The notes under the pieces are model-generated. The model was given only the letters and a program-made list of their open reading frames with translations, searched no databases and was not told the origin of the DNA. Of a stretch of 64,000 nt of DNA, positions 1 to 64,000 are shown in pieces. The stretch is from Prolixibacteraceae bacterium. GTDB taxonomy: Bacteria; Bacteroidota; Bacteroidia; Bacteroidales; Prolixibacteraceae. The translations under genes were made by a program, and so were the position numbers. Location of the stretch: positions 118,601-182,600 of the forward strand of contig JAFLKN010000022.1 of assembly GCA_019163175.1 (NCBI GenBank), read 5' to 3'. Each line of letters begins with the position of its first letter. Positions within the stretch are counted from its first letter, which is position 1.

Positions 1-1116
1 GAACCATCGAGAGTAACAGTAGCGCCTTCGTTGAGAGTTTGATCTGGTCCGGCATTGGCAACTGGCACTTTGTTTACCTGTTTCACGTTGATAACAACCT
101 GATCAACTGCTGAACTAAGGCTTCCATCGCTAACAACAAGTGAAAAGGTATAAGGCGTGTCCGTTGCAACTTCAGGAGCCGTAAAAGTTGGTTTTTGAGC
201 TGTATTCGAACTCAATGTAATTCCGGCAGGTGGAGTCCATAAATAAGTAACTGTAGTTCCATCCGGATCAGAAGACGCCGAACCATCGAGAGTAACAGTA
301 GCGCCTTCGTTGAGAGTTTGATCTGGTCCGGCATTGGCAACTGGCACTTTGTTTACCTGTTTCACGTTGATAACAACCTGATCAACTGCTGAACTAAGGC
401 TTCCATCGCTAACGACAAGCGAAAAGGTATATGGCGTATCCGTTGCAACTTCAGGTGCAGTAAACGTTGGCTTTTGAACTGTATTCGAACTTAAAGTAAT
501 TCCGGCAGGTGGAGTCCATAAATAAGTAACTGTAGTTCCATCAGGATCAGAAGATGCTGAACCATCGAGAGTAACAGTAGCGCCTTCGTTGAGAGTTTGA
601 TCTGGTCCGGCATTGGCAACTGGCACTTTGTTTACCTGTTTCACGTTGATAACAACCTGATCAACTGCTGAACTAAGGCTTCCATCGCTAACGACAAGCG
701 AAAAGGTATATGGCGTATCCGTTGCAACTTCAGGTGCAGTAAACGTTGGCTTTTGAACTGTATTCGAACTTAAAGTAATTCCGGCAGGTGGAGTCCATAA
801 ATAAGTAACTGTAGTTCCATCAGGATCAGAAGATGCTGAACCATCGAGAGTAACAGTAGCGCCTTCGTTGAGAGTTTGATCTGGTCCGGCATTGGCAACT
901 GGCACTTTGTTTACCTGTTTCACGTTGATAACAACCTGATCAACTGCTGAACTAAGGCTTCCATCGCTAACAACAAGTGAAAAGGTATAAGGCGTGTCCG
1001 TTGCAACTTCAGGAGCCGTAAAAGTTGGTTTTTGAGCTGTATTCGAACTCAATGTAATTCCTGCAGGTGGAGTCCATAAATAGGTAACTGTAGTTCCATC
1101 CGGATCGGAAGATGCA
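1..1116 (-). repeat. Four tandem 279-bp repeats encoding PKD-like modules
   Basis: The unit boundary GAACCATCGAGAG recurs at 1, 280, 559, 838 and 1117, an exact 279-bp period (93 codons). The units fall into two sequence types. Units 1-279 and 838-1116 share one set of silent and near-silent variants (for example AACAACAAGTGAAAAGG). Units 280-558 and 559-837 share another (AACGACAAGCGAAAAGG) and look identical to each other by eye. The order is therefore A-B-B-A. A fifth, partial unit starts at 1117. The array lies entirely inside the coding frame of the partial gene. Confidence 0.95.
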
Positions 1117-1634
1117 GAACCATCGAGAGTAACAGTAGCGCCTTCGTTGAGAGTTTGATCGACTCCTGCCCTTGCAATAGGATTAGATGCAGTTAGTTTA
1201 ACGAAAAATGGGCCATCAGGTATAAATGTTGGTGCTGCTATGGGTAATAGCGTATTACTATCGATATATTCAGCCGATATTCCCGAGATTTCGAGGTTGA
1301 GGCTTGAATCCCAAAATTTGTATGTAATGGGGTTTCCGGTGGTGAATCCATTTGATTCACCTAGATCTTTCTGTGATGCCAGAATTACCAGATAAGTTGT
1401 TGGTGTTCCATAGATAATAGGTTGAGGAACTAATATTACATCACAGCAAATAGCACCATCAAATACTGCAATTTCGTCACCAGCTTCAAGATTAATACCA
1501 GAAACTTTAGCTGTGGTTACTACGATATTCATTTGTTCCAGTGCATCTCCAATATATGCATGAACAAAATGTACCTGGGCAAAGCCAGTAGCAGTAAGAA
1601 TCAAATGCAGGATTAAAAATGTAAATTTTTTCAT
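1..1634 (-). CDS. PKD/Ig-like repeat surface protein, partial at left edge
   Basis: Reading frame on the minus strand from ATG at 1634 that stays open to the window edge, so the C-terminus is missing. It begins with a signal peptide (MKKFTFLILHLILTATGFAQ). Residues about 25-150 form a module containing GDEIAVFDGAICC, which is also found in the next gene upstream at 1956-2780. From about residue 155 there are tandem modules of 93 residues, each opening with ANAGPDQTLNEGATVTLDGS and containing SSDPDG-TVTYLWTPP and VSDGSLSSAVDQVV. This is the PKD/REJ-type Ig-like fold common in cell-surface adhesins and large secreted proteins. At least four units are visible and the array probably continues to the left. 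A T9SS C-terminal domain is likely beyond the edge, judging from the neighbour, but cannot be seen. The role may be adhesion or spacing of a surface domain; no catalytic domain is visible. Confidence 0.85.
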   Translation of the reverse strand, partial: MKKFTFLILHLILTATGFAQVHFVHAYIGDALEQMNIVVTTAKVSGINLEAGDEIAVFDGAICCDVILVPQPIIYGTPTTYLVILASQKDLGESNGFTTGNPITYKFWDSSLNLEISGISAEYIDSNTLLPIAAPTFIPDGPFFVKLTASNPIARAGVDQTLNEGATVTLDGSASSDPDGTTVTYLWTPPAGITLSSNTAQKPTFTAPEVATDTPYTFSLVVSDGSLSSAVDQVVINVKQVNKVPVANAGPDQTLNEGATVTLDGSASSDPDGTTVTYLWTPPAGITLSSNTVQKPTFTAPEVATDTPYTFSLVVSDGSLSSAVDQVVINVKQVNKVPVANAGPDQTLNEGATVTLDGSASSDPDGTTVTYLWTPPAGITLSSNTVQKPTFTAPEVATDTPYTFSLVVSDGSLSSAVDQVVINVKQVNKVPVANAGPDQTLNEGATVTLDGSASSDPDGTTVTYLWTPPAGITLSSNTAQKPTFTAPEVATDTPYTFSLVVSDGSLSSAVDQVVINVKQVNKVPVANAGPDQTLNEGATVTLDG

Positions 1635-1955
1635 GGATCAATAAATTAAGTTCCTAATCTCTCCCTTTAATCAGACTCGCAAAGCTTTATTATATCGTCC
1701 ACCAAATTCATTATTTCAATTAACAGATTGTTCGAATTGTTTGTTGATCAAAATTTTCAAACAATGGGTAACTCTTCCCTGAAAATTAATGCGGATTCAT
1801 CTGTTATTTTCTTAGTCAGGATTTTCTTATAACTCTTGACTACCACAAAATTTAAGAGTACAATTTACTGATGTTTATTCAAAAAAAATAGGTTAAAAGG
1901 CAGTTATATTAAAAAATCTCATTTTTCATGTTTTTATCAATTAGCTGTATTCAAA
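1635..1955. other. 321-bp AT-rich intergenic region
   Basis: It lies between two minus-strand genes. It should hold the promoter of the repeat protein (near 1640-1750) and the end of the 1956-2780 transcript. Weak inverted 6-bp arms (ACTCTT at about 1832 and AAGAGT at about 1854) could form a poor terminator hairpin for the minus strand. No clear TAnnTTTG box and no open frame worth calling were found. Confidence 0.4.
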
Positions 1956-2780
1956 CTACTGATGGATAATTTTATAACTTGTGTGGTTTACCTTGCAGAA
2001 ATAAACACCGGAAGGCACGTGATTACGGCTATAGTCATTTCCATCCCAGCTTATTTGCATAGGTCCTTCAGTAATTTCATCAAAAAGTATCCGAATCAGT
2101 TTTCCACTACTGTCAAAAATGGTAACATTAAGATTTTTTCTTGCCTGAAGGTTAATCTCAATTTTTAAATTGTCGGTGAATGGGGTTGGATAGATCTTTA
2201 ATTGTTCTGCATCATGAATAGAGGTTTGCCCTGTAGATTTGGAAAAATCAACCAATGCAAACATCGAACCGCCCTTCTCAAAAACATCTACAGTGTTGTT
2301 TACAGTCTGAAAATACAACAGATAGACTTTCCCAGTACGATATATTTTCAAAGTAATCTTATGTCCCGGAATATATCCGTTTGGCGTTGATGTTTGGCTA
2401 TTGTTCGCCGAGGCAGGTATACTGATGCTGTTATCAGCCATGTGTTTTTCGTCTATAACTCTTCCTCCAACACAGTAGTCACCATCAAAAACTCCAATTT
2501 CATCACCTACATTTAATCCGGTTGTGCTTAAATTCACCAGATTAATATTCATATAGTCAATTTCTGAGCCCGAATATATCTTAGGAAAAAAGGGCAGATA
2601 GAGTGCTGATTGGTCTGCCGGCAAGTAGTTTGGTTCAATTTCTAAATCATTTGAAAATAGACTTGGTGTAATATTCACTGAAACACTAAATGATGAGTTT
2701 AAAAACAAAATCAAAAATCCTGAGATCAAAATTCCAGTTAGTGAAGAATATTTTCCAAATCGAGATGTAGTCATAAGCAA
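1956..2780 (-). CDS. Secreted protein with T9SS type A sorting domain
   Basis: 274 residues. An N-terminal hydrophobic stretch (about residues 13-30) acts as a signal peptide. Starting at the third codon (MTTSRFG) is equally possible. The middle carries a GDEIGVFDGDYCVGG motif (about residues 92-106), shared with the repeat protein encoded just downstream at 1-1634. The last 80 residues (from about 195: LKIYPTPFTDNLKIEI, then FDSSGKLIR and VPSGVYFCKV) are a typical T9SS type A C-terminal signal. The product is therefore expected to cross the outer membrane by type IX secretion and be anchored or released at the surface. There is no enzyme domain. Both minus-strand genes may be an adhesin pair; function beyond secretion is unknown. 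Confidence 0.85.
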   Translation of the reverse strand: MLMTTSRFGKYSSLTGILISGFLILFLNSSFSVSVNITPSLFSNDLEIEPNYLPADQSALYLPFFPKIYSGSEIDYMNINLVNLSTTGLNVGDEIGVFDGDYCVGGRVIDEKHMADNSISIPASANNSQTSTPNGYIPGHKITLKIYRTGKVYLLYFQTVNNTVDVFEKGGSMFALVDFSKSTGQTSIHDAEQLKIYPTPFTDNLKIEINLQARKNLNVTIFDSSGKLIRILFDEITEGPMQISWDGNDYSRNHVPSGVYFCKVNHTSYKIIHQ

Positions 2781-3062
2781 TGGATGAAGAAAGAGCGGAA
2801 AACGAATGCTATTCTATCTGTGATTTTAGAATTTAATATTTGCTTTTTTGCACCAACCCGACCCCAAATGTAAAATCAGAAAATCAGCATAAATTTTATT
2901 CAGAATAATACTAAAACTGAATACGACAAAGATTTTCATTTGATTTCGGATTGAGTTTATGAACTGTAAATATATAACTTTAGCTTAAAATATACTTGCA
3001 GTTTAAAACTTCTTAATTGTGGTGATTATTGTGCAGCAGAAATATGCATGAATATTATAATA

Positions 3063-6000
3063 TTATCTTTCGAGCTCAATTTTTTTGACGTATTCGGTAG
3101 GCGACATATTGAAATATTTCTGAAAACTATTCGTGAAGTACTGATGAGAATTGAATCCTACCATGTAAGCAATTTCGGAAACATTAAGTTTCCCCTGAGA
3201 TAGTAGGTAGGCAGCTTGTTTTAGTCTGATTGTGCGGATAAATTCAGTAGGATTTTGATTGGTTATAGCCTTTAGTTTTCGATAAAGATGTACCCGGCTA
3301 ATGCTCAATTCACCACTCATTTTTTCAATGTTTAAATCGGCATCCGAAAGGTTTTCTTTTACGAAGTCAATTGCCTTCTGAAGAAATTTTTCATCGGCTG
3401 AAGTAACAGTCATTTCTTTCGCGACGAAACTGGTGTTTTTCGCAAATTGCTGCTTCAAGGCTTCATGCGCTTCTATAATTTTATCCACCTTTAATTTCAG
3501 AAGTCTAGGGTGAAAGGGTTTATGAATATATTCATTGGCTCCGGTTTCCAGCCCTTCAACCTCATGCTCCACTAAGGTTTTTGCTGTTAACAGAATAACC
3601 GGAATGTGGCTCGTTTCAATGGTTGTCTTAATTTTTCTGCAAAGCTGAAGGCCATCGATTCCCGGCATCATAATGTCACTGACAATCAGATCAGGAACCT
3701 GTTCAAAAGCTAACTTCCAGCCATCGGTACCATTGTTAGCTTTAATTATTTGGTAATCAACACAGAGTTCATCTTCCAGGTAATTTAAAATATCAATGTC
3801 ATCTTCAACAAGAAGTATAAGTGTTTTTCCTGAGTCTGTTTGTTCTTCCTCTTCCTGTTCTGTATTTATTGACTGTATTTCTTCAAATTCAGACTTATTT
3901 TCGCGCGAATAAATTGATTGAGTTTGGCTCTGAAATATTTCATCAGTTGCCAGATGTTTTTTGCCCAATGGCATAGTGATCGTAAAATTACTGCCTAAAC
4001 CTTGTTGGCTGGTTACAGTCAGTTTTCCATGCTGTTTTTCTACTAACTCTTTCGATAAATGCAAGCCGATTCCTGTTCCGGTTGTTTTACCGGTTTCCTT
4101 ATTTTCAATTTGATAAAACCGATCAAATATTCGTTCAAGGTGTACCTGATCCATCCCGCTGCCTGTATCTGTTACTGAAATAGTAAAATATCCACCATTC
4201 TCATTAATTCTGTTTATGCTGATCGACATAGTAATTAATCCGTCAGGTAAAGAAAATTTAAACGCGTTCGAAAGAAGATTAAAAATAACCTTATCCATTT
4301 TTTCCGGATCGATCCAAACCATCAATTCATCGCAATTGGGTTCAAAAGAAAGGTGTATTTTTTTATCCAGTGCGGTTTCTTCAAACAGGGACATAATTTC
4401 TTTGAGGAACGTCACCAAATTAATTTCGCGCGCTTTAAGTTTTAGCTGTGTGTTTTCAATTTTTTGCAATTCGAGTAATTGATTAACAATTCGCTCCAGT
4501 CTTTTTGTGTTTCGGTATATGTAGTTTATGTTTTTCTTCTGAAAATCATTAGGATTGGAACCCATTAGTTTTTCAAGAGGAGCAATTAGCATAGTCAAGG
4601 GTGTCCGAATTTCGTGTGAAACATTAGCGAAGAACTGCATCTTGGTTTGATTTATTTCTTCCAGTTTTTCGCGTTCAACATGTTCCAGATGGAGTTGATT
4701 CTTCATACTAATCCTGAACAAGGCAATTCGCCTGATATAGTAAATGATTGAAATCAAAATGATAATATAGATTAGGAATGCCCACCAGGTTGACCAATAC
4801 GGTGGTTTTACGATGATACACAATTTCCGGGACTGATCAATCCATTGGCCATCCAGATTCGTTGACTTTACATTTAGAAAATAGGTGCCTGGATTCAGGT
4901 TCGTATATGATGCGTAACGTTGCTTGTAATCTTTGTAATCCCATCGAGAGTTGAATCCTTCAAGCTGAACTGCATACTTAATTTTTTCAGGAACGGAAAA
5001 ATTAATAGCCGCGAATTCAACGCTAAAACTTTGGTGAGAATATTTTAGAACAATTGTATCTGTTTCATTGATATCTTTTCGGAGTATGCCATTTGGTTCT
5101 TTTTGATTGAATTTTATTTCCTGATTAAAGATTTTTAAACTGGTGAAAATCAGATTAGGCTTAACCAGATTGTTACTGATGCTGTCAGGATTAAAATAAA
5201 CCAGTCCATCTGTACCTCCAAAGTATATCGTTCCATCCTTATCCTTAAAAGATGAACCAGGTCTAAATTCGTTACATGGAAGTCCATCGTAAACGTAGTA
5301 ATTCTGGAATGTGCCTGTTTTGGAGTTTAATTTTGAAATACCTGCTGATGTAGAAATCCAGAGATTATTTGAATGATCCATTTCGATTGCCATAATCCCA
5401 TTATCACATAAACCATCTTCGGTTGTAAGTCTCTCAAACTTTTTGTTTTCAGGATTATAACAATACAAACCTGCCAATGTGCCAAACCAGACTCGGTCTT
5501 TTTGGTCCTTAACAATGCTGAAAATAATATCGTTTGCGATATCGCCTGAATTCGCCAGTAGGGAACGAAAAGTTTCACTCTTCTTGTTCCAGCAAAACAA
5601 TCCATTGTAGGTTCCAATCCACAAAGTACTGTCTTTATCGTATTCCAAAGCATTGATAAAGGGTTTTATCGTTTCTGCTTTTCCTCCAACTAAGGGATGT
5701 GTGTTATCTACAATTGTTCCATTCTTTAAATTCAGGTAAAATAATCCACCTCCATTGGTCCCTATCCAAAGATTTCCTGTTGCATCTTCTTTGATGTCGA
5801 AAATATAGTTGTTCCAGTTTTCTTTGTCGGAGCCCGGAATTTTGTAATTAACCAAAGCTTTGTCATTTCCCTGATAACAAAACAAACCTTCCAGATAGGT
5901 TCCAATCCAGATCCATCCACGCCGGTCTTCATGCAAACTGATAATTGCTTTGTCATTAAGAGTGACACCTTTACCGGCAGACTTAAATAAAACAAAGTCC

Positions 6001-7178
6001 TTGCGGCCTTTCCACTTGACATTTAGACCACCGCCATCGGTGCCCACCCATAAGTTGTCTTTGCCGTCACGTAGAATAGATTTGACAATAAAGTGACTGA
6101 GTTCTTGTACCTTATGTTTTGAATTTCCGATGGAATGAAATGGTTTCATCGAAGAAATTTTGTGATAAATTCCGAGATATTGAATTCCAAACCACATGTC
6201 TCCAAAATTATCTTCGAAACAATAGAATTTCGCTTTTTTTACATTTGGAATATCAATCAGATGATTGGCATCGGTAAAGGTATTTTTCGCTGGATTATAA
6301 ATTTTTAATCCATTGTGTTCTGTCCCGACCCAAACAGTTCCACGTCGGTCGATAATGATACTGTAAATTCCACCATCAAGCATATTCTCCGGATCTGAAG
6401 AATAGCCCGCTTGTTGAAAATATCTTAATCTTGGGTCATAAAGAACTATTCCTGCTCGCTGAGACCCAAAAAAGATTTGCCCGCTTTTGTTCTTCTTCAC
6501 TACCATAACAGTCCTGTCGGGGAATTCGTAATTTATACCGGTATATTCACTGATGTTGCAAAACTGATTCTTTTGAGTATCGAAGATCAGGACAGAGTTA
6601 TCGTCGGTTCCAATCCATAAATTTCCCTTATCATCAAAAACAGCTTGATTGTATTTTGAATGATAGGGAGTCCCGTCGTCCCTGAAATGATGGTTATAGA
6701 AATCGTATTTCTTTGTTTTGGGATCGAAATAAACCAAGCCATGGGAAGTAATCAACCAAAGCATTTTTTGGTTGTCTTCGAGTATTGATTTTACCGTCAG
6801 ATTTATCTTTTTGCCTCTAACTTCAAGCGGAATTTGTTTAAAACAATCCAGCTCATAATTATAACTGTTGAAACCTAAATTGGTTCCAACCCATAATCTG
6901 CCTGACGAATCTTCGAAGACCGTATAACTTGATGAGGAATTGATGGAAGAACTATCATTGGGTTGGTTGAAATACACTTTAAAATTGTATCCATCGAAAC
7001 GATTAAGCCCTGATTCAGTGGGTATCCATAAAAAACCTTTTGAATCTTGGGTAAATCCATGCATGGTTGTTCCGGATAATCCTTCCAGCGAAGAATAAAA
7101 CCGGTCATCCTGAGCACTTAAGCTCAAAGACGAAGTCAGAACAGCAGAAAGGAAAATCAAGAATTTGTACATCGTCAC
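3063..7178 (-). CDS. Hybrid two-component system regulator (HTCS) of PUL 1
   Basis: 1371 residues, the usual length for Bacteroidota HTCS proteins. In order: signal peptide (1-22); a periplasmic double beta-propeller of Reg_prop repeats (WIGT/WVGT motifs, about 30-700); a Y_Y_Y domain (about 720-785); a transmembrane segment (about 793-815); HisKA with the phospho-accepting His855 in NVSHEIRTP; HATPase_c with N, G1 and G2 boxes (about 965-1075); a receiver domain with phospho-acceptor Asp1168 in SDIMMPG; and a C-terminal AraC-type helix-turn-helix (about 1275-1371). It fuses sensor, kinase, receiver and DNA-binding functions in one inner-membrane protein. The periplasmic propeller is expected to bind an oligosaccharide. 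It is divergent from the susC at 7528, and the shared 349-bp gap contains the likely target site. The same site recurs upstream of the susC at 29286. The mannan ligand is inferred from the adjoining GH26/GH5/GH2 genes. Confidence 0.95.
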   Translation of the reverse strand: MTMYKFLIFLSAVLTSSLSLSAQDDRFYSSLEGLSGTTMHGFTQDSKGFLWIPTESGLNRFDGYNFKVYFNQPNDSSSINSSSSYTVFEDSSGRLWVGTNLGFNSYNYELDCFKQIPLEVRGKKINLTVKSILEDNQKMLWLITSHGLVYFDPKTKKYDFYNHHFRDDGTPYHSKYNQAVFDDKGNLWIGTDDNSVLIFDTQKNQFCNISEYTGINYEFPDRTVMVVKKNKSGQIFFGSQRAGIVLYDPRLRYFQQAGYSSDPENMLDGGIYSIIIDRRGTVWVGTEHNGLKIYNPAKNTFTDANHLIDIPNVKKAKFYCFEDNFGDMWFGIQYLGIYHKISSMKPFHSIGNSKHKVQELSHFIVKSILRDGKDNLWVGTDGGGLNVKWKGRKDFVLFKSAGKGVTLNDKAIISLHEDRRGWIWIGTYLEGLFCYQGNDKALVNYKIPGSDKENWNNYIFDIKEDATGNLWIGTNGGGLFYLNLKNGTIVDNTHPLVGGKAETIKPFINALEYDKDSTLWIGTYNGLFCWNKKSETFRSLLANSGDIANDIIFSIVKDQKDRVWFGTLAGLYCYNPENKKFERLTTEDGLCDNGIMAIEMDHSNNLWISTSAGISKLNSKTGTFQNYYVYDGLPCNEFRPGSSFKDKDGTIYFGGTDGLVYFNPDSISNNLVKPNLIFTSLKIFNQEIKFNQKEPNGILRKDINETDTIVLKYSHQSFSVEFAAINFSVPEKIKYAVQLEGFNSRWDYKDYKQRYASYTNLNPGTYFLNVKSTNLDGQWIDQSRKLCIIVKPPYWSTWWAFLIYIIILISIIYYIRRIALFRISMKNQLHLEHVEREKLEEINQTKMQFFANVSHEIRTPLTMLIAPLEKLMGSNPNDFQKKNINYIYRNTKRLERIVNQLLELQKIENTQLKLKAREINLVTFLKEIMSLFEETALDKKIHLSFEPNCDELMVWIDPEKMDKVIFNLLSNAFKFSLPDGLITMSISINRINENGGYFTISVTDTGSGMDQVHLERIFDRFYQIENKETGKTTGTGIGLHLSKELVEKQHGKLTVTSQQGLGSNFTITMPLGKKHLATDEIFQSQTQSIYSRENKSEFEEIQSINTEQEEEEQTDSGKTLILLVEDDIDILNYLEDELCVDYQIIKANNGTDGWKLAFEQVPDLIVSDIMMPGIDGLQLCRKIKTTIETSHIPVILLTAKTLVEHEVEGLETGANEYIHKPFHPRLLKLKVDKIIEAHEALKQQFAKNTSFVAKEMTVTSADEKFLQKAIDFVKENLSDADLNIEKMSGELSISRVHLYRKLKAITNQNPTEFIRTIRLKQAAYLLSQGKLNVSEIAYMVGFNSHQYFTNSFQKYFNMSPTEYVKKIELER

Positions 7179-7527
7179 ATTTTGAAGAAACGAAAATAGC
7201 GAAAAATCCTGCTATAAAATTAAGGCACAAAACACGATAAAACACAAATGACTGATTATTTGAGCTTTGATATTATTGATGTAACACTATTCCAAAGAAA
7301 TGGAACATTGGTTTAATAGATTTTCTTAAAGTCTTTAATTGCTGTAACATGACAATTAAAGATCCCACAGTCTTCAGATTAGATTTGTGGTCGTGTTTGA
7401 ACGAATCCTAAGTAAGCTGAAATGGAATTTTCACCTTCGAAAGTTTCACCTCTCAAACGACTATAATGATTTGTTCTGCCCAATAACTCTAATAATTTTT
7501 CATTAATCGTTAATCAAACTTTTTCTT
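7179..7527. promoter_or_regulatory. Divergent regulatory region between HTCS and susC
   Basis: 349 bp without a gene. It carries the promoter of the HTCS gene (minus strand; no clear box seen) and the activated promoter of susC (plus strand; operator pair and -7 box annotated separately). The stretch from about 7392 to 7527 is then a leader of roughly 135 nt before the susC start. There is no classical Shine-Dalgarno; the ATG follows an AT-rich stretch. Confidence 0.7.
7280..7387 (+). promoter_or_regulatory. Putative HTCS operator pair and -7 box for susC (PUL 1)
   Basis: Box 1 TGTAACAC is at 7280-7287 and box 2 TGTAACAT at 7343-7350, exactly 63 bp apart (six helical turns). A perfect 10-bp inverted repeat, TCTTTAATTG (7332-7341) and CAATTAAAGA (7353-7362), brackets box 2. 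TAGATTTG at 7380-7387 fits the Bacteroidota -7 consensus TAnnTTTG. No TTTG is present at the -33 position, as expected for an activator-dependent promoter. The same boxes at the same spacings occur at 29041-29148. Binding by the HTCS is inferred from this conservation and position. Confidence 0.7.
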
Positions 7528-10500
7528 ATGAGGAAAACTATTCTGTTTTTATTGCTCATGGGGTTTTTCATCTCTTCTTTTGCGCAAATACAAATGCGTG
7601 GAAAAGTTCTAGATAGAAACACCAAAGAACCGTTGCCTGGTGCAACGATTGTGGCAAGTGGAACTACTGTTGGTACTATTACCAACGAAGAAGGTGAGTT
7701 CGTAATTAATGTTCCCCAAAATGCAAAAAAAATCTCCATTTCATTTATTGGATACGACCCCATGGAGGTTAATGTAGCACCAAACGTTACGGTTGAGTTA
7801 GTATCATCGAATCAATCAGTTGATGAAGTTGTTGTTGTTGGTTACGGGGTGATGCGCAAAAGTGATGTTACGGGAAGTGTCGCCAAGGTAAATGTGGAGG
7901 ACATTCGCAAAGTTACATCGATTGATGCTGCCAAAGCCATTCAGGGTAGGTTGGCAGGTGTCAACGTTATGTCGAATTCCGGCAGCCCAGGTTCGGGTGT
8001 GAAAATCCGTATTCGAGGTATTGGCACCATCAATAATTCGGATCCACTCTTTGTGGTCGACGGTTTTCCGATGGGCGATATCAGCCACGTAGCACCAACG
8101 GATATTGAAAGCATGGAAGTATTAAAAGATGCTTCGGCTACAGCTATTTACGGTTCGCGTGGTGCCAATGGCGTTATTCTGGTGAAAACCCGTACTGGTT
8201 CAAAAGCTGGTAGGTTTGAGGTTAATGCAAGTGTTGTAACCGGTATTTCGGAAGTTGCCAAACGATTGGAACTGGCCGATGCTACTGAGTTTGCCAATGC
8301 CCGCAAATCAATCGGAATGACTGACGACATTATTAATTATGTACTCGAACAACAAGCTGCAGGAAACTACCTGAAAGGAACCAACTGGCAAGATGAAATT
8401 TATCGTCAGGGAATTAATTCCCGCTACAATATAGGCATTCAGGGAAATACCGAAAGCTATTCTTACGACCATGGAGTTACCCTTTCGACCGAAAAAGGGG
8501 TTGTTAAAGGCACACAACTCGATAAATTCATGTTCCACTCCAACAATAATCTGAATCTTACAAAAAAAATTAAAACGGGCATGAATTTCAATTATGTACG
8601 TTACGAAAAACCGGGAGACAGAGGTGATTTCTACAGTGGAACCATTCCTGGTGCTTTGCGTTCCGATCCTATTTCGGCAGCATGGGATAGCTACACCAAT
8701 TTTTATGGTGAGGTTTATTATTCTCAAGCTGCTACCAATCCTGCATTGTCAATTTATTTGGGAGAAAAACAAAAAAGTATCGGCAACAGAGTGATGGGTA
8801 ACTTTTACCTTCAGTTCGACGATTTATTTTTAGAGGGTTTGTCATTCCGTTCGCAGTTTGGTAGTATTATGGATTTTAATGACAACAAATCATATAGCCC
8901 GAAATACTACATTACACCCACTCAAAAAAATGACGATGCAACGCTTAATCAAAACAGAGGTTATGGCTTAAACTGGGTGAATACCAATTATTTTTCATAC
9001 AACGCCAAAGTTGATAAGTTGAATATCAACACCACACTGGGTATGGAATTGCAGGCAAACAAATGGTCGGATATCTGGGCTACCGGATACGATGTGCCTG
9101 AAACAGCAAGTTTGCAATATCTGGGCGCACACAAAGACGCTGTTAAATTTAATTTGGGTGGTGGTCAAAGCGAAAGCCGTTTGCAATCCGGATTTTTCCG
9201 TGGAAACTTCTCATGGGATAATAAATATGTATTGACAGGAACTGTAAGAGCCGATGGCAGTTCGAAATTTACGAAAGAAAACCGCTGGGGGTATTTCTCT
9301 TCGTTTGCCGGTAGCTGGAATGTGCACAACGAAGAATTTATGTCTGGCATCAGTGAAATAGTGCCGATGTTGAAAGTTCGTGCCGGATGGGGACAAGTTG
9401 GAAATCAAGGCAGTGCCGGAAACTTCGACTATGTGTCAAGCGTAAATGGTGGATACATGTATGCATTGAACGGGTTGCCGGTGGAAGGTGCTGTGCAGCA
9501 ACAATTGGCAAATACAGAGCTGAAGTGGGAAACCGCTGAACAATTAAATTTCGGGCTTGACTTCGGATTGTTTGAGAATAAATTAACCGGAACCGTTGAC
9601 TATTTTATCAGAAACACGAACGATATGATCCTTTCGAAACCAATACCCATGTATTCGGGGAAGAAGAAACCTGCTGTAAATGCCGGAGCCATGCAAAACA
9701 AAGGGATTGAGGTTACGTTAAATTATGCCAAAAATAAAGGTGATTTTAAATACGATGTTGGTGTCAATTTCACATTTATTGAAAACAAAATTACCAGTTT
9801 AGCAGGTGGTGACCCTATTCGGAGTGGTGGAGCCGGACGTTTAGGCAATACAACGAAAACTGAAGTGGGTAAAGAAATTGCCTATTTTTATGGATACCAA
9901 ACGGATGGACTTTTCAAAACTCAGGAACAACTGGATGCTTACAAAAAAGACGGTGTAGCGATTCAACCAAATGCAGGACTGGGCGATGTAAAGTTTCTGG
10001 ATAACAACGGCGATGGTAAAATCACCGAATTGGATATGACCTACCTGGGCAGTGCAAGTCCTCTGATGACTGGTGGTTTTAATTTGAATATGGCTTACAA
10101 AGGCTTTGACATGGTAATTTTCATATCCGGTTCTTATGGAAATGAGATTGTAAATACGATGCGTCAGACCTTGTATAACTCGAAAATGTTCGAGACAAAT
10201 ATCAGTCGAGATATGGCAGTAAACTCATGGACTCCCCAAAATCCTACATCGAATGTTCCCCGATTGAATGCTGCTGATCTGAATAAAAACACCGAAAACT
10301 TTTCGGACTTGTATGTGGAAGATGGTTCCTACTTACGTTTGAAAAATTTGCAGGTTGGTTACTCGCTGCCAACTTCATTAATAAATAAAATCGGTGTTAA
10401 AAACCTTAGAATCTATGCTACTGTTGATAACCTGCTTACAATTACCAATTATTCAGGTTTAGATCCTGAACTGTTTGGATTATATGGCAACTCATTATCT

Positions 10501-10569
10501 TATGGTGTTGATATGGTTACCTATCCACAACCACGGACTTACTCTCTGGGTGTTAATATTACATTATAA
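7528..10569 (+). CDS. SusC/RagA-family TonB-dependent outer-membrane transporter
   Basis: 1013 residues. Signal peptide 1-19 (MRKTILFLLLMGFFISSFA), a carboxypeptidase-regulatory-like domain (about 22-98, GKVLDRNTKEPLPGATI), a TonB-box-like VDEVVVVGYG (about 96-105), a plug domain (about 110-220, VDGFPMGDIS and AIYGSRGANGVI), then the 22-strand barrel to the C-terminus. It imports oligosaccharides through the outer membrane with the SusD lid encoded 16 bp downstream, powered by TonB. It is the first gene of the HTCS-driven operon. The first 20 codons are almost the same as in the susC at 29286, while the rest of the protein differs strongly. The substrate is probably beta-manno-oligosaccharide, judged only from neighbours. 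Confidence 0.95.
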   Translation: MRKTILFLLLMGFFISSFAQIQMRGKVLDRNTKEPLPGATIVASGTTVGTITNEEGEFVINVPQNAKKISISFIGYDPMEVNVAPNVTVELVSSNQSVDEVVVVGYGVMRKSDVTGSVAKVNVEDIRKVTSIDAAKAIQGRLAGVNVMSNSGSPGSGVKIRIRGIGTINNSDPLFVVDGFPMGDISHVAPTDIESMEVLKDASATAIYGSRGANGVILVKTRTGSKAGRFEVNASVVTGISEVAKRLELADATEFANARKSIGMTDDIINYVLEQQAAGNYLKGTNWQDEIYRQGINSRYNIGIQGNTESYSYDHGVTLSTEKGVVKGTQLDKFMFHSNNNLNLTKKIKTGMNFNYVRYEKPGDRGDFYSGTIPGALRSDPISAAWDSYTNFYGEVYYSQAATNPALSIYLGEKQKSIGNRVMGNFYLQFDDLFLEGLSFRSQFGSIMDFNDNKSYSPKYYITPTQKNDDATLNQNRGYGLNWVNTNYFSYNAKVDKLNINTTLGMELQANKWSDIWATGYDVPETASLQYLGAHKDAVKFNLGGGQSESRLQSGFFRGNFSWDNKYVLTGTVRADGSSKFTKENRWGYFSSFAGSWNVHNEEFMSGISEIVPMLKVRAGWGQVGNQGSAGNFDYVSSVNGGYMYALNGLPVEGAVQQQLANTELKWETAEQLNFGLDFGLFENKLTGTVDYFIRNTNDMILSKPIPMYSGKKKPAVNAGAMQNKGIEVTLNYAKNKGDFKYDVGVNFTFIENKITSLAGGDPIRSGGAGRLGNTTKTEVGKEIAYFYGYQTDGLFKTQEQLDAYKKDGVAIQPNAGLGDVKFLDNNGDGKITELDMTYLGSASPLMTGGFNLNMAYKGFDMVIFISGSYGNEIVNTMRQTLYNSKMFETNISRDMAVNSWTPQNPTSNVPRLNAADLNKNTENFSDLYVEDGSYLRLKNLQVGYSLPTSLINKIGVKNLRIYATVDNLLTITNYSGLDPELFGLYGNSLSYGVDMVTYPQPRTYSLGVNITL

Positions 10570-10585
10570 AAAAATCAGATATAAC

Positions 10586-12265
10586 ATGAAAAAAGCAATA
10601 TATATTTTACTGTGTGCAGTCCTGACAATTGGATTCTCCGGCTGTGAGGATTTCCTTGACATAAAGCCTCAGGGGTCAGAAAACAGTGCGAATTTCTTCG
10701 ACTCTGAAGAAAACGGCGTTCGTGCAATCATAGGTATTTATGATATGTTACAACTCGATGAAGGAGCCGGTCCCGATGGGCAATGGATGGGACACCACCA
10801 CGATTTCATCGTTAGCGATATTAGAAGTGATGACGCTGAAAAAGGTAGTAACGATGGCGACTACGGCGCAATGTGGGAAATGCTCGATTTTACAATGACA
10901 CCACAGATTGGTTTTGCAAGCGATTTCTGGATTCATGGTTTTTGGGGCGTATCACGCACTAATTACGCGTTGGATAATTTGCCCAATGTAACCTGGAGTC
11001 CTGCTGTTCGCGACCGACTTATTGGCGAAGCATCTTTTTTAAGAGCCTATTATTACTCGCACCTTGTTCGCATTTACGGAGGCGTTCCATTGTTTACAAG
11101 CTCTGTAAAGCCATCTGATTTTGGTAAAGTTAAACGCGCTTCTTTGAAAGAGTGTTATGCTCAAATTGCTGCAGACTTGTTGAAAGCCATTGAATTATTA
11201 CCCGAAAAAAGTGTGATTCCAGCTGCCCAGACAGGTCGTGCTTCCAAAGGAGCCGCCCGTGCACTGTTAGCCCGTATTTACATGTATCAAATTGGTACTG
11301 ATATTGAAAATAAAACGACCTGGCAACAAGTGTATGATCTTACCAACGCTGTAATAACTTCAGGCGAGTACAGTTTAATGCCTAACTACGCCAAACTTTG
11401 GGAAACTGAAAATAAGAACAACGAAGAGTCTGTTTTTGAAATTCAGTTTGGTGTGGGTGCCAGCGATGCTGCACCTGCTTCCATTGGTACAAACTTCTAT
11501 AACTTCCAGGGTAACCGGAAAGATGATTCAGGTTGGGGATTTAACAATCCGACTCCTGATCTTGTTGCAGCTTATAATGTTACAACTACAAATGACCCGC
11601 GCCTTTCGTGTGTGGTGTACGGCGAAAAATTCAACAACGGAATTTTATATGGTATAAAAAAGAAATACGACCGCAATGAGCAAGGTTCTGACTGGTTGAA
11701 CCGCAAAGCTGCTCTTCCCGTTAAACCGGCACAGGCAAAAGCAAGCAACCGTAACATTAAAATAATCCGTTATGCCGATGTGCTTTTGATGCATGCAGAA
11801 GCTTGCTGGTACCTCAATAAATTTGACGATGCCAAAGCCAAACTGAATATGGTTCGTAACAGAGCACGCAATAGTACTTATTGCATGGGTTATGCCGAAG
11901 GCAAAATGGACTACAGCGCAGCCCCAACTTCAGTAAATCTTCCGGATATTACTTCAGCAAGCAATCAGTTGTTAGAAGATATATGGAAAGAACGCCGGCT
12001 TGAATTGGCCATGGAGCAAATTCGTTTTTACGATTTGGTGCGCACTGGTCGCTATTTTACAGCAATGGATGCTGAAAAAAATCAAAAACGTGCTACAGGA
12101 CTTACTTATGGGTTGGGTGTAAAGGCCTACAAACAATTCCCTAACCTTAAAACGAATGGTTTGGCAAAATCAATTGATGGACCAAACGGGAACAAGGTTC
12201 CTTTGATGCCGATACCTCAAACGGAAGTTGCAGCTTGGGGATTGGAACAAAACCCTGGATATTAA
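10586..12265 (+). CDS. SusD/RagB-family outer-membrane glycan-binding lipoprotein
   Basis: 559 residues from ATG 10586. A longer frame begins at 10475, but its first 37 codons overlap susC and precede an obvious lipoprotein signal (MKKAIYILL to SGC, lipid Cys20), so the inner start is used. SusD signatures follow: CEDFLDIKPQ, EASFLRAYYYSHLVRIYGGVPLF (TPR-containing region), NAVITSGEYSLMPNY, and near the C-terminus the WKERRLELAMEQIRFYDLVRTG helix pair. It forms the lid of the SusC barrel and binds glycan at the cell surface. It is co-transcribed with susC and with the glycan-binding lipoprotein that follows after 24 bp. Confidence 0.95.
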   Translation: MKKAIYILLCAVLTIGFSGCEDFLDIKPQGSENSANFFDSEENGVRAIIGIYDMLQLDEGAGPDGQWMGHHHDFIVSDIRSDDAEKGSNDGDYGAMWEMLDFTMTPQIGFASDFWIHGFWGVSRTNYALDNLPNVTWSPAVRDRLIGEASFLRAYYYSHLVRIYGGVPLFTSSVKPSDFGKVKRASLKECYAQIAADLLKAIELLPEKSVIPAAQTGRASKGAARALLARIYMYQIGTDIENKTTWQQVYDLTNAVITSGEYSLMPNYAKLWETENKNNEESVFEIQFGVGASDAAPASIGTNFYNFQGNRKDDSGWGFNNPTPDLVAAYNVTTTNDPRLSCVVYGEKFNNGILYGIKKKYDRNEQGSDWLNRKAALPVKPAQAKASNRNIKIIRYADVLLMHAEACWYLNKFDDAKAKLNMVRNRARNSTYCMGYAEGKMDYSAAPTSVNLPDITSASNQLLEDIWKERRLELAMEQIRFYDLVRTGRYFTAMDAEKNQKRATGLTYGLGVKAYKQFPNLKTNGLAKSIDGPNGNKVPLMPIPQTEVAAWGLEQNPGY

Positions 12266-12289
12266 TCACTAATTAAAAATTATTATCGT

Positions 12290-13954
12290 ATGAATAAAAA
12301 TATAATTCGGATAGTTTTGGTTGCAGTTGTATCGGTATTAATATATAGTTGTAAGGATGAATCCAAATTTTCGGAAAACTATGATATTACTTTACCAGCT
12401 GCTACTGTAACAAGCATTTCCAACGAAACTCCTTTTGTAGGGAAGCAAATTACCTTCAAAGGTACCAATATGAAATCTGTCAGCTCTGTTTCAATTGGAG
12501 CCTATACTTTCAAAATTATTGGTCAATACAACGACTCCTTGCGCGTTGAAGTTCCACGTGTGATTGAAAGTGGTGCAATTACCCTGATGAATAAGTACAA
12601 ACGTCAATACGTGACAACTCAAATTCTGAAACCACAGTTTTATGTAGCCAAAGTTACTTCCTGGCCTGCAAATATTGAAAGAGGAAAGCCATTTTTGCTG
12701 AAAGGCGAAAACCTTGACTTAATTAAAGAAGTGAAGATTGCAGGAAAAGTTGTTTCAGTATTTGGTTCCGTTGCTCCTGACAAAGTTTCCTATTCTTCAG
12801 CGGGAGTTGATTTGGGTGAAGCTTCTGTAATCGAAATTACACCAAAAGCAGGAGAGAAACAAACTTCGGCAGCCATTCCTGTGATCGCTCCTAAAAACAC
12901 GTATATGCCTAAACAAACAATAATGCTTTTCGATTTCGAAACAGCTCCGGTTGTTGTGGCAGGCGATGCAACTCAGCCATTTACACAGGAAATTGTTAAC
13001 AATGGATTCTTTAACAAAGCGTATAAAGTTACAGCCGCTGCCGGTAATGGTTGGAACGGTATTTATACCAAACTTCAGAATACCAATGGTGGACAAGGTT
13101 TTGACCTGTCAGCCTATACAAAACCAACGCTTACACTCCTGGTAAATACAAATGGCGGACAGGGATATGTACAACCTTTAATTACCATTGGCGGATCGAC
13201 AGCTGACAAGCATCTTACAGGCGCTTTTGGTTATGGCGATGACTATAAAATAAAAACCACGGGTTGGGAATGGCGTTCGTACGATTTGGAAAAAATGGGA
13301 TATGCTAACATCAAAGGGCTTGTATCCAACTTCACGATGCAATTCCGTGGTGGTAACGTGAACGGTACTCCTTTCGAAATCATGATTGACCAGGTGATGA
13401 TTACCGATGGCCCTTTAAATCCAACTTTAGCTTGGGATTGTGAGGCTGCACCAGGAGTTGAATTTACAAATTGGAAATTAGCTGCTAAAGGCTCTGCCCC
13501 TTCTTTAACAGGCTATATTCAAGGCTCCGGTTACAGTGTTGCTACTGGAATTTCTACTGGATGGAATGATAAGTTAGGTAGAGCTGCATTTGCGGTAAAA
13601 GCACTCGATCCAGTTGTTTATGCAAATGGTATCTGGGTTAATTTTTTGGTAAATACTGGAAGCAAAGAAGGCTATTTCCAATTTGGGTTCGGTTCTGGCT
13701 GGATGCACTTCACCAAATCTAATGGGTATGGTGACGATTATAAATTTGTACCGACAGGAAATAAGTGGGTGTGGCGTTCAATCAAAATAGTTCCTGGAGA
13801 GGGAGATCTGAAAAGTTTTGATTCTACAAAAGATTTCACAATGGATATTACACTTTATGGAGGTAATATAGCGAACGGAACTCCAATGGAGGTAAATGTC
13901 GACTATTTTGTTTTCACAACTGTTCCTTTAGATCCAAACTTAAAAACTGAATAA
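12290..13954 (+). CDS. IPT/TIG-domain surface glycan-binding lipoprotein (SGBP)
   Basis: 554 residues with a lipoprotein signal (lipid Cys21 in LIYSCKDE). Two N-terminal Ig-like IPT/TIG domains lie at about 38-112 and 115-200 (ITFKGTNMKSVSSVSIG; FLLKGENLDLIKEVKIAG). Two related modules of about 165 residues follow, at about 210-375 and 380-550. Each begins with FD or WDCE-AAP, and each contains GWN, a GYGDDYK motif, a W-WRS-strand and a GG-N-NGTP motif. The duplicated C-terminal module is probably the glycan-binding unit. Position directly after SusCD is the standard place for a SusE/F-like surface glycan-binding protein. It ends just before a hairpin (13977-14005) that may separate this high-abundance surface module from the enzyme genes. 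Confidence 0.85.
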   Translation: MNKNIIRIVLVAVVSVLIYSCKDESKFSENYDITLPAATVTSISNETPFVGKQITFKGTNMKSVSSVSIGAYTFKIIGQYNDSLRVEVPRVIESGAITLMNKYKRQYVTTQILKPQFYVAKVTSWPANIERGKPFLLKGENLDLIKEVKIAGKVVSVFGSVAPDKVSYSSAGVDLGEASVIEITPKAGEKQTSAAIPVIAPKNTYMPKQTIMLFDFETAPVVVAGDATQPFTQEIVNNGFFNKAYKVTAAAGNGWNGIYTKLQNTNGGQGFDLSAYTKPTLTLLVNTNGGQGYVQPLITIGGSTADKHLTGAFGYGDDYKIKTTGWEWRSYDLEKMGYANIKGLVSNFTMQFRGGNVNGTPFEIMIDQVMITDGPLNPTLAWDCEAAPGVEFTNWKLAAKGSAPSLTGYIQGSGYSVATGISTGWNDKLGRAAFAVKALDPVVYANGIWVNFLVNTGSKEGYFQFGFGSGWMHFTKSNGYGDDYKFVPTGNKWVWRSIKIVPGEGDLKSFDSTKDFTMDITLYGGNIANGTPMEVNVDYFVFTTVPLDPNLKTE

Positions 13955-13976
13955 TAGTTTTCTTAGATTTGATTTT

Positions 13977-14005
13977 GTAGCGGAAACTCATTTGGTTTCC
14001 GCTAC
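13977..14005 (+). terminator. 11-bp hairpin after SGBP (attenuator or 3' end)
   Basis: GTAGCGGAAAC (13977-13987) pairs perfectly with GTTTCCGCTAC (13995-14005) across a 7-nt loop. The downstream tract is A-rich rather than T-rich, so a strong intrinsic terminator is doubtful. Partial termination or mRNA 3'-end protection is more likely, which would let the enzyme genes be read at a lower level. Confidence 0.5.
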
Positions 14006-14066
14006 ATATAAAATAAAAAAATATCAGCAGATGATACGATCTTGACAAAATCTTCCTAAAAGGAGA

Positions 14067-14141
14067 ATGATTACTTGGGAGTTCTCCCGATTAATTGGGA
14101 CGGGCTATCTGACCATTAAAAAACAAATTGTTGAACGATGA
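14067..14141 (+). CDS. Possible 24-residue leader peptide ORF
   Basis: ATG at 14067 follows AAAGGAGA, one of the few good Shine-Dalgarno sequences in the window. The frame encodes MITWEFSRLIGTGYLTIKKQ plus four residues and stops in TGA at 14139-14141. That stop overlaps the ATG of the next mini-ORF (ATGA). No homology is recognised. It may be a translated leader or chance. Confidence 0.25.
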   Translation: MITWEFSRLIGTGYLTIKKQIVER

Positions 14142-14254
14142 AAATAATTCGATTTTGGCAAAATAAGGAATTAAAACTTATGCTTACGGAATGGTTTCTG
14201 ATTCTATTGTCAATTATAGTTATTCTGATAATCTTATATATCATTCTCCTATGA
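14138..14254 (+). CDS. Possible 38-residue single-pass membrane peptide
   Basis: ATG 14138 overlaps the stop of the preceding mini-ORF (ATGA). The product starts MKIIRFWQNKELKLMLTEWF and ends in 18 almost wholly hydrophobic residues, so it would be a short single-span membrane peptide. It ends before the next gene's start and is in a different frame. AT-rich sequence makes such frames easy to find by chance, so this is only a candidate. Confidence 0.25.
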   Translation: MKIIRFWQNKELKLMLTEWFLILLSIIVILIILYIILL

Positions 14255-14280
14255 ACATCTCCTCTCATAATAGTATTAAG

Positions 14281-14988
14281 ATGAAGACAGCCATGAAAAA
14301 TTTATTTTTAATCATGTTCTTTTTGCCATTGTTGATTACATTAGTCTTCAGTGCTCATGCTCAAATCCCTGCCGGATACAAAGGCAAATCCTTTCGCGAC
14401 TCGGTTTATGTTTCCGGCGCGCAAATTATTCCCGGAAGAGTCGAACTGGCTTATTACGATTTTGGCGGCGAAGGCATTGGCTACCACGACACCACTCCGG
14501 AGAATGAAGGATCGAAACTTAACCACGAAGTACACGATTACGGAAGTCACTGGCGCCCGGGAATTACCGGTTATACCGCATTCTTTCGCGAAAATGAAGG
14601 CGTTGACATTTCCTATACCAAAGACTGGGCAGATTTTAACCATCCGAATAAGGTCGATCCAAAAGTAAACCAACTCTATATTGGTTGGGAAGAAGATGGC
14701 GAATGGACGAACTATACCGTGAATGTGATGAAACCCGGCAAATACCGAATCATTACTATATACGGGAACAAAGACAATAGCTCTGAATTGTGGATCAACA
14801 ATCAGTTTGCCACCAAACTGTTATTACCTGAAGATACCGGCAACTGGCATCACTGGACACAGGCAACTGTTGGCGAAATCACTTTCCCTGCTTCCGGATT
14901 AAATCTACTCACATTAAAATACAACAAAGGCTCAAACCTGGCATTTCTCGACTTCCTGTTTATTGAGGAATTGCCCGCAACGAAATAA
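14281..14988 (+). CDS. Secreted carbohydrate-binding (CBM6/DUF5010-C-like) protein
   Basis: 235 residues from ATG 14281. A frame extends upstream to 14191, but those 30 codons precede the signal peptide (KNLFLIMFFLPLLITLVFSAHAQ), so they are excluded. ATG 14293 is also possible. After cleavage the protein is a single beta-sandwich. GRVELAYYDFGGEGIGYHDT opens the domain, YIGWEEDGEWTNYTVNVMKPGKYRI and LLTLKYNKGSNLAFLDFLFIEE close it. This is the pattern of family 6/35-type carbohydrate-binding modules that usually sit at the end of an enzyme. Here the module stands alone, 24 bp before the GH2 gene. It may bind mannan, or help the GH2 enzyme as a separate subunit. No catalytic residues are evident. 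Confidence 0.7.
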   Translation: MKTAMKNLFLIMFFLPLLITLVFSAHAQIPAGYKGKSFRDSVYVSGAQIIPGRVELAYYDFGGEGIGYHDTTPENEGSKLNHEVHDYGSHWRPGITGYTAFFRENEGVDISYTKDWADFNHPNKVDPKVNQLYIGWEEDGEWTNYTVNVMKPGKYRIITIYGNKDNSSELWINNQFATKLLLPEDTGNWHHWTQATVGEITFPASGLNLLTLKYNKGSNLAFLDFLFIEELPATK

Positions 14989-15012
14989 TTCTGAAACCCA
15001 ATTACCAATCTG

Positions 15013-18000
15013 ATGAAACAACTGTCGTTAAAGATATTTTTCCTTTTTACAGTTTTAGCTGTTTTGGCTGGAAATGCTCATTCTCAGGCAAAATTCAAAC
15101 TGATTGCCCCGCAAAACGGGATGACAATCACCAACAACATGCCCAATCTTTCGTGGCAGAAAACCGATTGCGATCACTACGAAATCTGGATCGATGGCAT
15201 TAAAATGGGAAATGTTCCTTCAACTCAAAATGCATACGTTCCTTTCCCCTTATCCTTCGGAAAGCACAACTGGAAAGTGGTTGCTGTTAATTCAAAAGAA
15301 AGAAAGCAATCGAATACTCAGGAAATAAACATTAATGATGCTCCTCTTTCTGATGTTCCGGAAAGTTCGCAGCTCATTCGTGAAGGCTGGAAAGTAAAAT
15401 CGTCTGCTGATGTTGGCATGAACGGTGCAAAACTTTCAGGATCAGGAGTCAATACAAAAACATGGGCAAACACAAGTCTTCCGGCTACAGTTTTAACCGC
15501 ACTGGTTCGAAACGGAATTTACCCCAATCCCTATATCGGAACCAATAATATGCTGATTCCTGACATCAGCGACGAATACAACAAAGATTACGACCTGCAG
15601 AAATACAGTCACATCAAAAACAAAAATCCCTGGAAACAGCCCTACTGGTTTAGAAACGAATTTATTATACCCGAAAATTTATCCGGAAAACACCTTTGGC
15701 TGAATTTTGGCGAAATCAATTACAAGGCACAGGTTTGGCTGAATGGCAAACTCGTTGCCGATACCACCGAAATGATCGGGATGGAGCGAACTTTTCGGTT
15801 TGAAGTAAGTTCAGGAATAAAAAAAGGTGGCAAAAACATACTTGCAATAGCAATCTGGCCACCCAATCACCCGGGCAAACCCGCCATCGAACCGCTGACT
15901 CCACTGGCCGATCCGGGTCAAAATATGGCAGACGGACAAATCAGTCACGATTACACCAAATGGGATGTAATGGGCTGGGACTGGCAACCAGCCATTCGCG
16001 ACCGCGACATGGGCATCACAGAAGATGTGTTTCTGACAACGACTGACGATATTGAATTCGACAATTTATATGTGACTTCCAACCTGAATTTGCCCGATAC
16101 CACCACTGCCGAAATTACTGTTTCAGCTGATCTGGTTAATCATTCAGAGAAGGAACAGGAAGGTGTGGTGAAAGTTGTTGTGAAGAATGGCAACGACGAA
16201 TTTGTTTTTGAAGAAGCATATAAAATTGCAGCAAAATCGACAAAATCATTTAGTTGGGAACCATCGAACCAAGAATTACTCCGGATACAGAATGCCAAAC
16301 TGTGGTGGCCTTTTGGTTACGGACAACAAAACCTCTATACGATAAGCCTTTCAACCGAAACCAAAGCGAATGACAAAGCCACCATTTCCGAAACTTTTGG
16401 TATCCGGAAAGTAGAAACCTACATCGGTGTTAAAGAACGGGTTTATAAAATCAATGGGCGCGAAATTTACCCGAAAGGCGGCAATTGGGTGATTGATATG
16501 ATGCTGAACTGGAATGCCGCACGTTACGAAAAAGAAATTCTTCTCACTCGAAACGCCAACCTGAATATGCTCCGGGTTTGGGGACCTACAGGTGTTGCAC
16601 CAAAAGCTATGTATGAAGCTGCCGACAAATACGGCATCCTGATTTGGCAAGATTTTCTGAATGATTTCTGGGGAACGTTTAAAAACACTCCAGGATTTCA
16701 ACCAGAAATTTCGCTTTACGAAAAAGCCACCATTAGCATTGTGAAGAAATTGAGAAACCATCCGTCGCTGGTCATCTGGTGTGGTGGAAACGAAGGCGTC
16801 AATCCGCGTGAAGAGCTAATTGTGAATACTATTCTGAAGAAATACGACAACCGCGACTCGCGCCATTACCTGAAACGATCTGATGGAGACGGCTTGCACG
16901 GTGGCGGTCCCTACCATACGCTCGAACCAAAGGATTATTTCACTCACCCAAAGCTGAATGGATTCAGCAGTGAAATCGGTCCGAGCGGCATTCCACCGAT
17001 GCAAAGCATGGAAAAATTCATGCCCGAAATGGGCAAAACCTGTGCGCCGGGAAGGTTTCCGCTCGATGGTGTATGGGCTTACCACGATGCAAACAACTGG
17101 CCCGGAAATGACACCCGTAAATTCAGTTCGTACGACGATATGCTGCGCAATTATTACGGAGCGCCTGACACTTCTGTAGTCGAAAAGGGAGTTGAAAACT
17201 ACATCGAAAAGAGTCAGCTCATCAACTTCGATGTGTATCGCGCAAGCATCGAATCGATTAACCGGCAGTTGTGGTCGAATGCCAGTGGTATTCTGCTCTG
17301 GAAATCGAATTCGAGCTGGCCAAGCATTACCTGGCAGGTTTACGATTGGTACCTACAGGCCAATGCCGGTTTTTACGGCGCTAAAAAAGCAGGCGAGGCT
17401 GTTCATATTCAGCTGAACCGTGACGACCGTAGTGTGTCATTCCTGAATCTTCTCAACCAGTCCCTTTACGACATCAACATTTCGTCGATACTTTATGATA
17501 CCGACCTGAAAACGGTTTGGAGCGATAAAAAGCAAATAACCATTGGGGCAAACGCCACTTTGAATTCAGGAATTACAGTTCCGGAAAGCAAGAATGTAGC
17601 ATTCCTGAAGCTGATTGCTACGGATGTTTCTGGCAAAGTGCTGGCTGAGAATTTTTACTGGCTGAATGAAAGTAACAACTTCAAAGCTTTGAATAGTCTG
17701 CCGGAACCCAGTCTTGAAATTGCAGTCAAACTCATTTCCACAGAGAAAACGCACAAGTATCAGGTGGCTGTTAAAAACACAGGCAATTCAGTGGCTTTTA
17801 TGCTGAATCTGAAAATGGTTGGTAAAGATTCGAAACAGGAGATTTTGCCAGCTTTCTGGAGCGACAATTATCTGTGTATGCTGCCCGGAGAAAGCAAAGT
17901 GCTTGAACTTGAAATCATGAATGACGACTTGATTGAAGTGCCGGTGCTGGAGTATTCAACTTATGGAAGCAGTAAAAAAACAGTTCAGAAGATTAAATAA
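15013..18000 (+). CDS. GH2-family exo-beta-mannosidase/glucosaminidase-like enzyme
   Basis: 995 residues, periplasmic by its signal peptide (1-25). An extra Ig/FnIII-like domain (about 27-110) precedes the GH2 core. The core has a jelly-roll sugar-binding domain (about 120-330, PYWFRNEFIIP and INYKAQVWLNGKLVAD), an immunoglobulin-like domain, and a TIM barrel with NLNMLRVWGP. The acid/base is Glu594 (WCGGNEG) and the likely nucleophile Glu654 (GFSSEIGP). The ARYEKEILLTRNANLNMLRVWG pattern is that of the beta-mannosidase / exo-beta-glucosaminidase branch of GH2. With GH26 and GH5 in the same operon, hydrolysis of beta-mannosides from the non-reducing end is the best guess. A glucosaminidase or other exo activity cannot be excluded from sequence. 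Confidence 0.85.
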   Translation: MKQLSLKIFFLFTVLAVLAGNAHSQAKFKLIAPQNGMTITNNMPNLSWQKTDCDHYEIWIDGIKMGNVPSTQNAYVPFPLSFGKHNWKVVAVNSKERKQSNTQEININDAPLSDVPESSQLIREGWKVKSSADVGMNGAKLSGSGVNTKTWANTSLPATVLTALVRNGIYPNPYIGTNNMLIPDISDEYNKDYDLQKYSHIKNKNPWKQPYWFRNEFIIPENLSGKHLWLNFGEINYKAQVWLNGKLVADTTEMIGMERTFRFEVSSGIKKGGKNILAIAIWPPNHPGKPAIEPLTPLADPGQNMADGQISHDYTKWDVMGWDWQPAIRDRDMGITEDVFLTTTDDIEFDNLYVTSNLNLPDTTTAEITVSADLVNHSEKEQEGVVKVVVKNGNDEFVFEEAYKIAAKSTKSFSWEPSNQELLRIQNAKLWWPFGYGQQNLYTISLSTETKANDKATISETFGIRKVETYIGVKERVYKINGREIYPKGGNWVIDMMLNWNAARYEKEILLTRNANLNMLRVWGPTGVAPKAMYEAADKYGILIWQDFLNDFWGTFKNTPGFQPEISLYEKATISIVKKLRNHPSLVIWCGGNEGVNPREELIVNTILKKYDNRDSRHYLKRSDGDGLHGGGPYHTLEPKDYFTHPKLNGFSSEIGPSGIPPMQSMEKFMPEMGKTCAPGRFPLDGVWAYHDANNWPGNDTRKFSSYDDMLRNYYGAPDTSVVEKGVENYIEKSQLINFDVYRASIESINRQLWSNASGILLWKSNSSWPSITWQVYDWYLQANAGFYGAKKAGEAVHIQLNRDDRSVSFLNLLNQSLYDINISSILYDTDLKTVWSDKKQITIGANATLNSGITVPESKNVAFLKLIATDVSGKVLAENFYWLNESNNFKALNSLPEPSLEIAVKLISTEKTHKYQVAVKNTGNSVAFMLNLKMVGKDSKQEILPAFWSDNYLCMLPGESKVLELEIMNDDLIEVPVLEYSTYGSSKKTVQKIK

Positions 18001-18019
18001 ACAAAATAAGATACAGACT

Positions 18020-18469
18020 ATGGAAGGCAATAAAACCAACCAATTTTCGAAAGTTTTTTTCAAGATGCTTGATAAGCTTATCCCCGAATTTTCGGAAAAT
18101 CCGCTCGATGCATTTGCCAACGGGAATGTGGCCGTTTGTGTGATCGATGAAGATGGAAATGTCTATGGAAAAATTTGGGGGAATCAAAAAGTCACTGGTC
18201 GAAACTTTTTCAAAAATGCCTGGATCAAAGCAAGTCAGGTTTGGATTACCGGAATGAAAACCGGCGAGTATGAGAAAAAGCTGTACAACGATGAATTTGA
18301 TGAAGAAAAATACGGCATCAGCAAACCCGACCTCATTGGCTGGGAGGGCGGCCAACCCCTAACCCTGAAAGATGGAACCTGGTTATCAATCGGATTCAGC
18401 GGATTCCGGGGAATCAATGACCTTGCGATTGTGACCAAAGCAGCACGAATGGCTGATGGTTTGGAATAA
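18020..18469 (+). CDS. GlcG/HbpS-like (DUF336, haem-binding family) protein
   Basis: 149 residues from ATG 18020. An in-frame extension to 17933 overlaps the GH2 gene and is rejected. There is no signal peptide, so the product is cytoplasmic. It looks like the GlcG/HbpS alpha-beta fold: a helix with PLDAFANGNVAVCVIDEDGNVYGKIWGN, a helix with KNAWIKASQVWITGMKTGEYEK, and a C-terminal NDLAIVTKAARMADGL. Family members bind haem or small ligands and are often next to oxidoreductases. The role in a mannan locus is unknown. The neighbours (aldo/keto reductase, Gfo/Idh oxidoreductase) suggest sugar redox chemistry. Confidence 0.65.
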   Translation: MEGNKTNQFSKVFFKMLDKLIPEFSENPLDAFANGNVAVCVIDEDGNVYGKIWGNQKVTGRNFFKNAWIKASQVWITGMKTGEYEKKLYNDEFDEEKYGISKPDLIGWEGGQPLTLKDGTWLSIGFSGFRGINDLAIVTKAARMADGLE

Positions 18470-18492
18470 AAAAAACTATTAAAAAAAACATT

Positions 18493-20016
18493 ATGAAATT
18501 TACCAAACAAATAGCACTTTTTCTGACCGGAACCGCACTTTGGATTTCACCGGCATTTGCTCAAAAAGAAAAGTCAAAATCCAAAAACGATGCCAATTGG
18601 CCAATCATTGTCCGCAAAGGCGATCAGCTATTCGAAGGCGATAAACCTTTCCGTTTTCTTGGGATGGCAGCACCCAATATTCAGGCCAACGAAAATCAGG
18701 TCAGGGTCGACCGCACCAACCGTTTTCCCGATGATTACGAAATCAGCGATATTTTAGATGGAATCCACCGTACAGGTGGACGAGCAACGCGCACGTTTTC
18801 ACTATCAGTTTTCCATCCTGACGATAAAGGAATGCCGGTTTATTTTACCGGGCATCGACAGTACAATGAGGAAGCATTTCAGTGCCTCGACCGTGTCATC
18901 GCGCTGGGGCATAAATACGATGTGCGCATGATTATTCCGTTCATCGCTTCACAGTCGTTCGCAAGTGTTCGAGGAGTGGACGAATTTTCAGCACTGGCCG
19001 GAAAACCCAAAGGATCGTTCTGGACCGATCCGGAGCAAAAAGCCGATTTTAAGCATTTTCTCGACTTCATCCTGAATCGAAAAAACACGGTGAACGGCAT
19101 TATCTATAAAAATGACCCGGCTATTCTGGCCTGGCAGTTGGGCAACGAGTTTGGCAGCTATCCGGGAGACCGTTGCCTAAAATACGACGAATGGTCTCCC
19201 AAAATTCTGGAATGGAGTCTCGAAATGGCGGCGTATATTAAATCGGTTGACCCGAATCACCTGATTATGGAAGCCGGTGGTGCCGACCGTGAAAAACTAA
19301 TTGCTGATCCGAACATTGACGTAATCAGCGACCACTTGTACGAATACTGGAATAAAATGAGCGGGAACCCGTGGCGTTTATCTCCGATTGCACTCGAATC
19401 GTATGCCCAGTGCAAAGGCCGCAAACCACTGATGGTCGATGAGTTTGGCCTTGGCACTACCGAAAATATCAGGGAACTGATGAAGACCATCCGCGAATCA
19501 GGAATTGTTGGCGGACTGATGTGGAGCATCCGCAGTCACCGGCGTGATGGAGGCTGGTACTACCACAACGAAGGTGGCACACCGGTCAATTCTTTTCATG
19601 TTCCCGGTTTTTCAGCCGGTTTTACTTACGATGAAGTCCGTTTGCTCCAGTTGCTGAGGAAAGAGGCGTATCTCATTCGTAGTATCCCGGCACCCGAAGT
19701 TGAAAAACCAGCGCCCGCTCCGGTTCTTTTCCTGAAAAAAGATGGCTTTACCTGGCGAGGTGCAACAGGCGCAGCTTTTTACACTATCGAACGTGCTGAA
19801 TCGCCCAAAGGTCCGTGGAAAGTATTGGCTACCGGATTGGAAGATTCGGTGCTTGCTGAAGTCGCCAAATTTGAAGAATCGCCCGCAGGTTCCGAACCAC
19901 TTACACTTTATGCTGACGAGTGGGCCGAATCTGGGAAAACATATTACTATCGAATTAAAGGCACCAACGAGGCCGGCGATTCAGGATATTCCGAAGTTTT
20001 AAAAGTTCAGAAATAA
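18493..20016 (+). CDS. GH5-family mannanase-like glycoside hydrolase
   Basis: 507 residues with a signal peptide (about 1-23). A TIM barrel spans about 35-400. The acid/base is Glu219 (AWQLGNEFG) and the nucleophile Glu317 (LMVDEFG). HLYEYW and GGLMWSIRSHRRDGGW contribute aromatic subsites, which suits GH5_7-type mannanases/mannosidases; the subfamily is not certain. The last about 100 residues (FTWRGATGAAFYTIERAESP to YYYRIKGTNEAGDSGYSEV) form a fibronectin type III domain. It lies between the GlcG-like gene (23 bp) and the aldo/keto reductase (10 bp). It probably acts on beta-manno-oligosaccharides in the periplasm or at the outer membrane. Confidence 0.8.
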   Translation: MKFTKQIALFLTGTALWISPAFAQKEKSKSKNDANWPIIVRKGDQLFEGDKPFRFLGMAAPNIQANENQVRVDRTNRFPDDYEISDILDGIHRTGGRATRTFSLSVFHPDDKGMPVYFTGHRQYNEEAFQCLDRVIALGHKYDVRMIIPFIASQSFASVRGVDEFSALAGKPKGSFWTDPEQKADFKHFLDFILNRKNTVNGIIYKNDPAILAWQLGNEFGSYPGDRCLKYDEWSPKILEWSLEMAAYIKSVDPNHLIMEAGGADREKLIADPNIDVISDHLYEYWNKMSGNPWRLSPIALESYAQCKGRKPLMVDEFGLGTTENIRELMKTIRESGIVGGLMWSIRSHRRDGGWYYHNEGGTPVNSFHVPGFSAGFTYDEVRLLQLLRKEAYLIRSIPAPEVEKPAPAPVLFLKKDGFTWRGATGAAFYTIERAESPKGPWKVLATGLEDSVLAEVAKFEESPAGSEPLTLYADEWAESGKTYYYRIKGTNEAGDSGYSEVLKVQK

Positions 20017-20026
20017 TCAATTTAAG

Positions 20027-21016
20027 ATGTATCAACCTGATAATAAACGCTATTCTGAAATGGAATACCGCCGCTGCGGAAAAAGCGGACTCAAACTACC
20101 GGCACTTTCGCTCGGATTGTGGCACAATTTCAGTGATGTGGATGTGTTTGCCAACTTCAGGCAAATAATTTGGAAAGCATTTGATTCTGGAATTACCCAT
20201 TTCGATTTGGCCAACAATTATGGTCCGCCTCCCGGATCTGCAGAGAAAAACTTTGGTCTCATCCTGAAAAATGATTTAAAAAAATACCGCGATGAACTCA
20301 TTATTTCAACCAAAGCCGGCTACGACATGTGGCCCGGACCATATGGAGAATGGGGTTCACGCAAATACCTGCTGTCCAGTCTCGACCAAAGTCTGAAGCG
20401 GATGAAACTCGATTATGTGGATATTTTCTATTCACACCGTCCAGATCCGGAAACCCCGCTCGAAGAAACCATGGGTGCGCTCGATCAGGCCGTCAGAAAT
20501 GGAAAAGCGTTATATGCCGGCATTTCGAACTACCCAGCAGAAACAACAGCCCGTGCGGCAAAAATTCTGAACGGTTTGGGAACTCCCTGCCTGATCCATC
20601 AGCCCAAATATTCGATGTTTGAGCGTTGGGTCGAAGGTGGATTGCTCGATGTTCTTGAGGAAACAGGAATGGGTTGCATTGCCTTCTCACCCCTGGCACA
20701 AGGCCTGCTAACCAACAAATACCTTGGCGGAATTCCTGCTGATTCGCGCGCAGCCAAAACACACGGCGCACTAAATTCAGGTCAGATTACACCGGAAGTT
20801 TTGTCCCGCATTCAAGCCTTGAATCAGCTTGCATTTGAACGTGGTCAGTCGTTAGCACAAATGTCCATTGCCTGGTTGCTTCGCGATAAGCGGGTGACAT
20901 CGGTTCTGATCGGCGCAAGTAGCGTTGCGCAACTCGAAGACAATCTTTTGTCGCTTAAAAACACCCGGTTTTTTAATGATGAATTGTTGAAAATCGAAGA
21001 GATTTTAAAACAATAA
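20027..21016 (+). CDS. Aldo/keto reductase (YghZ / Kv-beta-like)
   Basis: 329 residues, no signal peptide, cytoplasmic. An NADPH-dependent (beta/alpha)8 reductase. The catalytic tetrad is visible: Asp60 and Tyr65 (HFDLANNYG), Lys96 (ISTKAGY) and His137 (FYSHRPD). LSLGLWHNF at the start and TSVLIGASSVAQLEDNL at the C-terminal cofactor region complete the family pattern. The closest subfamily by motif (GPPPGSAEKNFG, WPGPYGEWGSRKYLLSSLDQSLKRM) is the L-glyceraldehyde-3-phosphate reductase / Kv-beta group. In this operon it could reduce an aldose or a keto-sugar released from mannan; this is inference. A reductase between two endo-mannanase-type genes is unusual for a mannan PUL. Confidence 0.9.
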   Translation: MYQPDNKRYSEMEYRRCGKSGLKLPALSLGLWHNFSDVDVFANFRQIIWKAFDSGITHFDLANNYGPPPGSAEKNFGLILKNDLKKYRDELIISTKAGYDMWPGPYGEWGSRKYLLSSLDQSLKRMKLDYVDIFYSHRPDPETPLEETMGALDQAVRNGKALYAGISNYPAETTARAAKILNGLGTPCLIHQPKYSMFERWVEGGLLDVLEETGMGCIAFSPLAQGLLTNKYLGGIPADSRAAKTHGALNSGQITPEVLSRIQALNQLAFERGQSLAQMSIAWLLRDKRVTSVLIGASSVAQLEDNLLSLKNTRFFNDELLKIEEILKQ

Positions 21017-21046
21017 ATAACCTGTCAACGAACTATTTAACCGATT

Positions 21047-22948
21047 ATGCCAACACGTAAATTATTTATTGGGCTGTTTATTCTTGTTTCAGTTTTCTTT
21101 CGAACCGAAACTTCAAAAGCCCAATTGTACAATCCGAATTTCAATGCTGCCGAAAACAAGGGTTCTCTGTTAAAATACCTCAACGATATTTACGGCAAAA
21201 AAATCATCTCCGGACAGATGGATGACAAATACCTCGCATACATCATTGAATCCACCGGGGGAAAATCGCCTGCCATGATGGGGTACGATTTTAATGGAAT
21301 TTGTCCGTCGCAGGGCGGAAACAATGATGCAGCAAAAGCCATCAATTGGGTAAAAATCAAAGGAGGAATTGCCCAGTTTCAGTGGCACTGGATTTCGCCC
21401 AATGCCGATGGGGACTTTTACTCGCCGAACTTCAAGCTTAGCGAAGCGCTGAACGACACCAACAGTATCTCGTACAAAAACATGATTCGCGACATTGATT
21501 TGGTGGCTGGCGAGATGAAAAAAATGAAAGAAGCCGGAGTTCCCATTCTCTGGCGGCCTTTGCACGAAGCAGAAGGAAAATGGTTCTGGTGGGGCTATTC
21601 GGGAGGCGATGCCTGCAAAAAGCTGTACAGACTAATGTACGACCGAATGGTCAATAAATTTAAACTCGACAACCTCATCTGGGTGTGGACAAGCTACGGA
21701 AAAACAAAGGAAAACTGGTATCCGGGCGACGATGTGGTGGACATGATTGTGTGGGATTATCCAGACTATTCAGCTGCGGGTTCGTGGTCGCAATACCAGC
21801 AGATGTTTGGCGGCAAAGGCAAAATGTTTGGCATAGGCGAAGACGGGAAACTGACTGATCCGGCAATACTTGCTACACAGGGCTGGCTTTATTTTCTCAC
21901 CTGGTCATATATGGTTCAGGATCCATCAGTAAAAGATGGCAAAAACCCAAAAGCCTGGCTGAAACAGGTGTATAACGATTCGCGGGTAATTACGCTCGAC
22001 AATCTGACTCCCGGACCGAAAGCCTCCGCCGGACAAAGCCAGCTTATTTTCGATACCGACGGCAACGGCACAGAAACCGTGCAGCTCGATGGCTCGGGCA
22101 GTAAAACCGACAATGGAACTATTACAGAATACAAATGGGATATCAACAATATAGAAATTGCAACTGGGGTAAAACCGCAGGTTTCGCTGCCGTTGGGATT
22201 GCATACCATCAAACTGACCATCACAACAAGCACCGGAGAAAGTAAAACATCGCAGGTAGTTATCACCATCAAAAAGCCCTCGGTTTCACTGAAAAAAGCT
22301 TACAAAGTTTCTTCCACGGAGGCAAATCTCGGGAATATTGCTGCCAATGCTGTTGACGGCAATCAGGCAACACGATGGTCGAGTGCCTATTCCGACCCGC
22401 AATGGTATCAAATCGATTTGGGAAAAAATTACGATATCAGTCAGGTGGTTATTTACTGGGAAGATGCTTCCGCAAAAAATTACAAGATCGAAACTTCGGA
22501 TGATGGCACTTCATGGAGAACAGTTGCAACAAAATTGAATATGCCAAAAGGTGCGAGAATCGATGATTTAAGCGGATTATCGGGTTCCGGAAGGTATATC
22601 AGAATGTACGGAACCGAACGCACAGGCACCTGGGGCTATTCCATTTTTGAGTTCGAAGTCTATGGAACCGAATCAGGCACAACTGGCTTGATAAATATGG
22701 ATATGCATAATCTATGGATATATCCTACCATCATCAGAAAATCAGAAAAGATGCAAATTTCTTGTCCTGGCAGTCTTTTGCCTGCAAACTATCAGATTTA
22801 CTGTCAATCGGGCCAAATCAAGAAACAAGGAATATTAACTGACACGAATAGTTTTTTGGTGATTGATCAGTCTGAAGCTGGTTTTTATTATTTCAAACTT
22901 AGGCACAATGACCTCTCAAAATCAGTAAAATTCGTTGTTGTAAATTGA
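21047..22948 (+). CDS. GH26 beta-mannanase with PKD, F5/8C and T9SS domains
   Basis: 633 residues. Signal peptide (about 1-26), then a GH26 (beta/alpha)8 barrel (about 30-315). The acid/base is Glu174 in WRPLHEAEGKWFWWG and the nucleophile Glu265 in FGIGEDGK, the two hallmark GH26 sites. Next come a PKD-like domain (about 322-408), a discoidin/F5/8 type C carbohydrate-binding domain (about 410-542, NAVDGNQATRWSS and WYQIDLGK), and a C-terminal T9SS type A sorting signal (about 550-633). It is the only enzyme in PUL 1 with a T9SS signal, so it is expected to be displayed outside the cell and to make the first endo-cut in beta-1,4-mannan. It follows the aldo/keto reductase by 30 bp. Confidence 0.93.
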   Translation: MPTRKLFIGLFILVSVFFRTETSKAQLYNPNFNAAENKGSLLKYLNDIYGKKIISGQMDDKYLAYIIESTGGKSPAMMGYDFNGICPSQGGNNDAAKAINWVKIKGGIAQFQWHWISPNADGDFYSPNFKLSEALNDTNSISYKNMIRDIDLVAGEMKKMKEAGVPILWRPLHEAEGKWFWWGYSGGDACKKLYRLMYDRMVNKFKLDNLIWVWTSYGKTKENWYPGDDVVDMIVWDYPDYSAAGSWSQYQQMFGGKGKMFGIGEDGKLTDPAILATQGWLYFLTWSYMVQDPSVKDGKNPKAWLKQVYNDSRVITLDNLTPGPKASAGQSQLIFDTDGNGTETVQLDGSGSKTDNGTITEYKWDINNIEIATGVKPQVSLPLGLHTIKLTITTSTGESKTSQVVITIKKPSVSLKKAYKVSSTEANLGNIAANAVDGNQATRWSSAYSDPQWYQIDLGKNYDISQVVIYWEDASAKNYKIETSDDGTSWRTVATKLNMPKGARIDDLSGLSGSGRYIRMYGTERTGTWGYSIFEFEVYGTESGTTGLINMDMHNLWIYPTIIRKSEKMQISCPGSLLPANYQIYCQSGQIKKQGILTDTNSFLVIDQSEAGFYYFKLRHNDLSKSVKFVVVN

Positions 22949-23060
22949 ATCATGTCACGTAAATTTAAAAAAATGAAACGAGCCATGAGAGATAATCTCA
23001 CACACGAGAAGTACTATTTGGCGAGTTCCATATGGCAATTAAAAAACAAATTATAGACAT

Positions 23061-25097
23061 ATGAAAAAAGCAATTTTTATAACGATCATTCTTGTCTTCA
23101 ACGGTTTATGGTTACTTGCCCAACCAATTATTACTCCCTGGGGCAACATTAAAGGTTTCGTTGTTGATGGTGAAAAAATGAATTTCGAAACCTCTGTCCG
23201 GTCAGTTAAAACCGACTGGAGCGGATGTATCTCATCAGAAAGGTGCAACTGGCAGGGAAACCAGACTTATTCATTTTCCGGGAAGACAACCAACATGTCG
23301 CACTTTTTGCAGGCCCTGCCATTAAACTATGCCGAACAGTTCACTGAAATAGGCCAGAACTCAGTAAAAGTAGAATTATCGATAGATGCTACTGCTGAAA
23401 TCGACCAGGCAGGAACCTATTTTTGTTTCGAAATACCGGGAAGTGAATTTGTGGATGGAACGCTTGCCATTTATTCCGGAAAATCGAAAAGTGGGTCGGT
23501 CAACCTGAAATCCTCAACTCCCAACGGGAAAGCAGAATACATCCGAAAAAAAGGAAATAAAATCATCGTAAAAACAGCCAAACGCGAATATGAAGTAATT
23601 GCCGGTAACAATACGGAGATATTTGTCAAGCAAAACTTTATCGACCGTCCGGGCTATCTCAACGACCCTTTGCCAGCCAAAGCATTTGTTGCTTCAGACC
23701 CTAATCAATCCATTGCCGATTACCAGGTTTATTTTACGCTCATTCAGGGCAAGGCAAAAAATGGTGACAAAAAGAAGGTCAGCTACACATTAAATGTGAA
23801 AGGTACACCCGATAAAGAAGATGTTCAAATGACCATCGATGCGGGCAAACCAGGCAGGCCGTTTGATGGTGTGGGTAGTAATTATCGGGTAAAAGACCTT
23901 GGCCGCGACTCGATGGTGGTGAATTACTGTTTGAATAATATCCGGGTTGCATGGTCGCGTATTGAATTCAACTGGAGCGAGTGGCAATCTGGAGAAAACG
24001 AAAATCCGTTGCTGAAAGCGAGAGCAGGAAAACTTTCAAAAGCGTTTTACGAACAGATTGAAATGGCCCGCATTCTGGCTAAACGCGGGTTACCCATCAT
24101 TGTTACCGTTTGGGCACCACCTGCATGGGCTATCGACACCACCCGGCACAACAGGCAGGGATTGGAACACGACTCAAAACTTTCTTTGAACAGCAAAAAA
24201 ATTGATAAAATGTGTCAATCAATTGCCGATTACATTTCGTATTTAAAATCGGATTACGGAATTGAAATTCCTTTATTCAGTTTTAACGAAGTCGATTATG
24301 GCGTGATGGTCTATCATACTCCTGAAGAACATGCTTTTTACACGAAAGAACTAGGCAAGTATTTTGCATCGCGTGGATTGATAACGAAAATGATGCTGGG
24401 CGATACTGGTGCAGGCACCATAAGGTCGAATAAAATGGTGATTCCGGCAGTCGAAGACCCATCCATTCACCCATATATCGGGGCTGTGGCATTTCATACC
24501 TGGCACGGTTGCACAGAAGCCGATTGCAAAGCATGGGCATTATCGGCACAAAAATTAAATGTGCCTTTATTGGTTACCGAAGGTGGACCCAACTCTGCCC
24601 TGCACCGATACCCGCAATATTTTCTCGATAACGCATTTCAGTTGTCCGAAATTGATTTATACCTGAGGGTCTGCAAATATGCTCAGCCCATTTCAATATT
24701 GGAATGGCAATTGACTCCTGACTATTCGGTGCTTACAGGGAAAGGTTTATACGGCGATAATGGCCCGCTGCGTCCGACGCAACGCTTCTGGAACCTGAAA
24801 CAATTGGGTTCAACTCCTGAAGGTTCGTTTGCTATTCCGATTGAGGTTGACAAACCAAATATCACAGCAACAGCTTTTGCAGATATACTGAACGGATTGT
24901 ACACCATCCACATCGTAAACAACAGTGCAACACGCGAAGTAACCCTTACAGGTATTCCTGAACCGGTTAAATCGTTCAACATTTATGTTACCGATGCAAC
25001 TCGCGGAATGGAAAAAGTAAATACGGTAAAAGTTACCGGTGGGAAAGTTAGATTTACGATTGATGCGCAGGCCTACACCAGCCTGATGACGAACTAA
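23061..25097 (+). CDS. GH30-like clan GH-A glycoside hydrolase
   Basis: 678 residues with a signal peptide (about 1-20). The first 230 residues are an all-beta domain not assigned to a known family. A TIM barrel begins near 265 (MTIDAGKPGRPFDGVGSNYRV, resembling the GH30 opening FDGFGGSL). It carries a strand-4 acid/base Glu410 (FSFNEVDYG) and a strand-7 nucleophile Glu507 (LLVTEGGPNS). A C-terminal beta-sandwich (about 590-678) completes the GH30-like layout. Clan GH-A retaining catalysis is well supported, but the family is not certain and it may be a separate one. Its leader (112 bp) shares a 15-base run with the leader upstream of the carbohydrate-binding protein at 14281. Confidence 0.65.
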   Translation: MKKAIFITIILVFNGLWLLAQPIITPWGNIKGFVVDGEKMNFETSVRSVKTDWSGCISSERCNWQGNQTYSFSGKTTNMSHFLQALPLNYAEQFTEIGQNSVKVELSIDATAEIDQAGTYFCFEIPGSEFVDGTLAIYSGKSKSGSVNLKSSTPNGKAEYIRKKGNKIIVKTAKREYEVIAGNNTEIFVKQNFIDRPGYLNDPLPAKAFVASDPNQSIADYQVYFTLIQGKAKNGDKKKVSYTLNVKGTPDKEDVQMTIDAGKPGRPFDGVGSNYRVKDLGRDSMVVNYCLNNIRVAWSRIEFNWSEWQSGENENPLLKARAGKLSKAFYEQIEMARILAKRGLPIIVTVWAPPAWAIDTTRHNRQGLEHDSKLSLNSKKIDKMCQSIADYISYLKSDYGIEIPLFSFNEVDYGVMVYHTPEEHAFYTKELGKYFASRGLITKMMLGDTGAGTIRSNKMVIPAVEDPSIHPYIGAVAFHTWHGCTEADCKAWALSAQKLNVPLLVTEGGPNSALHRYPQYFLDNAFQLSEIDLYLRVCKYAQPISILEWQLTPDYSVLTGKGLYGDNGPLRPTQRFWNLKQLGSTPEGSFAIPIEVDKPNITATAFADILNGLYTIHIVNNSATREVTLTGIPEPVKSFNIYVTDATRGMEKVNTVKVTGGKVRFTIDAQAYTSLMTN

Positions 25098-25108
25098 AAC
25101 CAATAACC

Positions 25109-26827
25109 ATGAATCAACTAAAAATCAACATCTTTGTATCTTTTCTTTTTGCCTTCTCATTGAATATTCAGGCGCAGATTCTGAATACAGCTTGTCTGAA
25201 TTCGAAAGTAAATCAGTACCAGAAAGCCGAATGGCAAATCGAACTGAAATCAAACTGGAGCAATCCATACGATGCTTCTGAGATTACACTGGATATGCAA
25301 ATCTTCTCTCCTTCAGGCAAAAAACTGAGTTTGCCTTGCTTTTATGAATCTGAAAAATCAGGAGAGAAATCGGTTTGGAAAGCCCGTTTTGCCCCTCGCG
25401 AAACCGGAGTTTATTCGTATCAATTCGAACTGAAGGAAAAAGGGAAAGTGGTTTCCACAAACGCGAAAGCCGATTTTAAGGTCAATGTTTCAAAAGGAAA
25501 AGGCTTCCTGAATCCGAATGATTTATGGACTTTCAAATATGATAACGGGGAACTTTTCCGTGGAATTGGCGAAAACATTTGCTGGGAATCGAGAGATGAA
25601 GACGACTCGAAATATTTCGAATCGTTGCACGAAGACAAGCGGTTTAACTATGATTTTATGCTGAAAAAGCTGGCTGCCAGCGATGGTAATTTCTTCAGGG
25701 TGTGGATGATTTACTGGAACCTGCCCGTTGACTGGAAAACTGTAAAAAACAATTCACGCTATCAGAATACAAGCTCGCCATACAACGAAAGCGGGATGAA
25801 ACGGATGGACTGGCTGGTAAATCTTTCCGATTCGCTTGGTATTCACATGATGCTGGCGCTCGAAAGTCATGTGGGTTTTATGGGCGACGGCTGGAACATG
25901 AGCAGTTACAATGTTGACAATGGCGGATCGGCCAAAACACCGCTTGAATTTTTCACCCTTCCGGAAGCACGTGCGCAATACAAAAATAAACTCCGTCTGA
26001 TGGTGGCACGTTACGGTTACAGCCCTTCAATTGCCGCCTGGGAGTTTTTTAACGAAATCGACAATGCCATGTACTACGGAAAACCAGAAGACAGGATTCC
26101 GGATGAGCTAATTACCGACTGGCACAACGAGATGAGTACTTTTCTGAAAGATATTGACCCCTACCAGCACATGGTTACCACAAGCATTTCACACCGCGAT
26201 GTTACGGGAATGAATGACCTGAAGAACATCGACATCAACCAAAAGCACATCTATAAAAACACAGCCGGAATACCCGAAACCATTCGCAGCTACACCCAAA
26301 AACACAACAAACCCTACGTAATTGGCGAGAGTGGCTATGAGTGGGACTGGAGCAAAAACTTCAACGATTTTGCTGATGAAATGGATGGCGATTTTAAGCG
26401 AGGTTTGTGGCTGGGATTGTTCAGCCCAACGCCGGTTTTACCGATGAGCTGGTGGTGGGAATTCTTCGAAAACCGGGGAATGATGAGCTATTTCAGGCAG
26501 GTGAGCGAAATGAACAAAATCATGCTCGAAGCCGGTAAAGGAAAGTTTGAATCGTTTGAGGTGAAGACCAATCTGAATGGAGTCCAGGCTTATGGAGTAC
26601 GCTGCGGGAAAAAGAGTTTCGTTTACCTGTACAATTCAGGTTCAGCAACCGAAAATATTCAAATCAGTGGCATTCCGGAATCGAAAACCAAAGGAAAGAT
26701 GAGCTGGATGAATGGTGAATCCGGAAAATACAGCTCGGTGAAATTTGTTGAATTGCCTGATAAAAGCCTGAAGATTGACCAAATTCAACTTCCGGCGAAA
26801 GGCAATGCTATTTTAATACAGGACTAA
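25109..26827 (+). CDS. DUF5060 plus GH5-type glycoside hydrolase
   Basis: 572 residues with a signal peptide (about 1-22). An N-terminal beta-sandwich of DUF5060 type covers about 25-130 (WQIELKSNW, MQIFSPSGKK, ARFAPRETGVYSYQFEL). A GH-A barrel follows (about 145-480) with GNFFRVWMIYWN, acid/base Glu316 (WEFFNEID), HIYKN and nucleophile Glu407 (VIGESGYEWD), and MSWWWEFF near the end. The tail (about 490-572) is a beta-sandwich. It starts 11 bp after the GH30-like gene. It is likely periplasmic and active on side-chain-bearing or short mannan oligosaccharides; the exact substrate cannot be read from the sequence. Confidence 0.75.
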   Translation: MNQLKINIFVSFLFAFSLNIQAQILNTACLNSKVNQYQKAEWQIELKSNWSNPYDASEITLDMQIFSPSGKKLSLPCFYESEKSGEKSVWKARFAPRETGVYSYQFELKEKGKVVSTNAKADFKVNVSKGKGFLNPNDLWTFKYDNGELFRGIGENICWESRDEDDSKYFESLHEDKRFNYDFMLKKLAASDGNFFRVWMIYWNLPVDWKTVKNNSRYQNTSSPYNESGMKRMDWLVNLSDSLGIHMMLALESHVGFMGDGWNMSSYNVDNGGSAKTPLEFFTLPEARAQYKNKLRLMVARYGYSPSIAAWEFFNEIDNAMYYGKPEDRIPDELITDWHNEMSTFLKDIDPYQHMVTTSISHRDVTGMNDLKNIDINQKHIYKNTAGIPETIRSYTQKHNKPYVIGESGYEWDWSKNFNDFADEMDGDFKRGLWLGLFSPTPVLPMSWWWEFFENRGMMSYFRQVSEMNKIMLEAGKGKFESFEVKTNLNGVQAYGVRCGKKSFVYLYNSGSATENIQISGIPESKTKGKMSWMNGESGKYSSVKFVELPDKSLKIDQIQLPAKGNAILIQD

Positions 26828-26851
26828 CCATGAACTAAATAGACTGATAAA

Positions 26852-28954
26852 ATGATTTTTAAACTTTTTTGCCAAAAATCCTTATTTCAGATTGCAATTT
26901 TAATTTTACTAACTGCACAATTCAACCCGGGTTTTGCGCAGCAATCAAACATCCTCATCGATGACAATTTTTCCAATACAAGCACAAACTGGAAGGAAAT
27001 CAGGCTGAACGGTGCGACTGACGGTAATTTAAAAATCGAAAATCAGTCACTCTCGGTTACCAATAATTCGAAAACCGGCGCCTATGGTTTGTATCACCTG
27101 AAGCCGGTCTCCGGAAATTTCTATGCTGAAGCTGAATTTGCTGATGAAGATGTAATTGGACTAGCTTTAATGGCAAGCAAAAACGGAGTTCCCGATGTGG
27201 CGAATTTTACCATGATTGCTGTTTCAAACCGTTCGGGAATCACTGTTATCAATCAGTATGACCGGCAAAACAATGTCGAAAATGTGCATGACCCGAAAAA
27301 AATAATTGACCCATCGCGCTACGAAGCAAAATTAGATGGCAAAACCTTTTCAGTTCCTTACAAATCAACCAACAAGAAAATCAGGATTTTACACGAATCA
27401 TTATCCAACACTTTCCACTTTTACTACGGAACTACCCTTGTAAAATGGGGAATCACCTCGAACGACTGGATGGAAGTTGCGCCGCAATACAGCTGGCTTC
27501 CGGCTGATCAGCAATACTTTGTGGCTTTGGTGGGGCATGTTGCCGAAAACCAAAAACCAAAAGCCGCCATTTTTAAAAGCTTAAAAGTTGTTCAAACACC
27601 AACCGAAGATTTCGACGACAATGCGACTGGATTTAAGGCCGTCAAACGCAATTTCTCATGGTCGGGATTCGAAGGCGATGCCACGGTGGTTACTTTCGGA
27701 AAAGAATTCGGGTACGACAAAAACATCAAATTTGTATTTTGGGACCGAGCCAACAACGCACCAGCCTGGCGATTAACTAATCAATTCCTTCTGAATTTTG
27801 AATTTTTTGAAGGTGGCGATTCGCTTTATCCGGGTTGCCACGAAGCCATGTCGGACCGGCAGCGGCATGGACAAAAAGTAACGATTGTAGAGGACAATGC
27901 AGTGCGAAAAATTATTCATTGGCATGGCATTCCGCTCAATCCGGAGTACAATTTTTCCGGCGAACATTTGAATGGCAAACAGTTCCCGTATTTCGACGAA
28001 TACTGGACTTTTTACCCTGATGGCACCGGAACGCGGCAGTTAATTGACATGCCTAACCTTGATGTGAATCATCGCCGCGGTTGGGGACCTGAAGTCATTG
28101 AACCAATGCCGATTGGTGGTTCACTGGTTGAAGCCGGAGATTTGTGCAATGCACCTGCCTTGTCGGTTTTTAATTTGACCGATACGGTGAAAACATACTT
28201 CCCTCAGCCAACAAACCGTACTTATACAAAAGATTCATGGGGATGGAACCAGATTGTTTTCGATTGCCATTTCAAGGAAAATATGCCTGATTTTTATACG
28301 GTTTACAGTCAGGATGAAGCTTATCCCGAAATCTGGCCGGGAATAAAAATCGAAACACAGATAGCCTGGCACAATACCGACCATATTTTCTCGCACTGGC
28401 CGGTGGGTCGGGAACCATACGGACAAAATGCGCAGGATTGGGGAAAAACATCGCGTTCGTATGCATCGCACAAAAACGAGGTGACGCACACTTCGCTGGC
28501 CAGCGCTGGTTTTTACGGCAAACTGGGTGTCGATTTCAACGACCATTTTCAGGTAGATGAAAAGGGCCGGAAATTCCGCAGACATGTGATGCTGGTTGGT
28601 GTTTCGAAACCTTACCAATATGACGAGGTTAAAAACCAGATTCAAACCTGGCTCGAACCGGGCATAATTACCATGCTGAACAGCGATTTTGAGTTTTCGA
28701 AAATCGACCGGATTTTCAGGAGCATTATTTTGAAATCAAACAGCAACAGCACGGAATGCAAATTCAACATCAAGCCAGATAAAAGTATTGTGAACCCGAC
28801 CTTCACCATTGAAAACTGGAAAGGCGATGATAAAGCCGAAGTTTTAGTCAACGGAAACAAAGTGGATGCAAAAATCGCCAAAGAAGGAAGCTCGTTGCTG
28901 GTTTGGATACCGGGCACTTTTAATCAGGAAACCATTCTTTTGATTCGAAAGTAA
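26852..28954 (+). CDS. Unclassified two-domain secreted PUL protein
   Basis: 700 residues with a signal peptide (about 1-29). Residues about 33-245 look like a concanavalin-type jelly roll (DDNFSNTSTNWKEI, NFYAEAEFADEDVIGLALMA). Residues about 260-620 are rich in Trp, His, Asp and Glu (FFEGGDSLYPGCHEAMSDRQ, IIHWHGIPLNP, YFDEYWTFYPDGTGTRQLID, GWGPEVIEPMPIGGS, WGWNQIVFDCHF, HIFSHWPVGREPYG). That is the feel of a catalytic domain that matches no family I recognise. A small beta-domain closes the protein (about 625-700). It is the last gene of the first transcription unit, 24 bp after the DUF5060-GH5 gene. It could be a new hydrolase or lyase for this mannan, or a glycan-binding scaffold; no function is assigned. 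Confidence 0.6.
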   Translation: MIFKLFCQKSLFQIAILILLTAQFNPGFAQQSNILIDDNFSNTSTNWKEIRLNGATDGNLKIENQSLSVTNNSKTGAYGLYHLKPVSGNFYAEAEFADEDVIGLALMASKNGVPDVANFTMIAVSNRSGITVINQYDRQNNVENVHDPKKIIDPSRYEAKLDGKTFSVPYKSTNKKIRILHESLSNTFHFYYGTTLVKWGITSNDWMEVAPQYSWLPADQQYFVALVGHVAENQKPKAAIFKSLKVVQTPTEDFDDNATGFKAVKRNFSWSGFEGDATVVTFGKEFGYDKNIKFVFWDRANNAPAWRLTNQFLLNFEFFEGGDSLYPGCHEAMSDRQRHGQKVTIVEDNAVRKIIHWHGIPLNPEYNFSGEHLNGKQFPYFDEYWTFYPDGTGTRQLIDMPNLDVNHRRGWGPEVIEPMPIGGSLVEAGDLCNAPALSVFNLTDTVKTYFPQPTNRTYTKDSWGWNQIVFDCHFKENMPDFYTVYSQDEAYPEIWPGIKIETQIAWHNTDHIFSHWPVGREPYGQNAQDWGKTSRSYASHKNEVTHTSLASAGFYGKLGVDFNDHFQVDEKGRKFRRHVMLVGVSKPYQYDEVKNQIQTWLEPGIITMLNSDFEFSKIDRIFRSIILKSNSNSTECKFNIKPDKSIVNPTFTIENWKGDDKAEVLVNGNKVDAKIAKEGSSLLVWIPGTFNQETILLIRK

Positions 28955-29285
28955 GAATAAACCCAACCAATAAAACTGTTAAAACGAGCACTGTCGTCGC
29001 TTTTTTAATGTTCCTGTAATACAGCGCAATAAGATTCTCATGTAACATTACAGCAAATAAATGAAACAATATTTTAAAGATTATTTCTGGAATCTTTAAA
29101 TGGTGTAACATGCCTTTTAAGTGATTTTTCTCCATAAGATTAGATTTGAACCTGATGTTATGCGATTTGTAATCAGCCCCGCAAAAGTGAATGAATGAAA
29201 TTTCTCCATTCAAACTGCTTTTCTGATTGACTATTGAATCGTTCAAACTGATTGTCAATTATTAATTCTTAAAAACCTAATTCTT
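28955..29285. other. Regulatory gap before second susC
   Basis: 331 bp. A weak hairpin followed by a T-tract (about 28981-29006) may end the upstream transcript. The rest holds the operator pair and promoter of the second susC (annotated at 29041-29148) and a leader of about 130 nt. Confidence 0.6.
29041..29148 (+). promoter_or_regulatory. Second copy of putative HTCS operator pair and -7 box
   Basis: TGTAACAT occurs at 29041-29048 and again at 29104-29111, 63 bp apart, exactly as upstream of the first susC. TAGATTTG (29141-29148) starts 37 bp after box 2, the same distance as at 7343 to 7380. AGATTAGATTTG is identical in the two regions. An additional perfect inverted repeat, TTTAAAGATT (29073-29082) and AATCTTTAAA (29091-29100), lies between the boxes. 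No -33 TTTG is visible. Both susC promoters are therefore probably activated by the HTCS at 3063-7178. Confidence 0.7.
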
Positions 29286-32200
29286 ATGAGAAAAACTATT
29301 CTGTTTTTATTGCTTATGGGATTTTTCATCTCAGCTTTTTCGCAAATTCAGTTACGCGGAAAGGTTGTAGATAAAAATACGAAAGAACCATTACCGGGTG
29401 TTTCAGTTGTAGTAAAAGGCACTACCATCGGAACCATTACCGATAGCAACGGTAGTTATTCAATTTCCAACGTTTCAGAAAATGCGACTTTGCAATTTAC
29501 GTTTGTAGGAATGAAATCTCAGGAAATTGCTGTTGGCGGAAAAACAAATATTGATGTAATGCTTGAAGAAGATGCCATTGGAATTGAAGAAGTGGTTGCC
29601 ATTGGCTATGGAACAATGAAAAAGAGCGATTTGACAGGCTCTGTCTCCAGAACTTCCATCGGGGATAAGGCTACTCAGAATAATACCAATCTGCTACAGG
29701 CTTTATCCGGATCTACAGCTGGTGTAAATATTCAGGCAGCTGGGCTCGCTGGTGCTGAACCAAATTTGTCGATCCGGGGAAAGACTTCACTGTCGGCAAG
29801 CGACAAACCTTTAATCGTACTCGACGGGATTATTTATAACGGCGATATTGCAAACGTTAACATTAGCGATGTCGAATCGGTTGACATATTAAAAGATGCT
29901 AGTGCAGCTGCTGTTTATGGATCAAGATCTGCAAACGGGGTATTGCTAATCACTACTAAAAAAGGAAAATCTGATAAGCCAACCATATCATTTAATATGA
30001 GCTATGGTTATCAGGACTTGACAAATAATCCGATGTCGGTTATGAATGCGGATCAATATGCAATCAGATTGGTCGATTTCTATTACCAGCAAAGTTTGTA
30101 TACCTGGTATAAAACCAAACCAACAAGTGCAACCGGAAAGCCAGTCAGACCGGATGTCACAGACCGGAATGTTGTTGCTGCCCGATTGAGAACTCAGGAA
30201 GAAAAAGATAATTATTTAGCCGGAAACGAGATTGATTGGACTGATGAAGTTACCCGAATGGCTCCCATTCAGAACTACAATCTAAGTTTTTCCGGAAAAT
30301 CAGATAGGAGCAATTACTTTGTTTCTGCCTCATATGCCAACGAGGAGGGAATTCAATTGAATGACCAATTTTCGAGATTTACCATTCACAGTAATGTGGA
30401 GAGTAAAGTGGCAAGTTGGTTAACGATCGGACTAAATGCATCCTATTCTTATCGCGACTATTCGGGTTTGGAGGCTGATTTAGGATGGGATAAAACCGGT
30501 GCAAGAGCTGCCAGTCCTTTGGCGAATAATAAGATTGGTTTGCCAAAGTACGATATGTTTCTAACAGGCGAAGCTTATATGCCGTACCCACTTAATAATT
30601 TGTATGTGAATAACAGTGATATCAGGAACAACCTATTTCTTGTTGGTAATGCCAAGGTAACTGTTCCATGGGTTAAGGGTTTAACTTATGAACTAAATTA
30701 CTCAAACACCTACTCGAACAGAAACAACAATACATTTTATCCTGTCACAACTCCGAATGGAGCGGGCAACAAGGGTCAGGCAATTAAAAATCCTTCTGAA
30801 CAGAGAAATGACATTGTAAACAACATTGTAACCTATTTAAGATCATTTGGCGATCATCAGGTAAATGCCACTTTGCTTTACAGCCGCGAAAACAGTATTG
30901 CACAAAGCTCGACGCTTAATGCACAGGGATTTGACAATGCGGTTTTAGGATACAATAACATGGGACTTGGAACTATTGCCACTGTTGCTTCAACAGCATG
31001 GGAAGAAAATAGCATTTCTTATATGGCGCGGGCGAATTATTCGTACAAAAACCGTTATATGCTTACCGGAACTGTTCGTCGTGACGGGTTCTCCGGATTT
31101 GGCGAAAATACCAAATTCGCTACATTTCCATCAGTTTCATTGGGATGGGTGGCATCTGAAGAGTCCTTCATGGAAAATCTTGACTGGATGTATTTAAAAC
31201 TCAGAACATCGTATGGTAAAAACGGGAACCAGGGAATCGGACGCTATTCCAGTTTCTCCAGAATGACCGCCAATCCATACATATATGGTTCAAATACTGC
31301 AATTTCTGTTTTCCCAAGTACACTTGGAAATGCAGATCTGGGCTGGGAAGCAACATCTTCTTTCAATGTTGGAATCGACTATGCTTTCCTCGATCAGCGA
31401 ATTTCAGGGTCGATAGATGTTTATCAGGCAAAAACGAATGATGTTTTGGTTCAAAGAACACTTCCTCCAACAACCGGATATTCAAGTGTTTGGGCAAATA
31501 TTGGCGCAATCGAGAATAAAGGTATTGAATTGGCTTTGAATACAGTTAACTTCAAGGGTCAGTTTAATTGGACAACTAACTTCAATTTCTCATTGAACAG
31601 GGATAAAATTTCCAAATTGTACGGAGGCAAAAATGATAAGGACATAGGAAATTCATGGTTTGTTGGGGAATCGATAAGTGCAATATACGATTATGAGTTT
31701 GCTGGCGGACTTTGGACCGAGCAGGAACTTTATGAAGGAAAAACTTTAGCCAACTGGTATCCGGGTCAGTTTAAATACGTCGATCAGAATACTGACGGTG
31801 TAATTGAGCCAAATGCCGACCGCAAGATCATCGGATACAAAACACCAAACTATAGGTTCAGTATCACCAATACCTTAAGCTATAAAGATTTCACTTTCTC
31901 ATTCCTGATTAACTCAATTCAGGGTGGCAACGGATATTATTTAGACGATAACTCCTCGGTAGTCAATACGCAATGGAACTCCGACAATGTTTACCGTGTT
32001 AATGCCTCTGCGGTAAGACCATACTGGACTCCGGATAATGGGGTGAATAATGCTACCGGTATTTACAATACTCCGGTTGTACATGGTGGAGTTTACGAAA
32101 GCCGCAGTTTTGTTCGCTTACAGGATGTATCATTGAGTTACAACTTCAAACCTGAATTACTGAAATCACTCAAAATTGAGTCGTGCCAGTTTTTTATCTC

Positions 32201-32312
32201 CGGAAAGAATCTTTATACCTGGACCAAATGGTCGGGATGGGATCCTGAAGTCGGAGTTAGTGACTCGCCTCTGATGAGAAATATCACTACAGGGTTCAGA
32301 CTTACCCTTTAA
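29286..32312 (+). CDS. Second SusC/RagA-family TonB-dependent transporter of PUL 1
   Basis: 1008 residues. Its signal peptide (MRKTILFLLLMGFFISAFS) is nearly identical to that of the susC at 7528, also at the DNA level. A carboxypeptidase-regulatory-like domain (about 22-100), the motif IGIEEVVAIGYGTMKKSDLTG (TonB-box region), a plug (about 115-215, VLDGIIYNGDI and AVYGSRSANGVLL) and a barrel ending in GFRLTL follow. Beyond the first about 45 residues the two transporters differ clearly, so they should take different oligosaccharides. It shares the promoter architecture of the first susC and pairs with the SusD 46 bp downstream. Confidence 0.95.
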   Translation: MRKTILFLLLMGFFISAFSQIQLRGKVVDKNTKEPLPGVSVVVKGTTIGTITDSNGSYSISNVSENATLQFTFVGMKSQEIAVGGKTNIDVMLEEDAIGIEEVVAIGYGTMKKSDLTGSVSRTSIGDKATQNNTNLLQALSGSTAGVNIQAAGLAGAEPNLSIRGKTSLSASDKPLIVLDGIIYNGDIANVNISDVESVDILKDASAAAVYGSRSANGVLLITTKKGKSDKPTISFNMSYGYQDLTNNPMSVMNADQYAIRLVDFYYQQSLYTWYKTKPTSATGKPVRPDVTDRNVVAARLRTQEEKDNYLAGNEIDWTDEVTRMAPIQNYNLSFSGKSDRSNYFVSASYANEEGIQLNDQFSRFTIHSNVESKVASWLTIGLNASYSYRDYSGLEADLGWDKTGARAASPLANNKIGLPKYDMFLTGEAYMPYPLNNLYVNNSDIRNNLFLVGNAKVTVPWVKGLTYELNYSNTYSNRNNNTFYPVTTPNGAGNKGQAIKNPSEQRNDIVNNIVTYLRSFGDHQVNATLLYSRENSIAQSSTLNAQGFDNAVLGYNNMGLGTIATVASTAWEENSISYMARANYSYKNRYMLTGTVRRDGFSGFGENTKFATFPSVSLGWVASEESFMENLDWMYLKLRTSYGKNGNQGIGRYSSFSRMTANPYIYGSNTAISVFPSTLGNADLGWEATSSFNVGIDYAFLDQRISGSIDVYQAKTNDVLVQRTLPPTTGYSSVWANIGAIENKGIELALNTVNFKGQFNWTTNFNFSLNRDKISKLYGGKNDKDIGNSWFVGESISAIYDYEFAGGLWTEQELYEGKTLANWYPGQFKYVDQNTDGVIEPNADRKIIGYKTPNYRFSITNTLSYKDFTFSFLINSIQGGNGYYLDDNSSVVNTQWNSDNVYRVNASAVRPYWTPDNGVNNATGIYNTPVVHGGVYESRSFVRLQDVSLSYNFKPELLKSLKIESCQFFISGKNLYTWTKWSGWDPEVGVSDSPLMRNITTGFRLTL

Positions 32313-32358
32313 TTATACATTCAGTAAAACTATACGGTAACTAAAAAATAAAATAACA

Positions 32359-34077
32359 ATGAAAAACTATCTATATATATTTAGGAAGAAGTACTTCTTT
32401 TCAACGGTACTGCTTACGCTTATTTTCTCCTCTTGCTCAGAAGATGTGCTCAAAGAAACTCCGCTCGATTTTCTGGCACCAGAGAATGCTTACAATACAG
32501 TGGCCGGTATTCAGCAGGGAATAAGCGGATTGCATTTTAGTGTTCGCGATGCATGGTTCAATGGCGACAACCAGGATCAACTGGCTATGCTGGTTGGAGG
32601 TTGCGGAACCGATATTGCTTTTCATGGCGAAAATCCAGGAGGTAACATTAAGCTGGTTAATTACAAAAATGAGATGACTCCTGAAAATTCAATCTTCACC
32701 TTTTTCTGGGAAAGAAATTACAGTCTGATTCAACGTGCAAACGTTTTGATCGACCGGATCAAGGTTTCCGATAAATCCATCTGGACTAGCGATGCACAAA
32801 AGAATGCTTACCTGGCCGAAGCTTTGTTCTTCAGAGCTTATGCCTATCGTATGTTGGTTTCTTTTTATGGTGATGTTCCTCTTGTAACCGAACCTACAAA
32901 ATCGGCTAAAACAGATTTTGTCAGGGCTCCCAAGGCCGATATTTATAAGCTAATGGAAGAAGATTTAACTTTTGCTGTTGCAAATTTGCCAGTTCGCGGT
33001 AAAGAAGATGCCCCCGGAAGAATTACTCAAGGCGCCGCCGGACATTTTCTGACCGAGTTGTATATTACTCAATCGAAACACCAGCAGGCCGTTGATGCAG
33101 CCTCAAAAGTTATCGACACCGGAGGTTATTCACTCATGACTCAGCGTTTCGGATCAACCCGAGATGTGTTTGGAAAAGGAGATGTATTTCTGGATCTTTT
33201 TGCTTACGGAAACCATAATTTGTCCACAAACAAGGAAGCTGTCTGGGTTATACAGATTGAACCAATCGTTACCGGTGGAGGTCAATATCCAGGTGATAGG
33301 GCATGGGGACCGGCTTACTTCAGGTTGGGTAATACGCCTGATGGAAAGACTGCATTTAGAGGCGAACTTTACAATGGTGCATACACTGGCTATTCCGATA
33401 CATTAGGTCGGCCAGTTTCATGGATTAAACCAACCAATTACACGGCCTATACCATTTGGAGAAGCGATTGGAAAAATGACATCAGAAATGCGGAGCACCA
33501 CATCAAAAGAACATTTTATTACGACAATCCGGCATCAACATACAACAAGAAAAAGATCGATTTTTCTCTTTACCCCAAAGGAACTCGGGATGCTTTAAAA
33601 GACACCTGTCAGTATATTTATCCTTACTTCCTGAAACATTCTGATCCGCTTCACCATTTTATTGAGCCTAACCGATCGGGTGGGGGTTGGACACACAAAG
33701 ACGTTTATGCAGTTCGTTTGGCTGAAACTATTCTTTTGCGGGCCGAAGCATACATTGGCCTGGGTAAGAAAGACCTTGCAGCTGCTGATATAAATGCCAT
33801 CCGGAACAGGGCAAAAGCCACACCTGTCGATCCTTCAAAAGTTGATCTCGATTATTTGCTCGACGAACGTGCCAGAGAACTTTACGCCGAAGAATGGAGA
33901 CCAATTACTTTACGACGGATGGGTAAATTATTGGAAAGAACCCGTAAATACAACAACAATCCGGTGTTCCCTGCCTGCAATATTCAGGATAACAATGTTT
34001 TATTCCCAATACCACAAAAGCAGCTCGATTTAAATATTGATGCCAAAATGGAACAAAATCCAGGGTATGCCAAATAA
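32359..34077 (+). CDS. Second SusD-family lipoprotein of PUL 1
   Basis: 572 residues with a lipoprotein signal (lipid Cys26 in LIFSSCSED). SusD signatures are LKETPLDFLAPENAYNT, YLAEALFFRAYAYRMLVSFYGDVPLV, DTGGYSLMTQRFG, VRLAETILLRAEAYIGLG, and DERARELYAEEWRPITLRR near the end, finishing MEQNPGYAK. It partners the preceding SusC at the outer membrane. Length and architecture are typical. The next gene (oxidoreductase) follows after 39 bp, which suggests one transcript. Confidence 0.95.
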   Translation: MKNYLYIFRKKYFFSTVLLTLIFSSCSEDVLKETPLDFLAPENAYNTVAGIQQGISGLHFSVRDAWFNGDNQDQLAMLVGGCGTDIAFHGENPGGNIKLVNYKNEMTPENSIFTFFWERNYSLIQRANVLIDRIKVSDKSIWTSDAQKNAYLAEALFFRAYAYRMLVSFYGDVPLVTEPTKSAKTDFVRAPKADIYKLMEEDLTFAVANLPVRGKEDAPGRITQGAAGHFLTELYITQSKHQQAVDAASKVIDTGGYSLMTQRFGSTRDVFGKGDVFLDLFAYGNHNLSTNKEAVWVIQIEPIVTGGGQYPGDRAWGPAYFRLGNTPDGKTAFRGELYNGAYTGYSDTLGRPVSWIKPTNYTAYTIWRSDWKNDIRNAEHHIKRTFYYDNPASTYNKKKIDFSLYPKGTRDALKDTCQYIYPYFLKHSDPLHHFIEPNRSGGGWTHKDVYAVRLAETILLRAEAYIGLGKKDLAAADINAIRNRAKATPVDPSKVDLDYLLDERARELYAEEWRPITLRRMGKLLERTRKYNNNPVFPACNIQDNNVLFPIPQKQLDLNIDAKMEQNPGYAK

Positions 34078-34116
34078 TCAGGAAATCTATCCAAGGCTTA
34101 TAAAAAAGGAAGAATT

Positions 34117-35433
34117 ATGGAACGAAGGAAATTTATAAAGAGCAGTTCGCTGGCAGCCGCTGGAGGTTTAACCATTCTGAACTTTCCTGTTTTTGGGAAA
34201 AATGCACCGAGTAATAAAGTGATTGTTGCAGTAATGGGCGTAAACAGTCGTGGGGCTTATCATGCCGAAAAGTTTTCCCGTATTCCGGGAGTTGAGGTAG
34301 GCTACATCTGCGATGTTGAAGACGGCGCCATCAAAAAAGGTCTGACAGCGGTGAAGGGTGCATCGCGTGTTCCCATTATCGAAAAAGACATACGTAAGTT
34401 GGTGACAAAAACGGATTTCGATGCTTTGGTGATTGCTGCTCCCGATCATTGGCATGCACCTGCAGCCCTGCTCGGGGTTTCAAACGGAAAACATGTTTAC
34501 GTTGAGAAGCCTTGCAGTCACAATCCGAACGAAAGTGAAATTCTGATTCAGGCACAAGCCAGATACGGAAAAATAATTCAGGTCGGGAGCCAGCGACGTT
34601 CGTTCCCTACTTTAATTGAAGCTGTAAAGCAGGTGCGCGCCGGATTGATTGGAAACCCATACATGGCTAAAGGCTGGTACACCAATTCGCGCAAGTCAAT
34701 AGGAATTGGCAAAGTAATCTCTGCTCCTTCCACCCTCGATTTTAATTTGTGGCAGGGACCAGCTCCCCGAAAAGATTACAAGGACAATCTGGTGCATTAC
34801 AACTGGCACTGGTTCTGGCACTGGGGAACCGGCGAGGCATGCAACAACGGGAATCATGAATTGGATTGCTGTCGTTGGTTTCTGGGTGTCGATTTTCCGA
34901 CTAAAGTTACTTCAGCAGGTGGCCGGTATGCCTACAAAGACGATTGGGAAACGCCTGATACGCAAATCGCATCGTTCGAATTTGGCGACCAGAAAACCAT
35001 TACCTGGGAGGGACGTAGTTGTAATTCATATCCGATTGAAGGCAATGGCCGTGGCTTCATTATTTATGGTGACAAGGGTACACTTGTGAATTTTGGTGGC
35101 GAAGACTACAAAGTTTACGATGCGTCGAACAAGCTTGTAAAGGAAATTAAATCTAATATGAAGGTTGATCCTAATAATACTGTAAGCGCCAGCGGTGATG
35201 CTGATTTGTACCACCTGAATAATTTTATTGAAAGCATTCGGGGTAACGAAAAGGTAACTGCGCCCATTGTAGAAGGTCACAAAAGTGTGCTAATGTGCCA
35301 TTTGGCCAATATTGCACAGCGTACAGGTTCAAGCCTGAGTACCGATCCAAAGAATGGTCACATTATCGGCAATAAACTAGCCGAAGAACTTTGGAGCCGT
35401 AACTACGAAAAGGGCTGGGAAATGAAACTCTAA
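34117..35433 (+). CDS. Gfo/Idh/MocA-family oxidoreductase with Tat-like signal
   Basis: 438 residues. The N-terminus MERRKFIKSSSLAAAGGLTI is a twin-arginine-type leader, so the folded, cofactor-loaded enzyme is probably exported. A Rossmann NAD(P) domain follows (about 33-150). The family Lys131 is in the VEKP motif. The C-terminal catalytic alpha/beta domain contains GNHELDCCRW with His247. Members oxidise or reduce sugar hydroxyls or keto groups, often at C3, and some drive redox-assisted glycoside cleavage. The gene is sandwiched between SusD and a secreted sugar isomerase-like gene, which supports a role in modifying an imported glycan in the periplasm. A strong hairpin terminator follows. 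Confidence 0.85.
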   Translation: MERRKFIKSSSLAAAGGLTILNFPVFGKNAPSNKVIVAVMGVNSRGAYHAEKFSRIPGVEVGYICDVEDGAIKKGLTAVKGASRVPIIEKDIRKLVTKTDFDALVIAAPDHWHAPAALLGVSNGKHVYVEKPCSHNPNESEILIQAQARYGKIIQVGSQRRSFPTLIEAVKQVRAGLIGNPYMAKGWYTNSRKSIGIGKVISAPSTLDFNLWQGPAPRKDYKDNLVHYNWHWFWHWGTGEACNNGNHELDCCRWFLGVDFPTKVTSAGGRYAYKDDWETPDTQIASFEFGDQKTITWEGRSCNSYPIEGNGRGFIIYGDKGTLVNFGGEDYKVYDASNKLVKEIKSNMKVDPNNTVSASGDADLYHLNNFIESIRGNEKVTAPIVEGHKSVLMCHLANIAQRTGSSLSTDPKNGHIIGNKLAEELWSRNYEKGWEMKL

Positions 35434-35441
35434 AAACAACG

Positions 35442-35478
35442 AACTGACCGGAGGCAAGACTTCCGGTCAGTTTTCTTT
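35442..35478 (+). terminator. Intrinsic terminator after Gfo/Idh/MocA gene
   Basis: AACTGACCGGA (35442-35452) pairs with TCCGGTCAGTT (35462-35472), an 11-bp GC-containing stem, followed by TTTCTTT. The next gene starts only 30 bp further on, so termination may be partial or that gene may need readthrough. Confidence 0.75.
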
Positions 35479-35508
35479 ATCAATCTATGATTTAAAAACA
35501 GTTTATCA

Positions 35509-36363
35509 ATGATTTACCGAATATCATTTTTAATTCTTCTCCTGATCGGAGTTGAATCACTTTACGCTCAAAAGAACAAACCGCTTTTCCCGCAAACACC
35601 CGGAATGGTTTCATTTACATACCGGAACAGCTTTACCAAAGATGTTTCTGCAACACTGGATACACTCCAAAAACTTGGCATTAAAGACATGGAATTTTCA
35701 AATCTTTTCGGGATGAAAGCTGCTGAGATAAGGAAAATGCTTGATGAACGCGGTATGTTTTGTTCTTCGTTCGGAGTAAGCTATCCCGATCTGACGACTA
35801 AAACCCGCGAAGTGGGCGAGAACGCAAAAATATTGGGAGCAAAGTATGTTCGCGTGGCCTATATTGCTCATGAAGGAATTTTTACCCAGGAAATGGCCAT
35901 TAAAGCAGCCGAAGACTTTAATACGGCAGGTAAAGTTCTGAAAGACGAATTTGGTATCACGTTTTGTTACCACAATCACGGATATGAATTTGTACCCTAC
36001 GAAAACGGTACACTTATGGATTATATCATTCAGAAAACCAATTCGAAATATGTGAGTTTTGAAATTGATATTTTATGGTCATTCATTCACGGACAGGATC
36101 CGGTAAAACTCATTGCAAATTATCCCGGACGTTTTAAACTACTGCACCTGAAAGACCTTCGAAAAGGTGCTGAATTAAATGCTTCAGGAGGAACTGCTGT
36201 TGAAAACGATGTGGCACTCGGTACCGGACAACTTGATATTCCTTCTATTTTGAAAGCCGCAAAAAGAGCAGGAATTAAACATTATTACATCGAAGACGAA
36301 AGCCCGGCTTATGCCAAACAGGTACCACAATCCATGTTTTACCTGAAAGACCTTAAAAATTAA
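35509..36363 (+). CDS. Secreted sugar phosphate isomerase/epimerase-like (AP-endonuclease-2 fold) protein
   Basis: 284 residues with a signal peptide (about 1-20). A TIM barrel of the xylose-isomerase/AP endonuclease 2 type: TLQKLGIKDMEFSN, GAKYVRVAYI, FCYHNHGYEF (metal-ligand region), SFEIDILW, GRFKLLHLKD, AGIKHYYIEDE. The His, Glu and Asp residues at strand ends suit a divalent metal site. Secreted members next to Gfo/Idh/MocA enzymes are known to act on keto-sugars as epimerases or lyases. Here that pairing is direct (one gene downstream), so a joint redox step on a mannan-derived sugar is plausible but unproven. It is the last gene of PUL 1. Confidence 0.75.
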   Translation: MIYRISFLILLLIGVESLYAQKNKPLFPQTPGMVSFTYRNSFTKDVSATLDTLQKLGIKDMEFSNLFGMKAAEIRKMLDERGMFCSSFGVSYPDLTTKTREVGENAKILGAKYVRVAYIAHEGIFTQEMAIKAAEDFNTAGKVLKDEFGITFCYHNHGYEFVPYENGTLMDYIIQKTNSKYVSFEIDILWSFIHGQDPVKLIANYPGRFKLLHLKDLRKGAELNASGGTAVENDVALGTGQLDIPSILKAAKRAGIKHYYIEDESPAYAKQVPQSMFYLKDLKN

Positions 36364-36462
36364 ACCAATTTGCACCTAATTTTAAGTCGTTATTGAATCA
36401 CTGGCTAATCATTCAAAATGGTAAGTCTTGCTTAAGTCAGATTTACTCTAAAGGAAAAATAC

Positions 36463-36496
36463 AAAAGCACTTAATTCTTTGAATTTAAGTGCTTTT
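36463..36496. terminator. Bidirectional terminator between PUL 1 and ECF sigma gene
   Basis: AAAAGCACTTAA (36463-36474) and TTAAGTGCTTTT (36485-36496) form a perfect 12-bp stem with A and T tracts on both sides. It lies between the convergent ends of the isomerase-like gene (plus) and the sigma factor gene (minus), so it can end both transcripts. It marks the border between the two loci. Confidence 0.85.
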
Positions 36497-36527
36497 TCAT
36501 TTCAATTTATAGGGGTTTTATTCCATT

Positions 36528-37124
36528 CTAGAAAAACAAATCAAAAAACAAGAGTGCAATTATTCCATAGTCAGTTAACTGGGATTTAAGAAACCGACGA
36601 GCTTTTGTCATATGGTCCTCTACCGTTTTTACCGAAATGTTTAATTCTTCTGCAATGGCCTTGTTACTCAGTCCTTTTTCTTTACTTAACTTGAAAATGA
36701 GTTTGCGCTGTTCGGGAAGTTGGTCGACTAAATTTTTAATCCGCATCGAAAGACGCTCGTAGTCGTATTGTTCATCGTTTTCAGAATACTGAAAAATGGC
36801 AGTTTCGCGCAAATGCTTTAAATATTCTTTTTCTGTAATTTTCTTGCGGAATATTGAAATAACAGAATTCCGGGTAATCGTAAAAAGGTAAGCTTCCAGG
36901 TTCGTATCTTCTCTTAGATTTTCCCTGTTGTTCCATAGATTTATGAATGCATCCTGAACCACATCTTTTGAATCTCCCTCGGTTTTGAGATATGCAAAAG
37001 CGAAATTATATAGCCGCTTACTATAAGCCAAAAAAATACTGTTGATGGCATCTTTGTCATTAACCTTTATTTGTTTGAGCAGCTTATTTAGTTCTGATGT
37101 TTTCATCGATTGCCTTGCATGCAA
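36528..37124 (-). CDS. ECF RNA polymerase sigma factor (PUL 2)
   Basis: 198 residues. Region 2 spans about 20-90 (FLAYSKRLYNFAFAYLKTEGDSKDVVQDAFINLW), and region 4 spans about 125-185 (LPEQRKLIFKLSKEKGLSNK, then a helix-turn-helix with SVKTVEDHMTKARRFLK). This is the Bacteroidota FecI-like type. The start at 37124 gives MHARQSMKTSEL; the internal ATG at 37106 (MKTSEL) is equally credible. It is divergent from the FecR anti-sigma gene at 37274, with a 149-bp shared promoter region. It is expected to drive the susC at 38401 and perhaps the long enzyme operon when released. Confidence 0.95.
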   Translation of the reverse strand: MHARQSMKTSELNKLLKQIKVNDKDAINSIFLAYSKRLYNFAFAYLKTEGDSKDVVQDAFINLWNNRENLREDTNLEAYLFTITRNSVISIFRKKITEKEYLKHLRETAIFQYSENDEQYDYERLSMRIKNLVDQLPEQRKLIFKLSKEKGLSNKAIAEELNISVKTVEDHMTKARRFLKSQLTDYGIIALLFFDLFF

Positions 37125-37273
37125 GCAAAAGTATTAAAATGTTTGAATCAAAGGCAAACTTGAATTTTTCCTTTAATGTATTTATTCGATAATTAATAAA
37201 CCATTGAAAAAAAATAAAAGCAGAGCAAGGGTTTTAATTAACTTAGACGTTGTACAAATATTAAATCCAAAAG

Positions 37274-38245
37274 ATGAGCGATTTTTTCAATCGATATTTA
37301 AATAATCAGTGTAGCGAAGAAGACTTTAATCGTTTTCTCGATCTCTTTTTACAAGAAGAAAAGATAGATGAGTTGGAACAACGCATGCATTCCGACTGGA
37401 ATAACAGGCCTGAGGCAAATGCTGTTCCTGATCTTACTCCCGTATTGCACGAAATTCATTATCAAATAAACAAAACCGACAAGAAACCAACCGGGAAAAG
37501 GTCATTAGTGTGGTATATTACCCGGATTGCAGCTATTCTGGTATTGCCACTAGCTTTAGCTCTCTTTTACCAATGGGGTGCTCATTCATCCGAAACAAAA
37601 TTTACACAAACCGTTTCAACTCCACTGGCTTCTCGTAGTAGTTTCGAATTGCCCGATGGTTCAAAAGTGTGGTTAAATGCAGGTTCAACAATTTCGTTTC
37701 CAAACCGGTTTGGCAAAAATGCACGAGTCGTCAAATTAATTGGTCAGGCCTATTTTGACGTAAAAAAAGATAAAATACCTTTTAAAGTTGAAACCAAGAG
37801 TTTTGCGGTAAAGGTTCTTGGAACTGCCTTTGATGTTTTTGCTTATCCGGGCGAGAATGCTGAAGTTACGCTCGAACGCGGAAAAGTTCAGATAGAAACC
37901 ATAACGAATGCAGTTACAGACTTAGATCCCGGACAGCAGGCCATAATAAATAAACAGGATGGCCAGGTCGAAAAACGTAGTATCGATTCGAAAGCCTTTG
38001 TTGCCTGGAAAGATAATCGTTTAACCTTTGTTGAAGAGCCGCTCGAAAGGGTTGTTCTATGTCTTGAGCGTTGGTTCGATGTGTCTATTGATATAGAGGA
38101 TGCTACAATTAAAAATCTGAAGGTAAACGGAACTATTGAATACGAAACGATAAGTGAGGTTCTTAATCTCCTTCAAATTACTGCGCCAATCAATTATACT
38201 TACGATAAAGACAAACAAATCTTTAAAATAAGATCAAAACAGTAA
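37274..38245 (+). CDS. FecR-family anti-sigma factor
   Basis: 323 residues. A cytoplasmic N-terminal sigma-binding part (1-77), one transmembrane segment (about 78-100, YITRIAAILVLPLALALFYQW), a periplasmic FecR domain (about 115-215, RSSFELPDGSKVWLNAGSTISFP, VKLIGQAYFDV, VKVLGTAFDVFAY) and a C-terminal DUF4974-like domain (about 255-320). It holds the ECF sigma factor until a signal comes from the STN domain of the partner SusC. That partner gene is 155 bp downstream on the same strand. The three genes form a standard trans-envelope relay. Confidence 0.95.
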   Translation: MSDFFNRYLNNQCSEEDFNRFLDLFLQEEKIDELEQRMHSDWNNRPEANAVPDLTPVLHEIHYQINKTDKKPTGKRSLVWYITRIAAILVLPLALALFYQWGAHSSETKFTQTVSTPLASRSSFELPDGSKVWLNAGSTISFPNRFGKNARVVKLIGQAYFDVKKDKIPFKVETKSFAVKVLGTAFDVFAYPGENAEVTLERGKVQIETITNAVTDLDPGQQAIINKQDGQVEKRSIDSKAFVAWKDNRLTFVEEPLERVVLCLERWFDVSIDIEDATIKNLKVNGTIEYETISEVLNLLQITAPINYTYDKDKQIFKIRSKQ

Positions 38246-38400
38246 CAAACTAAAACCATTGCCTATGTGAAAAAAAAGTCCTGAAGTTATACTTTTCGTT
38301 TTCTGAAGAAAAGACAAAAAACAGAAGTGGGAAAGCCTCCAACTTCCCCACCTGAGCAAATAATTTCTGTTAAAAATTATTCATTTAATATCACAAATTT

Positions 38401-41400
38401 ATGAAAAAAAACGACTTGCAAAAGTACCGTCCGAGGCTATTTTTGTCTAAACTATTATTCATTATGAGGCTTGTTTTTTTCTTTCTATTCGTATCAATGT
38501 TTAGTGCTTTTGCCACTGAAACATATTCTCAATCGACAAAATTATCTCTAAGCTTGAATGATGTTACCATTGGAGATGTGCTAAGAAATATTGAAGATCA
38601 GAGTGAATTTCGGTTTTTCTATACCGAAAAGGTATCAACAGAGAAAAAGGTATCTGTTGATTTCCGGAAAACAACGATCAATGAAGTACTGGATGAATTA
38701 TTTAAAGAAACGAGTATCGCTTACAGGGTAGTCGGTCGGCAAATTGCTTTGTTCCAAAATGGTAATAATCCAGAGTTCATGCAATCAGGACAATCCCGCG
38801 AGATTAAGGGAAAGGTAACTAATACTGCTGGTGAGCCCATTCCGGGAGCAACCATTGCGATAAAAGGTACATCAAGCGGAATTATTACCGATGACAATGG
38901 GAACTATACTCTTCCAAAAGTTCCGGAAGGTTCAATTCTGGTTTTCTCTTTTGTTGGAATGAAATCACAGGAAGTTCCAAGTCAGGGAAAATCGGTAATT
39001 GATGTAAAACTGGAAGAAGAAACTATTGGCATTGAAGAAGTTGTAGCTATAGGCTATGGAACCCAGAAAAAGAGAGATATGATTGGGTCAATAGCTTCAC
39101 TTTCGTATGACGACGTCAAAAAAACATCTCCCGTTTCTGTCGAATCTTCTCTTCAGGGAATGGCAGCCGGTGTTCAGGTAAACTCAGGAGCTGGTATACC
39201 GGGAGCTCCTCAACAAATCAAAATTCGTGGTGTAGGCTCCATTTCTTCAGGTACCGATCCTCTTTGGATTGTAGATGGTATTCCTGTTGTTAGTGGGCCA
39301 ATCGACAGAAGTTATGATGGAGAGACCAGTCAGAGTATTTTGGCCATGATCAATCCAAACGATATTGAATCCATCCAGATATTAAAAGATGCTGCAGCCA
39401 CCTCTATTTATGGGTCGCGTGGTTCAAATGGTGTTATCCTTGTAACTACCAAGACTGGTAAAAAAGGACAAACCAAAGTTGAAGTTGATGTCAAGACCGG
39501 TGTTAGCAATTGGGCCAAATCGGATATCGGTTATGCCAATAACAAAGACTACATCTCGATTATGGACCTGGCATTCCAAAATAGGGGAGCTGGTTTATAT
39601 AGTGTTGAAAACTCAATCAAACAATTGGATGGTGCTACTGAAACTATGACTCGCGAAGAAGCGCTGGCAACAAATACCAACTGGGCCGATGCCATCTCAC
39701 AGACAGGTAGCTTCTACGAATCCAATGTTTCAGTTAGTCAGGGCTCTGAAAGAGGAAACTCATACCTGTCATTGAAATACAGAAACGATGACAGCAACTT
39801 GAAGTTCAATACAATGGAAAACTATTCCGCAAATGTGAACTTAAACTATAACCTGATGAAGAACCTCGATCTGGGTTACCGCATGTTTGCTTCCTTTACC
39901 GATAATGATCGTTTAAAATCGGGCGACGGTAAAGCCGGTGCAGGTGGTTGGGCTCAGGTAAATTCGAATGCTCTTCCATGGATGAAAATATTAGATCCCA
40001 AAGGATTAAATGGCTACTGGAACTCCAAAGCTGCCGTAAATCCAATGGCCGGAATCGATCCGATAAATGCCCAGTCAAACTTAAAAACAATCAATGTTCT
40101 TTCGGGATTGAATGGAACATGGCGTACTCCAATTCAGGGATTATCCTTAAAAGGCGAATTTGGTTTAAACTATGTAGCAAACCGCGCCCGTTCATGGAGA
40201 AGTGGGGCACTTTTGGTGAATGGTGCTGTTGCTCAGGAAAGTAAATTTGAAACAAACACAGTCAACTATAACGCGTACTTCAATTATGATGTGCCAATCA
40301 ATGATGACCATATTCTGAATTTGGTTACCGGTGTTGAAAATACACGTCAGTTTGTACATTCTATGACAATGAAGGGTGAAGGCTTAGTTGGGGCATTCCC
40401 TGAAGTTGGAACTCCGATTACATTGAGTGGAAACTCACAAATGGGTGGGGAAGCTTATTTAAGAGGTTTTTTTGGACGTGCAAATTATAAGCTTTTCGAT
40501 AAATACCTTGCCGGCGTAAGCATCCGTCGCGATGGTATCTCTAAATTCACATCAGATAATCGCTGGGCAACATTCCTTTCCGGATCACTTGGCTGGATTA
40601 TTTCTGAAGAAAAGTTTTTCAATTTCGAACCGGTTAGTCTTTTAAAATTGAGAGGAAGCTACGGTCAGACAGGAAATACCAATATTCCCGGAGGAATCAC
40701 TTCTGACCTTTATGGAATCAATAGCGGAACCTCCACCCTGGAGGGATTTAACAATGCCTATCTTCAAAGTATTGGAAACTCCGACATCAAATGGGAGACT
40801 ACCAATTCGTTGGATGCTGGTATCGATTTTGGCTTGTTCAACAACCGCATAAATGGCTCTCTGGCCTACTACCAGAAAAAGGTTTCCGACATGTTGCTGG
40901 CTGTAACATTGCCACCATCAGCCGGTATCTTTGGAGGTAATTCCTGCTGGCAAAACATCGGTGATATGAAGAATGAGGGGATCGAATTTAATGCCAATGC
41001 CTTAATCATTAGCAAGAAAGACTTTACCCTGAACTTTGGATTCAATATCTCGTCGAACCAAAACAAAGTACTTGCTTTAGATCCTGCATCAGATGCCAAT
41101 CATGTGGGTATTCTTCAGTCGGGCGAAGCCGGTATTGTGCGTACTATTACAAAAGCTGGTTTGGCTTGGGGTACTTATTACATGGCCGAATATGCCGGTG
41201 TTGATGCACAAAAAGGTATTCCGCTTATTTATGAAGTTAAAAAGCTGGAAGATGGAACAACTGAACATACCGGAAACATTATCCCAGCTACTGACGAAAA
41301 TATGAGTAATAACAAGATGATCCTCAAAGATAAGACATCACTTCCTAATCTTCTTGGTGGATTCAATGCAAATCTTACTTATAAAAACTTCGACTTAGGT

Positions 41401-41898
41401 ATGGTTTGGTCATTCGTAACTGGAAACTACATTTATAACCGCCTGTTGCAAAGTTCAATGACTCCGAATGCAGGTTTGCTGGTTGCCAACGAAAAATTAT
41501 TGACCGAAAGCTGGACAAAACCCGGCGACAATGCTTATTGGCCTCAGGTAGTTGCCGGAAATCTTTACAACTACGATAGCCAGGGCAACCCAACTACAGC
41601 TGGTGTAAAATATGGTTCCGATAACAATACACCTTCTTCTCAATATCTTGAAAAAGGTGATTATCTAAAACTTCGCAATCTGACTTTGGGCTATAAAGTA
41701 CCAACCCAACTGACGAACAAATATAAAATTGCCAATGTTCGGCTTTATGTTGCTGCCAACAATTTGCTGACTTTCACCAAATTCTCAGGATACAATCCTG
41801 AACTTGAAATTGATCAGGCAAGTGGTGGTAGTTATTCTACATTTACCTCGATGCCAGCATCGCGCGTATTTATGTTTGGGTTGAATGTTAACTTTTAA
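38401..41898 (+). CDS. STN-domain SusC-family TonB-dependent transporter/transducer (PUL 2)
   Basis: 1165 residues, about 150 longer than the two PUL 1 SusCs. The extra length is a secretin/TonB N-terminal (STN) domain at about 45-100 (LSLNDVTIGDVLRNIEDQSEFRF, TINEVLDELFKETSIAYRVV). Then come a carboxypeptidase-regulatory-like domain (about 135-215), IGIEEVVAIGYGTQKKRD, a plug and the barrel. STN-carrying SusCs signal to FecR while importing, which fits the adjacent FecR/ECF pair. The 155-bp gap upstream holds an imperfect GTGGGAA/TTCCCCAC hairpin but none of the TGTAACAT boxes of PUL 1, consistent with separate control. The SusD start is 11 bp after its stop. Confidence 0.95.
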   Translation: MKKNDLQKYRPRLFLSKLLFIMRLVFFFLFVSMFSAFATETYSQSTKLSLSLNDVTIGDVLRNIEDQSEFRFFYTEKVSTEKKVSVDFRKTTINEVLDELFKETSIAYRVVGRQIALFQNGNNPEFMQSGQSREIKGKVTNTAGEPIPGATIAIKGTSSGIITDDNGNYTLPKVPEGSILVFSFVGMKSQEVPSQGKSVIDVKLEEETIGIEEVVAIGYGTQKKRDMIGSIASLSYDDVKKTSPVSVESSLQGMAAGVQVNSGAGIPGAPQQIKIRGVGSISSGTDPLWIVDGIPVVSGPIDRSYDGETSQSILAMINPNDIESIQILKDAAATSIYGSRGSNGVILVTTKTGKKGQTKVEVDVKTGVSNWAKSDIGYANNKDYISIMDLAFQNRGAGLYSVENSIKQLDGATETMTREEALATNTNWADAISQTGSFYESNVSVSQGSERGNSYLSLKYRNDDSNLKFNTMENYSANVNLNYNLMKNLDLGYRMFASFTDNDRLKSGDGKAGAGGWAQVNSNALPWMKILDPKGLNGYWNSKAAVNPMAGIDPINAQSNLKTINVLSGLNGTWRTPIQGLSLKGEFGLNYVANRARSWRSGALLVNGAVAQESKFETNTVNYNAYFNYDVPINDDHILNLVTGVENTRQFVHSMTMKGEGLVGAFPEVGTPITLSGNSQMGGEAYLRGFFGRANYKLFDKYLAGVSIRRDGISKFTSDNRWATFLSGSLGWIISEEKFFNFEPVSLLKLRGSYGQTGNTNIPGGITSDLYGINSGTSTLEGFNNAYLQSIGNSDIKWETTNSLDAGIDFGLFNNRINGSLAYYQKKVSDMLLAVTLPPSAGIFGGNSCWQNIGDMKNEGIEFNANALIISKKDFTLNFGFNISSNQNKVLALDPASDANHVGILQSGEAGIVRTITKAGLAWGTYYMAEYAGVDAQKGIPLIYEVKKLEDGTTEHTGNIIPATDENMSNNKMILKDKTSLPNLLGGFNANLTYKNFDLGMVWSFVTGNYIYNRLLQSSMTPNAGLLVANEKLLTESWTKPGDNAYWPQVVAGNLYNYDSQGNPTTAGVKYGSDNNTPSSQYLEKGDYLKLRNLTLGYKVPTQLTNKYKIANVRLYVAANNLLTFTKFSGYNPELEIDQASGGSYSTFTSMPASRVFMFGLNVNF

Positions 41899-41909
41899 AA
41901 TCTTTAACG

Positions 41910-43547
41910 ATGAAAAAAATCTTTAAAACGATAGTAGCACTAAGCCTCCTCCTTTTGAGTGTTTCGTGCGACAATGAAGGCTTCTTCGAATTGGAAAGGC
42001 CAAACCAATATCCATGGACGAAAGTTAAAGAACTCGAATTAGCTGTAAGACAACCTTACCTGCTACTGATGGGAAATGCCTGGGGTAGTCCGGTTGGCGC
42101 CCTTGGCCTTAGAGGTTTTGCTGAATCAGATATAAGCCAATACCTGAATGGAATTACCGGTTCAAGCTATTTTTATGAATATTACAACCGTTTATGGAAA
42201 ACTACAACATTAAATACCAGTGATAAAGAGCTCGAATTGGCTTTCGGATACCTATATCAGATTTCAACAGCAACCAATGCACCGTTGAAGCTAATTAATG
42301 ATGCTGAAAAAGCTGGAAAAGATGTATTCGAGAACATGACCGAAACTGATCGTCAAACGGTAAAACGGTATAAAGGTGAATTGCTGTTTTTGCGCGCAGT
42401 TTGCTATTGGTATCTGGCCAGAACCTGGGCTCCTCCGTACAATCCGGCAGGTCCAAATACTGGCAAATACTTTGTTTTACGTCGCGACTATGTAAATGGA
42501 GCCGATGACATTAAGAATGGATCGCTGGCAACTGTTGAAGAAGTGTATTCTTCCATTGTTCAGGACCTGAAAGATGCCGTTGATGTACTTCCTACTTCGT
42601 ATGTTACCAGTGAATTAAGTCAACGTTCACGCGTTAATAAATATGCGGCTCAGGCCATGCTGGCCCGTGTTTACTTTTACATGGGTAAAACGGCTCTGGC
42701 AAAGGCTCAACTCGATGATGTTATCAATAGCAAAATGTACAATTTGAATGATGATCCGATTGAAGCTTTTAACCGTGTGGCTGGTGAAGGTAGCAGCGGA
42801 GAGATTATTTGGGAAATTGCACTGTCATCAACTTCAAGTAAGTTCGACCGTATCCCAACAATCTTTTCAAAAAACAACTACACAGCTAATGGTGGTCGGG
42901 GTACAAGCTGGAATCATTGCGCCTGGGCTTGTTTCACGCTTTCATACAATACGCTGAAACAAATTGGATGGATGAATAATGATCTGTCGGTTGGCACTGA
43001 AGCTGCAAAGGACAAACGCTATACCCAAACATTTATTCGTTTGGAAGCTTACAAGGCAAATCCATGGAGTTCGTCAGCAAACCCGGTTGAGTATTTTACG
43101 CATTTGAATACCTACGAAACACGCTATTCTCCGATTACAACACCTCATGTATGGCAGGATAAACATTTTCGCGCCAAAACAAGTGGTCGTCGTTCGAACC
43201 GGGCGATGTTACGTTTGGCCGAAATGTACTTAACCCGTTCAATTATTCGTTTTAAAGATGGCGATAAAGTGGGAGCAGCCGAAGATTTAAATGTAGTCCG
43301 TCACCGTGCCGGATTGGATAATATCTCATCTGCTGATATTACTGAGCTTGCTATCGAAAACGAACGTATCAAAGAATTGGCCGGCGAACATGCGGATCGT
43401 CTTTACTATCTGATTGCTTTGCGAAAACCAATTGGTATTGGCGACAGAGATCCAAGTAAATTCTCGCCAATCCAGCCTCCATATTCTGACTACTACTGGC
43501 AGGTTCCTTTGGTAGAGCAACAACAGAATAAAGCATACCAACAGTAA
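41910..43547 (+). CDS. SusD-family lipoprotein of PUL 2
   Basis: 545 residues with a lipoprotein signal (lipid Cys20, LLLLSVSCDNE). SusD features: FLRAVCYWYLARTWAPPYN, INSKMYNLNDDP, RSNRAMLRLAEMYLTRSIIRF, and ENERIKELAGEHADRLYYLIALRKP near the C-terminus. The protein ends unusually (VEQQQNKAYQQ) instead of the common NPGY, otherwise typical. It forms the glycan-binding lid of the STN-SusC and is followed by a strong terminator, so the enzyme operon beyond probably has its own promoter or depends on readthrough. Confidence 0.93.
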   Translation: MKKIFKTIVALSLLLLSVSCDNEGFFELERPNQYPWTKVKELELAVRQPYLLLMGNAWGSPVGALGLRGFAESDISQYLNGITGSSYFYEYYNRLWKTTTLNTSDKELELAFGYLYQISTATNAPLKLINDAEKAGKDVFENMTETDRQTVKRYKGELLFLRAVCYWYLARTWAPPYNPAGPNTGKYFVLRRDYVNGADDIKNGSLATVEEVYSSIVQDLKDAVDVLPTSYVTSELSQRSRVNKYAAQAMLARVYFYMGKTALAKAQLDDVINSKMYNLNDDPIEAFNRVAGEGSSGEIIWEIALSSTSSKFDRIPTIFSKNNYTANGGRGTSWNHCAWACFTLSYNTLKQIGWMNNDLSVGTEAAKDKRYTQTFIRLEAYKANPWSSSANPVEYFTHLNTYETRYSPITTPHVWQDKHFRAKTSGRRSNRAMLRLAEMYLTRSIIRFKDGDKVGAAEDLNVVRHRAGLDNISSADITELAIENERIKELAGEHADRLYYLIALRKPIGIGDRDPSKFSPIQPPYSDYYWQVPLVEQQQNKAYQQ

Positions 43548-43559
43548 TATAACTTTACA

Positions 43560-43595
43560 CTATCCCTGAGGTTTTCAGCTCAGGGATAGTTTTTT
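43560..43595 (+). terminator. Strong intrinsic terminator after SusD
   Basis: CTATCCCTGAG (43560-43570) pairs perfectly with CTCAGGGATAG (43579-43589), 8-nt loop, then six T. This is the best terminator in the window and separates the susCD transcript from the enzyme genes starting at 43709. Confidence 0.92.
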
Positions 43596-43708
43596 GCAGC
43601 TTGTTAAGGTGGTGACTAATGTAACTGTCTTCAAACTTTTCACGCCTTGATGTTGCATTCAGGTACATTTTTTATAAGTTGCAGTAAGAAATCCAAATTA
43701 CTTTCAGA

Positions 43709-46483
43709 ATGAAAACTATTCTAAGCCTGATTCTGGTTGCATTATTTTCAATTCAGGTTATTTCGCAACCGGTAACCAAAGAGTATCTGGAATCGTTGAG
43801 GTACAGTCACGATTTGAATTTGCCGCAGTGGGGGCCATACACCAAAAACTACATTGGAGTATCACATATTCCTGATGTAAAAACGGGTATCCGCTTTGAT
43901 TTGAGCGTGTTCCCCGGTATTTACCGGCGACGAGTTGATGTTCCGGCTGTCAATTACGAATCAGGCTACCATCCGTGGGAAGCATCGCCCAACCTCGAAT
44001 ATTTTTCGTTTCGGCACGAGTTGGAATGGAAAGATCAGGTTTATACTGATGTTTCGTATTCGGTTATTGACGAAAGCTCTCGTTTGGTCAGAGCCGAATT
44101 TGTGAACAATACCAATATGCCGCAAAGTTTGGCCTTGCATTACATGGGTTCGGTTCACTTCCCTTCTATCAAAGAATATGCGCCCAATACGCCCGTTTAC
44201 CCCGGAAAAATTGAACTTCCGCAAGGTGCTAAATGGGTTGATGCATTGGACTATACCGATTTGGTTTACGCCAAACCCCGCCCAACCGATAATCTGGTTT
44301 ACGATGGAAAGATGCGTGGCGAAGTGCGCATGAATGGTTTTATTAATGGAACCGCAATCGGAACAGGATTTGGCGCTGATAAAGGCGATTGGGTCAATTA
44401 TGGTGTTTCGGCTGAACACAATTATTCGAATGCTGTAATTTGGTTACGCTATCAATTGGATAAAGATGCCCAGGTAGAAATCAGTTTTTCAGGCATAACC
44501 AATAAAAGCCTGACGCTGAAGGGATCTGGTGAAATCGGCACACTTCAGGTTTCAGTCGGAAAATTAAATGCTGGTAAATATCCATTGAAACTAACTTCCG
44601 GAGGCGGATCGGCGGTCATAATTGATGGTTTTGCTTTAGCCGAAAATAACGATATTCCTGAGATTAAAACCTCAGTAGTTAATTGGAATTACATCCCCAA
44701 AATTGAAAACGGACCTGTTAACAATTCGCTGGTTTTGAAATACGAGCAATTCGATAATTATTACGGAATTTACTGGAATTATCCGCAAACCGATCTTCGT
44801 CAGTGGTTTTACAACGAGCTGGGCGACGATTTTAAACATCAGGTGAATGAGCATGTTCAGAAAGAATTTCACAACGGATCGAAAGATGGCCATTTTACCA
44901 ATGTATTTTTCAGGCCAATTAAATGCGAGCCGAAAACAAGTCAGGTAGTTTACGGAATGGTTTGTTCCGGAACAAAAGCCGAGGTAGAAGCCAAACTCCT
45001 GAATGCAAAACAAACTACCGATTGGGAAAAATATTACACCAACGCACGAACTTTCCTTGCTAAAAATCCGGTTAATCCGGAAGGCGAAAAATATGTATTC
45101 AGCCAGAAAAGGATGGAGGCTGTTGTAGCCTGCAACGTGGTTTATCCGGTTTACACCCAAAAACAATACATCAGGCATCGCGCTCCGGGGCGCTGGTGGG
45201 ACTGCCTTTACACCTGGGATTCGGGATTTATTGGCATTGGTCTGTTGACCGATGATGTACGCAGTGCCGTTGAAAACCTGAATGCTTATGTGAACGATAC
45301 CAACGAGCAGTCGGCCTTTATTCACCACGGAACGCCGCTTCCGGTTCAGCATTATTTGTTCCTCGAACTGTGGAACAAAACACAGTCGCGCGAAATACTC
45401 AGTTATTTCTATCCGAAAATGAAACGCTATTACCAGTTTTTAGCTGGCGGCGAAAGTTCATCAACTGCTAAATTCAAGTCAGGAGTTCTTAGTACCTGGG
45501 ACTATTTTTACAATTCGGGTGGCTGGGATGATTATCCTCCGCAGAAATATATGCACGATAAGCTCATGGAAGAAGTGGCTGCTCCGGTTGTTACCACTTC
45601 GCATGCCATTCGTATCGCCAAAATTCTTCGTATGGCAGCTGCCGAACTCGGACTGAATGAAGATGAAAAACTCTATGAGAAAGATATTAACAGGCTGGCT
45701 GTCGCTTTACAGAAATATTCGTGGGACGAGCCTTCAGGTTATTTTTCGTATGTGCTGCACGATGCCGATAAAAAACCTGTAGGTAAATTGCTGTATCAGG
45801 ATAAAGTGAACCTGGATATGGGTTTCGATGGTCTATCGCCACTGGTTGCCGGGATTACGACCAGGGAGCAAACCGAAAAAATGGTATCGCACCTGAAAAC
45901 TCCGGGCGAAATATGGTCAGATGTTGGCCTTTCTGCTGTCGATCAAACAGCTCCGTATTATTCCAACAGTGGTTATTGGAACGGTACCGTGTGGATGCCG
46001 CACCAGTGGTTTTTCTGGAAAACCATGCTCGATTTGGGCGAAGGCGAGTTTGCCTGGAAAATTGCTAAAACCGGACTCGATGTTTGGAAAAAGGAGACTG
46101 AAGCTTCGTACAACTGCATGGAACATTTTGTGATTGAATCGGGTCGCGGCGCCGGATGGCACGAATTTGGCGGATTGTCAACCCCCGTTTTGTCGTGGTT
46201 CCAAAGCTACTTCGAACCCGGAACCTTAACAGGAGGACTCAATTTCTGGCTTAAGAAAAAAGAATTTTCGGCAGATAACAGTGCATTGGTTTCCGAAGTA
46301 AAATTGTTTGCCGATCAGGCAGAGATATGTTCGATAGTGGCCTGTATGAACCCGAATTACAAGTATCAAGCATTCTGGAACGGCAAAGTAGTTCCCCATT
46401 CAGAAATTTGTAAAGGCACTTTGCAGATTAACCTTCCTGCAAAAACTGGAGTTGGGAAACTGGAAATAAAGAAAGTAAACTAA
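43709..46483 (+). CDS. GH63-like (MGH1-type) glycoside hydrolase with CBM6-like insertion
   Basis: 924 residues with a signal peptide (about 1-19). The N-terminal beta-sandwich is interrupted or followed by a CBM6/35-like module (about 200-315, MNGFINGTAIGTGFGADKGD, VIIDGFALAEN). An (alpha/alpha)6 toroid spans about 470-840. Key acids are Asp504 in YTWDSGF (proton donor position of GH63/GH37-type enzymes) and Glu819 in GWHEFGGLSTPV (base position). NSGYWNGTVWMPHQW is also typical of this clan GH-G fold. The family includes alpha-glucosidases and mannosylglycerate hydrolases. In this operon an inverting exo-alpha-glycosidase on a mannose-rich glycan is likely. It is the first gene after the terminator, and its promoter must lie within 43596-43708. 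Confidence 0.8.
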   Translation: MKTILSLILVALFSIQVISQPVTKEYLESLRYSHDLNLPQWGPYTKNYIGVSHIPDVKTGIRFDLSVFPGIYRRRVDVPAVNYESGYHPWEASPNLEYFSFRHELEWKDQVYTDVSYSVIDESSRLVRAEFVNNTNMPQSLALHYMGSVHFPSIKEYAPNTPVYPGKIELPQGAKWVDALDYTDLVYAKPRPTDNLVYDGKMRGEVRMNGFINGTAIGTGFGADKGDWVNYGVSAEHNYSNAVIWLRYQLDKDAQVEISFSGITNKSLTLKGSGEIGTLQVSVGKLNAGKYPLKLTSGGGSAVIIDGFALAENNDIPEIKTSVVNWNYIPKIENGPVNNSLVLKYEQFDNYYGIYWNYPQTDLRQWFYNELGDDFKHQVNEHVQKEFHNGSKDGHFTNVFFRPIKCEPKTSQVVYGMVCSGTKAEVEAKLLNAKQTTDWEKYYTNARTFLAKNPVNPEGEKYVFSQKRMEAVVACNVVYPVYTQKQYIRHRAPGRWWDCLYTWDSGFIGIGLLTDDVRSAVENLNAYVNDTNEQSAFIHHGTPLPVQHYLFLELWNKTQSREILSYFYPKMKRYYQFLAGGESSSTAKFKSGVLSTWDYFYNSGGWDDYPPQKYMHDKLMEEVAAPVVTTSHAIRIAKILRMAAAELGLNEDEKLYEKDINRLAVALQKYSWDEPSGYFSYVLHDADKKPVGKLLYQDKVNLDMGFDGLSPLVAGITTREQTEKMVSHLKTPGEIWSDVGLSAVDQTAPYYSNSGYWNGTVWMPHQWFFWKTMLDLGEGEFAWKIAKTGLDVWKKETEASYNCMEHFVIESGRGAGWHEFGGLSTPVLSWFQSYFEPGTLTGGLNFWLKKKEFSADNSALVSEVKLFADQAEICSIVACMNPNYKYQAFWNGKVVPHSEICKGTLQINLPAKTGVGKLEIKKVN

Positions 46484-46498
46484 TTGAGGCAATCAAAA

Positions 46499-47698
46499 AT
46501 GAAGATTCTGACTATTATTATCCTTGTAGCTGTTTCATTGATTAATTGGAATGAAATAGTTGCACAAACTATTCTTTCAACCGGAATCCGAAAAGTTAAA
46601 GACCTCATCGTTTATCAGGATTCGTTGTTCTATTCGGCTTTCCCATCGGTGGTAAAACGTCCGGATGGAGAATTTCTGGTTGCGTTCCGCAGGGCACCTG
46701 ACCGGAGGTTGTTCGGTCAGCAGGGTATTTCGCATACTGATCCCAACAGTTATTTGGTGATGGTTCGTTCGCGCGATGGAGAAACCTGGACGAAAGAACC
46801 GGAATTAATCTTTGCACATCCATTTGGCGGTTCTCAGGACCCGTGTTTGCTGCAGTTGAATGATGGGACGCTGATTTGTACAAGTTATACCTGGGGACTC
46901 ATTCGACCCGATGCTGACAGTATCCTCAAACGTAAATTAACTTTGGTTCAGGGGGAAGCGAAACATTCTCATGCTTTTACGTTCATGGGTGGATATTTAG
47001 TTCGCTCGGTTGACGGTGGCAGAACCTGGAATGGGCCAATTTACCCAGCGTCAGTGCCAGCCGATATTCAGGTTGATATTTTCGGAAATAAGTTATCGGC
47101 TTACAACAGGGGCGCTTTGTGTGAAGGGAAAAATGGCCGGATATACTGGGCTGTTGCTGCAAAAGACTCCGAATCGCCATCAAAAACATCGGTGTACTTA
47201 ATGACTTCAGATAATCAAGGGCTTAGCTGGAATTATTCAGCACCAATTGCTGTCGACAAAAAAATATCGTTTGATGAGACATCGATCATGGAAACACCCA
47301 AAGGTGATTTGGTCGCTTTTCTTCGAACGGCAGATATGCCTAACGAGTATTCCTGCATAGCTCGGTCAACCGATGGTGGAAAATCGTTTCAATGGCAAAG
47401 CCTGGGATTTTATGGCTATCCGTTGCACGCTCTAAAATTACCCGACAACCGGGTTTTGCTCACTTATGGTTACCGGCACAAACCTTATGGCATTCGTGCC
47501 AGGATTTTAAATGCCGAATGTACCGATTTCACTTCGGCTCCTGAATTTACAATCAGGGATGATGGCGGAAATGGAGACCTGGGCTACAGTTGGTCTGAAA
47601 TGATGGATCAAAACCGGGTATTGGTCGCTTACTATTTCAATCATAACAACGGGAACCGGTATATTGCCGGAACGATTATCGAAATTGATAAAAAATAA
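46499..47698 (+). CDS. BNR/Asp-box sialidase-fold secreted protein
   Basis: 399 residues from ATG 46499. A TTG five codons earlier is ignored because it precedes the signal peptide (about 1-23). Several Asp boxes mark a six-bladed propeller: SRDGETWTK, SVDGGRTWNG, TSDNQGLSWN, STDGGKSFQW. The opening FPSVVKRPDGEFLVAFRR occupies the place of the sialidase FRIP-type strand and keeps Arg residues, but the full catalytic Arg triad, Tyr and Glu cannot be confirmed by eye. It may be an exo-sialidase/GH33-like enzyme, or a different hydrolase or lyase with the same fold. It starts 15 bp after the GH63-like gene. Confidence 0.7.
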   Translation: MKILTIIILVAVSLINWNEIVAQTILSTGIRKVKDLIVYQDSLFYSAFPSVVKRPDGEFLVAFRRAPDRRLFGQQGISHTDPNSYLVMVRSRDGETWTKEPELIFAHPFGGSQDPCLLQLNDGTLICTSYTWGLIRPDADSILKRKLTLVQGEAKHSHAFTFMGGYLVRSVDGGRTWNGPIYPASVPADIQVDIFGNKLSAYNRGALCEGKNGRIYWAVAAKDSESPSKTSVYLMTSDNQGLSWNYSAPIAVDKKISFDETSIMETPKGDLVAFLRTADMPNEYSCIARSTDGGKSFQWQSLGFYGYPLHALKLPDNRVLLTYGYRHKPYGIRARILNAECTDFTSAPEFTIRDDGGNGDLGYSWSEMMDQNRVLVAYYFNHNNGNRYIAGTIIEIDKK

Positions 47699-47747
47699 AC
47701 TGATTACAGAGAGAAATAGACCAGTTTACATCCTAAACCAACAAAAC

Positions 47748-49415
47748 ATGATGCGAGTCCTGAAATGGATATTCTTCCTTATTTGTTTTTGCTACTTGTT
47801 TCTTCTGTTAGCTAACCGCCAGGTAGCCAATGTATTATTTGGAGGGAATGGCTATCAAAAACATCAGCTCAATCCGGGAAATGTTGAAGTTCCGATAAAA
47901 AGAACTTTCGCATGGAAAGATCGCTCAGTTTTCGCCGATAGCATTTATAACCTCTGGGCAAACAAATCCTTTAAGCAAGACAATATCAATGGAAAAGGAA
48001 ATGTTAACGATATTTTGCTAGCCCGAATGCTGTTGAATCGGGATATTCCTGAAGTGAATGAAACGATCTTAAAGTTCAAGGTTTGGGGAATTTCAGGTTC
48101 TACCTGGGCACTCAATAAAAAGGGCGACTACGATTTTTCAATTACCAATCTGACTACAATTTTATGGTTGTTTGGCGAGCGATCCGAAATTTTATATCCG
48201 CAAACAAGAGACTATCTGCTCAATACCTTACTGTCAGAAGAGGGCAATAAATTCCGTTATCCAGTGCCGCGTTCTTTGGGATTAGTAAAAGAAACGGAGA
48301 ACCATATTTTGATGACTGAAGGTTCGCGCTACCTGAAAAACCGTTGGATGATGCTGCACGGAAATTCGGATACACGCTACGATAATGTTGAAAATGGCAT
48401 GGAAGTTAAACTGCTTGCTTTCATGGACGAAATGAGACGCAATGGTCTTTACGAGTTTAACTCCCTGCCTTATATCGGTTATACCATAACAGCATTGCTA
48501 AATCTCGAAGCATTTGCATCCGACACTTTAAGTGCCAAAGCCCGCGATGTGCTGGATTATATGAACTGGTGTTACGCTTTGGGCAGTTACCAATTGAAAC
48601 ATTATCCTCCTATGCGTCGTCGCTACGAGAAAGCTTACATCCAGAAGTTACTCACCGATTATCACTCAGCATTTATGAAATCGTGGTTAAGTTATTCTCC
48701 GGTTGAAAACTTCGACACCGATGTTTCTCATGCCGAGGTTCACGCGCTCATGGGAGCTTGTATCCCGTATCAGCCAGCCGATGAGGTTATTAAAACTATT
48801 TTCGATAAAGGGAATGGCTACTTCGTACAGCTTGGACATGGCAAAAATAGTTGTCCCGAAATTTATTCAGCCGGAAAACATTTCCTGCTTTCGGCTGGTG
48901 GAGCAAACCGTGGCGAAAATTCAATTATAGTGGCACGACCAATTTGTCTGTTTCTGAACGATACCGTTTCTGTACTAACTAATGTGTTTCATATGGCCGG
49001 GCCGGGCGATGATTTTAAGCAGTGGAACAACACCGGGGTTTACAGGCATTTTGCCTGCGCTGCCGGGCCGGTAAAGATTCCTGCAGGGCTAAACTCGGTT
49101 CAGAATAAAAATGACTGGGCGGTGTATTGCCTGAAAGACAGCATTGCGGTAGCCGTTTATTCAAGCAAAAAACTTGGGATAATGGCTCTTGCTGAAAATC
49201 AAAAACCTGAAGATTTTTTGGATAATGTTGTCCGGCTAAATTCCGACCAAAGTAAATTGGAGCATCAGTTTACGATGCCGGAAGGAACAACAATTGAATT
49301 TGATGTGAACAGTCCAAAAGATCGATGGGTTATTCAGGCTGTTGATGGGAAACCGGTTGATCGTATTTACGATCATTGGCCTTTGATTCAAGGTGATTTT
49401 TTGAAAACCAACTAA
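47748..49415 (+). CDS. Unclassified secreted/membrane-anchored protein, toroid-lyase-like
   Basis: 555 residues from ATG 47748. A frame extension to 47664 overlaps the previous gene. One N-terminal hydrophobic segment (about 5-24, WIFFLICFCYLFLLLANRQV) is a signal anchor. The middle is helix-rich with TENHILMTEGSRYLKNRW (Asn185, His186), DVSHAEVHALMG (His328, His332), and AYIQKLLTDYHSAFMKSW. The C-terminal third is beta-rich (VARPICLFLNDTVSVLTNVF onward). An alpha/alpha toroid followed by a beta-sandwich with Asn/His pairs is the layout of several polysaccharide lyase families. I do not recognise a specific one, so activity is inference. It sits between the BNR protein and the esterase, 12 bp before the latter. 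Confidence 0.55.
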   Translation: MMRVLKWIFFLICFCYLFLLLANRQVANVLFGGNGYQKHQLNPGNVEVPIKRTFAWKDRSVFADSIYNLWANKSFKQDNINGKGNVNDILLARMLLNRDIPEVNETILKFKVWGISGSTWALNKKGDYDFSITNLTTILWLFGERSEILYPQTRDYLLNTLLSEEGNKFRYPVPRSLGLVKETENHILMTEGSRYLKNRWMMLHGNSDTRYDNVENGMEVKLLAFMDEMRRNGLYEFNSLPYIGYTITALLNLEAFASDTLSAKARDVLDYMNWCYALGSYQLKHYPPMRRRYEKAYIQKLLTDYHSAFMKSWLSYSPVENFDTDVSHAEVHALMGACIPYQPADEVIKTIFDKGNGYFVQLGHGKNSCPEIYSAGKHFLLSAGGANRGENSIIVARPICLFLNDTVSVLTNVFHMAGPGDDFKQWNNTGVYRHFACAAGPVKIPAGLNSVQNKNDWAVYCLKDSIAVAVYSSKKLGIMALAENQKPEDFLDNVVRLNSDQSKLEHQFTMPEGTTIEFDVNSPKDRWVIQAVDGKPVDRIYDHWPLIQGDFLKTN

Positions 49416-49427
49416 TTAAATCAGGAT

Positions 49428-50951
49428 ATGAAGAGGGTAAAACAATTCAGGTTATTCGGTTTGCTTTTGTTCGTGTTGTTTAATGGAATCGTTTCAGCAC
49501 AGGAAATGCCTTTCATCAACGCCAAAATTTCGGTTTCCACTGAAGTTAAAAGTTCGTTTATAAAAGATGGACGATTGATTTTGCACATGACGAAAGTTCG
49601 CGGAAAAGAACCCCGGAAGGGTGGCGAAATAACCATCGGTGTAACACCTATGGATTGGGATTCCAAGGTTCCTTTTAACTTCACAACAAAAGACAAAAAT
49701 GTATTGGTATTGGGAAATTTTGATGGAAAGATCAAGTCTGAAATGTGCTACTTTCAGGTCGTTTACAAACAAACAATGGATGATGGTCAGGAGAACGTTC
49801 CGGGGAATTTATATAGCAAGCTTGATTCTGTAAAGATTTCGGCTAGTATAAGTATAAACCTGAACCTTGATCAGCTGATAACGCCAACTGAGGTTGTAGA
49901 TCATAAATTCATCAAGCCGGTTGTGATTAAAAGCCGTTTGCTTTCCGATTTCTTTGGGCACGATCGTTACCTGAAAGCCGCCATCTTGCTGCCATCGGGT
50001 TATTTCGATAATCCAGGAAAGACGTACCCGATTTGCTATCGGGCGCCTGGGTTGAATGGACGTTCGCATTATATCAATGGGTTAATTGCTGAGAAAGAAT
50101 TTGCCAATTGGTGGTTCTCGAAAGATGCACCGCAGATTATCTACGTCTTTCTTGACTCTCAGGGACCTTTTGGCGACACCTATCAGGTTGATTCGGAGAA
50201 TAACGGACCTTGCGGGAAAGCCTTGACTGAAGAGTTGATTCCTGAAATTGAGCGCCTGGTTCGGTACGATTCAAAAAGTCACCAACGCTTTTTAACCGGA
50301 TATTCGACAGGTGGTTGGGTGGCATTGGGGCTTCAGGTTTTTTATCCTGATTTTTTTGACGGAACCTGGTCGTACAGCCCCGATCCGGTTGATTTTGAGC
50401 ATTTCGGTTTAATTAATATGTATGCCGATGAGAGTATTTTTTACAACTGGTTTGGCTATCTTCAACCAAGTAAGCGTACCATTTACGGCGAGCCAACCCG
50501 CTCGATGAAAGACTGGATTGCTGCCGAAAATGCAGTGAGCCGAACCGGAAATTATTTGATTTCAGGAGGGCAGTTTGGCGCCTACAATGCGGTTTTTAGT
50601 CCGAAAGGAAAAGATGGGCTTCCGGCTTTAGCGTTCGATCCTTTTACCGGAAAGTTTGATCCTGAAATTGCCAAACAGTGGGAAAAGTATGATCTGAAAA
50701 AGATACTTGAACGAAACTGGACAACATTGGGTCCGAAGCTTCAGGGAAAAATCTGGATTTGGACAGGCGATATGGATGGCTTGTATTCGAACGTAGCAAC
50801 TCGTTTTCTGAAGGATTTTCTGGATAAAACTGAAAATCCAAAATCTGATGCAAAAGTCTCCTTCACGCCAATGGCAGGGCATTGTCAGGAATGGAACGAT
50901 AAAGCTGCATTGACATGGATTTCTAAAAAAGTAAGTGAATTGAAAAAATAG
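49428..50951 (+). CDS. Secreted alpha/beta-hydrolase esterase (esterase-D-like)
   Basis: 507 residues with a signal peptide (about 1-24). An N-terminal beta domain (about 25-165) precedes an alpha/beta hydrolase of the putative-esterase (enterochelin esterase/feruloyl esterase-like) type. YLKAAILLPSGYFDNPGKTYP opens the fold. The nucleophile is Ser293 in GYSTGGW. FDGTWSYSPDPVDF follows, and the catalytic His is probably in MAGHCQEW near the C-terminus. It may remove acyl groups such as acetyl esters from the target glycan so that the glycosidases can act. The precise ester is unknown. Confidence 0.8.
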   Translation: MKRVKQFRLFGLLLFVLFNGIVSAQEMPFINAKISVSTEVKSSFIKDGRLILHMTKVRGKEPRKGGEITIGVTPMDWDSKVPFNFTTKDKNVLVLGNFDGKIKSEMCYFQVVYKQTMDDGQENVPGNLYSKLDSVKISASISINLNLDQLITPTEVVDHKFIKPVVIKSRLLSDFFGHDRYLKAAILLPSGYFDNPGKTYPICYRAPGLNGRSHYINGLIAEKEFANWWFSKDAPQIIYVFLDSQGPFGDTYQVDSENNGPCGKALTEELIPEIERLVRYDSKSHQRFLTGYSTGGWVALGLQVFYPDFFDGTWSYSPDPVDFEHFGLINMYADESIFYNWFGYLQPSKRTIYGEPTRSMKDWIAAENAVSRTGNYLISGGQFGAYNAVFSPKGKDGLPALAFDPFTGKFDPEIAKQWEKYDLKKILERNWTTLGPKLQGKIWIWTGDMDGLYSNVATRFLKDFLDKTENPKSDAKVSFTPMAGHCQEWNDKAALTWISKKVSELKK

Positions 50952-50983
50952 AATCGGCGAATACAATTAACTTGTAAATCAGA

Positions 50984-52942
50984 ATGCGCATCAATATGAG
51001 AAAATATGGTTTCTTCATAGTCCTGCTATCATCAATATTCATTTATTCATGCAAGTTGAATAGGGATTTTGCGCTGCTTGATTTTCAAAGCGACTGGTCA
51101 CATCATTTTGCCTACGGTAGCCCATCATGGGATTCATTCGAACGCTTTCCGAATAATCCGGTTTATTTTGGACGTGAGGGGATGGAGTGGCCTGTAAACG
51201 GATTTTTCTTCAGTGACCCGGTAAGTAAATGTTGGTATTTATACATTGGAGAATACCGCCTTAGCTATGAAATAAAAAAGAATGCTTCGACACCAAATTT
51301 CAATTGTGTCGTTTATAAATCGTCTGATAAAGGAAAATCCTGGGAAAAGAAATGCGATTTGTTTCCTGCTGGCATGAGCTGCTATGATTCCTTGCATATT
51401 GAGGTTCCCGATGTTATGGTTGTTTACGATCAGGGAAAATATCATTTAATATTCGATTGGGTTTCAGGTAAGGCGTCATGGCAGGAAATGGGAGTGAGCG
51501 GCATTGGTTATGCGGTGGCTGATTCTCCGGAAGGACCATACACGGTTAGCAAAGAACCCATAAAGATTAACACTCAATACAAAAACAATCCGCTTTTAGG
51601 CAAATATTGGCGGATGTATGCACCCATGCTTGTGAAAAGGCAAAACGATTGGGTTGCACTTTACATGATGGATCGGTCGCCAACCCAAAGCTGGGCATTG
51701 GCGGCATCAACTGCATTGAACCCGGAAGGTCCGTATAGCGAGCCAGTATTGCTGCAACACGTTGAAATGAAAACAAACTACCCTCCGCTGATGGAGTACT
51801 TTCCGGCATTCACACACCAGGGATATGTTTATTTTCCGGCTACTTCAGTTGCGGTGAATCGCAATTACCAGCAGATATACAGGGTTAAAACTGAAGATCT
51901 ACTTAATGCGGATAAGTGGGAGTTATTCAGTGCCGGTTCTGCATGGCATTCAACAAACGCTGAAACTGAATATGCCGGAATTTGGGGTCAGACGATTACC
52001 GGCTTTGTTGATGATTCGGATTCAATCTATGTAATGTATCCCTCTAAAAACAAACAAGACTTCGGAACCATTAATCTAGCCAAAGCATCGTGGAGTGAGC
52101 TTTTCAGAAGAAAAGGATTTTCGCTGTCAGCCTCCGAAGGAGCTTCGTTCAGTTACATCAATAAAGGAATTAATCTGGACAATTTAAAGCTTGATTTTGA
52201 ACTTGCCGGAACCATGCATTTGGTTTGGGGCTTTCATGGACCCCTGGATATAGAAAACATGTGGGGAAAATTTTCACTTGACCGGCTGGAATGCAGCTAT
52301 AACGAAATCGAAATTACGCAAACAAGCTGGCAAATAAAACATCATGATCGGGGACAGATACAATCTCTTGATTCCGGTAAATTCCAATTAAGAAATGGAA
52401 TTAACCATCTTCAAATCAGGAACAAGAATGAGATATTTTCCGTGTTTATTAATGATCAGAAATGTGGTGAAACTGGTCTGGCTACCGATCCGGGTTTTAT
52501 CGGAATACTGCTAGATCCGAGAAGTAATTTGTTTTCCATCCGTTTTGACGTTACCGGAAAGCTTTCAAAAGAAAACATGGTATATGGCTGTAAAGAAGCG
52601 TTGCTAAACTCCGGAAACCTGAACAGTGACTGGGAATTTGTGTCTGATTCAGGATTCAGGTACGGTCATGGAGCCATTTCGAAACAAAGTTCCGGTTTTG
52701 CAAAATGGAACTTTGAAGGATCAGGTGTTGAACTCTATTTACCTAAAGGCCCGGATTTCGGTTCTGTAACTATTTATATTGATGGCATTCAGGCAGAAAG
52801 CATAAACCTGCAAAATGAACAGTTTCGGAATTCTTCGTTAGTGTTTAAATCAAAGACTTTACCGAAAGGTGCACATGCCATGTATATTGAATCAAAAGGT
52901 GGGCGGTTGCCCTTGGATTGTATTGAAGTAATTAATCGTTGA
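50984..52942 (+). CDS. GH43-like five-bladed propeller lipoprotein with C-terminal beta domains
   Basis: 652 residues. Lipoprotein signal with Cys23 (IFIYSCKLN; Cys19 if the ATG at 50996 is used), so probably outer-membrane anchored. Residues about 30-380 have propeller-like blades resembling GH43/GH117: GMEWPVNGFFFSDPVSKCWYLYIGEY, VPDVMVVYDQGKYHLIFDW, YAPMLVKRQNDWVALYMMDR, EYFPAFTHQGYVYFPAT. Conserved acids at blade starts (Asp, Glu) fit an inverting hydrolase, but which ones are catalytic is not certain. The rest comprises a concanavalin-like domain (about 385-530) and a small beta-domain (about 545-652, GSVTIYIDGIQAESI). It is likely active on pentose or deoxy-sugar side chains, or may only bind them. 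Confidence 0.6.
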   Translation: MRINMRKYGFFIVLLSSIFIYSCKLNRDFALLDFQSDWSHHFAYGSPSWDSFERFPNNPVYFGREGMEWPVNGFFFSDPVSKCWYLYIGEYRLSYEIKKNASTPNFNCVVYKSSDKGKSWEKKCDLFPAGMSCYDSLHIEVPDVMVVYDQGKYHLIFDWVSGKASWQEMGVSGIGYAVADSPEGPYTVSKEPIKINTQYKNNPLLGKYWRMYAPMLVKRQNDWVALYMMDRSPTQSWALAASTALNPEGPYSEPVLLQHVEMKTNYPPLMEYFPAFTHQGYVYFPATSVAVNRNYQQIYRVKTEDLLNADKWELFSAGSAWHSTNAETEYAGIWGQTITGFVDDSDSIYVMYPSKNKQDFGTINLAKASWSELFRRKGFSLSASEGASFSYINKGINLDNLKLDFELAGTMHLVWGFHGPLDIENMWGKFSLDRLECSYNEIEITQTSWQIKHHDRGQIQSLDSGKFQLRNGINHLQIRNKNEIFSVFINDQKCGETGLATDPGFIGILLDPRSNLFSIRFDVTGKLSKENMVYGCKEALLNSGNLNSDWEFVSDSGFRYGHGAISKQSSGFAKWNFEGSGVELYLPKGPDFGSVTIYIDGIQAESINLQNEQFRNSSLVFKSKTLPKGAHAMYIESKGGRLPLDCIEVINR

Positions 52943-52958
52943 TTTAGAAATTGCAGTT

Positions 52959-55151
52959 ATGAAGCAGAGAAAAATAGGATTCCTACTTATTATCATGTCG
53001 TTAGCTTTTGGCAGTAAGGCTCAAACCGAAAAGCCAAAACTAAATGGTTCATCAGAAAAAACAACGTTTCAAACTGCAGGGCAATGGAAGCCAGAAACTG
53101 ATGTAAGAGCTGATATTGCTATCGTGTATGGAACTTCCGATCATAAAGAAATGAGCTTTGAACAACGGGTGAAATCTTGGCGTGATCGCGGTTATAAAGT
53201 TCAATTTATGACAGGAATTGCCTGGGGTGAGTACAAAGATTATTTTACCGGCGAATGGGATGGGAAAATTCATTTGTACGAAGGACAAGTCAACGCAAAG
53301 GGAGATACCATCTGGCATGGAGAAATGGTTCCCTACATTGTTCCAACATCATCGTTCATAAATTACATGAAGGAAAAGCACATTAAACGGGTTATCGATG
53401 CCGGCATTGATGCTATTTATCTGGAAGAACCCGAGTTTTGGGCACGGGCAGGCTACAGCCAGGCATTTAAAGTAGAATGGCAAAAGTTTTACAATGCTCC
53501 CTGGCAACCGCAACACGAGTCCCCTGAAAACACGTACCTGTCGAATAAACTGAAGTACCAGATGTATTACAATGCTTTGAACGAAGTTTTTACTTACGCC
53601 AAAGCTTATGGCAAAGAAAAAGGAATGAATGTGCGATGCTATGTGCCAACACATTCGTTGATTAACTATTCTTCATGGCAGATTGTGAGTCCAGAAGCTA
53701 GTCTGGCTTCGCTGCCCTGCATCGATGGCTACATTGCCCAGGTTTGGACAGGAACCGCCCGATCAGAAAATTTTTATAACGGTATAGAGAAAGAGCGAGT
53801 TTTTGAAAATGCTTTTTTGGAATATGAATCAATGGCTTCAATGACAGCGCCTACAGGCCGGAAAATGTTTTTTCTTACCGATCCGATTGAAGACCGGGCC
53901 CGCGATTGGGGAGACTACAAAAAGAACTATGAGGCAACATTTACGGCTCAGTTACTTTACCCGATGATTGCCGATTATGAGGTAATGCCATGGCCCGACC
54001 GCATTTATCAGGGTTTATACAAAAAAGCAGATAGCGAAGAGAAGGAAAGAATACCGCGTTATTATTCCACACAGATGCAGGTGATGGTTAACGCACTGAA
54101 TCAAATGCCCTTGTCAACCAATCGGGTAAATGGTTCCTCCGGAATTAGTATTTTAATGGCCAATTCACTCATGTTTCAGCGCTTCCCAACTCACAAGGGT
54201 TACGAAGATCCACGCTTATCAAATTTCTACGGGCAGGCATTCCCATTATTAAAACGTGGGATTCCGGTAAAAATCATGCATCTCGAAAATGTCTCTTTCC
54301 CCGAAACATGGAAGGATACCAAGCTGTTGATAATGTCTTATTCCAGCATGAAACCTCTTGATTCCGAAGCTCATCGCTACATTGCCCATTGGGTTAAAAA
54401 TGGAGGAGTACTGATCTATTGCGGACGCGACAGCGATCCGTTTCAGACAGTGAAAGAGTGGTGGAATAACGGAGATAATCACTATAAGGCTCCGTCGGAG
54501 CATCTTTTTGAACAGCTCGGTATCGGCCCTGAGGCCAAAGAAGGCGAATATCGTTGTGGAAAAGGTGTTGTTCGTTTAGTGCGTCAGGATCCCAAAGAGT
54601 TTGTGCTTCAGCCTGATCAGGATAAGAATTTTGTGGAGATGGTGAAACAACTCTACGAGCAAAATACCAAGTCAGAAAAGCTGATGTTTAAGAATTATTT
54701 TTCGCTTGAAAGAGGGCCTTTTGATCTGGTTGCCGTAATGGATGAAAGTGTCAGTAAAGAACCCTACCGCGTAAAAGGTTGCTTAATCGACCTCTTTAAT
54801 CCCGAATTACCTGTATTAAGCGAGAAAGTGGTTTCACCCGGCGAACAGGCATTTCTGTATAATGTTACACGCGTGCAAAATCCTGAAAAACCTCAGGTTC
54901 TGGCTGGTGCTGCACGGATTTACAATGAAGTAACCGGAAAAAACAAATACACTTTTACGGCCAAAAGCCCTTTGAACACCACCAATGCCATGCGGGTAAA
55001 GCTTCCCAAAGCTCCCGAGAAGACTTTAATTACTGATTCCAAAGGTCAGGCATTAACCAATATTCAGGCTGTTTGGGATAAGGCGAGTAAAACCTGCTTT
55101 CTGAAGTTTGAAAATCATCCGGATGGTGTAAATGTTGAGTTGCAATGGTAA
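52959..55151 (+). CDS. Unclassified GH-A-like barrel with C-terminal amidotransferase-like domain
   Basis: 730 residues with a signal peptide (about 1-21). The first about 400 residues look like a TIM barrel: ADIAIVYGTSD, GYKVQFMTGIAWGEY, VIDAGIDAIYLEEPEFWARAG with an acidic cluster (Glu156, Glu157, Glu159), MNVRCYVPTHS, KMFFLTDPIEDRARDWGDYK. Then an alpha/beta domain (about 400-560) with LLIMSYSSMKPLD and WVKNGGVLIYCGRDSDP resembles the class I glutamine-amidotransferase-like domain that follows the barrel in GH42-type beta-galactosidases. A beta-sandwich ends the protein. The family is not one I can name. A retaining glycoside hydrolase is plausible. It starts 16 bp after the GH43-like gene and nearly touches the next gene's start (28 bp). 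Confidence 0.55.
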   Translation: MKQRKIGFLLIIMSLAFGSKAQTEKPKLNGSSEKTTFQTAGQWKPETDVRADIAIVYGTSDHKEMSFEQRVKSWRDRGYKVQFMTGIAWGEYKDYFTGEWDGKIHLYEGQVNAKGDTIWHGEMVPYIVPTSSFINYMKEKHIKRVIDAGIDAIYLEEPEFWARAGYSQAFKVEWQKFYNAPWQPQHESPENTYLSNKLKYQMYYNALNEVFTYAKAYGKEKGMNVRCYVPTHSLINYSSWQIVSPEASLASLPCIDGYIAQVWTGTARSENFYNGIEKERVFENAFLEYESMASMTAPTGRKMFFLTDPIEDRARDWGDYKKNYEATFTAQLLYPMIADYEVMPWPDRIYQGLYKKADSEEKERIPRYYSTQMQVMVNALNQMPLSTNRVNGSSGISILMANSLMFQRFPTHKGYEDPRLSNFYGQAFPLLKRGIPVKIMHLENVSFPETWKDTKLLIMSYSSMKPLDSEAHRYIAHWVKNGGVLIYCGRDSDPFQTVKEWWNNGDNHYKAPSEHLFEQLGIGPEAKEGEYRCGKGVVRLVRQDPKEFVLQPDQDKNFVEMVKQLYEQNTKSEKLMFKNYFSLERGPFDLVAVMDESVSKEPYRVKGCLIDLFNPELPVLSEKVVSPGEQAFLYNVTRVQNPEKPQVLAGAARIYNEVTGKNKYTFTAKSPLNTTNAMRVKLPKAPEKTLITDSKGQALTNIQAVWDKASKTCFLKFENHPDGVNVELQW

Positions 55152-55179
55152 GTATAAACGCATTTCACAAAAAACGAAT

Positions 55180-57207
55180 ATGAAACGTCAATCAGTTCTT
55201 TCAACAAGCAGCATACTGGCAGTGAGTTTAATACTCTTGTTTGTGCTGGACGGGTTTTCCAAATCATTGGATATTTATATCTCACCCAAAGGCAGCGACA
55301 GAAATTCCGGTGCCCAAAGTTCGCCGATAAAAAGCCTCGAAAAGGCAAAAGACCTTGCCCGATCTGTCCGTTCAAAAGATCCGGACAAATCGGTAACAAT
55401 TTACATCGAAGACGGAGTTTATACACTGGAAAAGCCAGTTGTTTTCACGGCTGAAGACTCAGGGAACGAAAAAAATCCGGTCTACATAAAGGCTTCAGAA
55501 AAAGCAAAACCGGTTTTTACTGGTAGCCGCGAATTGAAGAAATGGCAGGTGCTGAAAAACGCCCCGACCTTGAAACTATTGCCGGCCGATGTGCGAAACA
55601 AAGTATATGTAAGCAATTTAAAAGATGCAGGAATTACCGATTTTGGTGATCCGATAGAACCGGGCAAGCGACCCGAATTGTTTTGCAACGGGCAGCTGCA
55701 AACCCTTGCACGCTGGCCAAACAGTGATTTCGCCAAAGCCGGATTGGTTAAAGGACAAACCCAGCTTCCCCCCACATTTAAAAACAGAAAAGGAACCAAA
55801 GAGGGTGTATTCGAATATACTGCAAATCGCCAAAACCGTTGGGCGAATGAGAAAGAAATATTTTTGGGTGGCTACTGGTTTTGGGATTGGGCCGATGAAT
55901 TTCAGAAAGTCAGTAAAGTTGATACCCTTTCAAAGACCTTGTATTTGGCCGAACCTTATCATCGTTATGGATACAAAGACAGTCTGAGGTATTTCGGGGT
56001 TAATCTGTTTTGCGAAATTGATGAACCTGGCGAATGGTATCTCAATCGTGCAGATGGTCAGCTCTATTGGTATCCTCCGGTCGGTGTGAATCCGGCCAAA
56101 GCCCAGGTAACACTTTCGGCTTTCAATGCTCCTTTTATGATTGAAATGAAAGATTGCGCCTACTTAACCCTTCAGGGACTTACATTTCAAGAAAGCCGCG
56201 GAAGCGCCGTTTCAATTTCTGGAGGGAAGAATTGCCTTATAAAAGATTGCCGGTTTGAACGTTTCGGGCGCGATGGAATTCATGTTGTTGAAGGCTCCGG
56301 ACATGGAATTTCGGGATGCCTCATCCGAACGTTGGGTTTCCGCGGGATTGATATGAAAGGCGGAAACCGCAAAACTCTGGAAACTGCCAACCATTTCATC
56401 GAAAATACGATTGTCGAACATTTTTCGCTGTTTAAGCGAACCTACGAACCGGCTGTTTTCCTCGATGGTTGCGGAATACGCGTTTCCAATAACCGATTCC
56501 GGTATTCCTCGTCGTCGGCTATGCGTATGGAAGGCAACGATTTCACCATCGAATTCAACGAAATTAGTCATGTCGTGAACGAGTCTGACGATCAGGGAGC
56601 GCTCGATATGTGGTACAATCCATCGTACCGGGGTGTCGTTGTGCGATACAACCATTGGTCGGACATTACTGGCGGGACACACAGCGGCGCAGCCGGGGTT
56701 CGGCTCGATGATATGATTTCAGGAGTACTCATTTTCGGGAACATTTTCGAACGGACGGGATCGGTCATATTTGGCGGAGTTCAGATTCATGGCGGAAAAG
56801 ACAATTTGGTTGAAAACAACCTGTTTTATAATTGCTTAGCCGCAGTTAGCTTTAGTCGTTGGGGCGAAAACCGTTGGCATAAAGAACTGGATACGCTGTT
56901 AATTCGGGAAAAGATTTTCAAAGAGGTAGATATTTTGTCGCCCATATACCAAAGCAAATATCCCGAATTGAAAACGCTCAGGGAAAATGCCGATGTAAAC
57001 ACGGTGAAAAACAACCTGATCGTCGATTGTAAAAATCAATTTCTGCGGAACAAAGCGGGCGTTCAGATTTTAGAAAATAATCCGGTACTGGAGTCAGGAG
57101 GAAAAACTCTTGAGGAATGTTGTGCTACGGAATTTTTAAATAAATATGGGTTAAAGCCAATTCCTTATCAGCAAATCGGACCGAAAAATAATGTTTGGGA
57201 CAATTAG
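55180..57207 (+). CDS. Right-handed beta-helix enzyme, GH141-like
   Basis: 675 residues from ATG 55180. An in-frame extension to 55132 overlaps the previous gene by 20 bp. Signal peptide about 1-28. The opening IYISPKGSDRNSGAQSSPIK with SLEKAKDLARS, then VTIYIEDGVYTLEKPVVFTAEDSG and KPVFTGSRELKKW, is typical of GH141/related parallel beta-helix enzymes. The helix coils run about 310-620 (LTLQGLTFQESRGSAVSI, NCLIKDCRFERFGRDGIHV, NRFRYSSSSAMRMEGNDFTI, DDQGALDMWYN). GH141 includes alpha-L-fucosidase and xylanase activities. The exact substrate here is unknown, and PL6/GH120-like alternatives remain possible. Confidence 0.65.
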   Translation: MKRQSVLSTSSILAVSLILLFVLDGFSKSLDIYISPKGSDRNSGAQSSPIKSLEKAKDLARSVRSKDPDKSVTIYIEDGVYTLEKPVVFTAEDSGNEKNPVYIKASEKAKPVFTGSRELKKWQVLKNAPTLKLLPADVRNKVYVSNLKDAGITDFGDPIEPGKRPELFCNGQLQTLARWPNSDFAKAGLVKGQTQLPPTFKNRKGTKEGVFEYTANRQNRWANEKEIFLGGYWFWDWADEFQKVSKVDTLSKTLYLAEPYHRYGYKDSLRYFGVNLFCEIDEPGEWYLNRADGQLYWYPPVGVNPAKAQVTLSAFNAPFMIEMKDCAYLTLQGLTFQESRGSAVSISGGKNCLIKDCRFERFGRDGIHVVEGSGHGISGCLIRTLGFRGIDMKGGNRKTLETANHFIENTIVEHFSLFKRTYEPAVFLDGCGIRVSNNRFRYSSSSAMRMEGNDFTIEFNEISHVVNESDDQGALDMWYNPSYRGVVVRYNHWSDITGGTHSGAAGVRLDDMISGVLIFGNIFERTGSVIFGGVQIHGGKDNLVENNLFYNCLAAVSFSRWGENRWHKELDTLLIREKIFKEVDILSPIYQSKYPELKTLRENADVNTVKNNLIVDCKNQFLRNKAGVQILENNPVLESGGKTLEECCATEFLNKYGLKPIPYQQIGPKNNVWDN

Positions 57208-57227
57208 AAATCAAATTTAATCATTCG

Positions 57228-59033
57228 ATGAAGCAATTACATTCAATCATACTGCTGGTTTTTTTTGCCTTTGCAACCGGAAATGCAAAAGCACAGTTTG
57301 TTACAAGCGATTCGTGGACAGCGACTGATGCACTGGGGCGAAAAATCAGCGATTATAAAACTGCCGGAGAACGGAAAAAGGACAAGTTCGTAGCTATGTT
57401 TTATTGGACCTGGCATCAGGGAGTTGACGACACCACGGTTCAGGTTGGAAATATTACCGAAATCGTGAGGAAATATCCGGAGGCAATGAAGAACTACAAT
57501 CATCCGGCATGGAACAAGCGGAAGTGTGGAAATTTTTATTGGGAGCAACCGCTTTTGGGGTATTACCGAACTACGGATGCGTGGGTACTCCGGAAACATG
57601 TCGAAATGCTGGCCGATGCCGGGATTGATGCTGTATTTTTCGATTGTACCAATGGCTCGTTGACTTGGTCAGAATCGTACGAAACTTTGCTTAAAACCTG
57701 GGACAAGGCACAAAAAGATGGTGTTAACGCGCCTAAAATTGCCTATATGCTTCCGTTCGGAGCATCCGAAAATTCATTGGTTTCGCTTCGTCAATTGTAT
57801 CGCGATGTGTATAAACCAGGCCGCTACAAAAATCTATGGTTCTTTTGGAAAGGTAAACCCTGTATCATGGCTTACCCTGATAACCTGACCGAATCGGCTG
57901 AAGACCGCGAGATTGCTGCGTTTTTTACCTTCAGGCCAGGCCAGCCCGACTATGTGAATGGCCCACGCCGCAACGACCATTGGGGTTGGTTGGAAAACTA
58001 TCCGCAACATGGTTATGTAAAAGCTGAAAAGAATAAGTTCGAACAAGTAACGGTGGGTGTTGCGCAGAATGCCGGTCCTCTAAACGATGGACATTGCAGC
58101 GCTTTCAACCTGCCCGGAACCTATGGACGCAGCTACAGTAAAAACAACGGATTCGATCCGCGTGTGGATGGCTATCTCTACGGATGGAACTTTCAGGAAC
58201 AATGGACACGCGCTTTTGAACTTGATCCGGAGCTGGTTTTTGTAACCGGCTGGAACGAGTTTATTGCAGGGCAATGGCTGCCAAAAGATGGCTGGTCGGG
58301 CTATCCTTTTTCGTTTGTTGACGAATTTGATTGGGAACATAGCCGCGACATTGAACCCAACAAAGGTTGGGGAGACAAAGGCGATGTGTACTATTTACAA
58401 CTGATTGATAATGTACGCAAATTCAAAGGAATGTCTGCACCGGAAAAAGCTTCGCCGACCAAAACAATCCGGTTAGGTAAAGCCGATGACTGGGCCGATG
58501 TTTTACCTGATTACAAACACTACGGCGGGAACACTTTTCCTCGCGACCATCGCGGACGTAACAATCAGTATTACACCAATAAAATGGGGCGTAACGATAT
58601 TGTTCGTGCTAAAGTGGCCCGCGATAATCAGAAAATCTATTTCTATGTTGAAACCGCCCAAAAGCTGACACCTTAAAGTGACAGAAACTGGATGTTGCTG
58701 TTGATTGATGTTGACAGAGACAAATCGACAGGCTGGAACGGCTACGATTTTATTGTGAACCGCATTAACCCGAAAGGAAATAAAGCCATCATCGAGAAAA
58801 ATGTTGGAGGTCGGTGGGAATGGGAACCCGTGGCGCAAACAAAATTCGCAGTCAACAGCAATAAACTGGAATTGGAAATAAATCGCGATATCCTGAATTT
58901 GAAAGCTGCAGAGATTGATCTGGAGTTCAAATGGAACGACAATATGCAGGAGAATGGAAATATTATGGATTTCTATGTCAACGGCGATACCGCTCCGGGA
59001 GGACGATTTAATTTCGTTTATACCACAAAATAG
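57228..59033 (+). pseudogene. GH71/99-like glycosidase with CBM9-like tail, split by in-frame TAA
   Basis: ATG 57228 opens a frame with a signal peptide (about 1-21). A TIM-barrel domain of the GH71/GH99-like type follows (FVAMFYWTWHQGVDD, LLGYYRTTDAWVLRKHVEMLADAG, AVFFDCTNGSLTW, FVTGWNEFIAGQW). It is cut by TAA at 58674-58676, after 482 codons. The frame continues without a shift to 59033 (SDRNWMLLLIDVDRDKSTGW onward), completing a CBM9/DOMON-like module that starts near residue 410 (TIRLGKADDWADV). A single base change from a Tyr codon (TAT/TAC) would explain the stop. The catalytic barrel is intact, so a shortened protein lacking part of the CBM could still work. It is either a recent nonsense mutation, readthrough, or a sequencing error. 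It lies 20 bp after the beta-helix gene and 19 bp before GH92. Confidence 0.8.
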
Positions 59034-59052
59034 AACTATCTAAAACCCAATA

Positions 59053-61320
59053 ATGATGCTCAAAAAAGTAATTATTTTATCATCTATCCAACTGGTTTTT
59101 CTGGCGGGTTGCCAAACTTCGGAGGAACTTTCGGAAAAGGATTTTACCCAATATGTAAATCCGATTATCGGAACAGCACCAACAACTACGGAATCGGGAC
59201 TAAAGCACGGTGGCGGAACCGAAAACAATGCCATGGTTCAACCTTCGGTAACCATGCCTTTCGGGATGACAAACTGGTCGCCGCAAACCACCAATACCGA
59301 AAAAAAATGTGTCTCATCGTATTACTACAAAGACACGCTGATCACCGGATTTCGAGGCTCGCACTGGCTAAGCGGTTCGTGTACTCAGGAATATGGATCA
59401 ACTGCTGTGATGCCCATTTTCGGCCAATTGGTTTGCAATCCGGCCAAGCGAGGTTCAACTTATGACCATGCTACTGAAATTTCGAAACCAAATTATTACA
59501 AGGTGGAACTCGGAACCTACCAGATTACTTCAGAAATGACGGCCACTACCCGTTGTGGTTTGTTGCGCTTTACCTTTCAAAAAGAAGGTGATGGCCACAT
59601 TGTTGTTAATCCCAACAGCGACGAGGGGCAGGGTTTTGTTCAGGTAATTCCTGAAAAGAATGAAATTGTAGGGTTCAACCCGATTCACCGGATTTACCAG
59701 GGATGGGGAAAACCAGCGGGATTCTCCGGATATTTTGTAATGCGCGTAGAGAAAACTGCCGATTCGTATGGCGTGTATTCCGAAGACCAGATAAGCAGCG
59801 GAATAAGTAAATTGGAGAATCAACCCAACCTCGGAGCTTACTTTTCATTCAAGGTAAAAAAGGGCGAACAGATAAAGGTGAAAATCGGGACTTCGTTTGT
59901 GAGCATCGATCAGGCACGTAAAAATCTGGACACTGAAATTCCTGATTTTGATTTTGAAACTGTTCAGCAAAATCTGAAAAATACATGGAATGAAATATTA
60001 TCGAAAATTGAAGTAGAAACACAAAATAACGATGAACTGGTGAAATTCTATACCGCCATGTTCCATTCGTTCCAGCAGCCGCGTACGTATAACGATATCG
60101 ATGGTCAACATCCGCGATTCGACGGTAATGACCAGACCGATACCATTTGTAATGGGAATTATTACGGTGACGTTTCGGCCTGGGATACTTACCGGGCGCT
60201 GCATCCGCTGTATAACCTCATTGCTCCCGAATACAATGCTGATATGGTGAAATCGATACTTGCCATGGGCAAAGTACGCGGTTGGATTCCCATTTTCCCT
60301 CAGTGGAACAGCTACACAGCGGCGATGATTGGAGATCATGCTGTTTCTATTGTTGCTGAAGCATACATAAAAGGTACAATTGACCTGACCGAGGCGGAAT
60401 ACCAGCTGATGAAACACAATGCCACCGAAACTCCCGCAACCTTTGAAGAATATGTTGATGGGAAAAGTCGCCGGGCTTTGCCTTCGTACCTGAAATACGG
60501 ATACATTCCGCTTGAAGACTCGGTTCAGGAAGCCTTTCACAAAAAAGAACAGGTTTCGCGCACACTCGAATATGCTTACGACGATTTTTGTCTGGCTCAG
60601 GTGGCAAAAAAAATGGGAAAAACTGACGATTACAACTACTTTATGAAACGTGGGCAGAATTACAGAAATGTGTTTGACCCGGCGGTAAACAACATGAATG
60701 GACGTTTTGCCAATGGCACATTCACCAAAGAATTTGATAAAAATAAGAAGATGTTCTACATCACCGAAGGAACGCCCTGGCAATACAACTGGTACGTTCC
60801 TCAGGATGTAGAAGGTCTGATTGGCCTGATGGGTGGTAAGGAAAAATTTAACCAGACACTCGATGCTTTTTTTGCTGACGGACAATACTGGCACGGCAAC
60901 GAACCCGGTCACCAGATTCCGTTTATGTACACGTATTCAGGCGAACCCTGGAAATCCACAAAAGAAGTTCGAAATATCCTGAAAACTGAATACGGCACCG
61001 GCCCCGGCGGATTAAGCGGTAACGACGATTCGGGACAAATGTCGGCCTGGTACATTTTTGGCGCTATTGGTTTTTATCCCGTTTGTCCATCTCTGCCCGA
61101 GTATGCGGTTACCGGACCGGTCTTCGAAAAAGTGACAATCAAATTGGGTAATGGCAAAACGTTGGTACTCTCAGCACCCGGAAATTCAGAAAAGAACTGC
61201 TACGTTAAGTCTATTCGGTTCAACAACAAAGCGATTGCTAATTATAGATTCTCACACGCCGATTTATTGAACGGGGGAACAGTTGAGTTTGAAATGACTG
61301 ACCAAATACCAGTTAACTAA
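59053..61320 (+). CDS. GH92 alpha-mannosidase lipoprotein
   Basis: 755 residues with a lipoprotein signal (lipid Cys20, LVFLAGCQT). GH92 layout: an N-terminal beta-sandwich (about 30-285, YVNPIIGTAP, GFRGSHWLSG) and an (alpha/alpha)6 toroid (about 310-755). Diagnostic motifs are YWHGNEPGHQIPFMY with the proton donor Glu617, and GNDDSGQMSAWYIFGAIGFYP with Asp658/Asp659 at the base position. Family members are calcium-dependent inverting alpha-mannosidases, mostly alpha-1,2- but also alpha-1,3/1,4/1,6-. This is the clearest evidence that PUL 2 handles alpha-mannose. It is co-directional with genes 19 bp before and 16 bp after. Confidence 0.95.
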   Translation: MMLKKVIILSSIQLVFLAGCQTSEELSEKDFTQYVNPIIGTAPTTTESGLKHGGGTENNAMVQPSVTMPFGMTNWSPQTTNTEKKCVSSYYYKDTLITGFRGSHWLSGSCTQEYGSTAVMPIFGQLVCNPAKRGSTYDHATEISKPNYYKVELGTYQITSEMTATTRCGLLRFTFQKEGDGHIVVNPNSDEGQGFVQVIPEKNEIVGFNPIHRIYQGWGKPAGFSGYFVMRVEKTADSYGVYSEDQISSGISKLENQPNLGAYFSFKVKKGEQIKVKIGTSFVSIDQARKNLDTEIPDFDFETVQQNLKNTWNEILSKIEVETQNNDELVKFYTAMFHSFQQPRTYNDIDGQHPRFDGNDQTDTICNGNYYGDVSAWDTYRALHPLYNLIAPEYNADMVKSILAMGKVRGWIPIFPQWNSYTAAMIGDHAVSIVAEAYIKGTIDLTEAEYQLMKHNATETPATFEEYVDGKSRRALPSYLKYGYIPLEDSVQEAFHKKEQVSRTLEYAYDDFCLAQVAKKMGKTDDYNYFMKRGQNYRNVFDPAVNNMNGRFANGTFTKEFDKNKKMFYITEGTPWQYNWYVPQDVEGLIGLMGGKEKFNQTLDAFFADGQYWHGNEPGHQIPFMYTYSGEPWKSTKEVRNILKTEYGTGPGGLSGNDDSGQMSAWYIFGAIGFYPVCPSLPEYAVTGPVFEKVTIKLGNGKTLVLSAPGNSEKNCYVKSIRFNNKAIANYRFSHADLLNGGTVEFEMTDQIPVN

Positions 61321-61336
61321 AGAAAAGCATTCGGAT

Positions 61337-62008
61337 ATGAAGAACCAGCATCTAAACGATAATTGGATGTATTCACTGTTACTGATTCCATTTGCAAGTG
61401 CACTACTTGCACTGAATCATTTCGGATTTCCTTTTAAAGCGGGGGTTGCCGCATCAGGAATTCTGATTCTTTGGTGGGTCCATTCCGGTAAATTAAGCCA
61501 GTCAAAAGATGTCTGGGCAATCTTTGGCGCATTTGTGTTTTCCATTGCCGGCGATTGGTTTTTGTCGAACAGGCACGGCGAAACATCGCGGTTTATCATG
61601 GGAATTGCTTTGTTTTTTCTGGCTCATGTTGGTTACCTTACTTTCACCCTGATGAACGGTCGGCTGAATCGTTTGCTCACATTAATTATTCTGGCGGCAT
61701 ACCTTGGTTTTTATTTTTTTATGCTCAGCCCGGGAATCGAAGATAAAACGCTGAAAGTGGCAGCGCTATTCTATTTGCTGATCTCCTGCTTTTCACTGGG
61801 AGCAGTACTTGGTATGAAAGGAAATTCAACATTCAGGTGGTTGTATATTTTCGGAATTGTACTGGTTTTGTTCTCTGATACCATCATCGCACTTCGCGAA
61901 TTCGCTAAATACGAGGACCTTGATTTTCTCATTCTGCCAACTTATTACCTGGCACAAATGAGTGTTACGGCCTCATTAATAGTTCGGAAATTATCCTACA
62001 AACAATAA
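61337..62008 (+). CDS. Lysoplasmalogenase-like (YhhN/TMEM86) membrane protein
   Basis: 223 residues with about seven to eight hydrophobic spans. YhhN-family motifs are present: FVFSIAGDWFLS, VLVLFSDTIIALREF and LPTYYLAQMSVTASLI, with Asp residues in membrane spans 3 and 7 that are conserved in the family. Known members hydrolyse the vinyl-ether bond of lysoplasmalogens in the inner membrane. A glycan role is not known; the gene sits in the enzyme operon with 16- and 17-bp gaps. It may recycle membrane lipids or may act on a lipid-linked glycan. That is speculation. Confidence 0.8.
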   Translation: MKNQHLNDNWMYSLLLIPFASALLALNHFGFPFKAGVAASGILILWWVHSGKLSQSKDVWAIFGAFVFSIAGDWFLSNRHGETSRFIMGIALFFLAHVGYLTFTLMNGRLNRLLTLIILAAYLGFYFFMLSPGIEDKTLKVAALFYLLISCFSLGAVLGMKGNSTFRWLYIFGIVLVLFSDTIIALREFAKYEDLDFLILPTYYLAQMSVTASLIVRKLSYKQ

Positions 62009-62025
62009 GTATAGATTATAAAAAG

Positions 62026-63060
62026 ATGAAGAAAACACTCCTAGCAGTATGCCTTTTTTATTTGGCAATCAATTCGGTCGTTCTCGGGCAAAAGCCAGAA
62101 CTGAAATTCAATTCGAACAAGCAATTTAGAATCATGCAGTTTACCGATGTGCATTTTAGAGGCGATTCCTATCGCTCTGACAGTGCACTGGTGATGATAA
62201 AGAATATGATTGTAGCTGAAAAACCAAACTTGGTAGTATTTACAGGCGATGTGGTAACATCAGAAAATACCCGAAAAGCCTGGGAATCGTTTTCAAATGC
62301 TATCGTCAGTTTAAAAGTTCCGTGGGCTGTTGTGCTCGGAAACCACGACATTGAAGCAGAACTTACCGGGAAACAAATTATGGAACTGCTTGCCAAAAAA
62401 CCATATAGTTTGACTGTAAATGGTCCAAAAAATATTGCCGGAAACGGAAACTATGTGCTTAAAATTCAATCTTCCGAATCTTCAAAAACATCGGCTTTAC
62501 TTTACTTTCTGGATTCTCACTCCGGATTTAAGCCGAAAACCGACCAGGGAGATTACGAATGGATTGACTACAGCCAGATCAATTGGTACAGAAAGCAAAG
62601 TGCCAGGTTTACAAAGAAAAACGGAGGTAAACCTTTCCCTGCACTGGCTTTTTTTCATATTCCTTTGCCCGAATACAAGGAAGTTGTAGGCAAACCAACT
62701 ACCGTTGGGAGCCAGATTGAACGTGTTTGTTCTCCCGATGTGAATTCAGGAATGTACACGGCCCTACTCGAATGCCAGGAGGTTATGGCAACATTCGTTG
62801 GACACGACCACAACAACAATTACATTGGTTTTTTGCGTGGTATTTGTTTGGCCTACGGACAATCATCAGGCCGCCAAAGCTACGGAAGTATTGGCAAAGG
62901 AGCCCGAATCATTGAACTTTACGAAGGCGAACGGAAATTCGACACATGGACGTTGAAAGCATACGAATGCGATCGTGATAAAGACATCTGGACTTCGGCA
63001 GTCGACCGCACGCCGCAAAACTTTGTCACGTATCCCAACTCGTATCAGGAGAAGAAATGA
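62026..63060 (+). CDS. Secreted calcineurin-like metallophosphoesterase
   Basis: 344 residues with a signal peptide (about 1-21). The five metallophosphoesterase motifs are visible: FTDVHFRGD (Asp, His), VVFTGDVV (Gly-Asp), VVLGNHD (GNHD), FFHIPLPEY (His) and FVGHDHNNNY (GHDH). It is expected to carry two metal ions and cleave phosphomonoesters or diesters in the periplasm. In a mannan-type locus it may remove phosphate from phosphomannan, or release phosphate from another glycan. It follows the lysoplasmalogenase-like gene by 17 bp. Confidence 0.88.
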   Translation: MKKTLLAVCLFYLAINSVVLGQKPELKFNSNKQFRIMQFTDVHFRGDSYRSDSALVMIKNMIVAEKPNLVVFTGDVVTSENTRKAWESFSNAIVSLKVPWAVVLGNHDIEAELTGKQIMELLAKKPYSLTVNGPKNIAGNGNYVLKIQSSESSKTSALLYFLDSHSGFKPKTDQGDYEWIDYSQINWYRKQSARFTKKNGGKPFPALAFFHIPLPEYKEVVGKPTTVGSQIERVCSPDVNSGMYTALLECQEVMATFVGHDHNNNYIGFLRGICLAYGQSSGRQSYGSIGKGARIIELYEGERKFDTWTLKAYECDRDKDIWTSAVDRTPQNFVTYPNSYQEKK

Positions 63061-63102
63061 GAGCTTCATGAACCTTTAAATAACCACTAAGCTAAATTTA
63101 TC

Positions 63103-64000
63103 ATGTTAATCCAATTTCGTTTATCCGTTGCTGTTATTCTTCTACTCGGGTTGATTACCAGCTGTAAAGATTCAGCTGTTTTGCCCCAAAGCTGGCGTTC
63201 TGCCTGGGAAAGTCCTTCCGTCAGTTATCGCCCTTTACAAATCGTTCATGGTGCCGATATCCGGAATAAAGCTTCCTATTACAAGGATACATGCGGTTTG
63301 GGTGGCGTGGTTTGTAATGTTCCTTTTGGCGAAAACTACCTGAAATCTGAATCAGAATGGAAGACTTTTGTCGATGGGGTGGAGGACATGCGCAAGAATG
63401 GTCTTCGGGTTTGGATTTATGATGAAGACGGGTATCCCAGCTTAGGGGCTGGCGGTCACGTATTGGAGGATGATCCTTCGCTGGAAGCGCTCGAAATGGT
63501 TTACGACAAGGACAGCAAGACTCCTTTTGTGGTTCGTCCCTGCTACGAATACGCGCATGCAAGCAACAATTTTTATATGGCCCGCCGTTATCCAAATCCG
63601 CTAAATCCTATGGCCACACAGAAGTTTATCGAACTAACTCATCAGGCTTATTACGATCATCTTGGCCCTGAATTGTACAGGCAGGTGGAGGCCTTTTTTA
63701 CCGACGAGCCCTCGATGATGGCTGTTAACCTTGGCGAATTGCGCGAAGATGTCCGTAAAAATGTGAAAGTTATAGACCCCATAGACACTAAAAAGAAAAA
63801 TCTCCCAATGGTTTCGTGGGTTAACGATTTGCCTGAAAAATACAAAACCAGATATGGAGAAGAGCTAATGCCAGTTGTTGCTTCTCTTTTTTCAGGAGCT
63901 GACGAAAAGGATAAAGTTGTCAGGCAAAAATTCTGGACGTTATTAGCCGAACTGAATCGGGATTACTATTACGAAGCCATACAAAGTTGGTGTAAATCAA
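63103..64000 (+). CDS. GH106-like lipoprotein glycoside hydrolase, partial at right edge
   Basis: Frame from ATG 63103 that is still open at the window end (299 codons visible). Lipoprotein signal with Cys21 (LLGLITSCKDS). The barrel start has LRVWIYDEDGYPSLGAGGHVLE (Trp104, Asp107-Glu108), the signature shape of the GH106/GH-A rhamnosidase-like group, and AFFTDEPSMM with Glu202 on a later strand. The catalytic assignment and full length need the missing part. It is transcribed with the preceding genes (42-bp gap). Activity on rhamnose or another side-chain sugar is an inference from motif resemblance. Confidence 0.6.
   Translation, partial: MLIQFRLSVAVILLLGLITSCKDSAVLPQSWRSAWESPSVSYRPLQIVHGADIRNKASYYKDTCGLGGVVCNVPFGENYLKSESEWKTFVDGVEDMRKNGLRVWIYDEDGYPSLGAGGHVLEDDPSLEALEMVYDKDSKTPFVVRPCYEYAHASNNFYMARRYPNPLNPMATQKFIELTHQAYYDHLGPELYRQVEAFFTDEPSMMAVNLGELREDVRKNVKVIDPIDTKKKNLPMVSWVNDLPEKYKTRYGEELMPVVASLFSGADEKDKVVRQKFWTLLAELNRDYYYEAIQSWCKS

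Follow-up and report, generated by a model that had tools for sequence, protein, structure and literature searches.

The galactose-mutarotase-like supersandwich is a known scaffold of carbohydrate enzymes. In GH38 enzymes, LacZ and PL8, the catalytic site lies mainly outside the supersandwich, in another domain, and in PL8 a helical toroid holds most of it. In GH186, the catalytic aspartate is D388 in OpgD and D361 in OpgG. Published work on OpgD (PMC10514313) describes a supersandwich protein with glycosidase activity of its own, with D388 proposed as the general acid, D300 as the base and R359 as a partner.

The protein described here is encoded within a 64,000-nucleotide stretch of DNA, hereafter the window, and the supersandwich of its predicted model is shared with GH186 (1txk). 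It differs from GH186 in carrying an extra N-terminal jelly roll, and neither the protein nor any of 113 core domains of its family matched MdoG (PF04349); hhalign against E. coli K-12 OpgG gave 0.2%. GH186 was also rejected as a relative within Bacteroidota, since none of 148 genomes from this phylum contained MdoG. The supersandwich domains of GH38 and of the GH2 enzyme LacZ are the best fold matches to the target core, yet the target lacks their additional catalytic domain, and its core has no Bgal_small_N match (profile comparison 0.3%). GalM aldose 1-epimerase (PF01263) has the fold class in common with the core, with no profile match and an hhalign value of 0.1%; unlike it, the target is multi-domain and probably secreted. 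At the profile level, hhalign thus supports none of OpgG, Aldose_epim and Bgal_small_N as relatives of the core, all values being under 1%.

The gene and its mannan-type PUL

The coding sequence runs from 26852 to 28954 on the + strand, from ATG to stop, and encodes 700 residues. An ORF check recovered both the reading frame given in the earlier note and its four motifs, HWHG (residues 356-359), DEYWTFYPDGTG (382-393), GWGPEV (410-415) and FSHWPVGREPYG (513-524). Parts of these motifs are kept family-wide, namely (H)W357, D382-E383-Y384, Y388-P389-D390, R395 and H515-W516-P517, whereas GWGPEV and the end of FSHWPVGREPYG are confined to the closest Bacteroidota orthologues. Residues 1-30 (26852..26941, +) form a probable signal peptide, read by eye as a hydrophobic N-terminus ending in GFA before QQ and modelled with pLDDT under 60; the same by-eye reading showed no lipobox, and secretion, as claimed earlier, is likely. 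Other Bacteroidota assemblies encode full-length orthologues sharing 82%, 77% and 70% identity with the protein. The dN/dS ratio (Nei-Gojobori) was 0.067 against L020 and 0.049 against L021, the two pairs for which it could be estimated, as synonymous sites were saturated in the L022 pair. Since close full-length orthologues coincide with dN/dS values of 0.05-0.07, the sequences indicate a real gene under purifying selection.

The surrounding PUL lies on the + strand and opens with SusC, SusD and TIG-domain SusE-like genes (7528..13954, assigned by Pfam and sequence searches). These are followed by a CBM6/35-like gene, a GH2 gene resembling exo-glucosaminidase and beta-mannosidase by Pfam and best PDB matches (15013..18000, +), a gene for a small protein, a mannanase-like GH5 by Pfam, with solved mannanases as best matches (18493..20016, +), and an aldo/keto reductase gene. 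Next comes a GH26 beta-mannanase with PKD and F5/8C (CBM32-type) domains, assigned by Pfam and matching a solved mannanase with an E value of 4.7e-51 (21047..22948, +). A 678-aa unclassified protein follows (23061..25097, +), which gave no match in the Pfam search and is weakly similar to the GH30 enzyme XynC (E 5e-4); it is a second unclassified enzyme candidate. By eye, its FNEVDYG and LVTEGGP segments look like those of a clan A glycosidase. The gene immediately upstream of the target encodes a GH5-like glycosidase with DUF5060 (PF16586; 25109..26827, +), matching the PDB DUF5060 protein 9gmj with an E value of 1.7e-45 and GH5 mannanases more weakly. The target starts 24 bp past this gene, and the next SusC lies 331 bp further downstream. 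The earlier view that the gene closes a mannan operon therefore stands: it is the last gene of a tight + strand run with GH26, GH5, GH2 and DUF5060 members. Because the neighbours include GH26 and GH5 mannanases and a beta-mannosidase-like GH2, a beta-mannan-type substrate can soundly be inferred for the PUL from its gene content. Upstream, the opposite strand encodes a hybrid two-component regulator (3063-7178).

The next unit (29286..36363, +) comprises a second SusC/SusD pair followed, at 34117-36363, by a Gfo/Idh/MocA oxidoreductase and a xylose-isomerase-like TIM barrel. Genes of these two kinds often accompany 3-keto-sugar pathways, and the window genome has 15 matches to PF06439. A DUF1080 assignment suggested by these downstream genes was rejected, as the N domain of the target gave no match; against PF06439 (3-keto-disaccharide hydrolase) that domain showed no profile match and an hhalign value of 1.3%. 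A promoter and terminator scan, which was set aside, counted 3 terminators against a shuffled mean of 2.9 and 10 promoter-like sites against 5.3; a plasmid search gave no match.

Predicted domains and searches against named families

AlphaFold2 modelled the full protein from 113 aligned rows with a pLDDT of 89.1 and a pTM of 0.91. The predicted fold bears out the jelly-roll domain of the earlier note and places a ConA-like jelly roll at residues 31-250 (26942..27601, +). With VIA-align, residues 29-250 matched the C-terminal domain of GH43A (5jox), an enzyme of a xyloglucan PUL, with a Z of 17.0, CBM66 (4b1l) with 15.7 and GH16 with about 15. The ConA-like fold is common to all of these at identities of about 10-15%, about 15% for CBM66. 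In contrast to GH16, the ExDx(x)E motif is not kept, and E93 alone among the acids of that strand is invariant in the clade of the target. The N domain matched no Pfam family, CBM families included, and the protein gave no match to Laminin_G_3 (PF13385). Judged from its predicted fold, the jelly roll is probably a glycan-binding module.

As residues 29-250 took up the fold matches of the full-length model, a separate prediction was made for the core (251-700), with a pLDDT of 87.5 and a pTM of 0.92. In this model, residues 251-588 (27602..28615, +) form a supersandwich, the proposed catalytic domain. Its fold matches were the C-terminal domain of GH38 alpha-mannosidase (5kbp; Z 13.9, 4.0 A over 234 residues), LacZ (6x1q; 13.3), OpgG (1txk; 12.8, 3.7 A over 227 residues at 10% identity), a GalM-like chain (3mwx; 12.6) and PL8 (12.6). 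Because these Z values lie close together, they identify the fold without singling out a closest relative. The Trp/His/Asp-rich second domain, for which a fold search had been proposed, is thus predicted to be an all-beta supersandwich, unnamed in the libraries searched. A helix (590-601) and a small beta domain (about 605-700) complete the secondary structure of the model (28616..28951, +).

The earlier observation that no named family is recognised holds across Pfam, NCBIfam and PDB sequence searches, which returned nothing credible for the 700-residue protein; weak hits to YecM (E 0.21) and to REF6 zinc fingers (E 0.04) were put down to chance. Searched against Pfam and NCBIfam, the 113 core domains gave merely scattered matches of one to three members each, none credible, and those to Nos_propeller_2 (3 of 113) and GH57 (2 of 113) were likewise attributed to chance. 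A profile search of the 113-core alignment against the PDB yielded a single chance match (E 0.85). The profile of alignment A1 matched PDB entries mainly through its LamG part, including the ConA-like receptor domains of a clostridial toxin at E values around 0.02, which we read as a shared fold only. A viral fold library gave no usable match, and searches of open PMC papers found no description of the core family. The earlier note held that confidently matching some characterised family outside carbohydrate biology would tell against a CAZyme; such a match was sought by both sequence and fold and was not found. The scaffold and the PUL setting are therefore of known kinds, and the family itself is absent from Pfam, NCBIfam and the PDB as searched.

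The core family and the clade of the target

The target gene is no orphan. Its core belongs to a family with at least 200 members: when the GTDB genome collection was scanned, 201 of 216 pattern matches were confirmed as relatives, and the best 80 were kept, yielding 76 loci. Searches with the 700-residue protein matched 2 of 395 genomes phylum-wide and 8 of 393 order-wide; within the taxonomic family, a profile of the close clade matched 16 of 140 genomes, and the score exceeded 1100 bits in three (the window genome, G800 and G872). The relatives come from Bacteroidota, Planctomycetota, Verrucomicrobiota, Acidobacteriota, Aminicenantes, KSB1, Hydrogenedentota and further groups, almost entirely as metagenome bins whose taxon labels may be wrong in places. 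Three loci were set aside in parts of the analysis: the interrupted L023, from the same assembly as L022, was left out of alignments A2-A4; L008 was excluded, leaving 103 of 104 core references in A2 and A4; and the partial L024 was omitted from the tree and the per-domain invariance count.

A Laminin_G_3 domain precedes the core in 13 of 16 members of A1. These LamG-fused relatives belong to the same core family and share the fixed residues of the window clade. They differ from it in the N domain, which is unmatched in the window clade, and the two N-domain profiles are not alignable (0.7%). Two to five copies of the core family are carried by 18 of 71 loci (L025-L095). Tandem arrays of four to five members each were seen at L047 3375-15089, L043 9041-17970, L062 3652-11248 and L040 1814-17914. 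Some single ORFs contain two core-profile matches (L041 11225-13885, L043 11147-13891, L047 3375-6269 and L064 8369-10993), of which the first is shorter and covers the beginning of the core; a spacer that is LamG-like where read and then a full core follow. Among the proteins flanking the wider family, of which 100 of 227 were drawn at random, without a control set and with those over 900 aa cut to 900, the commonest include sulfatases (7), alpha-L-fucosidases (4) and GH2 enzymes (3).

Ten loci, L020-L029, match the target over most of its length at 82-31% identity (L024 in part). In a tree of 112 cores, built by a quick method and containing long branches, the window protein and eight clade members split off as nine rows with a branch support of 100, and the four Bacteroidota rows lie close together. 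Bacteroidota members of this clade stay beside mannan-PUL genes. In L020, L021 and L024, the direct neighbour of the target orthologue is a homologue of the 678-aa protein (66-69% identity). A DUF5060 gene 81% identical to that of the window is also present in L021, with a CE2-type esterase in the same run; GH5 genes adjoin the orthologue in L022, one of them 50% identical to the window GH5; and in L020 the downstream SusC and SusD are kept at 83 and 78% identity. L024 is labelled a Bacillota soil bin, but identity to the window reaches 69% for its 678-aa-type gene and 73% for its target gene; because these are so close to Bacteroidota genes, this locus is probably misbinned. In the distant part of the clade, a sulfatase lies downstream of the L026 member and a BD-FAE esterase upstream of the L027 member. 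In L029, a Clostridia bin from red deer gut, the ORF of the clade member (9836-14692) spans 1619 aa and continues past the core into cadherin-like and cohesin domains; about 5 kb upstream, a GH38-like gene was noted by eye. No gene with an obvious glycan role adjoins the orthologues in L025 and L028.

In the alignment of 113 cores, every row having the column keeps E320 and E331, and all but one keep D335. R352 is present in 113 of 113, Y388-P389 in all rows, and W297 and W357 are nearly fixed. Outside the window clade, D382, E383, D390 and R395 are kept at 95-98% and H515 at 97%. Several of the fixed residues fall, in the model, on consecutive strands (342-348, 353-359, 380-387 and 393-400), with H515 in a later loop. 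Fixed acids together with Arg, His and Trp make a pattern typical of an active site, and some of them may be structural. Within the clade, the core has 64 invariant positions out of 338, the N domain 28 out of 220 and the C domain 8 out of 112.

Proposed function and alternatives

We put at about even the chance that the target is secreted and degrades glycans, most likely as a glycoside hydrolase, and that it represents an unnamed family built on a known scaffold. The catalysis, substrate and mechanism proposed here draw on the mannan-type neighbours, a fold of carbohydrate enzymes that includes the stand-alone GH186 and mutarotase types, and the fixed polar set. This reading is favoured further because the core is the most invariant domain in the clade and because the distant members L026, L027 and L029 lie near glycan genes. 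Against it stand the profile comparisons, the supersandwiches of GH38, LacZ and PL8, which are not the main catalytic domain there, and the context of L025 and L028. The target has the status of a candidate new CAZyme. Acting in the periplasm or at the surface after secretion, it would dock on a glycan through its jelly roll, with the C-terminal beta domain packed behind the core. The lone supersandwich would hold the active site, comprising E320, E331, D335, R352, D382/E383 and H515. Together with the GH26, GH5 and GH2 enzymes of its PUL, it would most likely hydrolyse a glycosidic bond in beta-mannan-type hemicellulose bearing acetyl or galactosyl decorations, or in oligosaccharides derived from it. 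A pair of fixed acids is proposed for this step because D388 and D300 are the proposed acid and base of the OpgD supersandwich and because the fixed residues of the cores form a pattern typical of an active site; we infer hydrolysis over elimination.

Extended to the whole family, the proposal is more tentative and in our view falls somewhat short of even: a new CAZy-level catalytic family, spread over many phyla with 200 or more members and expanded in tandem arrays, built on a lone supersandwich with its own catalytic set, in which the window clade would serve beta-mannan-type hemicellulose and other clades sulfated or fucosylated glycans.

Both types of beta domain also occur in glycan-binding proteins, the supersandwich being accessory in GH2 and GH38, and a SusC/SusD pair lies downstream of the target and, in L020, of its orthologue. 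The target could thus be a non-catalytic PUL protein whose two beta domains capture polysaccharide for SusCD. We consider this unlikely, as acids, Arg and His fixed over 113 diverse rows exceed what binding usually needs, and as the core is better conserved within the clade than the jelly roll.

Distinctly less probable is a polysaccharide lyase that would eliminate uronate-containing glycans with a core resembling the beta half of PL8-type enzymes. PL8 hyaluronate lyases align over model residues 5-430, beyond the span of GalM and LacZ, and sulfatases lead the sampled neighbours of the wider family. However, only the beta half is matched and the helical toroid is absent from the target; there is no uronate-type enzyme among the window PUL genes scanned, and no lyase profile in Pfam, Lyase_8 included, matched the target or the 113 cores.

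The matching GalM-like chains raise the idea that the target converts released sugars as a mutarotase or epimerase, which we regard as very doubtful: the aldose-epimerase profile fails to match, a polymer is the likelier substrate for an extracellular protein with an added jelly roll, and the window genome already has three Aldose_epim matches. A chance position in the PUL without any carbohydrate role, which the unrelated-looking genes around the L025 and L028 orthologues might suggest, is highly improbable given the conserved neighbours of the Bacteroidota orthologues, the fold and the glycan genes near L026, L027 and L029.

Should the enzyme proposal be right, a family that is unnamed in Pfam and NCBIfam, matches no solved structure by sequence and has at least 200 members in one genome collection would be a new group of glycan-degrading enzymes, on a scaffold for which few catalytic examples stand alone. 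It would also give a function to tandem clusters whose LamG-type proteins are all that can now be recognised. The window protein lends itself well to testing this, as its PUL points to one substrate class and its fixed residues give clear mutants. The window genome additionally carries one distant paralogue of the target (L098 8791-10776); in its neighbourhood (L098 6618-17580) we noted by eye a DUF4038-like gene, a GH94-like phosphorylase, a beta-lactamase-like gene, an MFS transporter and other glycosidase-like genes.

Follow-up and report, generated by a model that had tools for sequence, protein, structure and literature searches.

Stop codons within otherwise open reading frames are widespread in bacterial genes, where they are mostly short-lived, on the scale of polymorphisms, and carbohydrate metabolism is a frequent category among the genes that carry them (Belinky et al. 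2021, PMC7918605). The same authors assume that most of these codons are without functional recoding (PMC7918605). The gene described here carries such a codon in a putative glycoside hydrolase, for which the described relatives are the endo-α-mannosidases and endo-α-mannanases of family GH99 (BtGH99 and BxGH99; 4acy and 4ad1), with two catalytic glutamates in an EW[H/G]E motif (PMC11025385), the α-1,3-glucanases of family GH71 (Agn1p and AnGH71C; 8yfh and 9fnf) and, for its C-terminal domain, the carbohydrate-binding module CBM9 (Xyn10A of Thermotoga maritima, 1i82; 7nwn). It lies in a 64,000-nucleotide stretch of DNA from a Prolixibacteraceae bacterium, referred to here as the window.

The frame spans positions 57228-59033 of the forward strand and comprises 602 codons, exactly one of which is an internal stop on translation: a TAA at codon 483 (58674-58676). 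It closes with a TAG at 59031-59033, and its translation contains no frameshift and, between these two codons, no further stop. Under the standard code, the open reading frame thus ends at the internal TAA after 482 residues (57228-58676), and the same-frame continuation (58677-59033) holds 118 codons and the terminal TAG, with conservation as in intact homologues. Homologues align through the stop on both sides, which rules out a chance open frame. The continuation also contains an open reading frame of 113 codons with an ATG start (58692-59033); a restart there would give a partial C-terminal domain without a signal peptide, which we judge unlikely to matter. The gene is the single match in the 5.92 Mb, 74-contig draft assembly that holds the window, with no paralogue found there that could supply its function, and no phage or plasmid copies of it were found.

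The locus is an ordinary polysaccharide utilization locus. Upstream of the gene lies a SusC/SusD pair with a FecR gene (37274-43547), followed by genes for GH63-like, BNR-repeat, esterase, GH43-like and beta-helix proteins, and the next gene downstream is an intact GH92 (alpha-mannosidase family; 59053-61320, forward strand), which is on the same strand and probably shares a transcript with the interrupted gene. The window holds three SusC/SusD pairs in all (7528-12265, 29286-34077 and 38401-43547), and long genes without a Pfam match, at 12290, 18493, 23061, 26852, 47664 and 52959, lie between the pairs. Homologues of the interrupted gene sit beside different genes, GH20 and GH106 in Maribellus among them; within 5 kb of these homologues, counterparts of the window's neighbours were not found, except for an esterase at one locus (L048) and weak SusC and FecR matches. 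As neighbours differ among homologues, the substrate is not readable from context.

Searches of Pfam, NCBIfam and, with the single sequence, the PDB gave no family for the protein. A profile built from 75 relatives matches GH99 structures (E value about 1e-5), and an AlphaFold model based on the alignment, with codon 483 taken as Gln, reached a mean pLDDT of 92.9 and a pTM of 0.92. The model places a predicted catalytic (beta/alpha) barrel at residues of about 51-404 (57378-58439), complete before the stop, and a C-terminal beta-sandwich domain at residues of about 405-601 (58440-59030), split by the stop, which falls in a loop between the strands at 469-476 and 490-494. By its model, the barrel is GH99-like in fold: it superimposes on GH99 4acy_A with a Z score of 18.9 and an rmsd of 4.8 over 277 aligned residues (model 50-402), compared with Z scores of about 15 for GH71 and 12 for other barrels. 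The C-terminal domain, modelled alone with a pLDDT of 89.3, shows the CBM9 beta-sandwich fold, with matches to 7nwn (Z 9.9, rmsd 4.5, 149 aligned) and 1i82_A (Z 9.5, rmsd 3.8, 148 aligned) and a slightly higher score for CBM74 of Sas6 (Z 10.9); the Pfam CBM9_1 model matches weakly and below cut-off in 5 of 68 members (best E value 0.0045). An earlier note on this DNA, made from the letters alone, had described a frame open except for the TAA, a GH71/99-like catalytic domain and a CBM9-like module formed by the sequence on both sides of the stop; translation, with homology continuous across the stop, bears out the first of these, and the GH99 and CBM9 matches agree with the other two.

The likeness to described families has limits. 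The barrel fold is shared with GH99 at about 17% identity, and an Asn-Glu pair of the present protein aligns with the region of the first catalytic glutamate, which itself falls, in a weakly aligned stretch of the profile alignment, on the invariant E344. The second catalytic glutamate (E336 of BxGH99) aligns in the same weak stretch with A347, which provisionally speaks against placing the family in GH99 proper; unlike GH99, the protein lacks a Pfam family and has an added C-terminal domain. GH71 is a related barrel with a structural score below that of GH99, and its DYGE-type motif appears to be absent from the corresponding place, where the present protein reads NEFIAG. The barrel plus CBM9-like family (57228-59033 of the window and loci L032-L110) has neither a Pfam nor an NCBIfam model, is widespread in Bacteroidota and may represent an undescribed glycoside hydrolase family. 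Within it, the homologous gene is present in at least three side-by-side copies in Alistipes sp. dk3624 (L062:1303-6785), and four larger relatives of 835-1208 residues (L012, L013, L010 and L020) have an insert that splits the barrel near query residues 226-229.

Scanning genome contigs yielded 79 homologue loci, mostly in Bacteroidota with a few in Kiritimatiellota and others, and searches in relatives added more. In every full-length relative, homology to the 601-residue frame crosses the stop without a gap or a change of frame (tblastn), with 95 alignments spanning the site and identities in close relatives of 60-80% upstream and downstream alike. No other full-length homologue has a stop at codon 483, and a check for homologues that naturally end there found none among about 90 full-length sequences. 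Most relatives have Ser, Pro, Gln or Lys at this codon, and His, Arg and others also occur; Lys stands there in L093, which the tree places as sister to the present sequence (support 92/89), and Gln in L045, the full-length homologue with the greatest similarity. The earlier note had expected an aromatic residue, probably Tyr, an expectation that the alignment does not support: codon by codon, aromatics amount to three Tyr and one Phe among about 100 relatives, all below 40% identity, and neither residue occurs among homologues above 70% identity. The codon lies in a variable loop, five codons before the conserved W488-M489, and, judging from the alignment, the position tolerates almost any residue. 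Several of the codons found there in close relatives are one substitution from TAA.

The sequence after the stop bears no mark of decay. None of 44 conserved columns has changed in comparison with 59 intact homologues, which themselves deviate at 2% of conserved columns on average, and differences at codon positions 1 and 2 are no more frequent, relative to those at position 3, than in intact homologue pairs (ratio 0.32, against 0.356 with a standard deviation of 0.076); neither relaxed selection nor further disabling changes were seen downstream. By a hand calculation at 95%, the 0 of 44 holds the neutral amino-acid change accumulated after the stop arose below about 0.07 per column, compared with 0.26 changes per column on the gene's own tree branch. 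The nearest homologue found has only 79% protein identity, so that any age given for the stop is an indirect one. Prolonged neutral evolution of the downstream sequence would have left changes; as it shows no decay, the stop should be either very young or erroneous, or else readthrough tolerates it; these comparisons point to a codon that is isolated, unshared and either very young or a consensus error.

We consider it probable that one lineage recently acquired a nonsense mutation by the change of a single base, and that this cut short a secreted glycoside hydrolase, in other respects an ordinary member of a polysaccharide utilization locus; on this reading the base is genuine. Translation would then end after residue 482 and a truncated protein would presumably be made, comprising the whole barrel and, of the C-terminal CBM9-like sandwich, no more than the initial part. 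In the model, the truncation leaves the barrel whole, removes more than half of the sandwich strands and leaves an incomplete fold. The C-terminal fragment is thus not expected to fold, and the partial sandwich would probably misfold or be clipped. If the stop is real, the likely outcome is a secreted enzyme with an intact barrel, lacking the C-terminal module and possibly unstable.

The next reading, clearly less probable and still a serious one, is that the organism has an intact gene and that the TAA stems from a consensus, assembly or strain-mixture error. This reading would fit the fully maintained look of the frame after the stop and the draft state of the assembly, in 74 contigs, although on its 233 kb contig the site is 56 kb from the end, clear of assembly edges, and there are no frameshifts or other oddities nearby. 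The rarity of such codons in the genome also agrees with it, as a few wrong bases per genome would give the same rate. A scan based on codon usage, aimed at stops immediately flanked by coding sequence on either side, covered 1.25 Mb (about 21% of the genome) and returned the codon-483 case and three others that resemble ordinary junctions between two genes, in which an ATG follows within a few codons of the stop. No second interrupted gene of this kind was found in the 1.25 Mb, at a sensitivity of about 20% for planted stops at the threshold used, so that further cases may have escaped. A homology scan over 124 kb likewise gave the codon-483 case as the only credible one, its other rows being isolated matches, mostly in reverse-strand shadow frames. 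A further point on the side of error comes from a metagenome assembly of the same genus (L032, identical to L003), the homologue of which (L032:5001-6643) has a different in-frame stop, a TAG at the position of residue 524 in the C-terminal domain. This TAG lies about 80 bases from the contig end and is therefore likely to be an assembly error, and the case shows that sporadic in-frame stops occur in draft data. A strain-level nonsense mutation and a sequencing error, both proposed in the earlier note, stay the two leading readings, in that order.

The earlier note's third proposal, readthrough giving two protein lengths, found no positive evidence, and programmed readthrough is very unlikely. 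Regulated or leaky readthrough would give an enzyme with and without the full C-terminal domain and keep the downstream sequence under selection, which would also account for the lack of decay there. Yet the stop is shared at the same place by no relative and occurs in one genome only, and TAA is the usual and commonest terminator of this genome, ending 287 of 460 long open reading frames. No tRNA with a UUA anticodon, which would read UAA, is among the 41 readable of 42 tRNA matches, a list that is incomplete, as it rests on scores for 150 of 434 candidates and lacks some essential tRNAs. Downstream of the stop, the RNA is somewhat more stably folded than its dinucleotide-shuffled versions (z -2.24); with simple shuffles, the 3' flank gives z scores of -1.2 to -1.35 against a mean of -0.17 (standard deviation 0.94) in homologues without the stop, so that this mild signal falls within their spread and no distinctive downstream structure was found. 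Slimmer still is the chance that the stop is both real and read through often enough to hold the C-terminal domain under selection, with two enzyme forms.

Selected loss of the C-terminal domain, by which the shorter enzyme would be the adaptive form in this lineage, we regard as no more probable than readthrough. The same-genus homologue with its own, different TAG in the same domain leaves slight room for repeated loss, but that case adjoins a contig edge. The domain is retained in all other homologues, which come from many families of Bacteroidota and from a few Kiritimatiellota; 28 columns across it are invariant, and the cut falls inside the domain rather than at its border.

Selenocysteine or pyrrolysine insertion is rejected, as TAA is the wrong codon and SelA is also absent, and so is genome-wide reassignment of UAA, given that TAA is the usual terminator and that one internal case was found in 1.25 Mb, at the sensitivity of about 20% stated above.

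Separately from the interrupted gene, we observed three tRNA-like genes in tandem, each 90-93 nt long and with a long variable arm (G000:C6:19451-19760; L263:51-361, minus strand), in a genome without SelA. Their anticodons are UCA, which would read the stop codon UGA, UCG and CCG, and their DNA has no match in 22 further genomes of the genus. They are reminiscent of allo-tRNA-like tRNAs (PMC7609411), but in at least two of the three the acceptor/T arrangement seems to be the normal 7/5.

By itself, the interrupted gene carries little weight, sporadic nonsense codons being common in bacterial genomes. Annotation would call two fragments at 57228-59033, and the widespread barrel plus CBM9-like family merits description from its intact members. 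Set against the sporadic in-frame stops described in bacteria (PMC7918605), the present one differs in that a single genome carries it, and it is like them in its main feature, a single stop in an otherwise conserved-looking gene.
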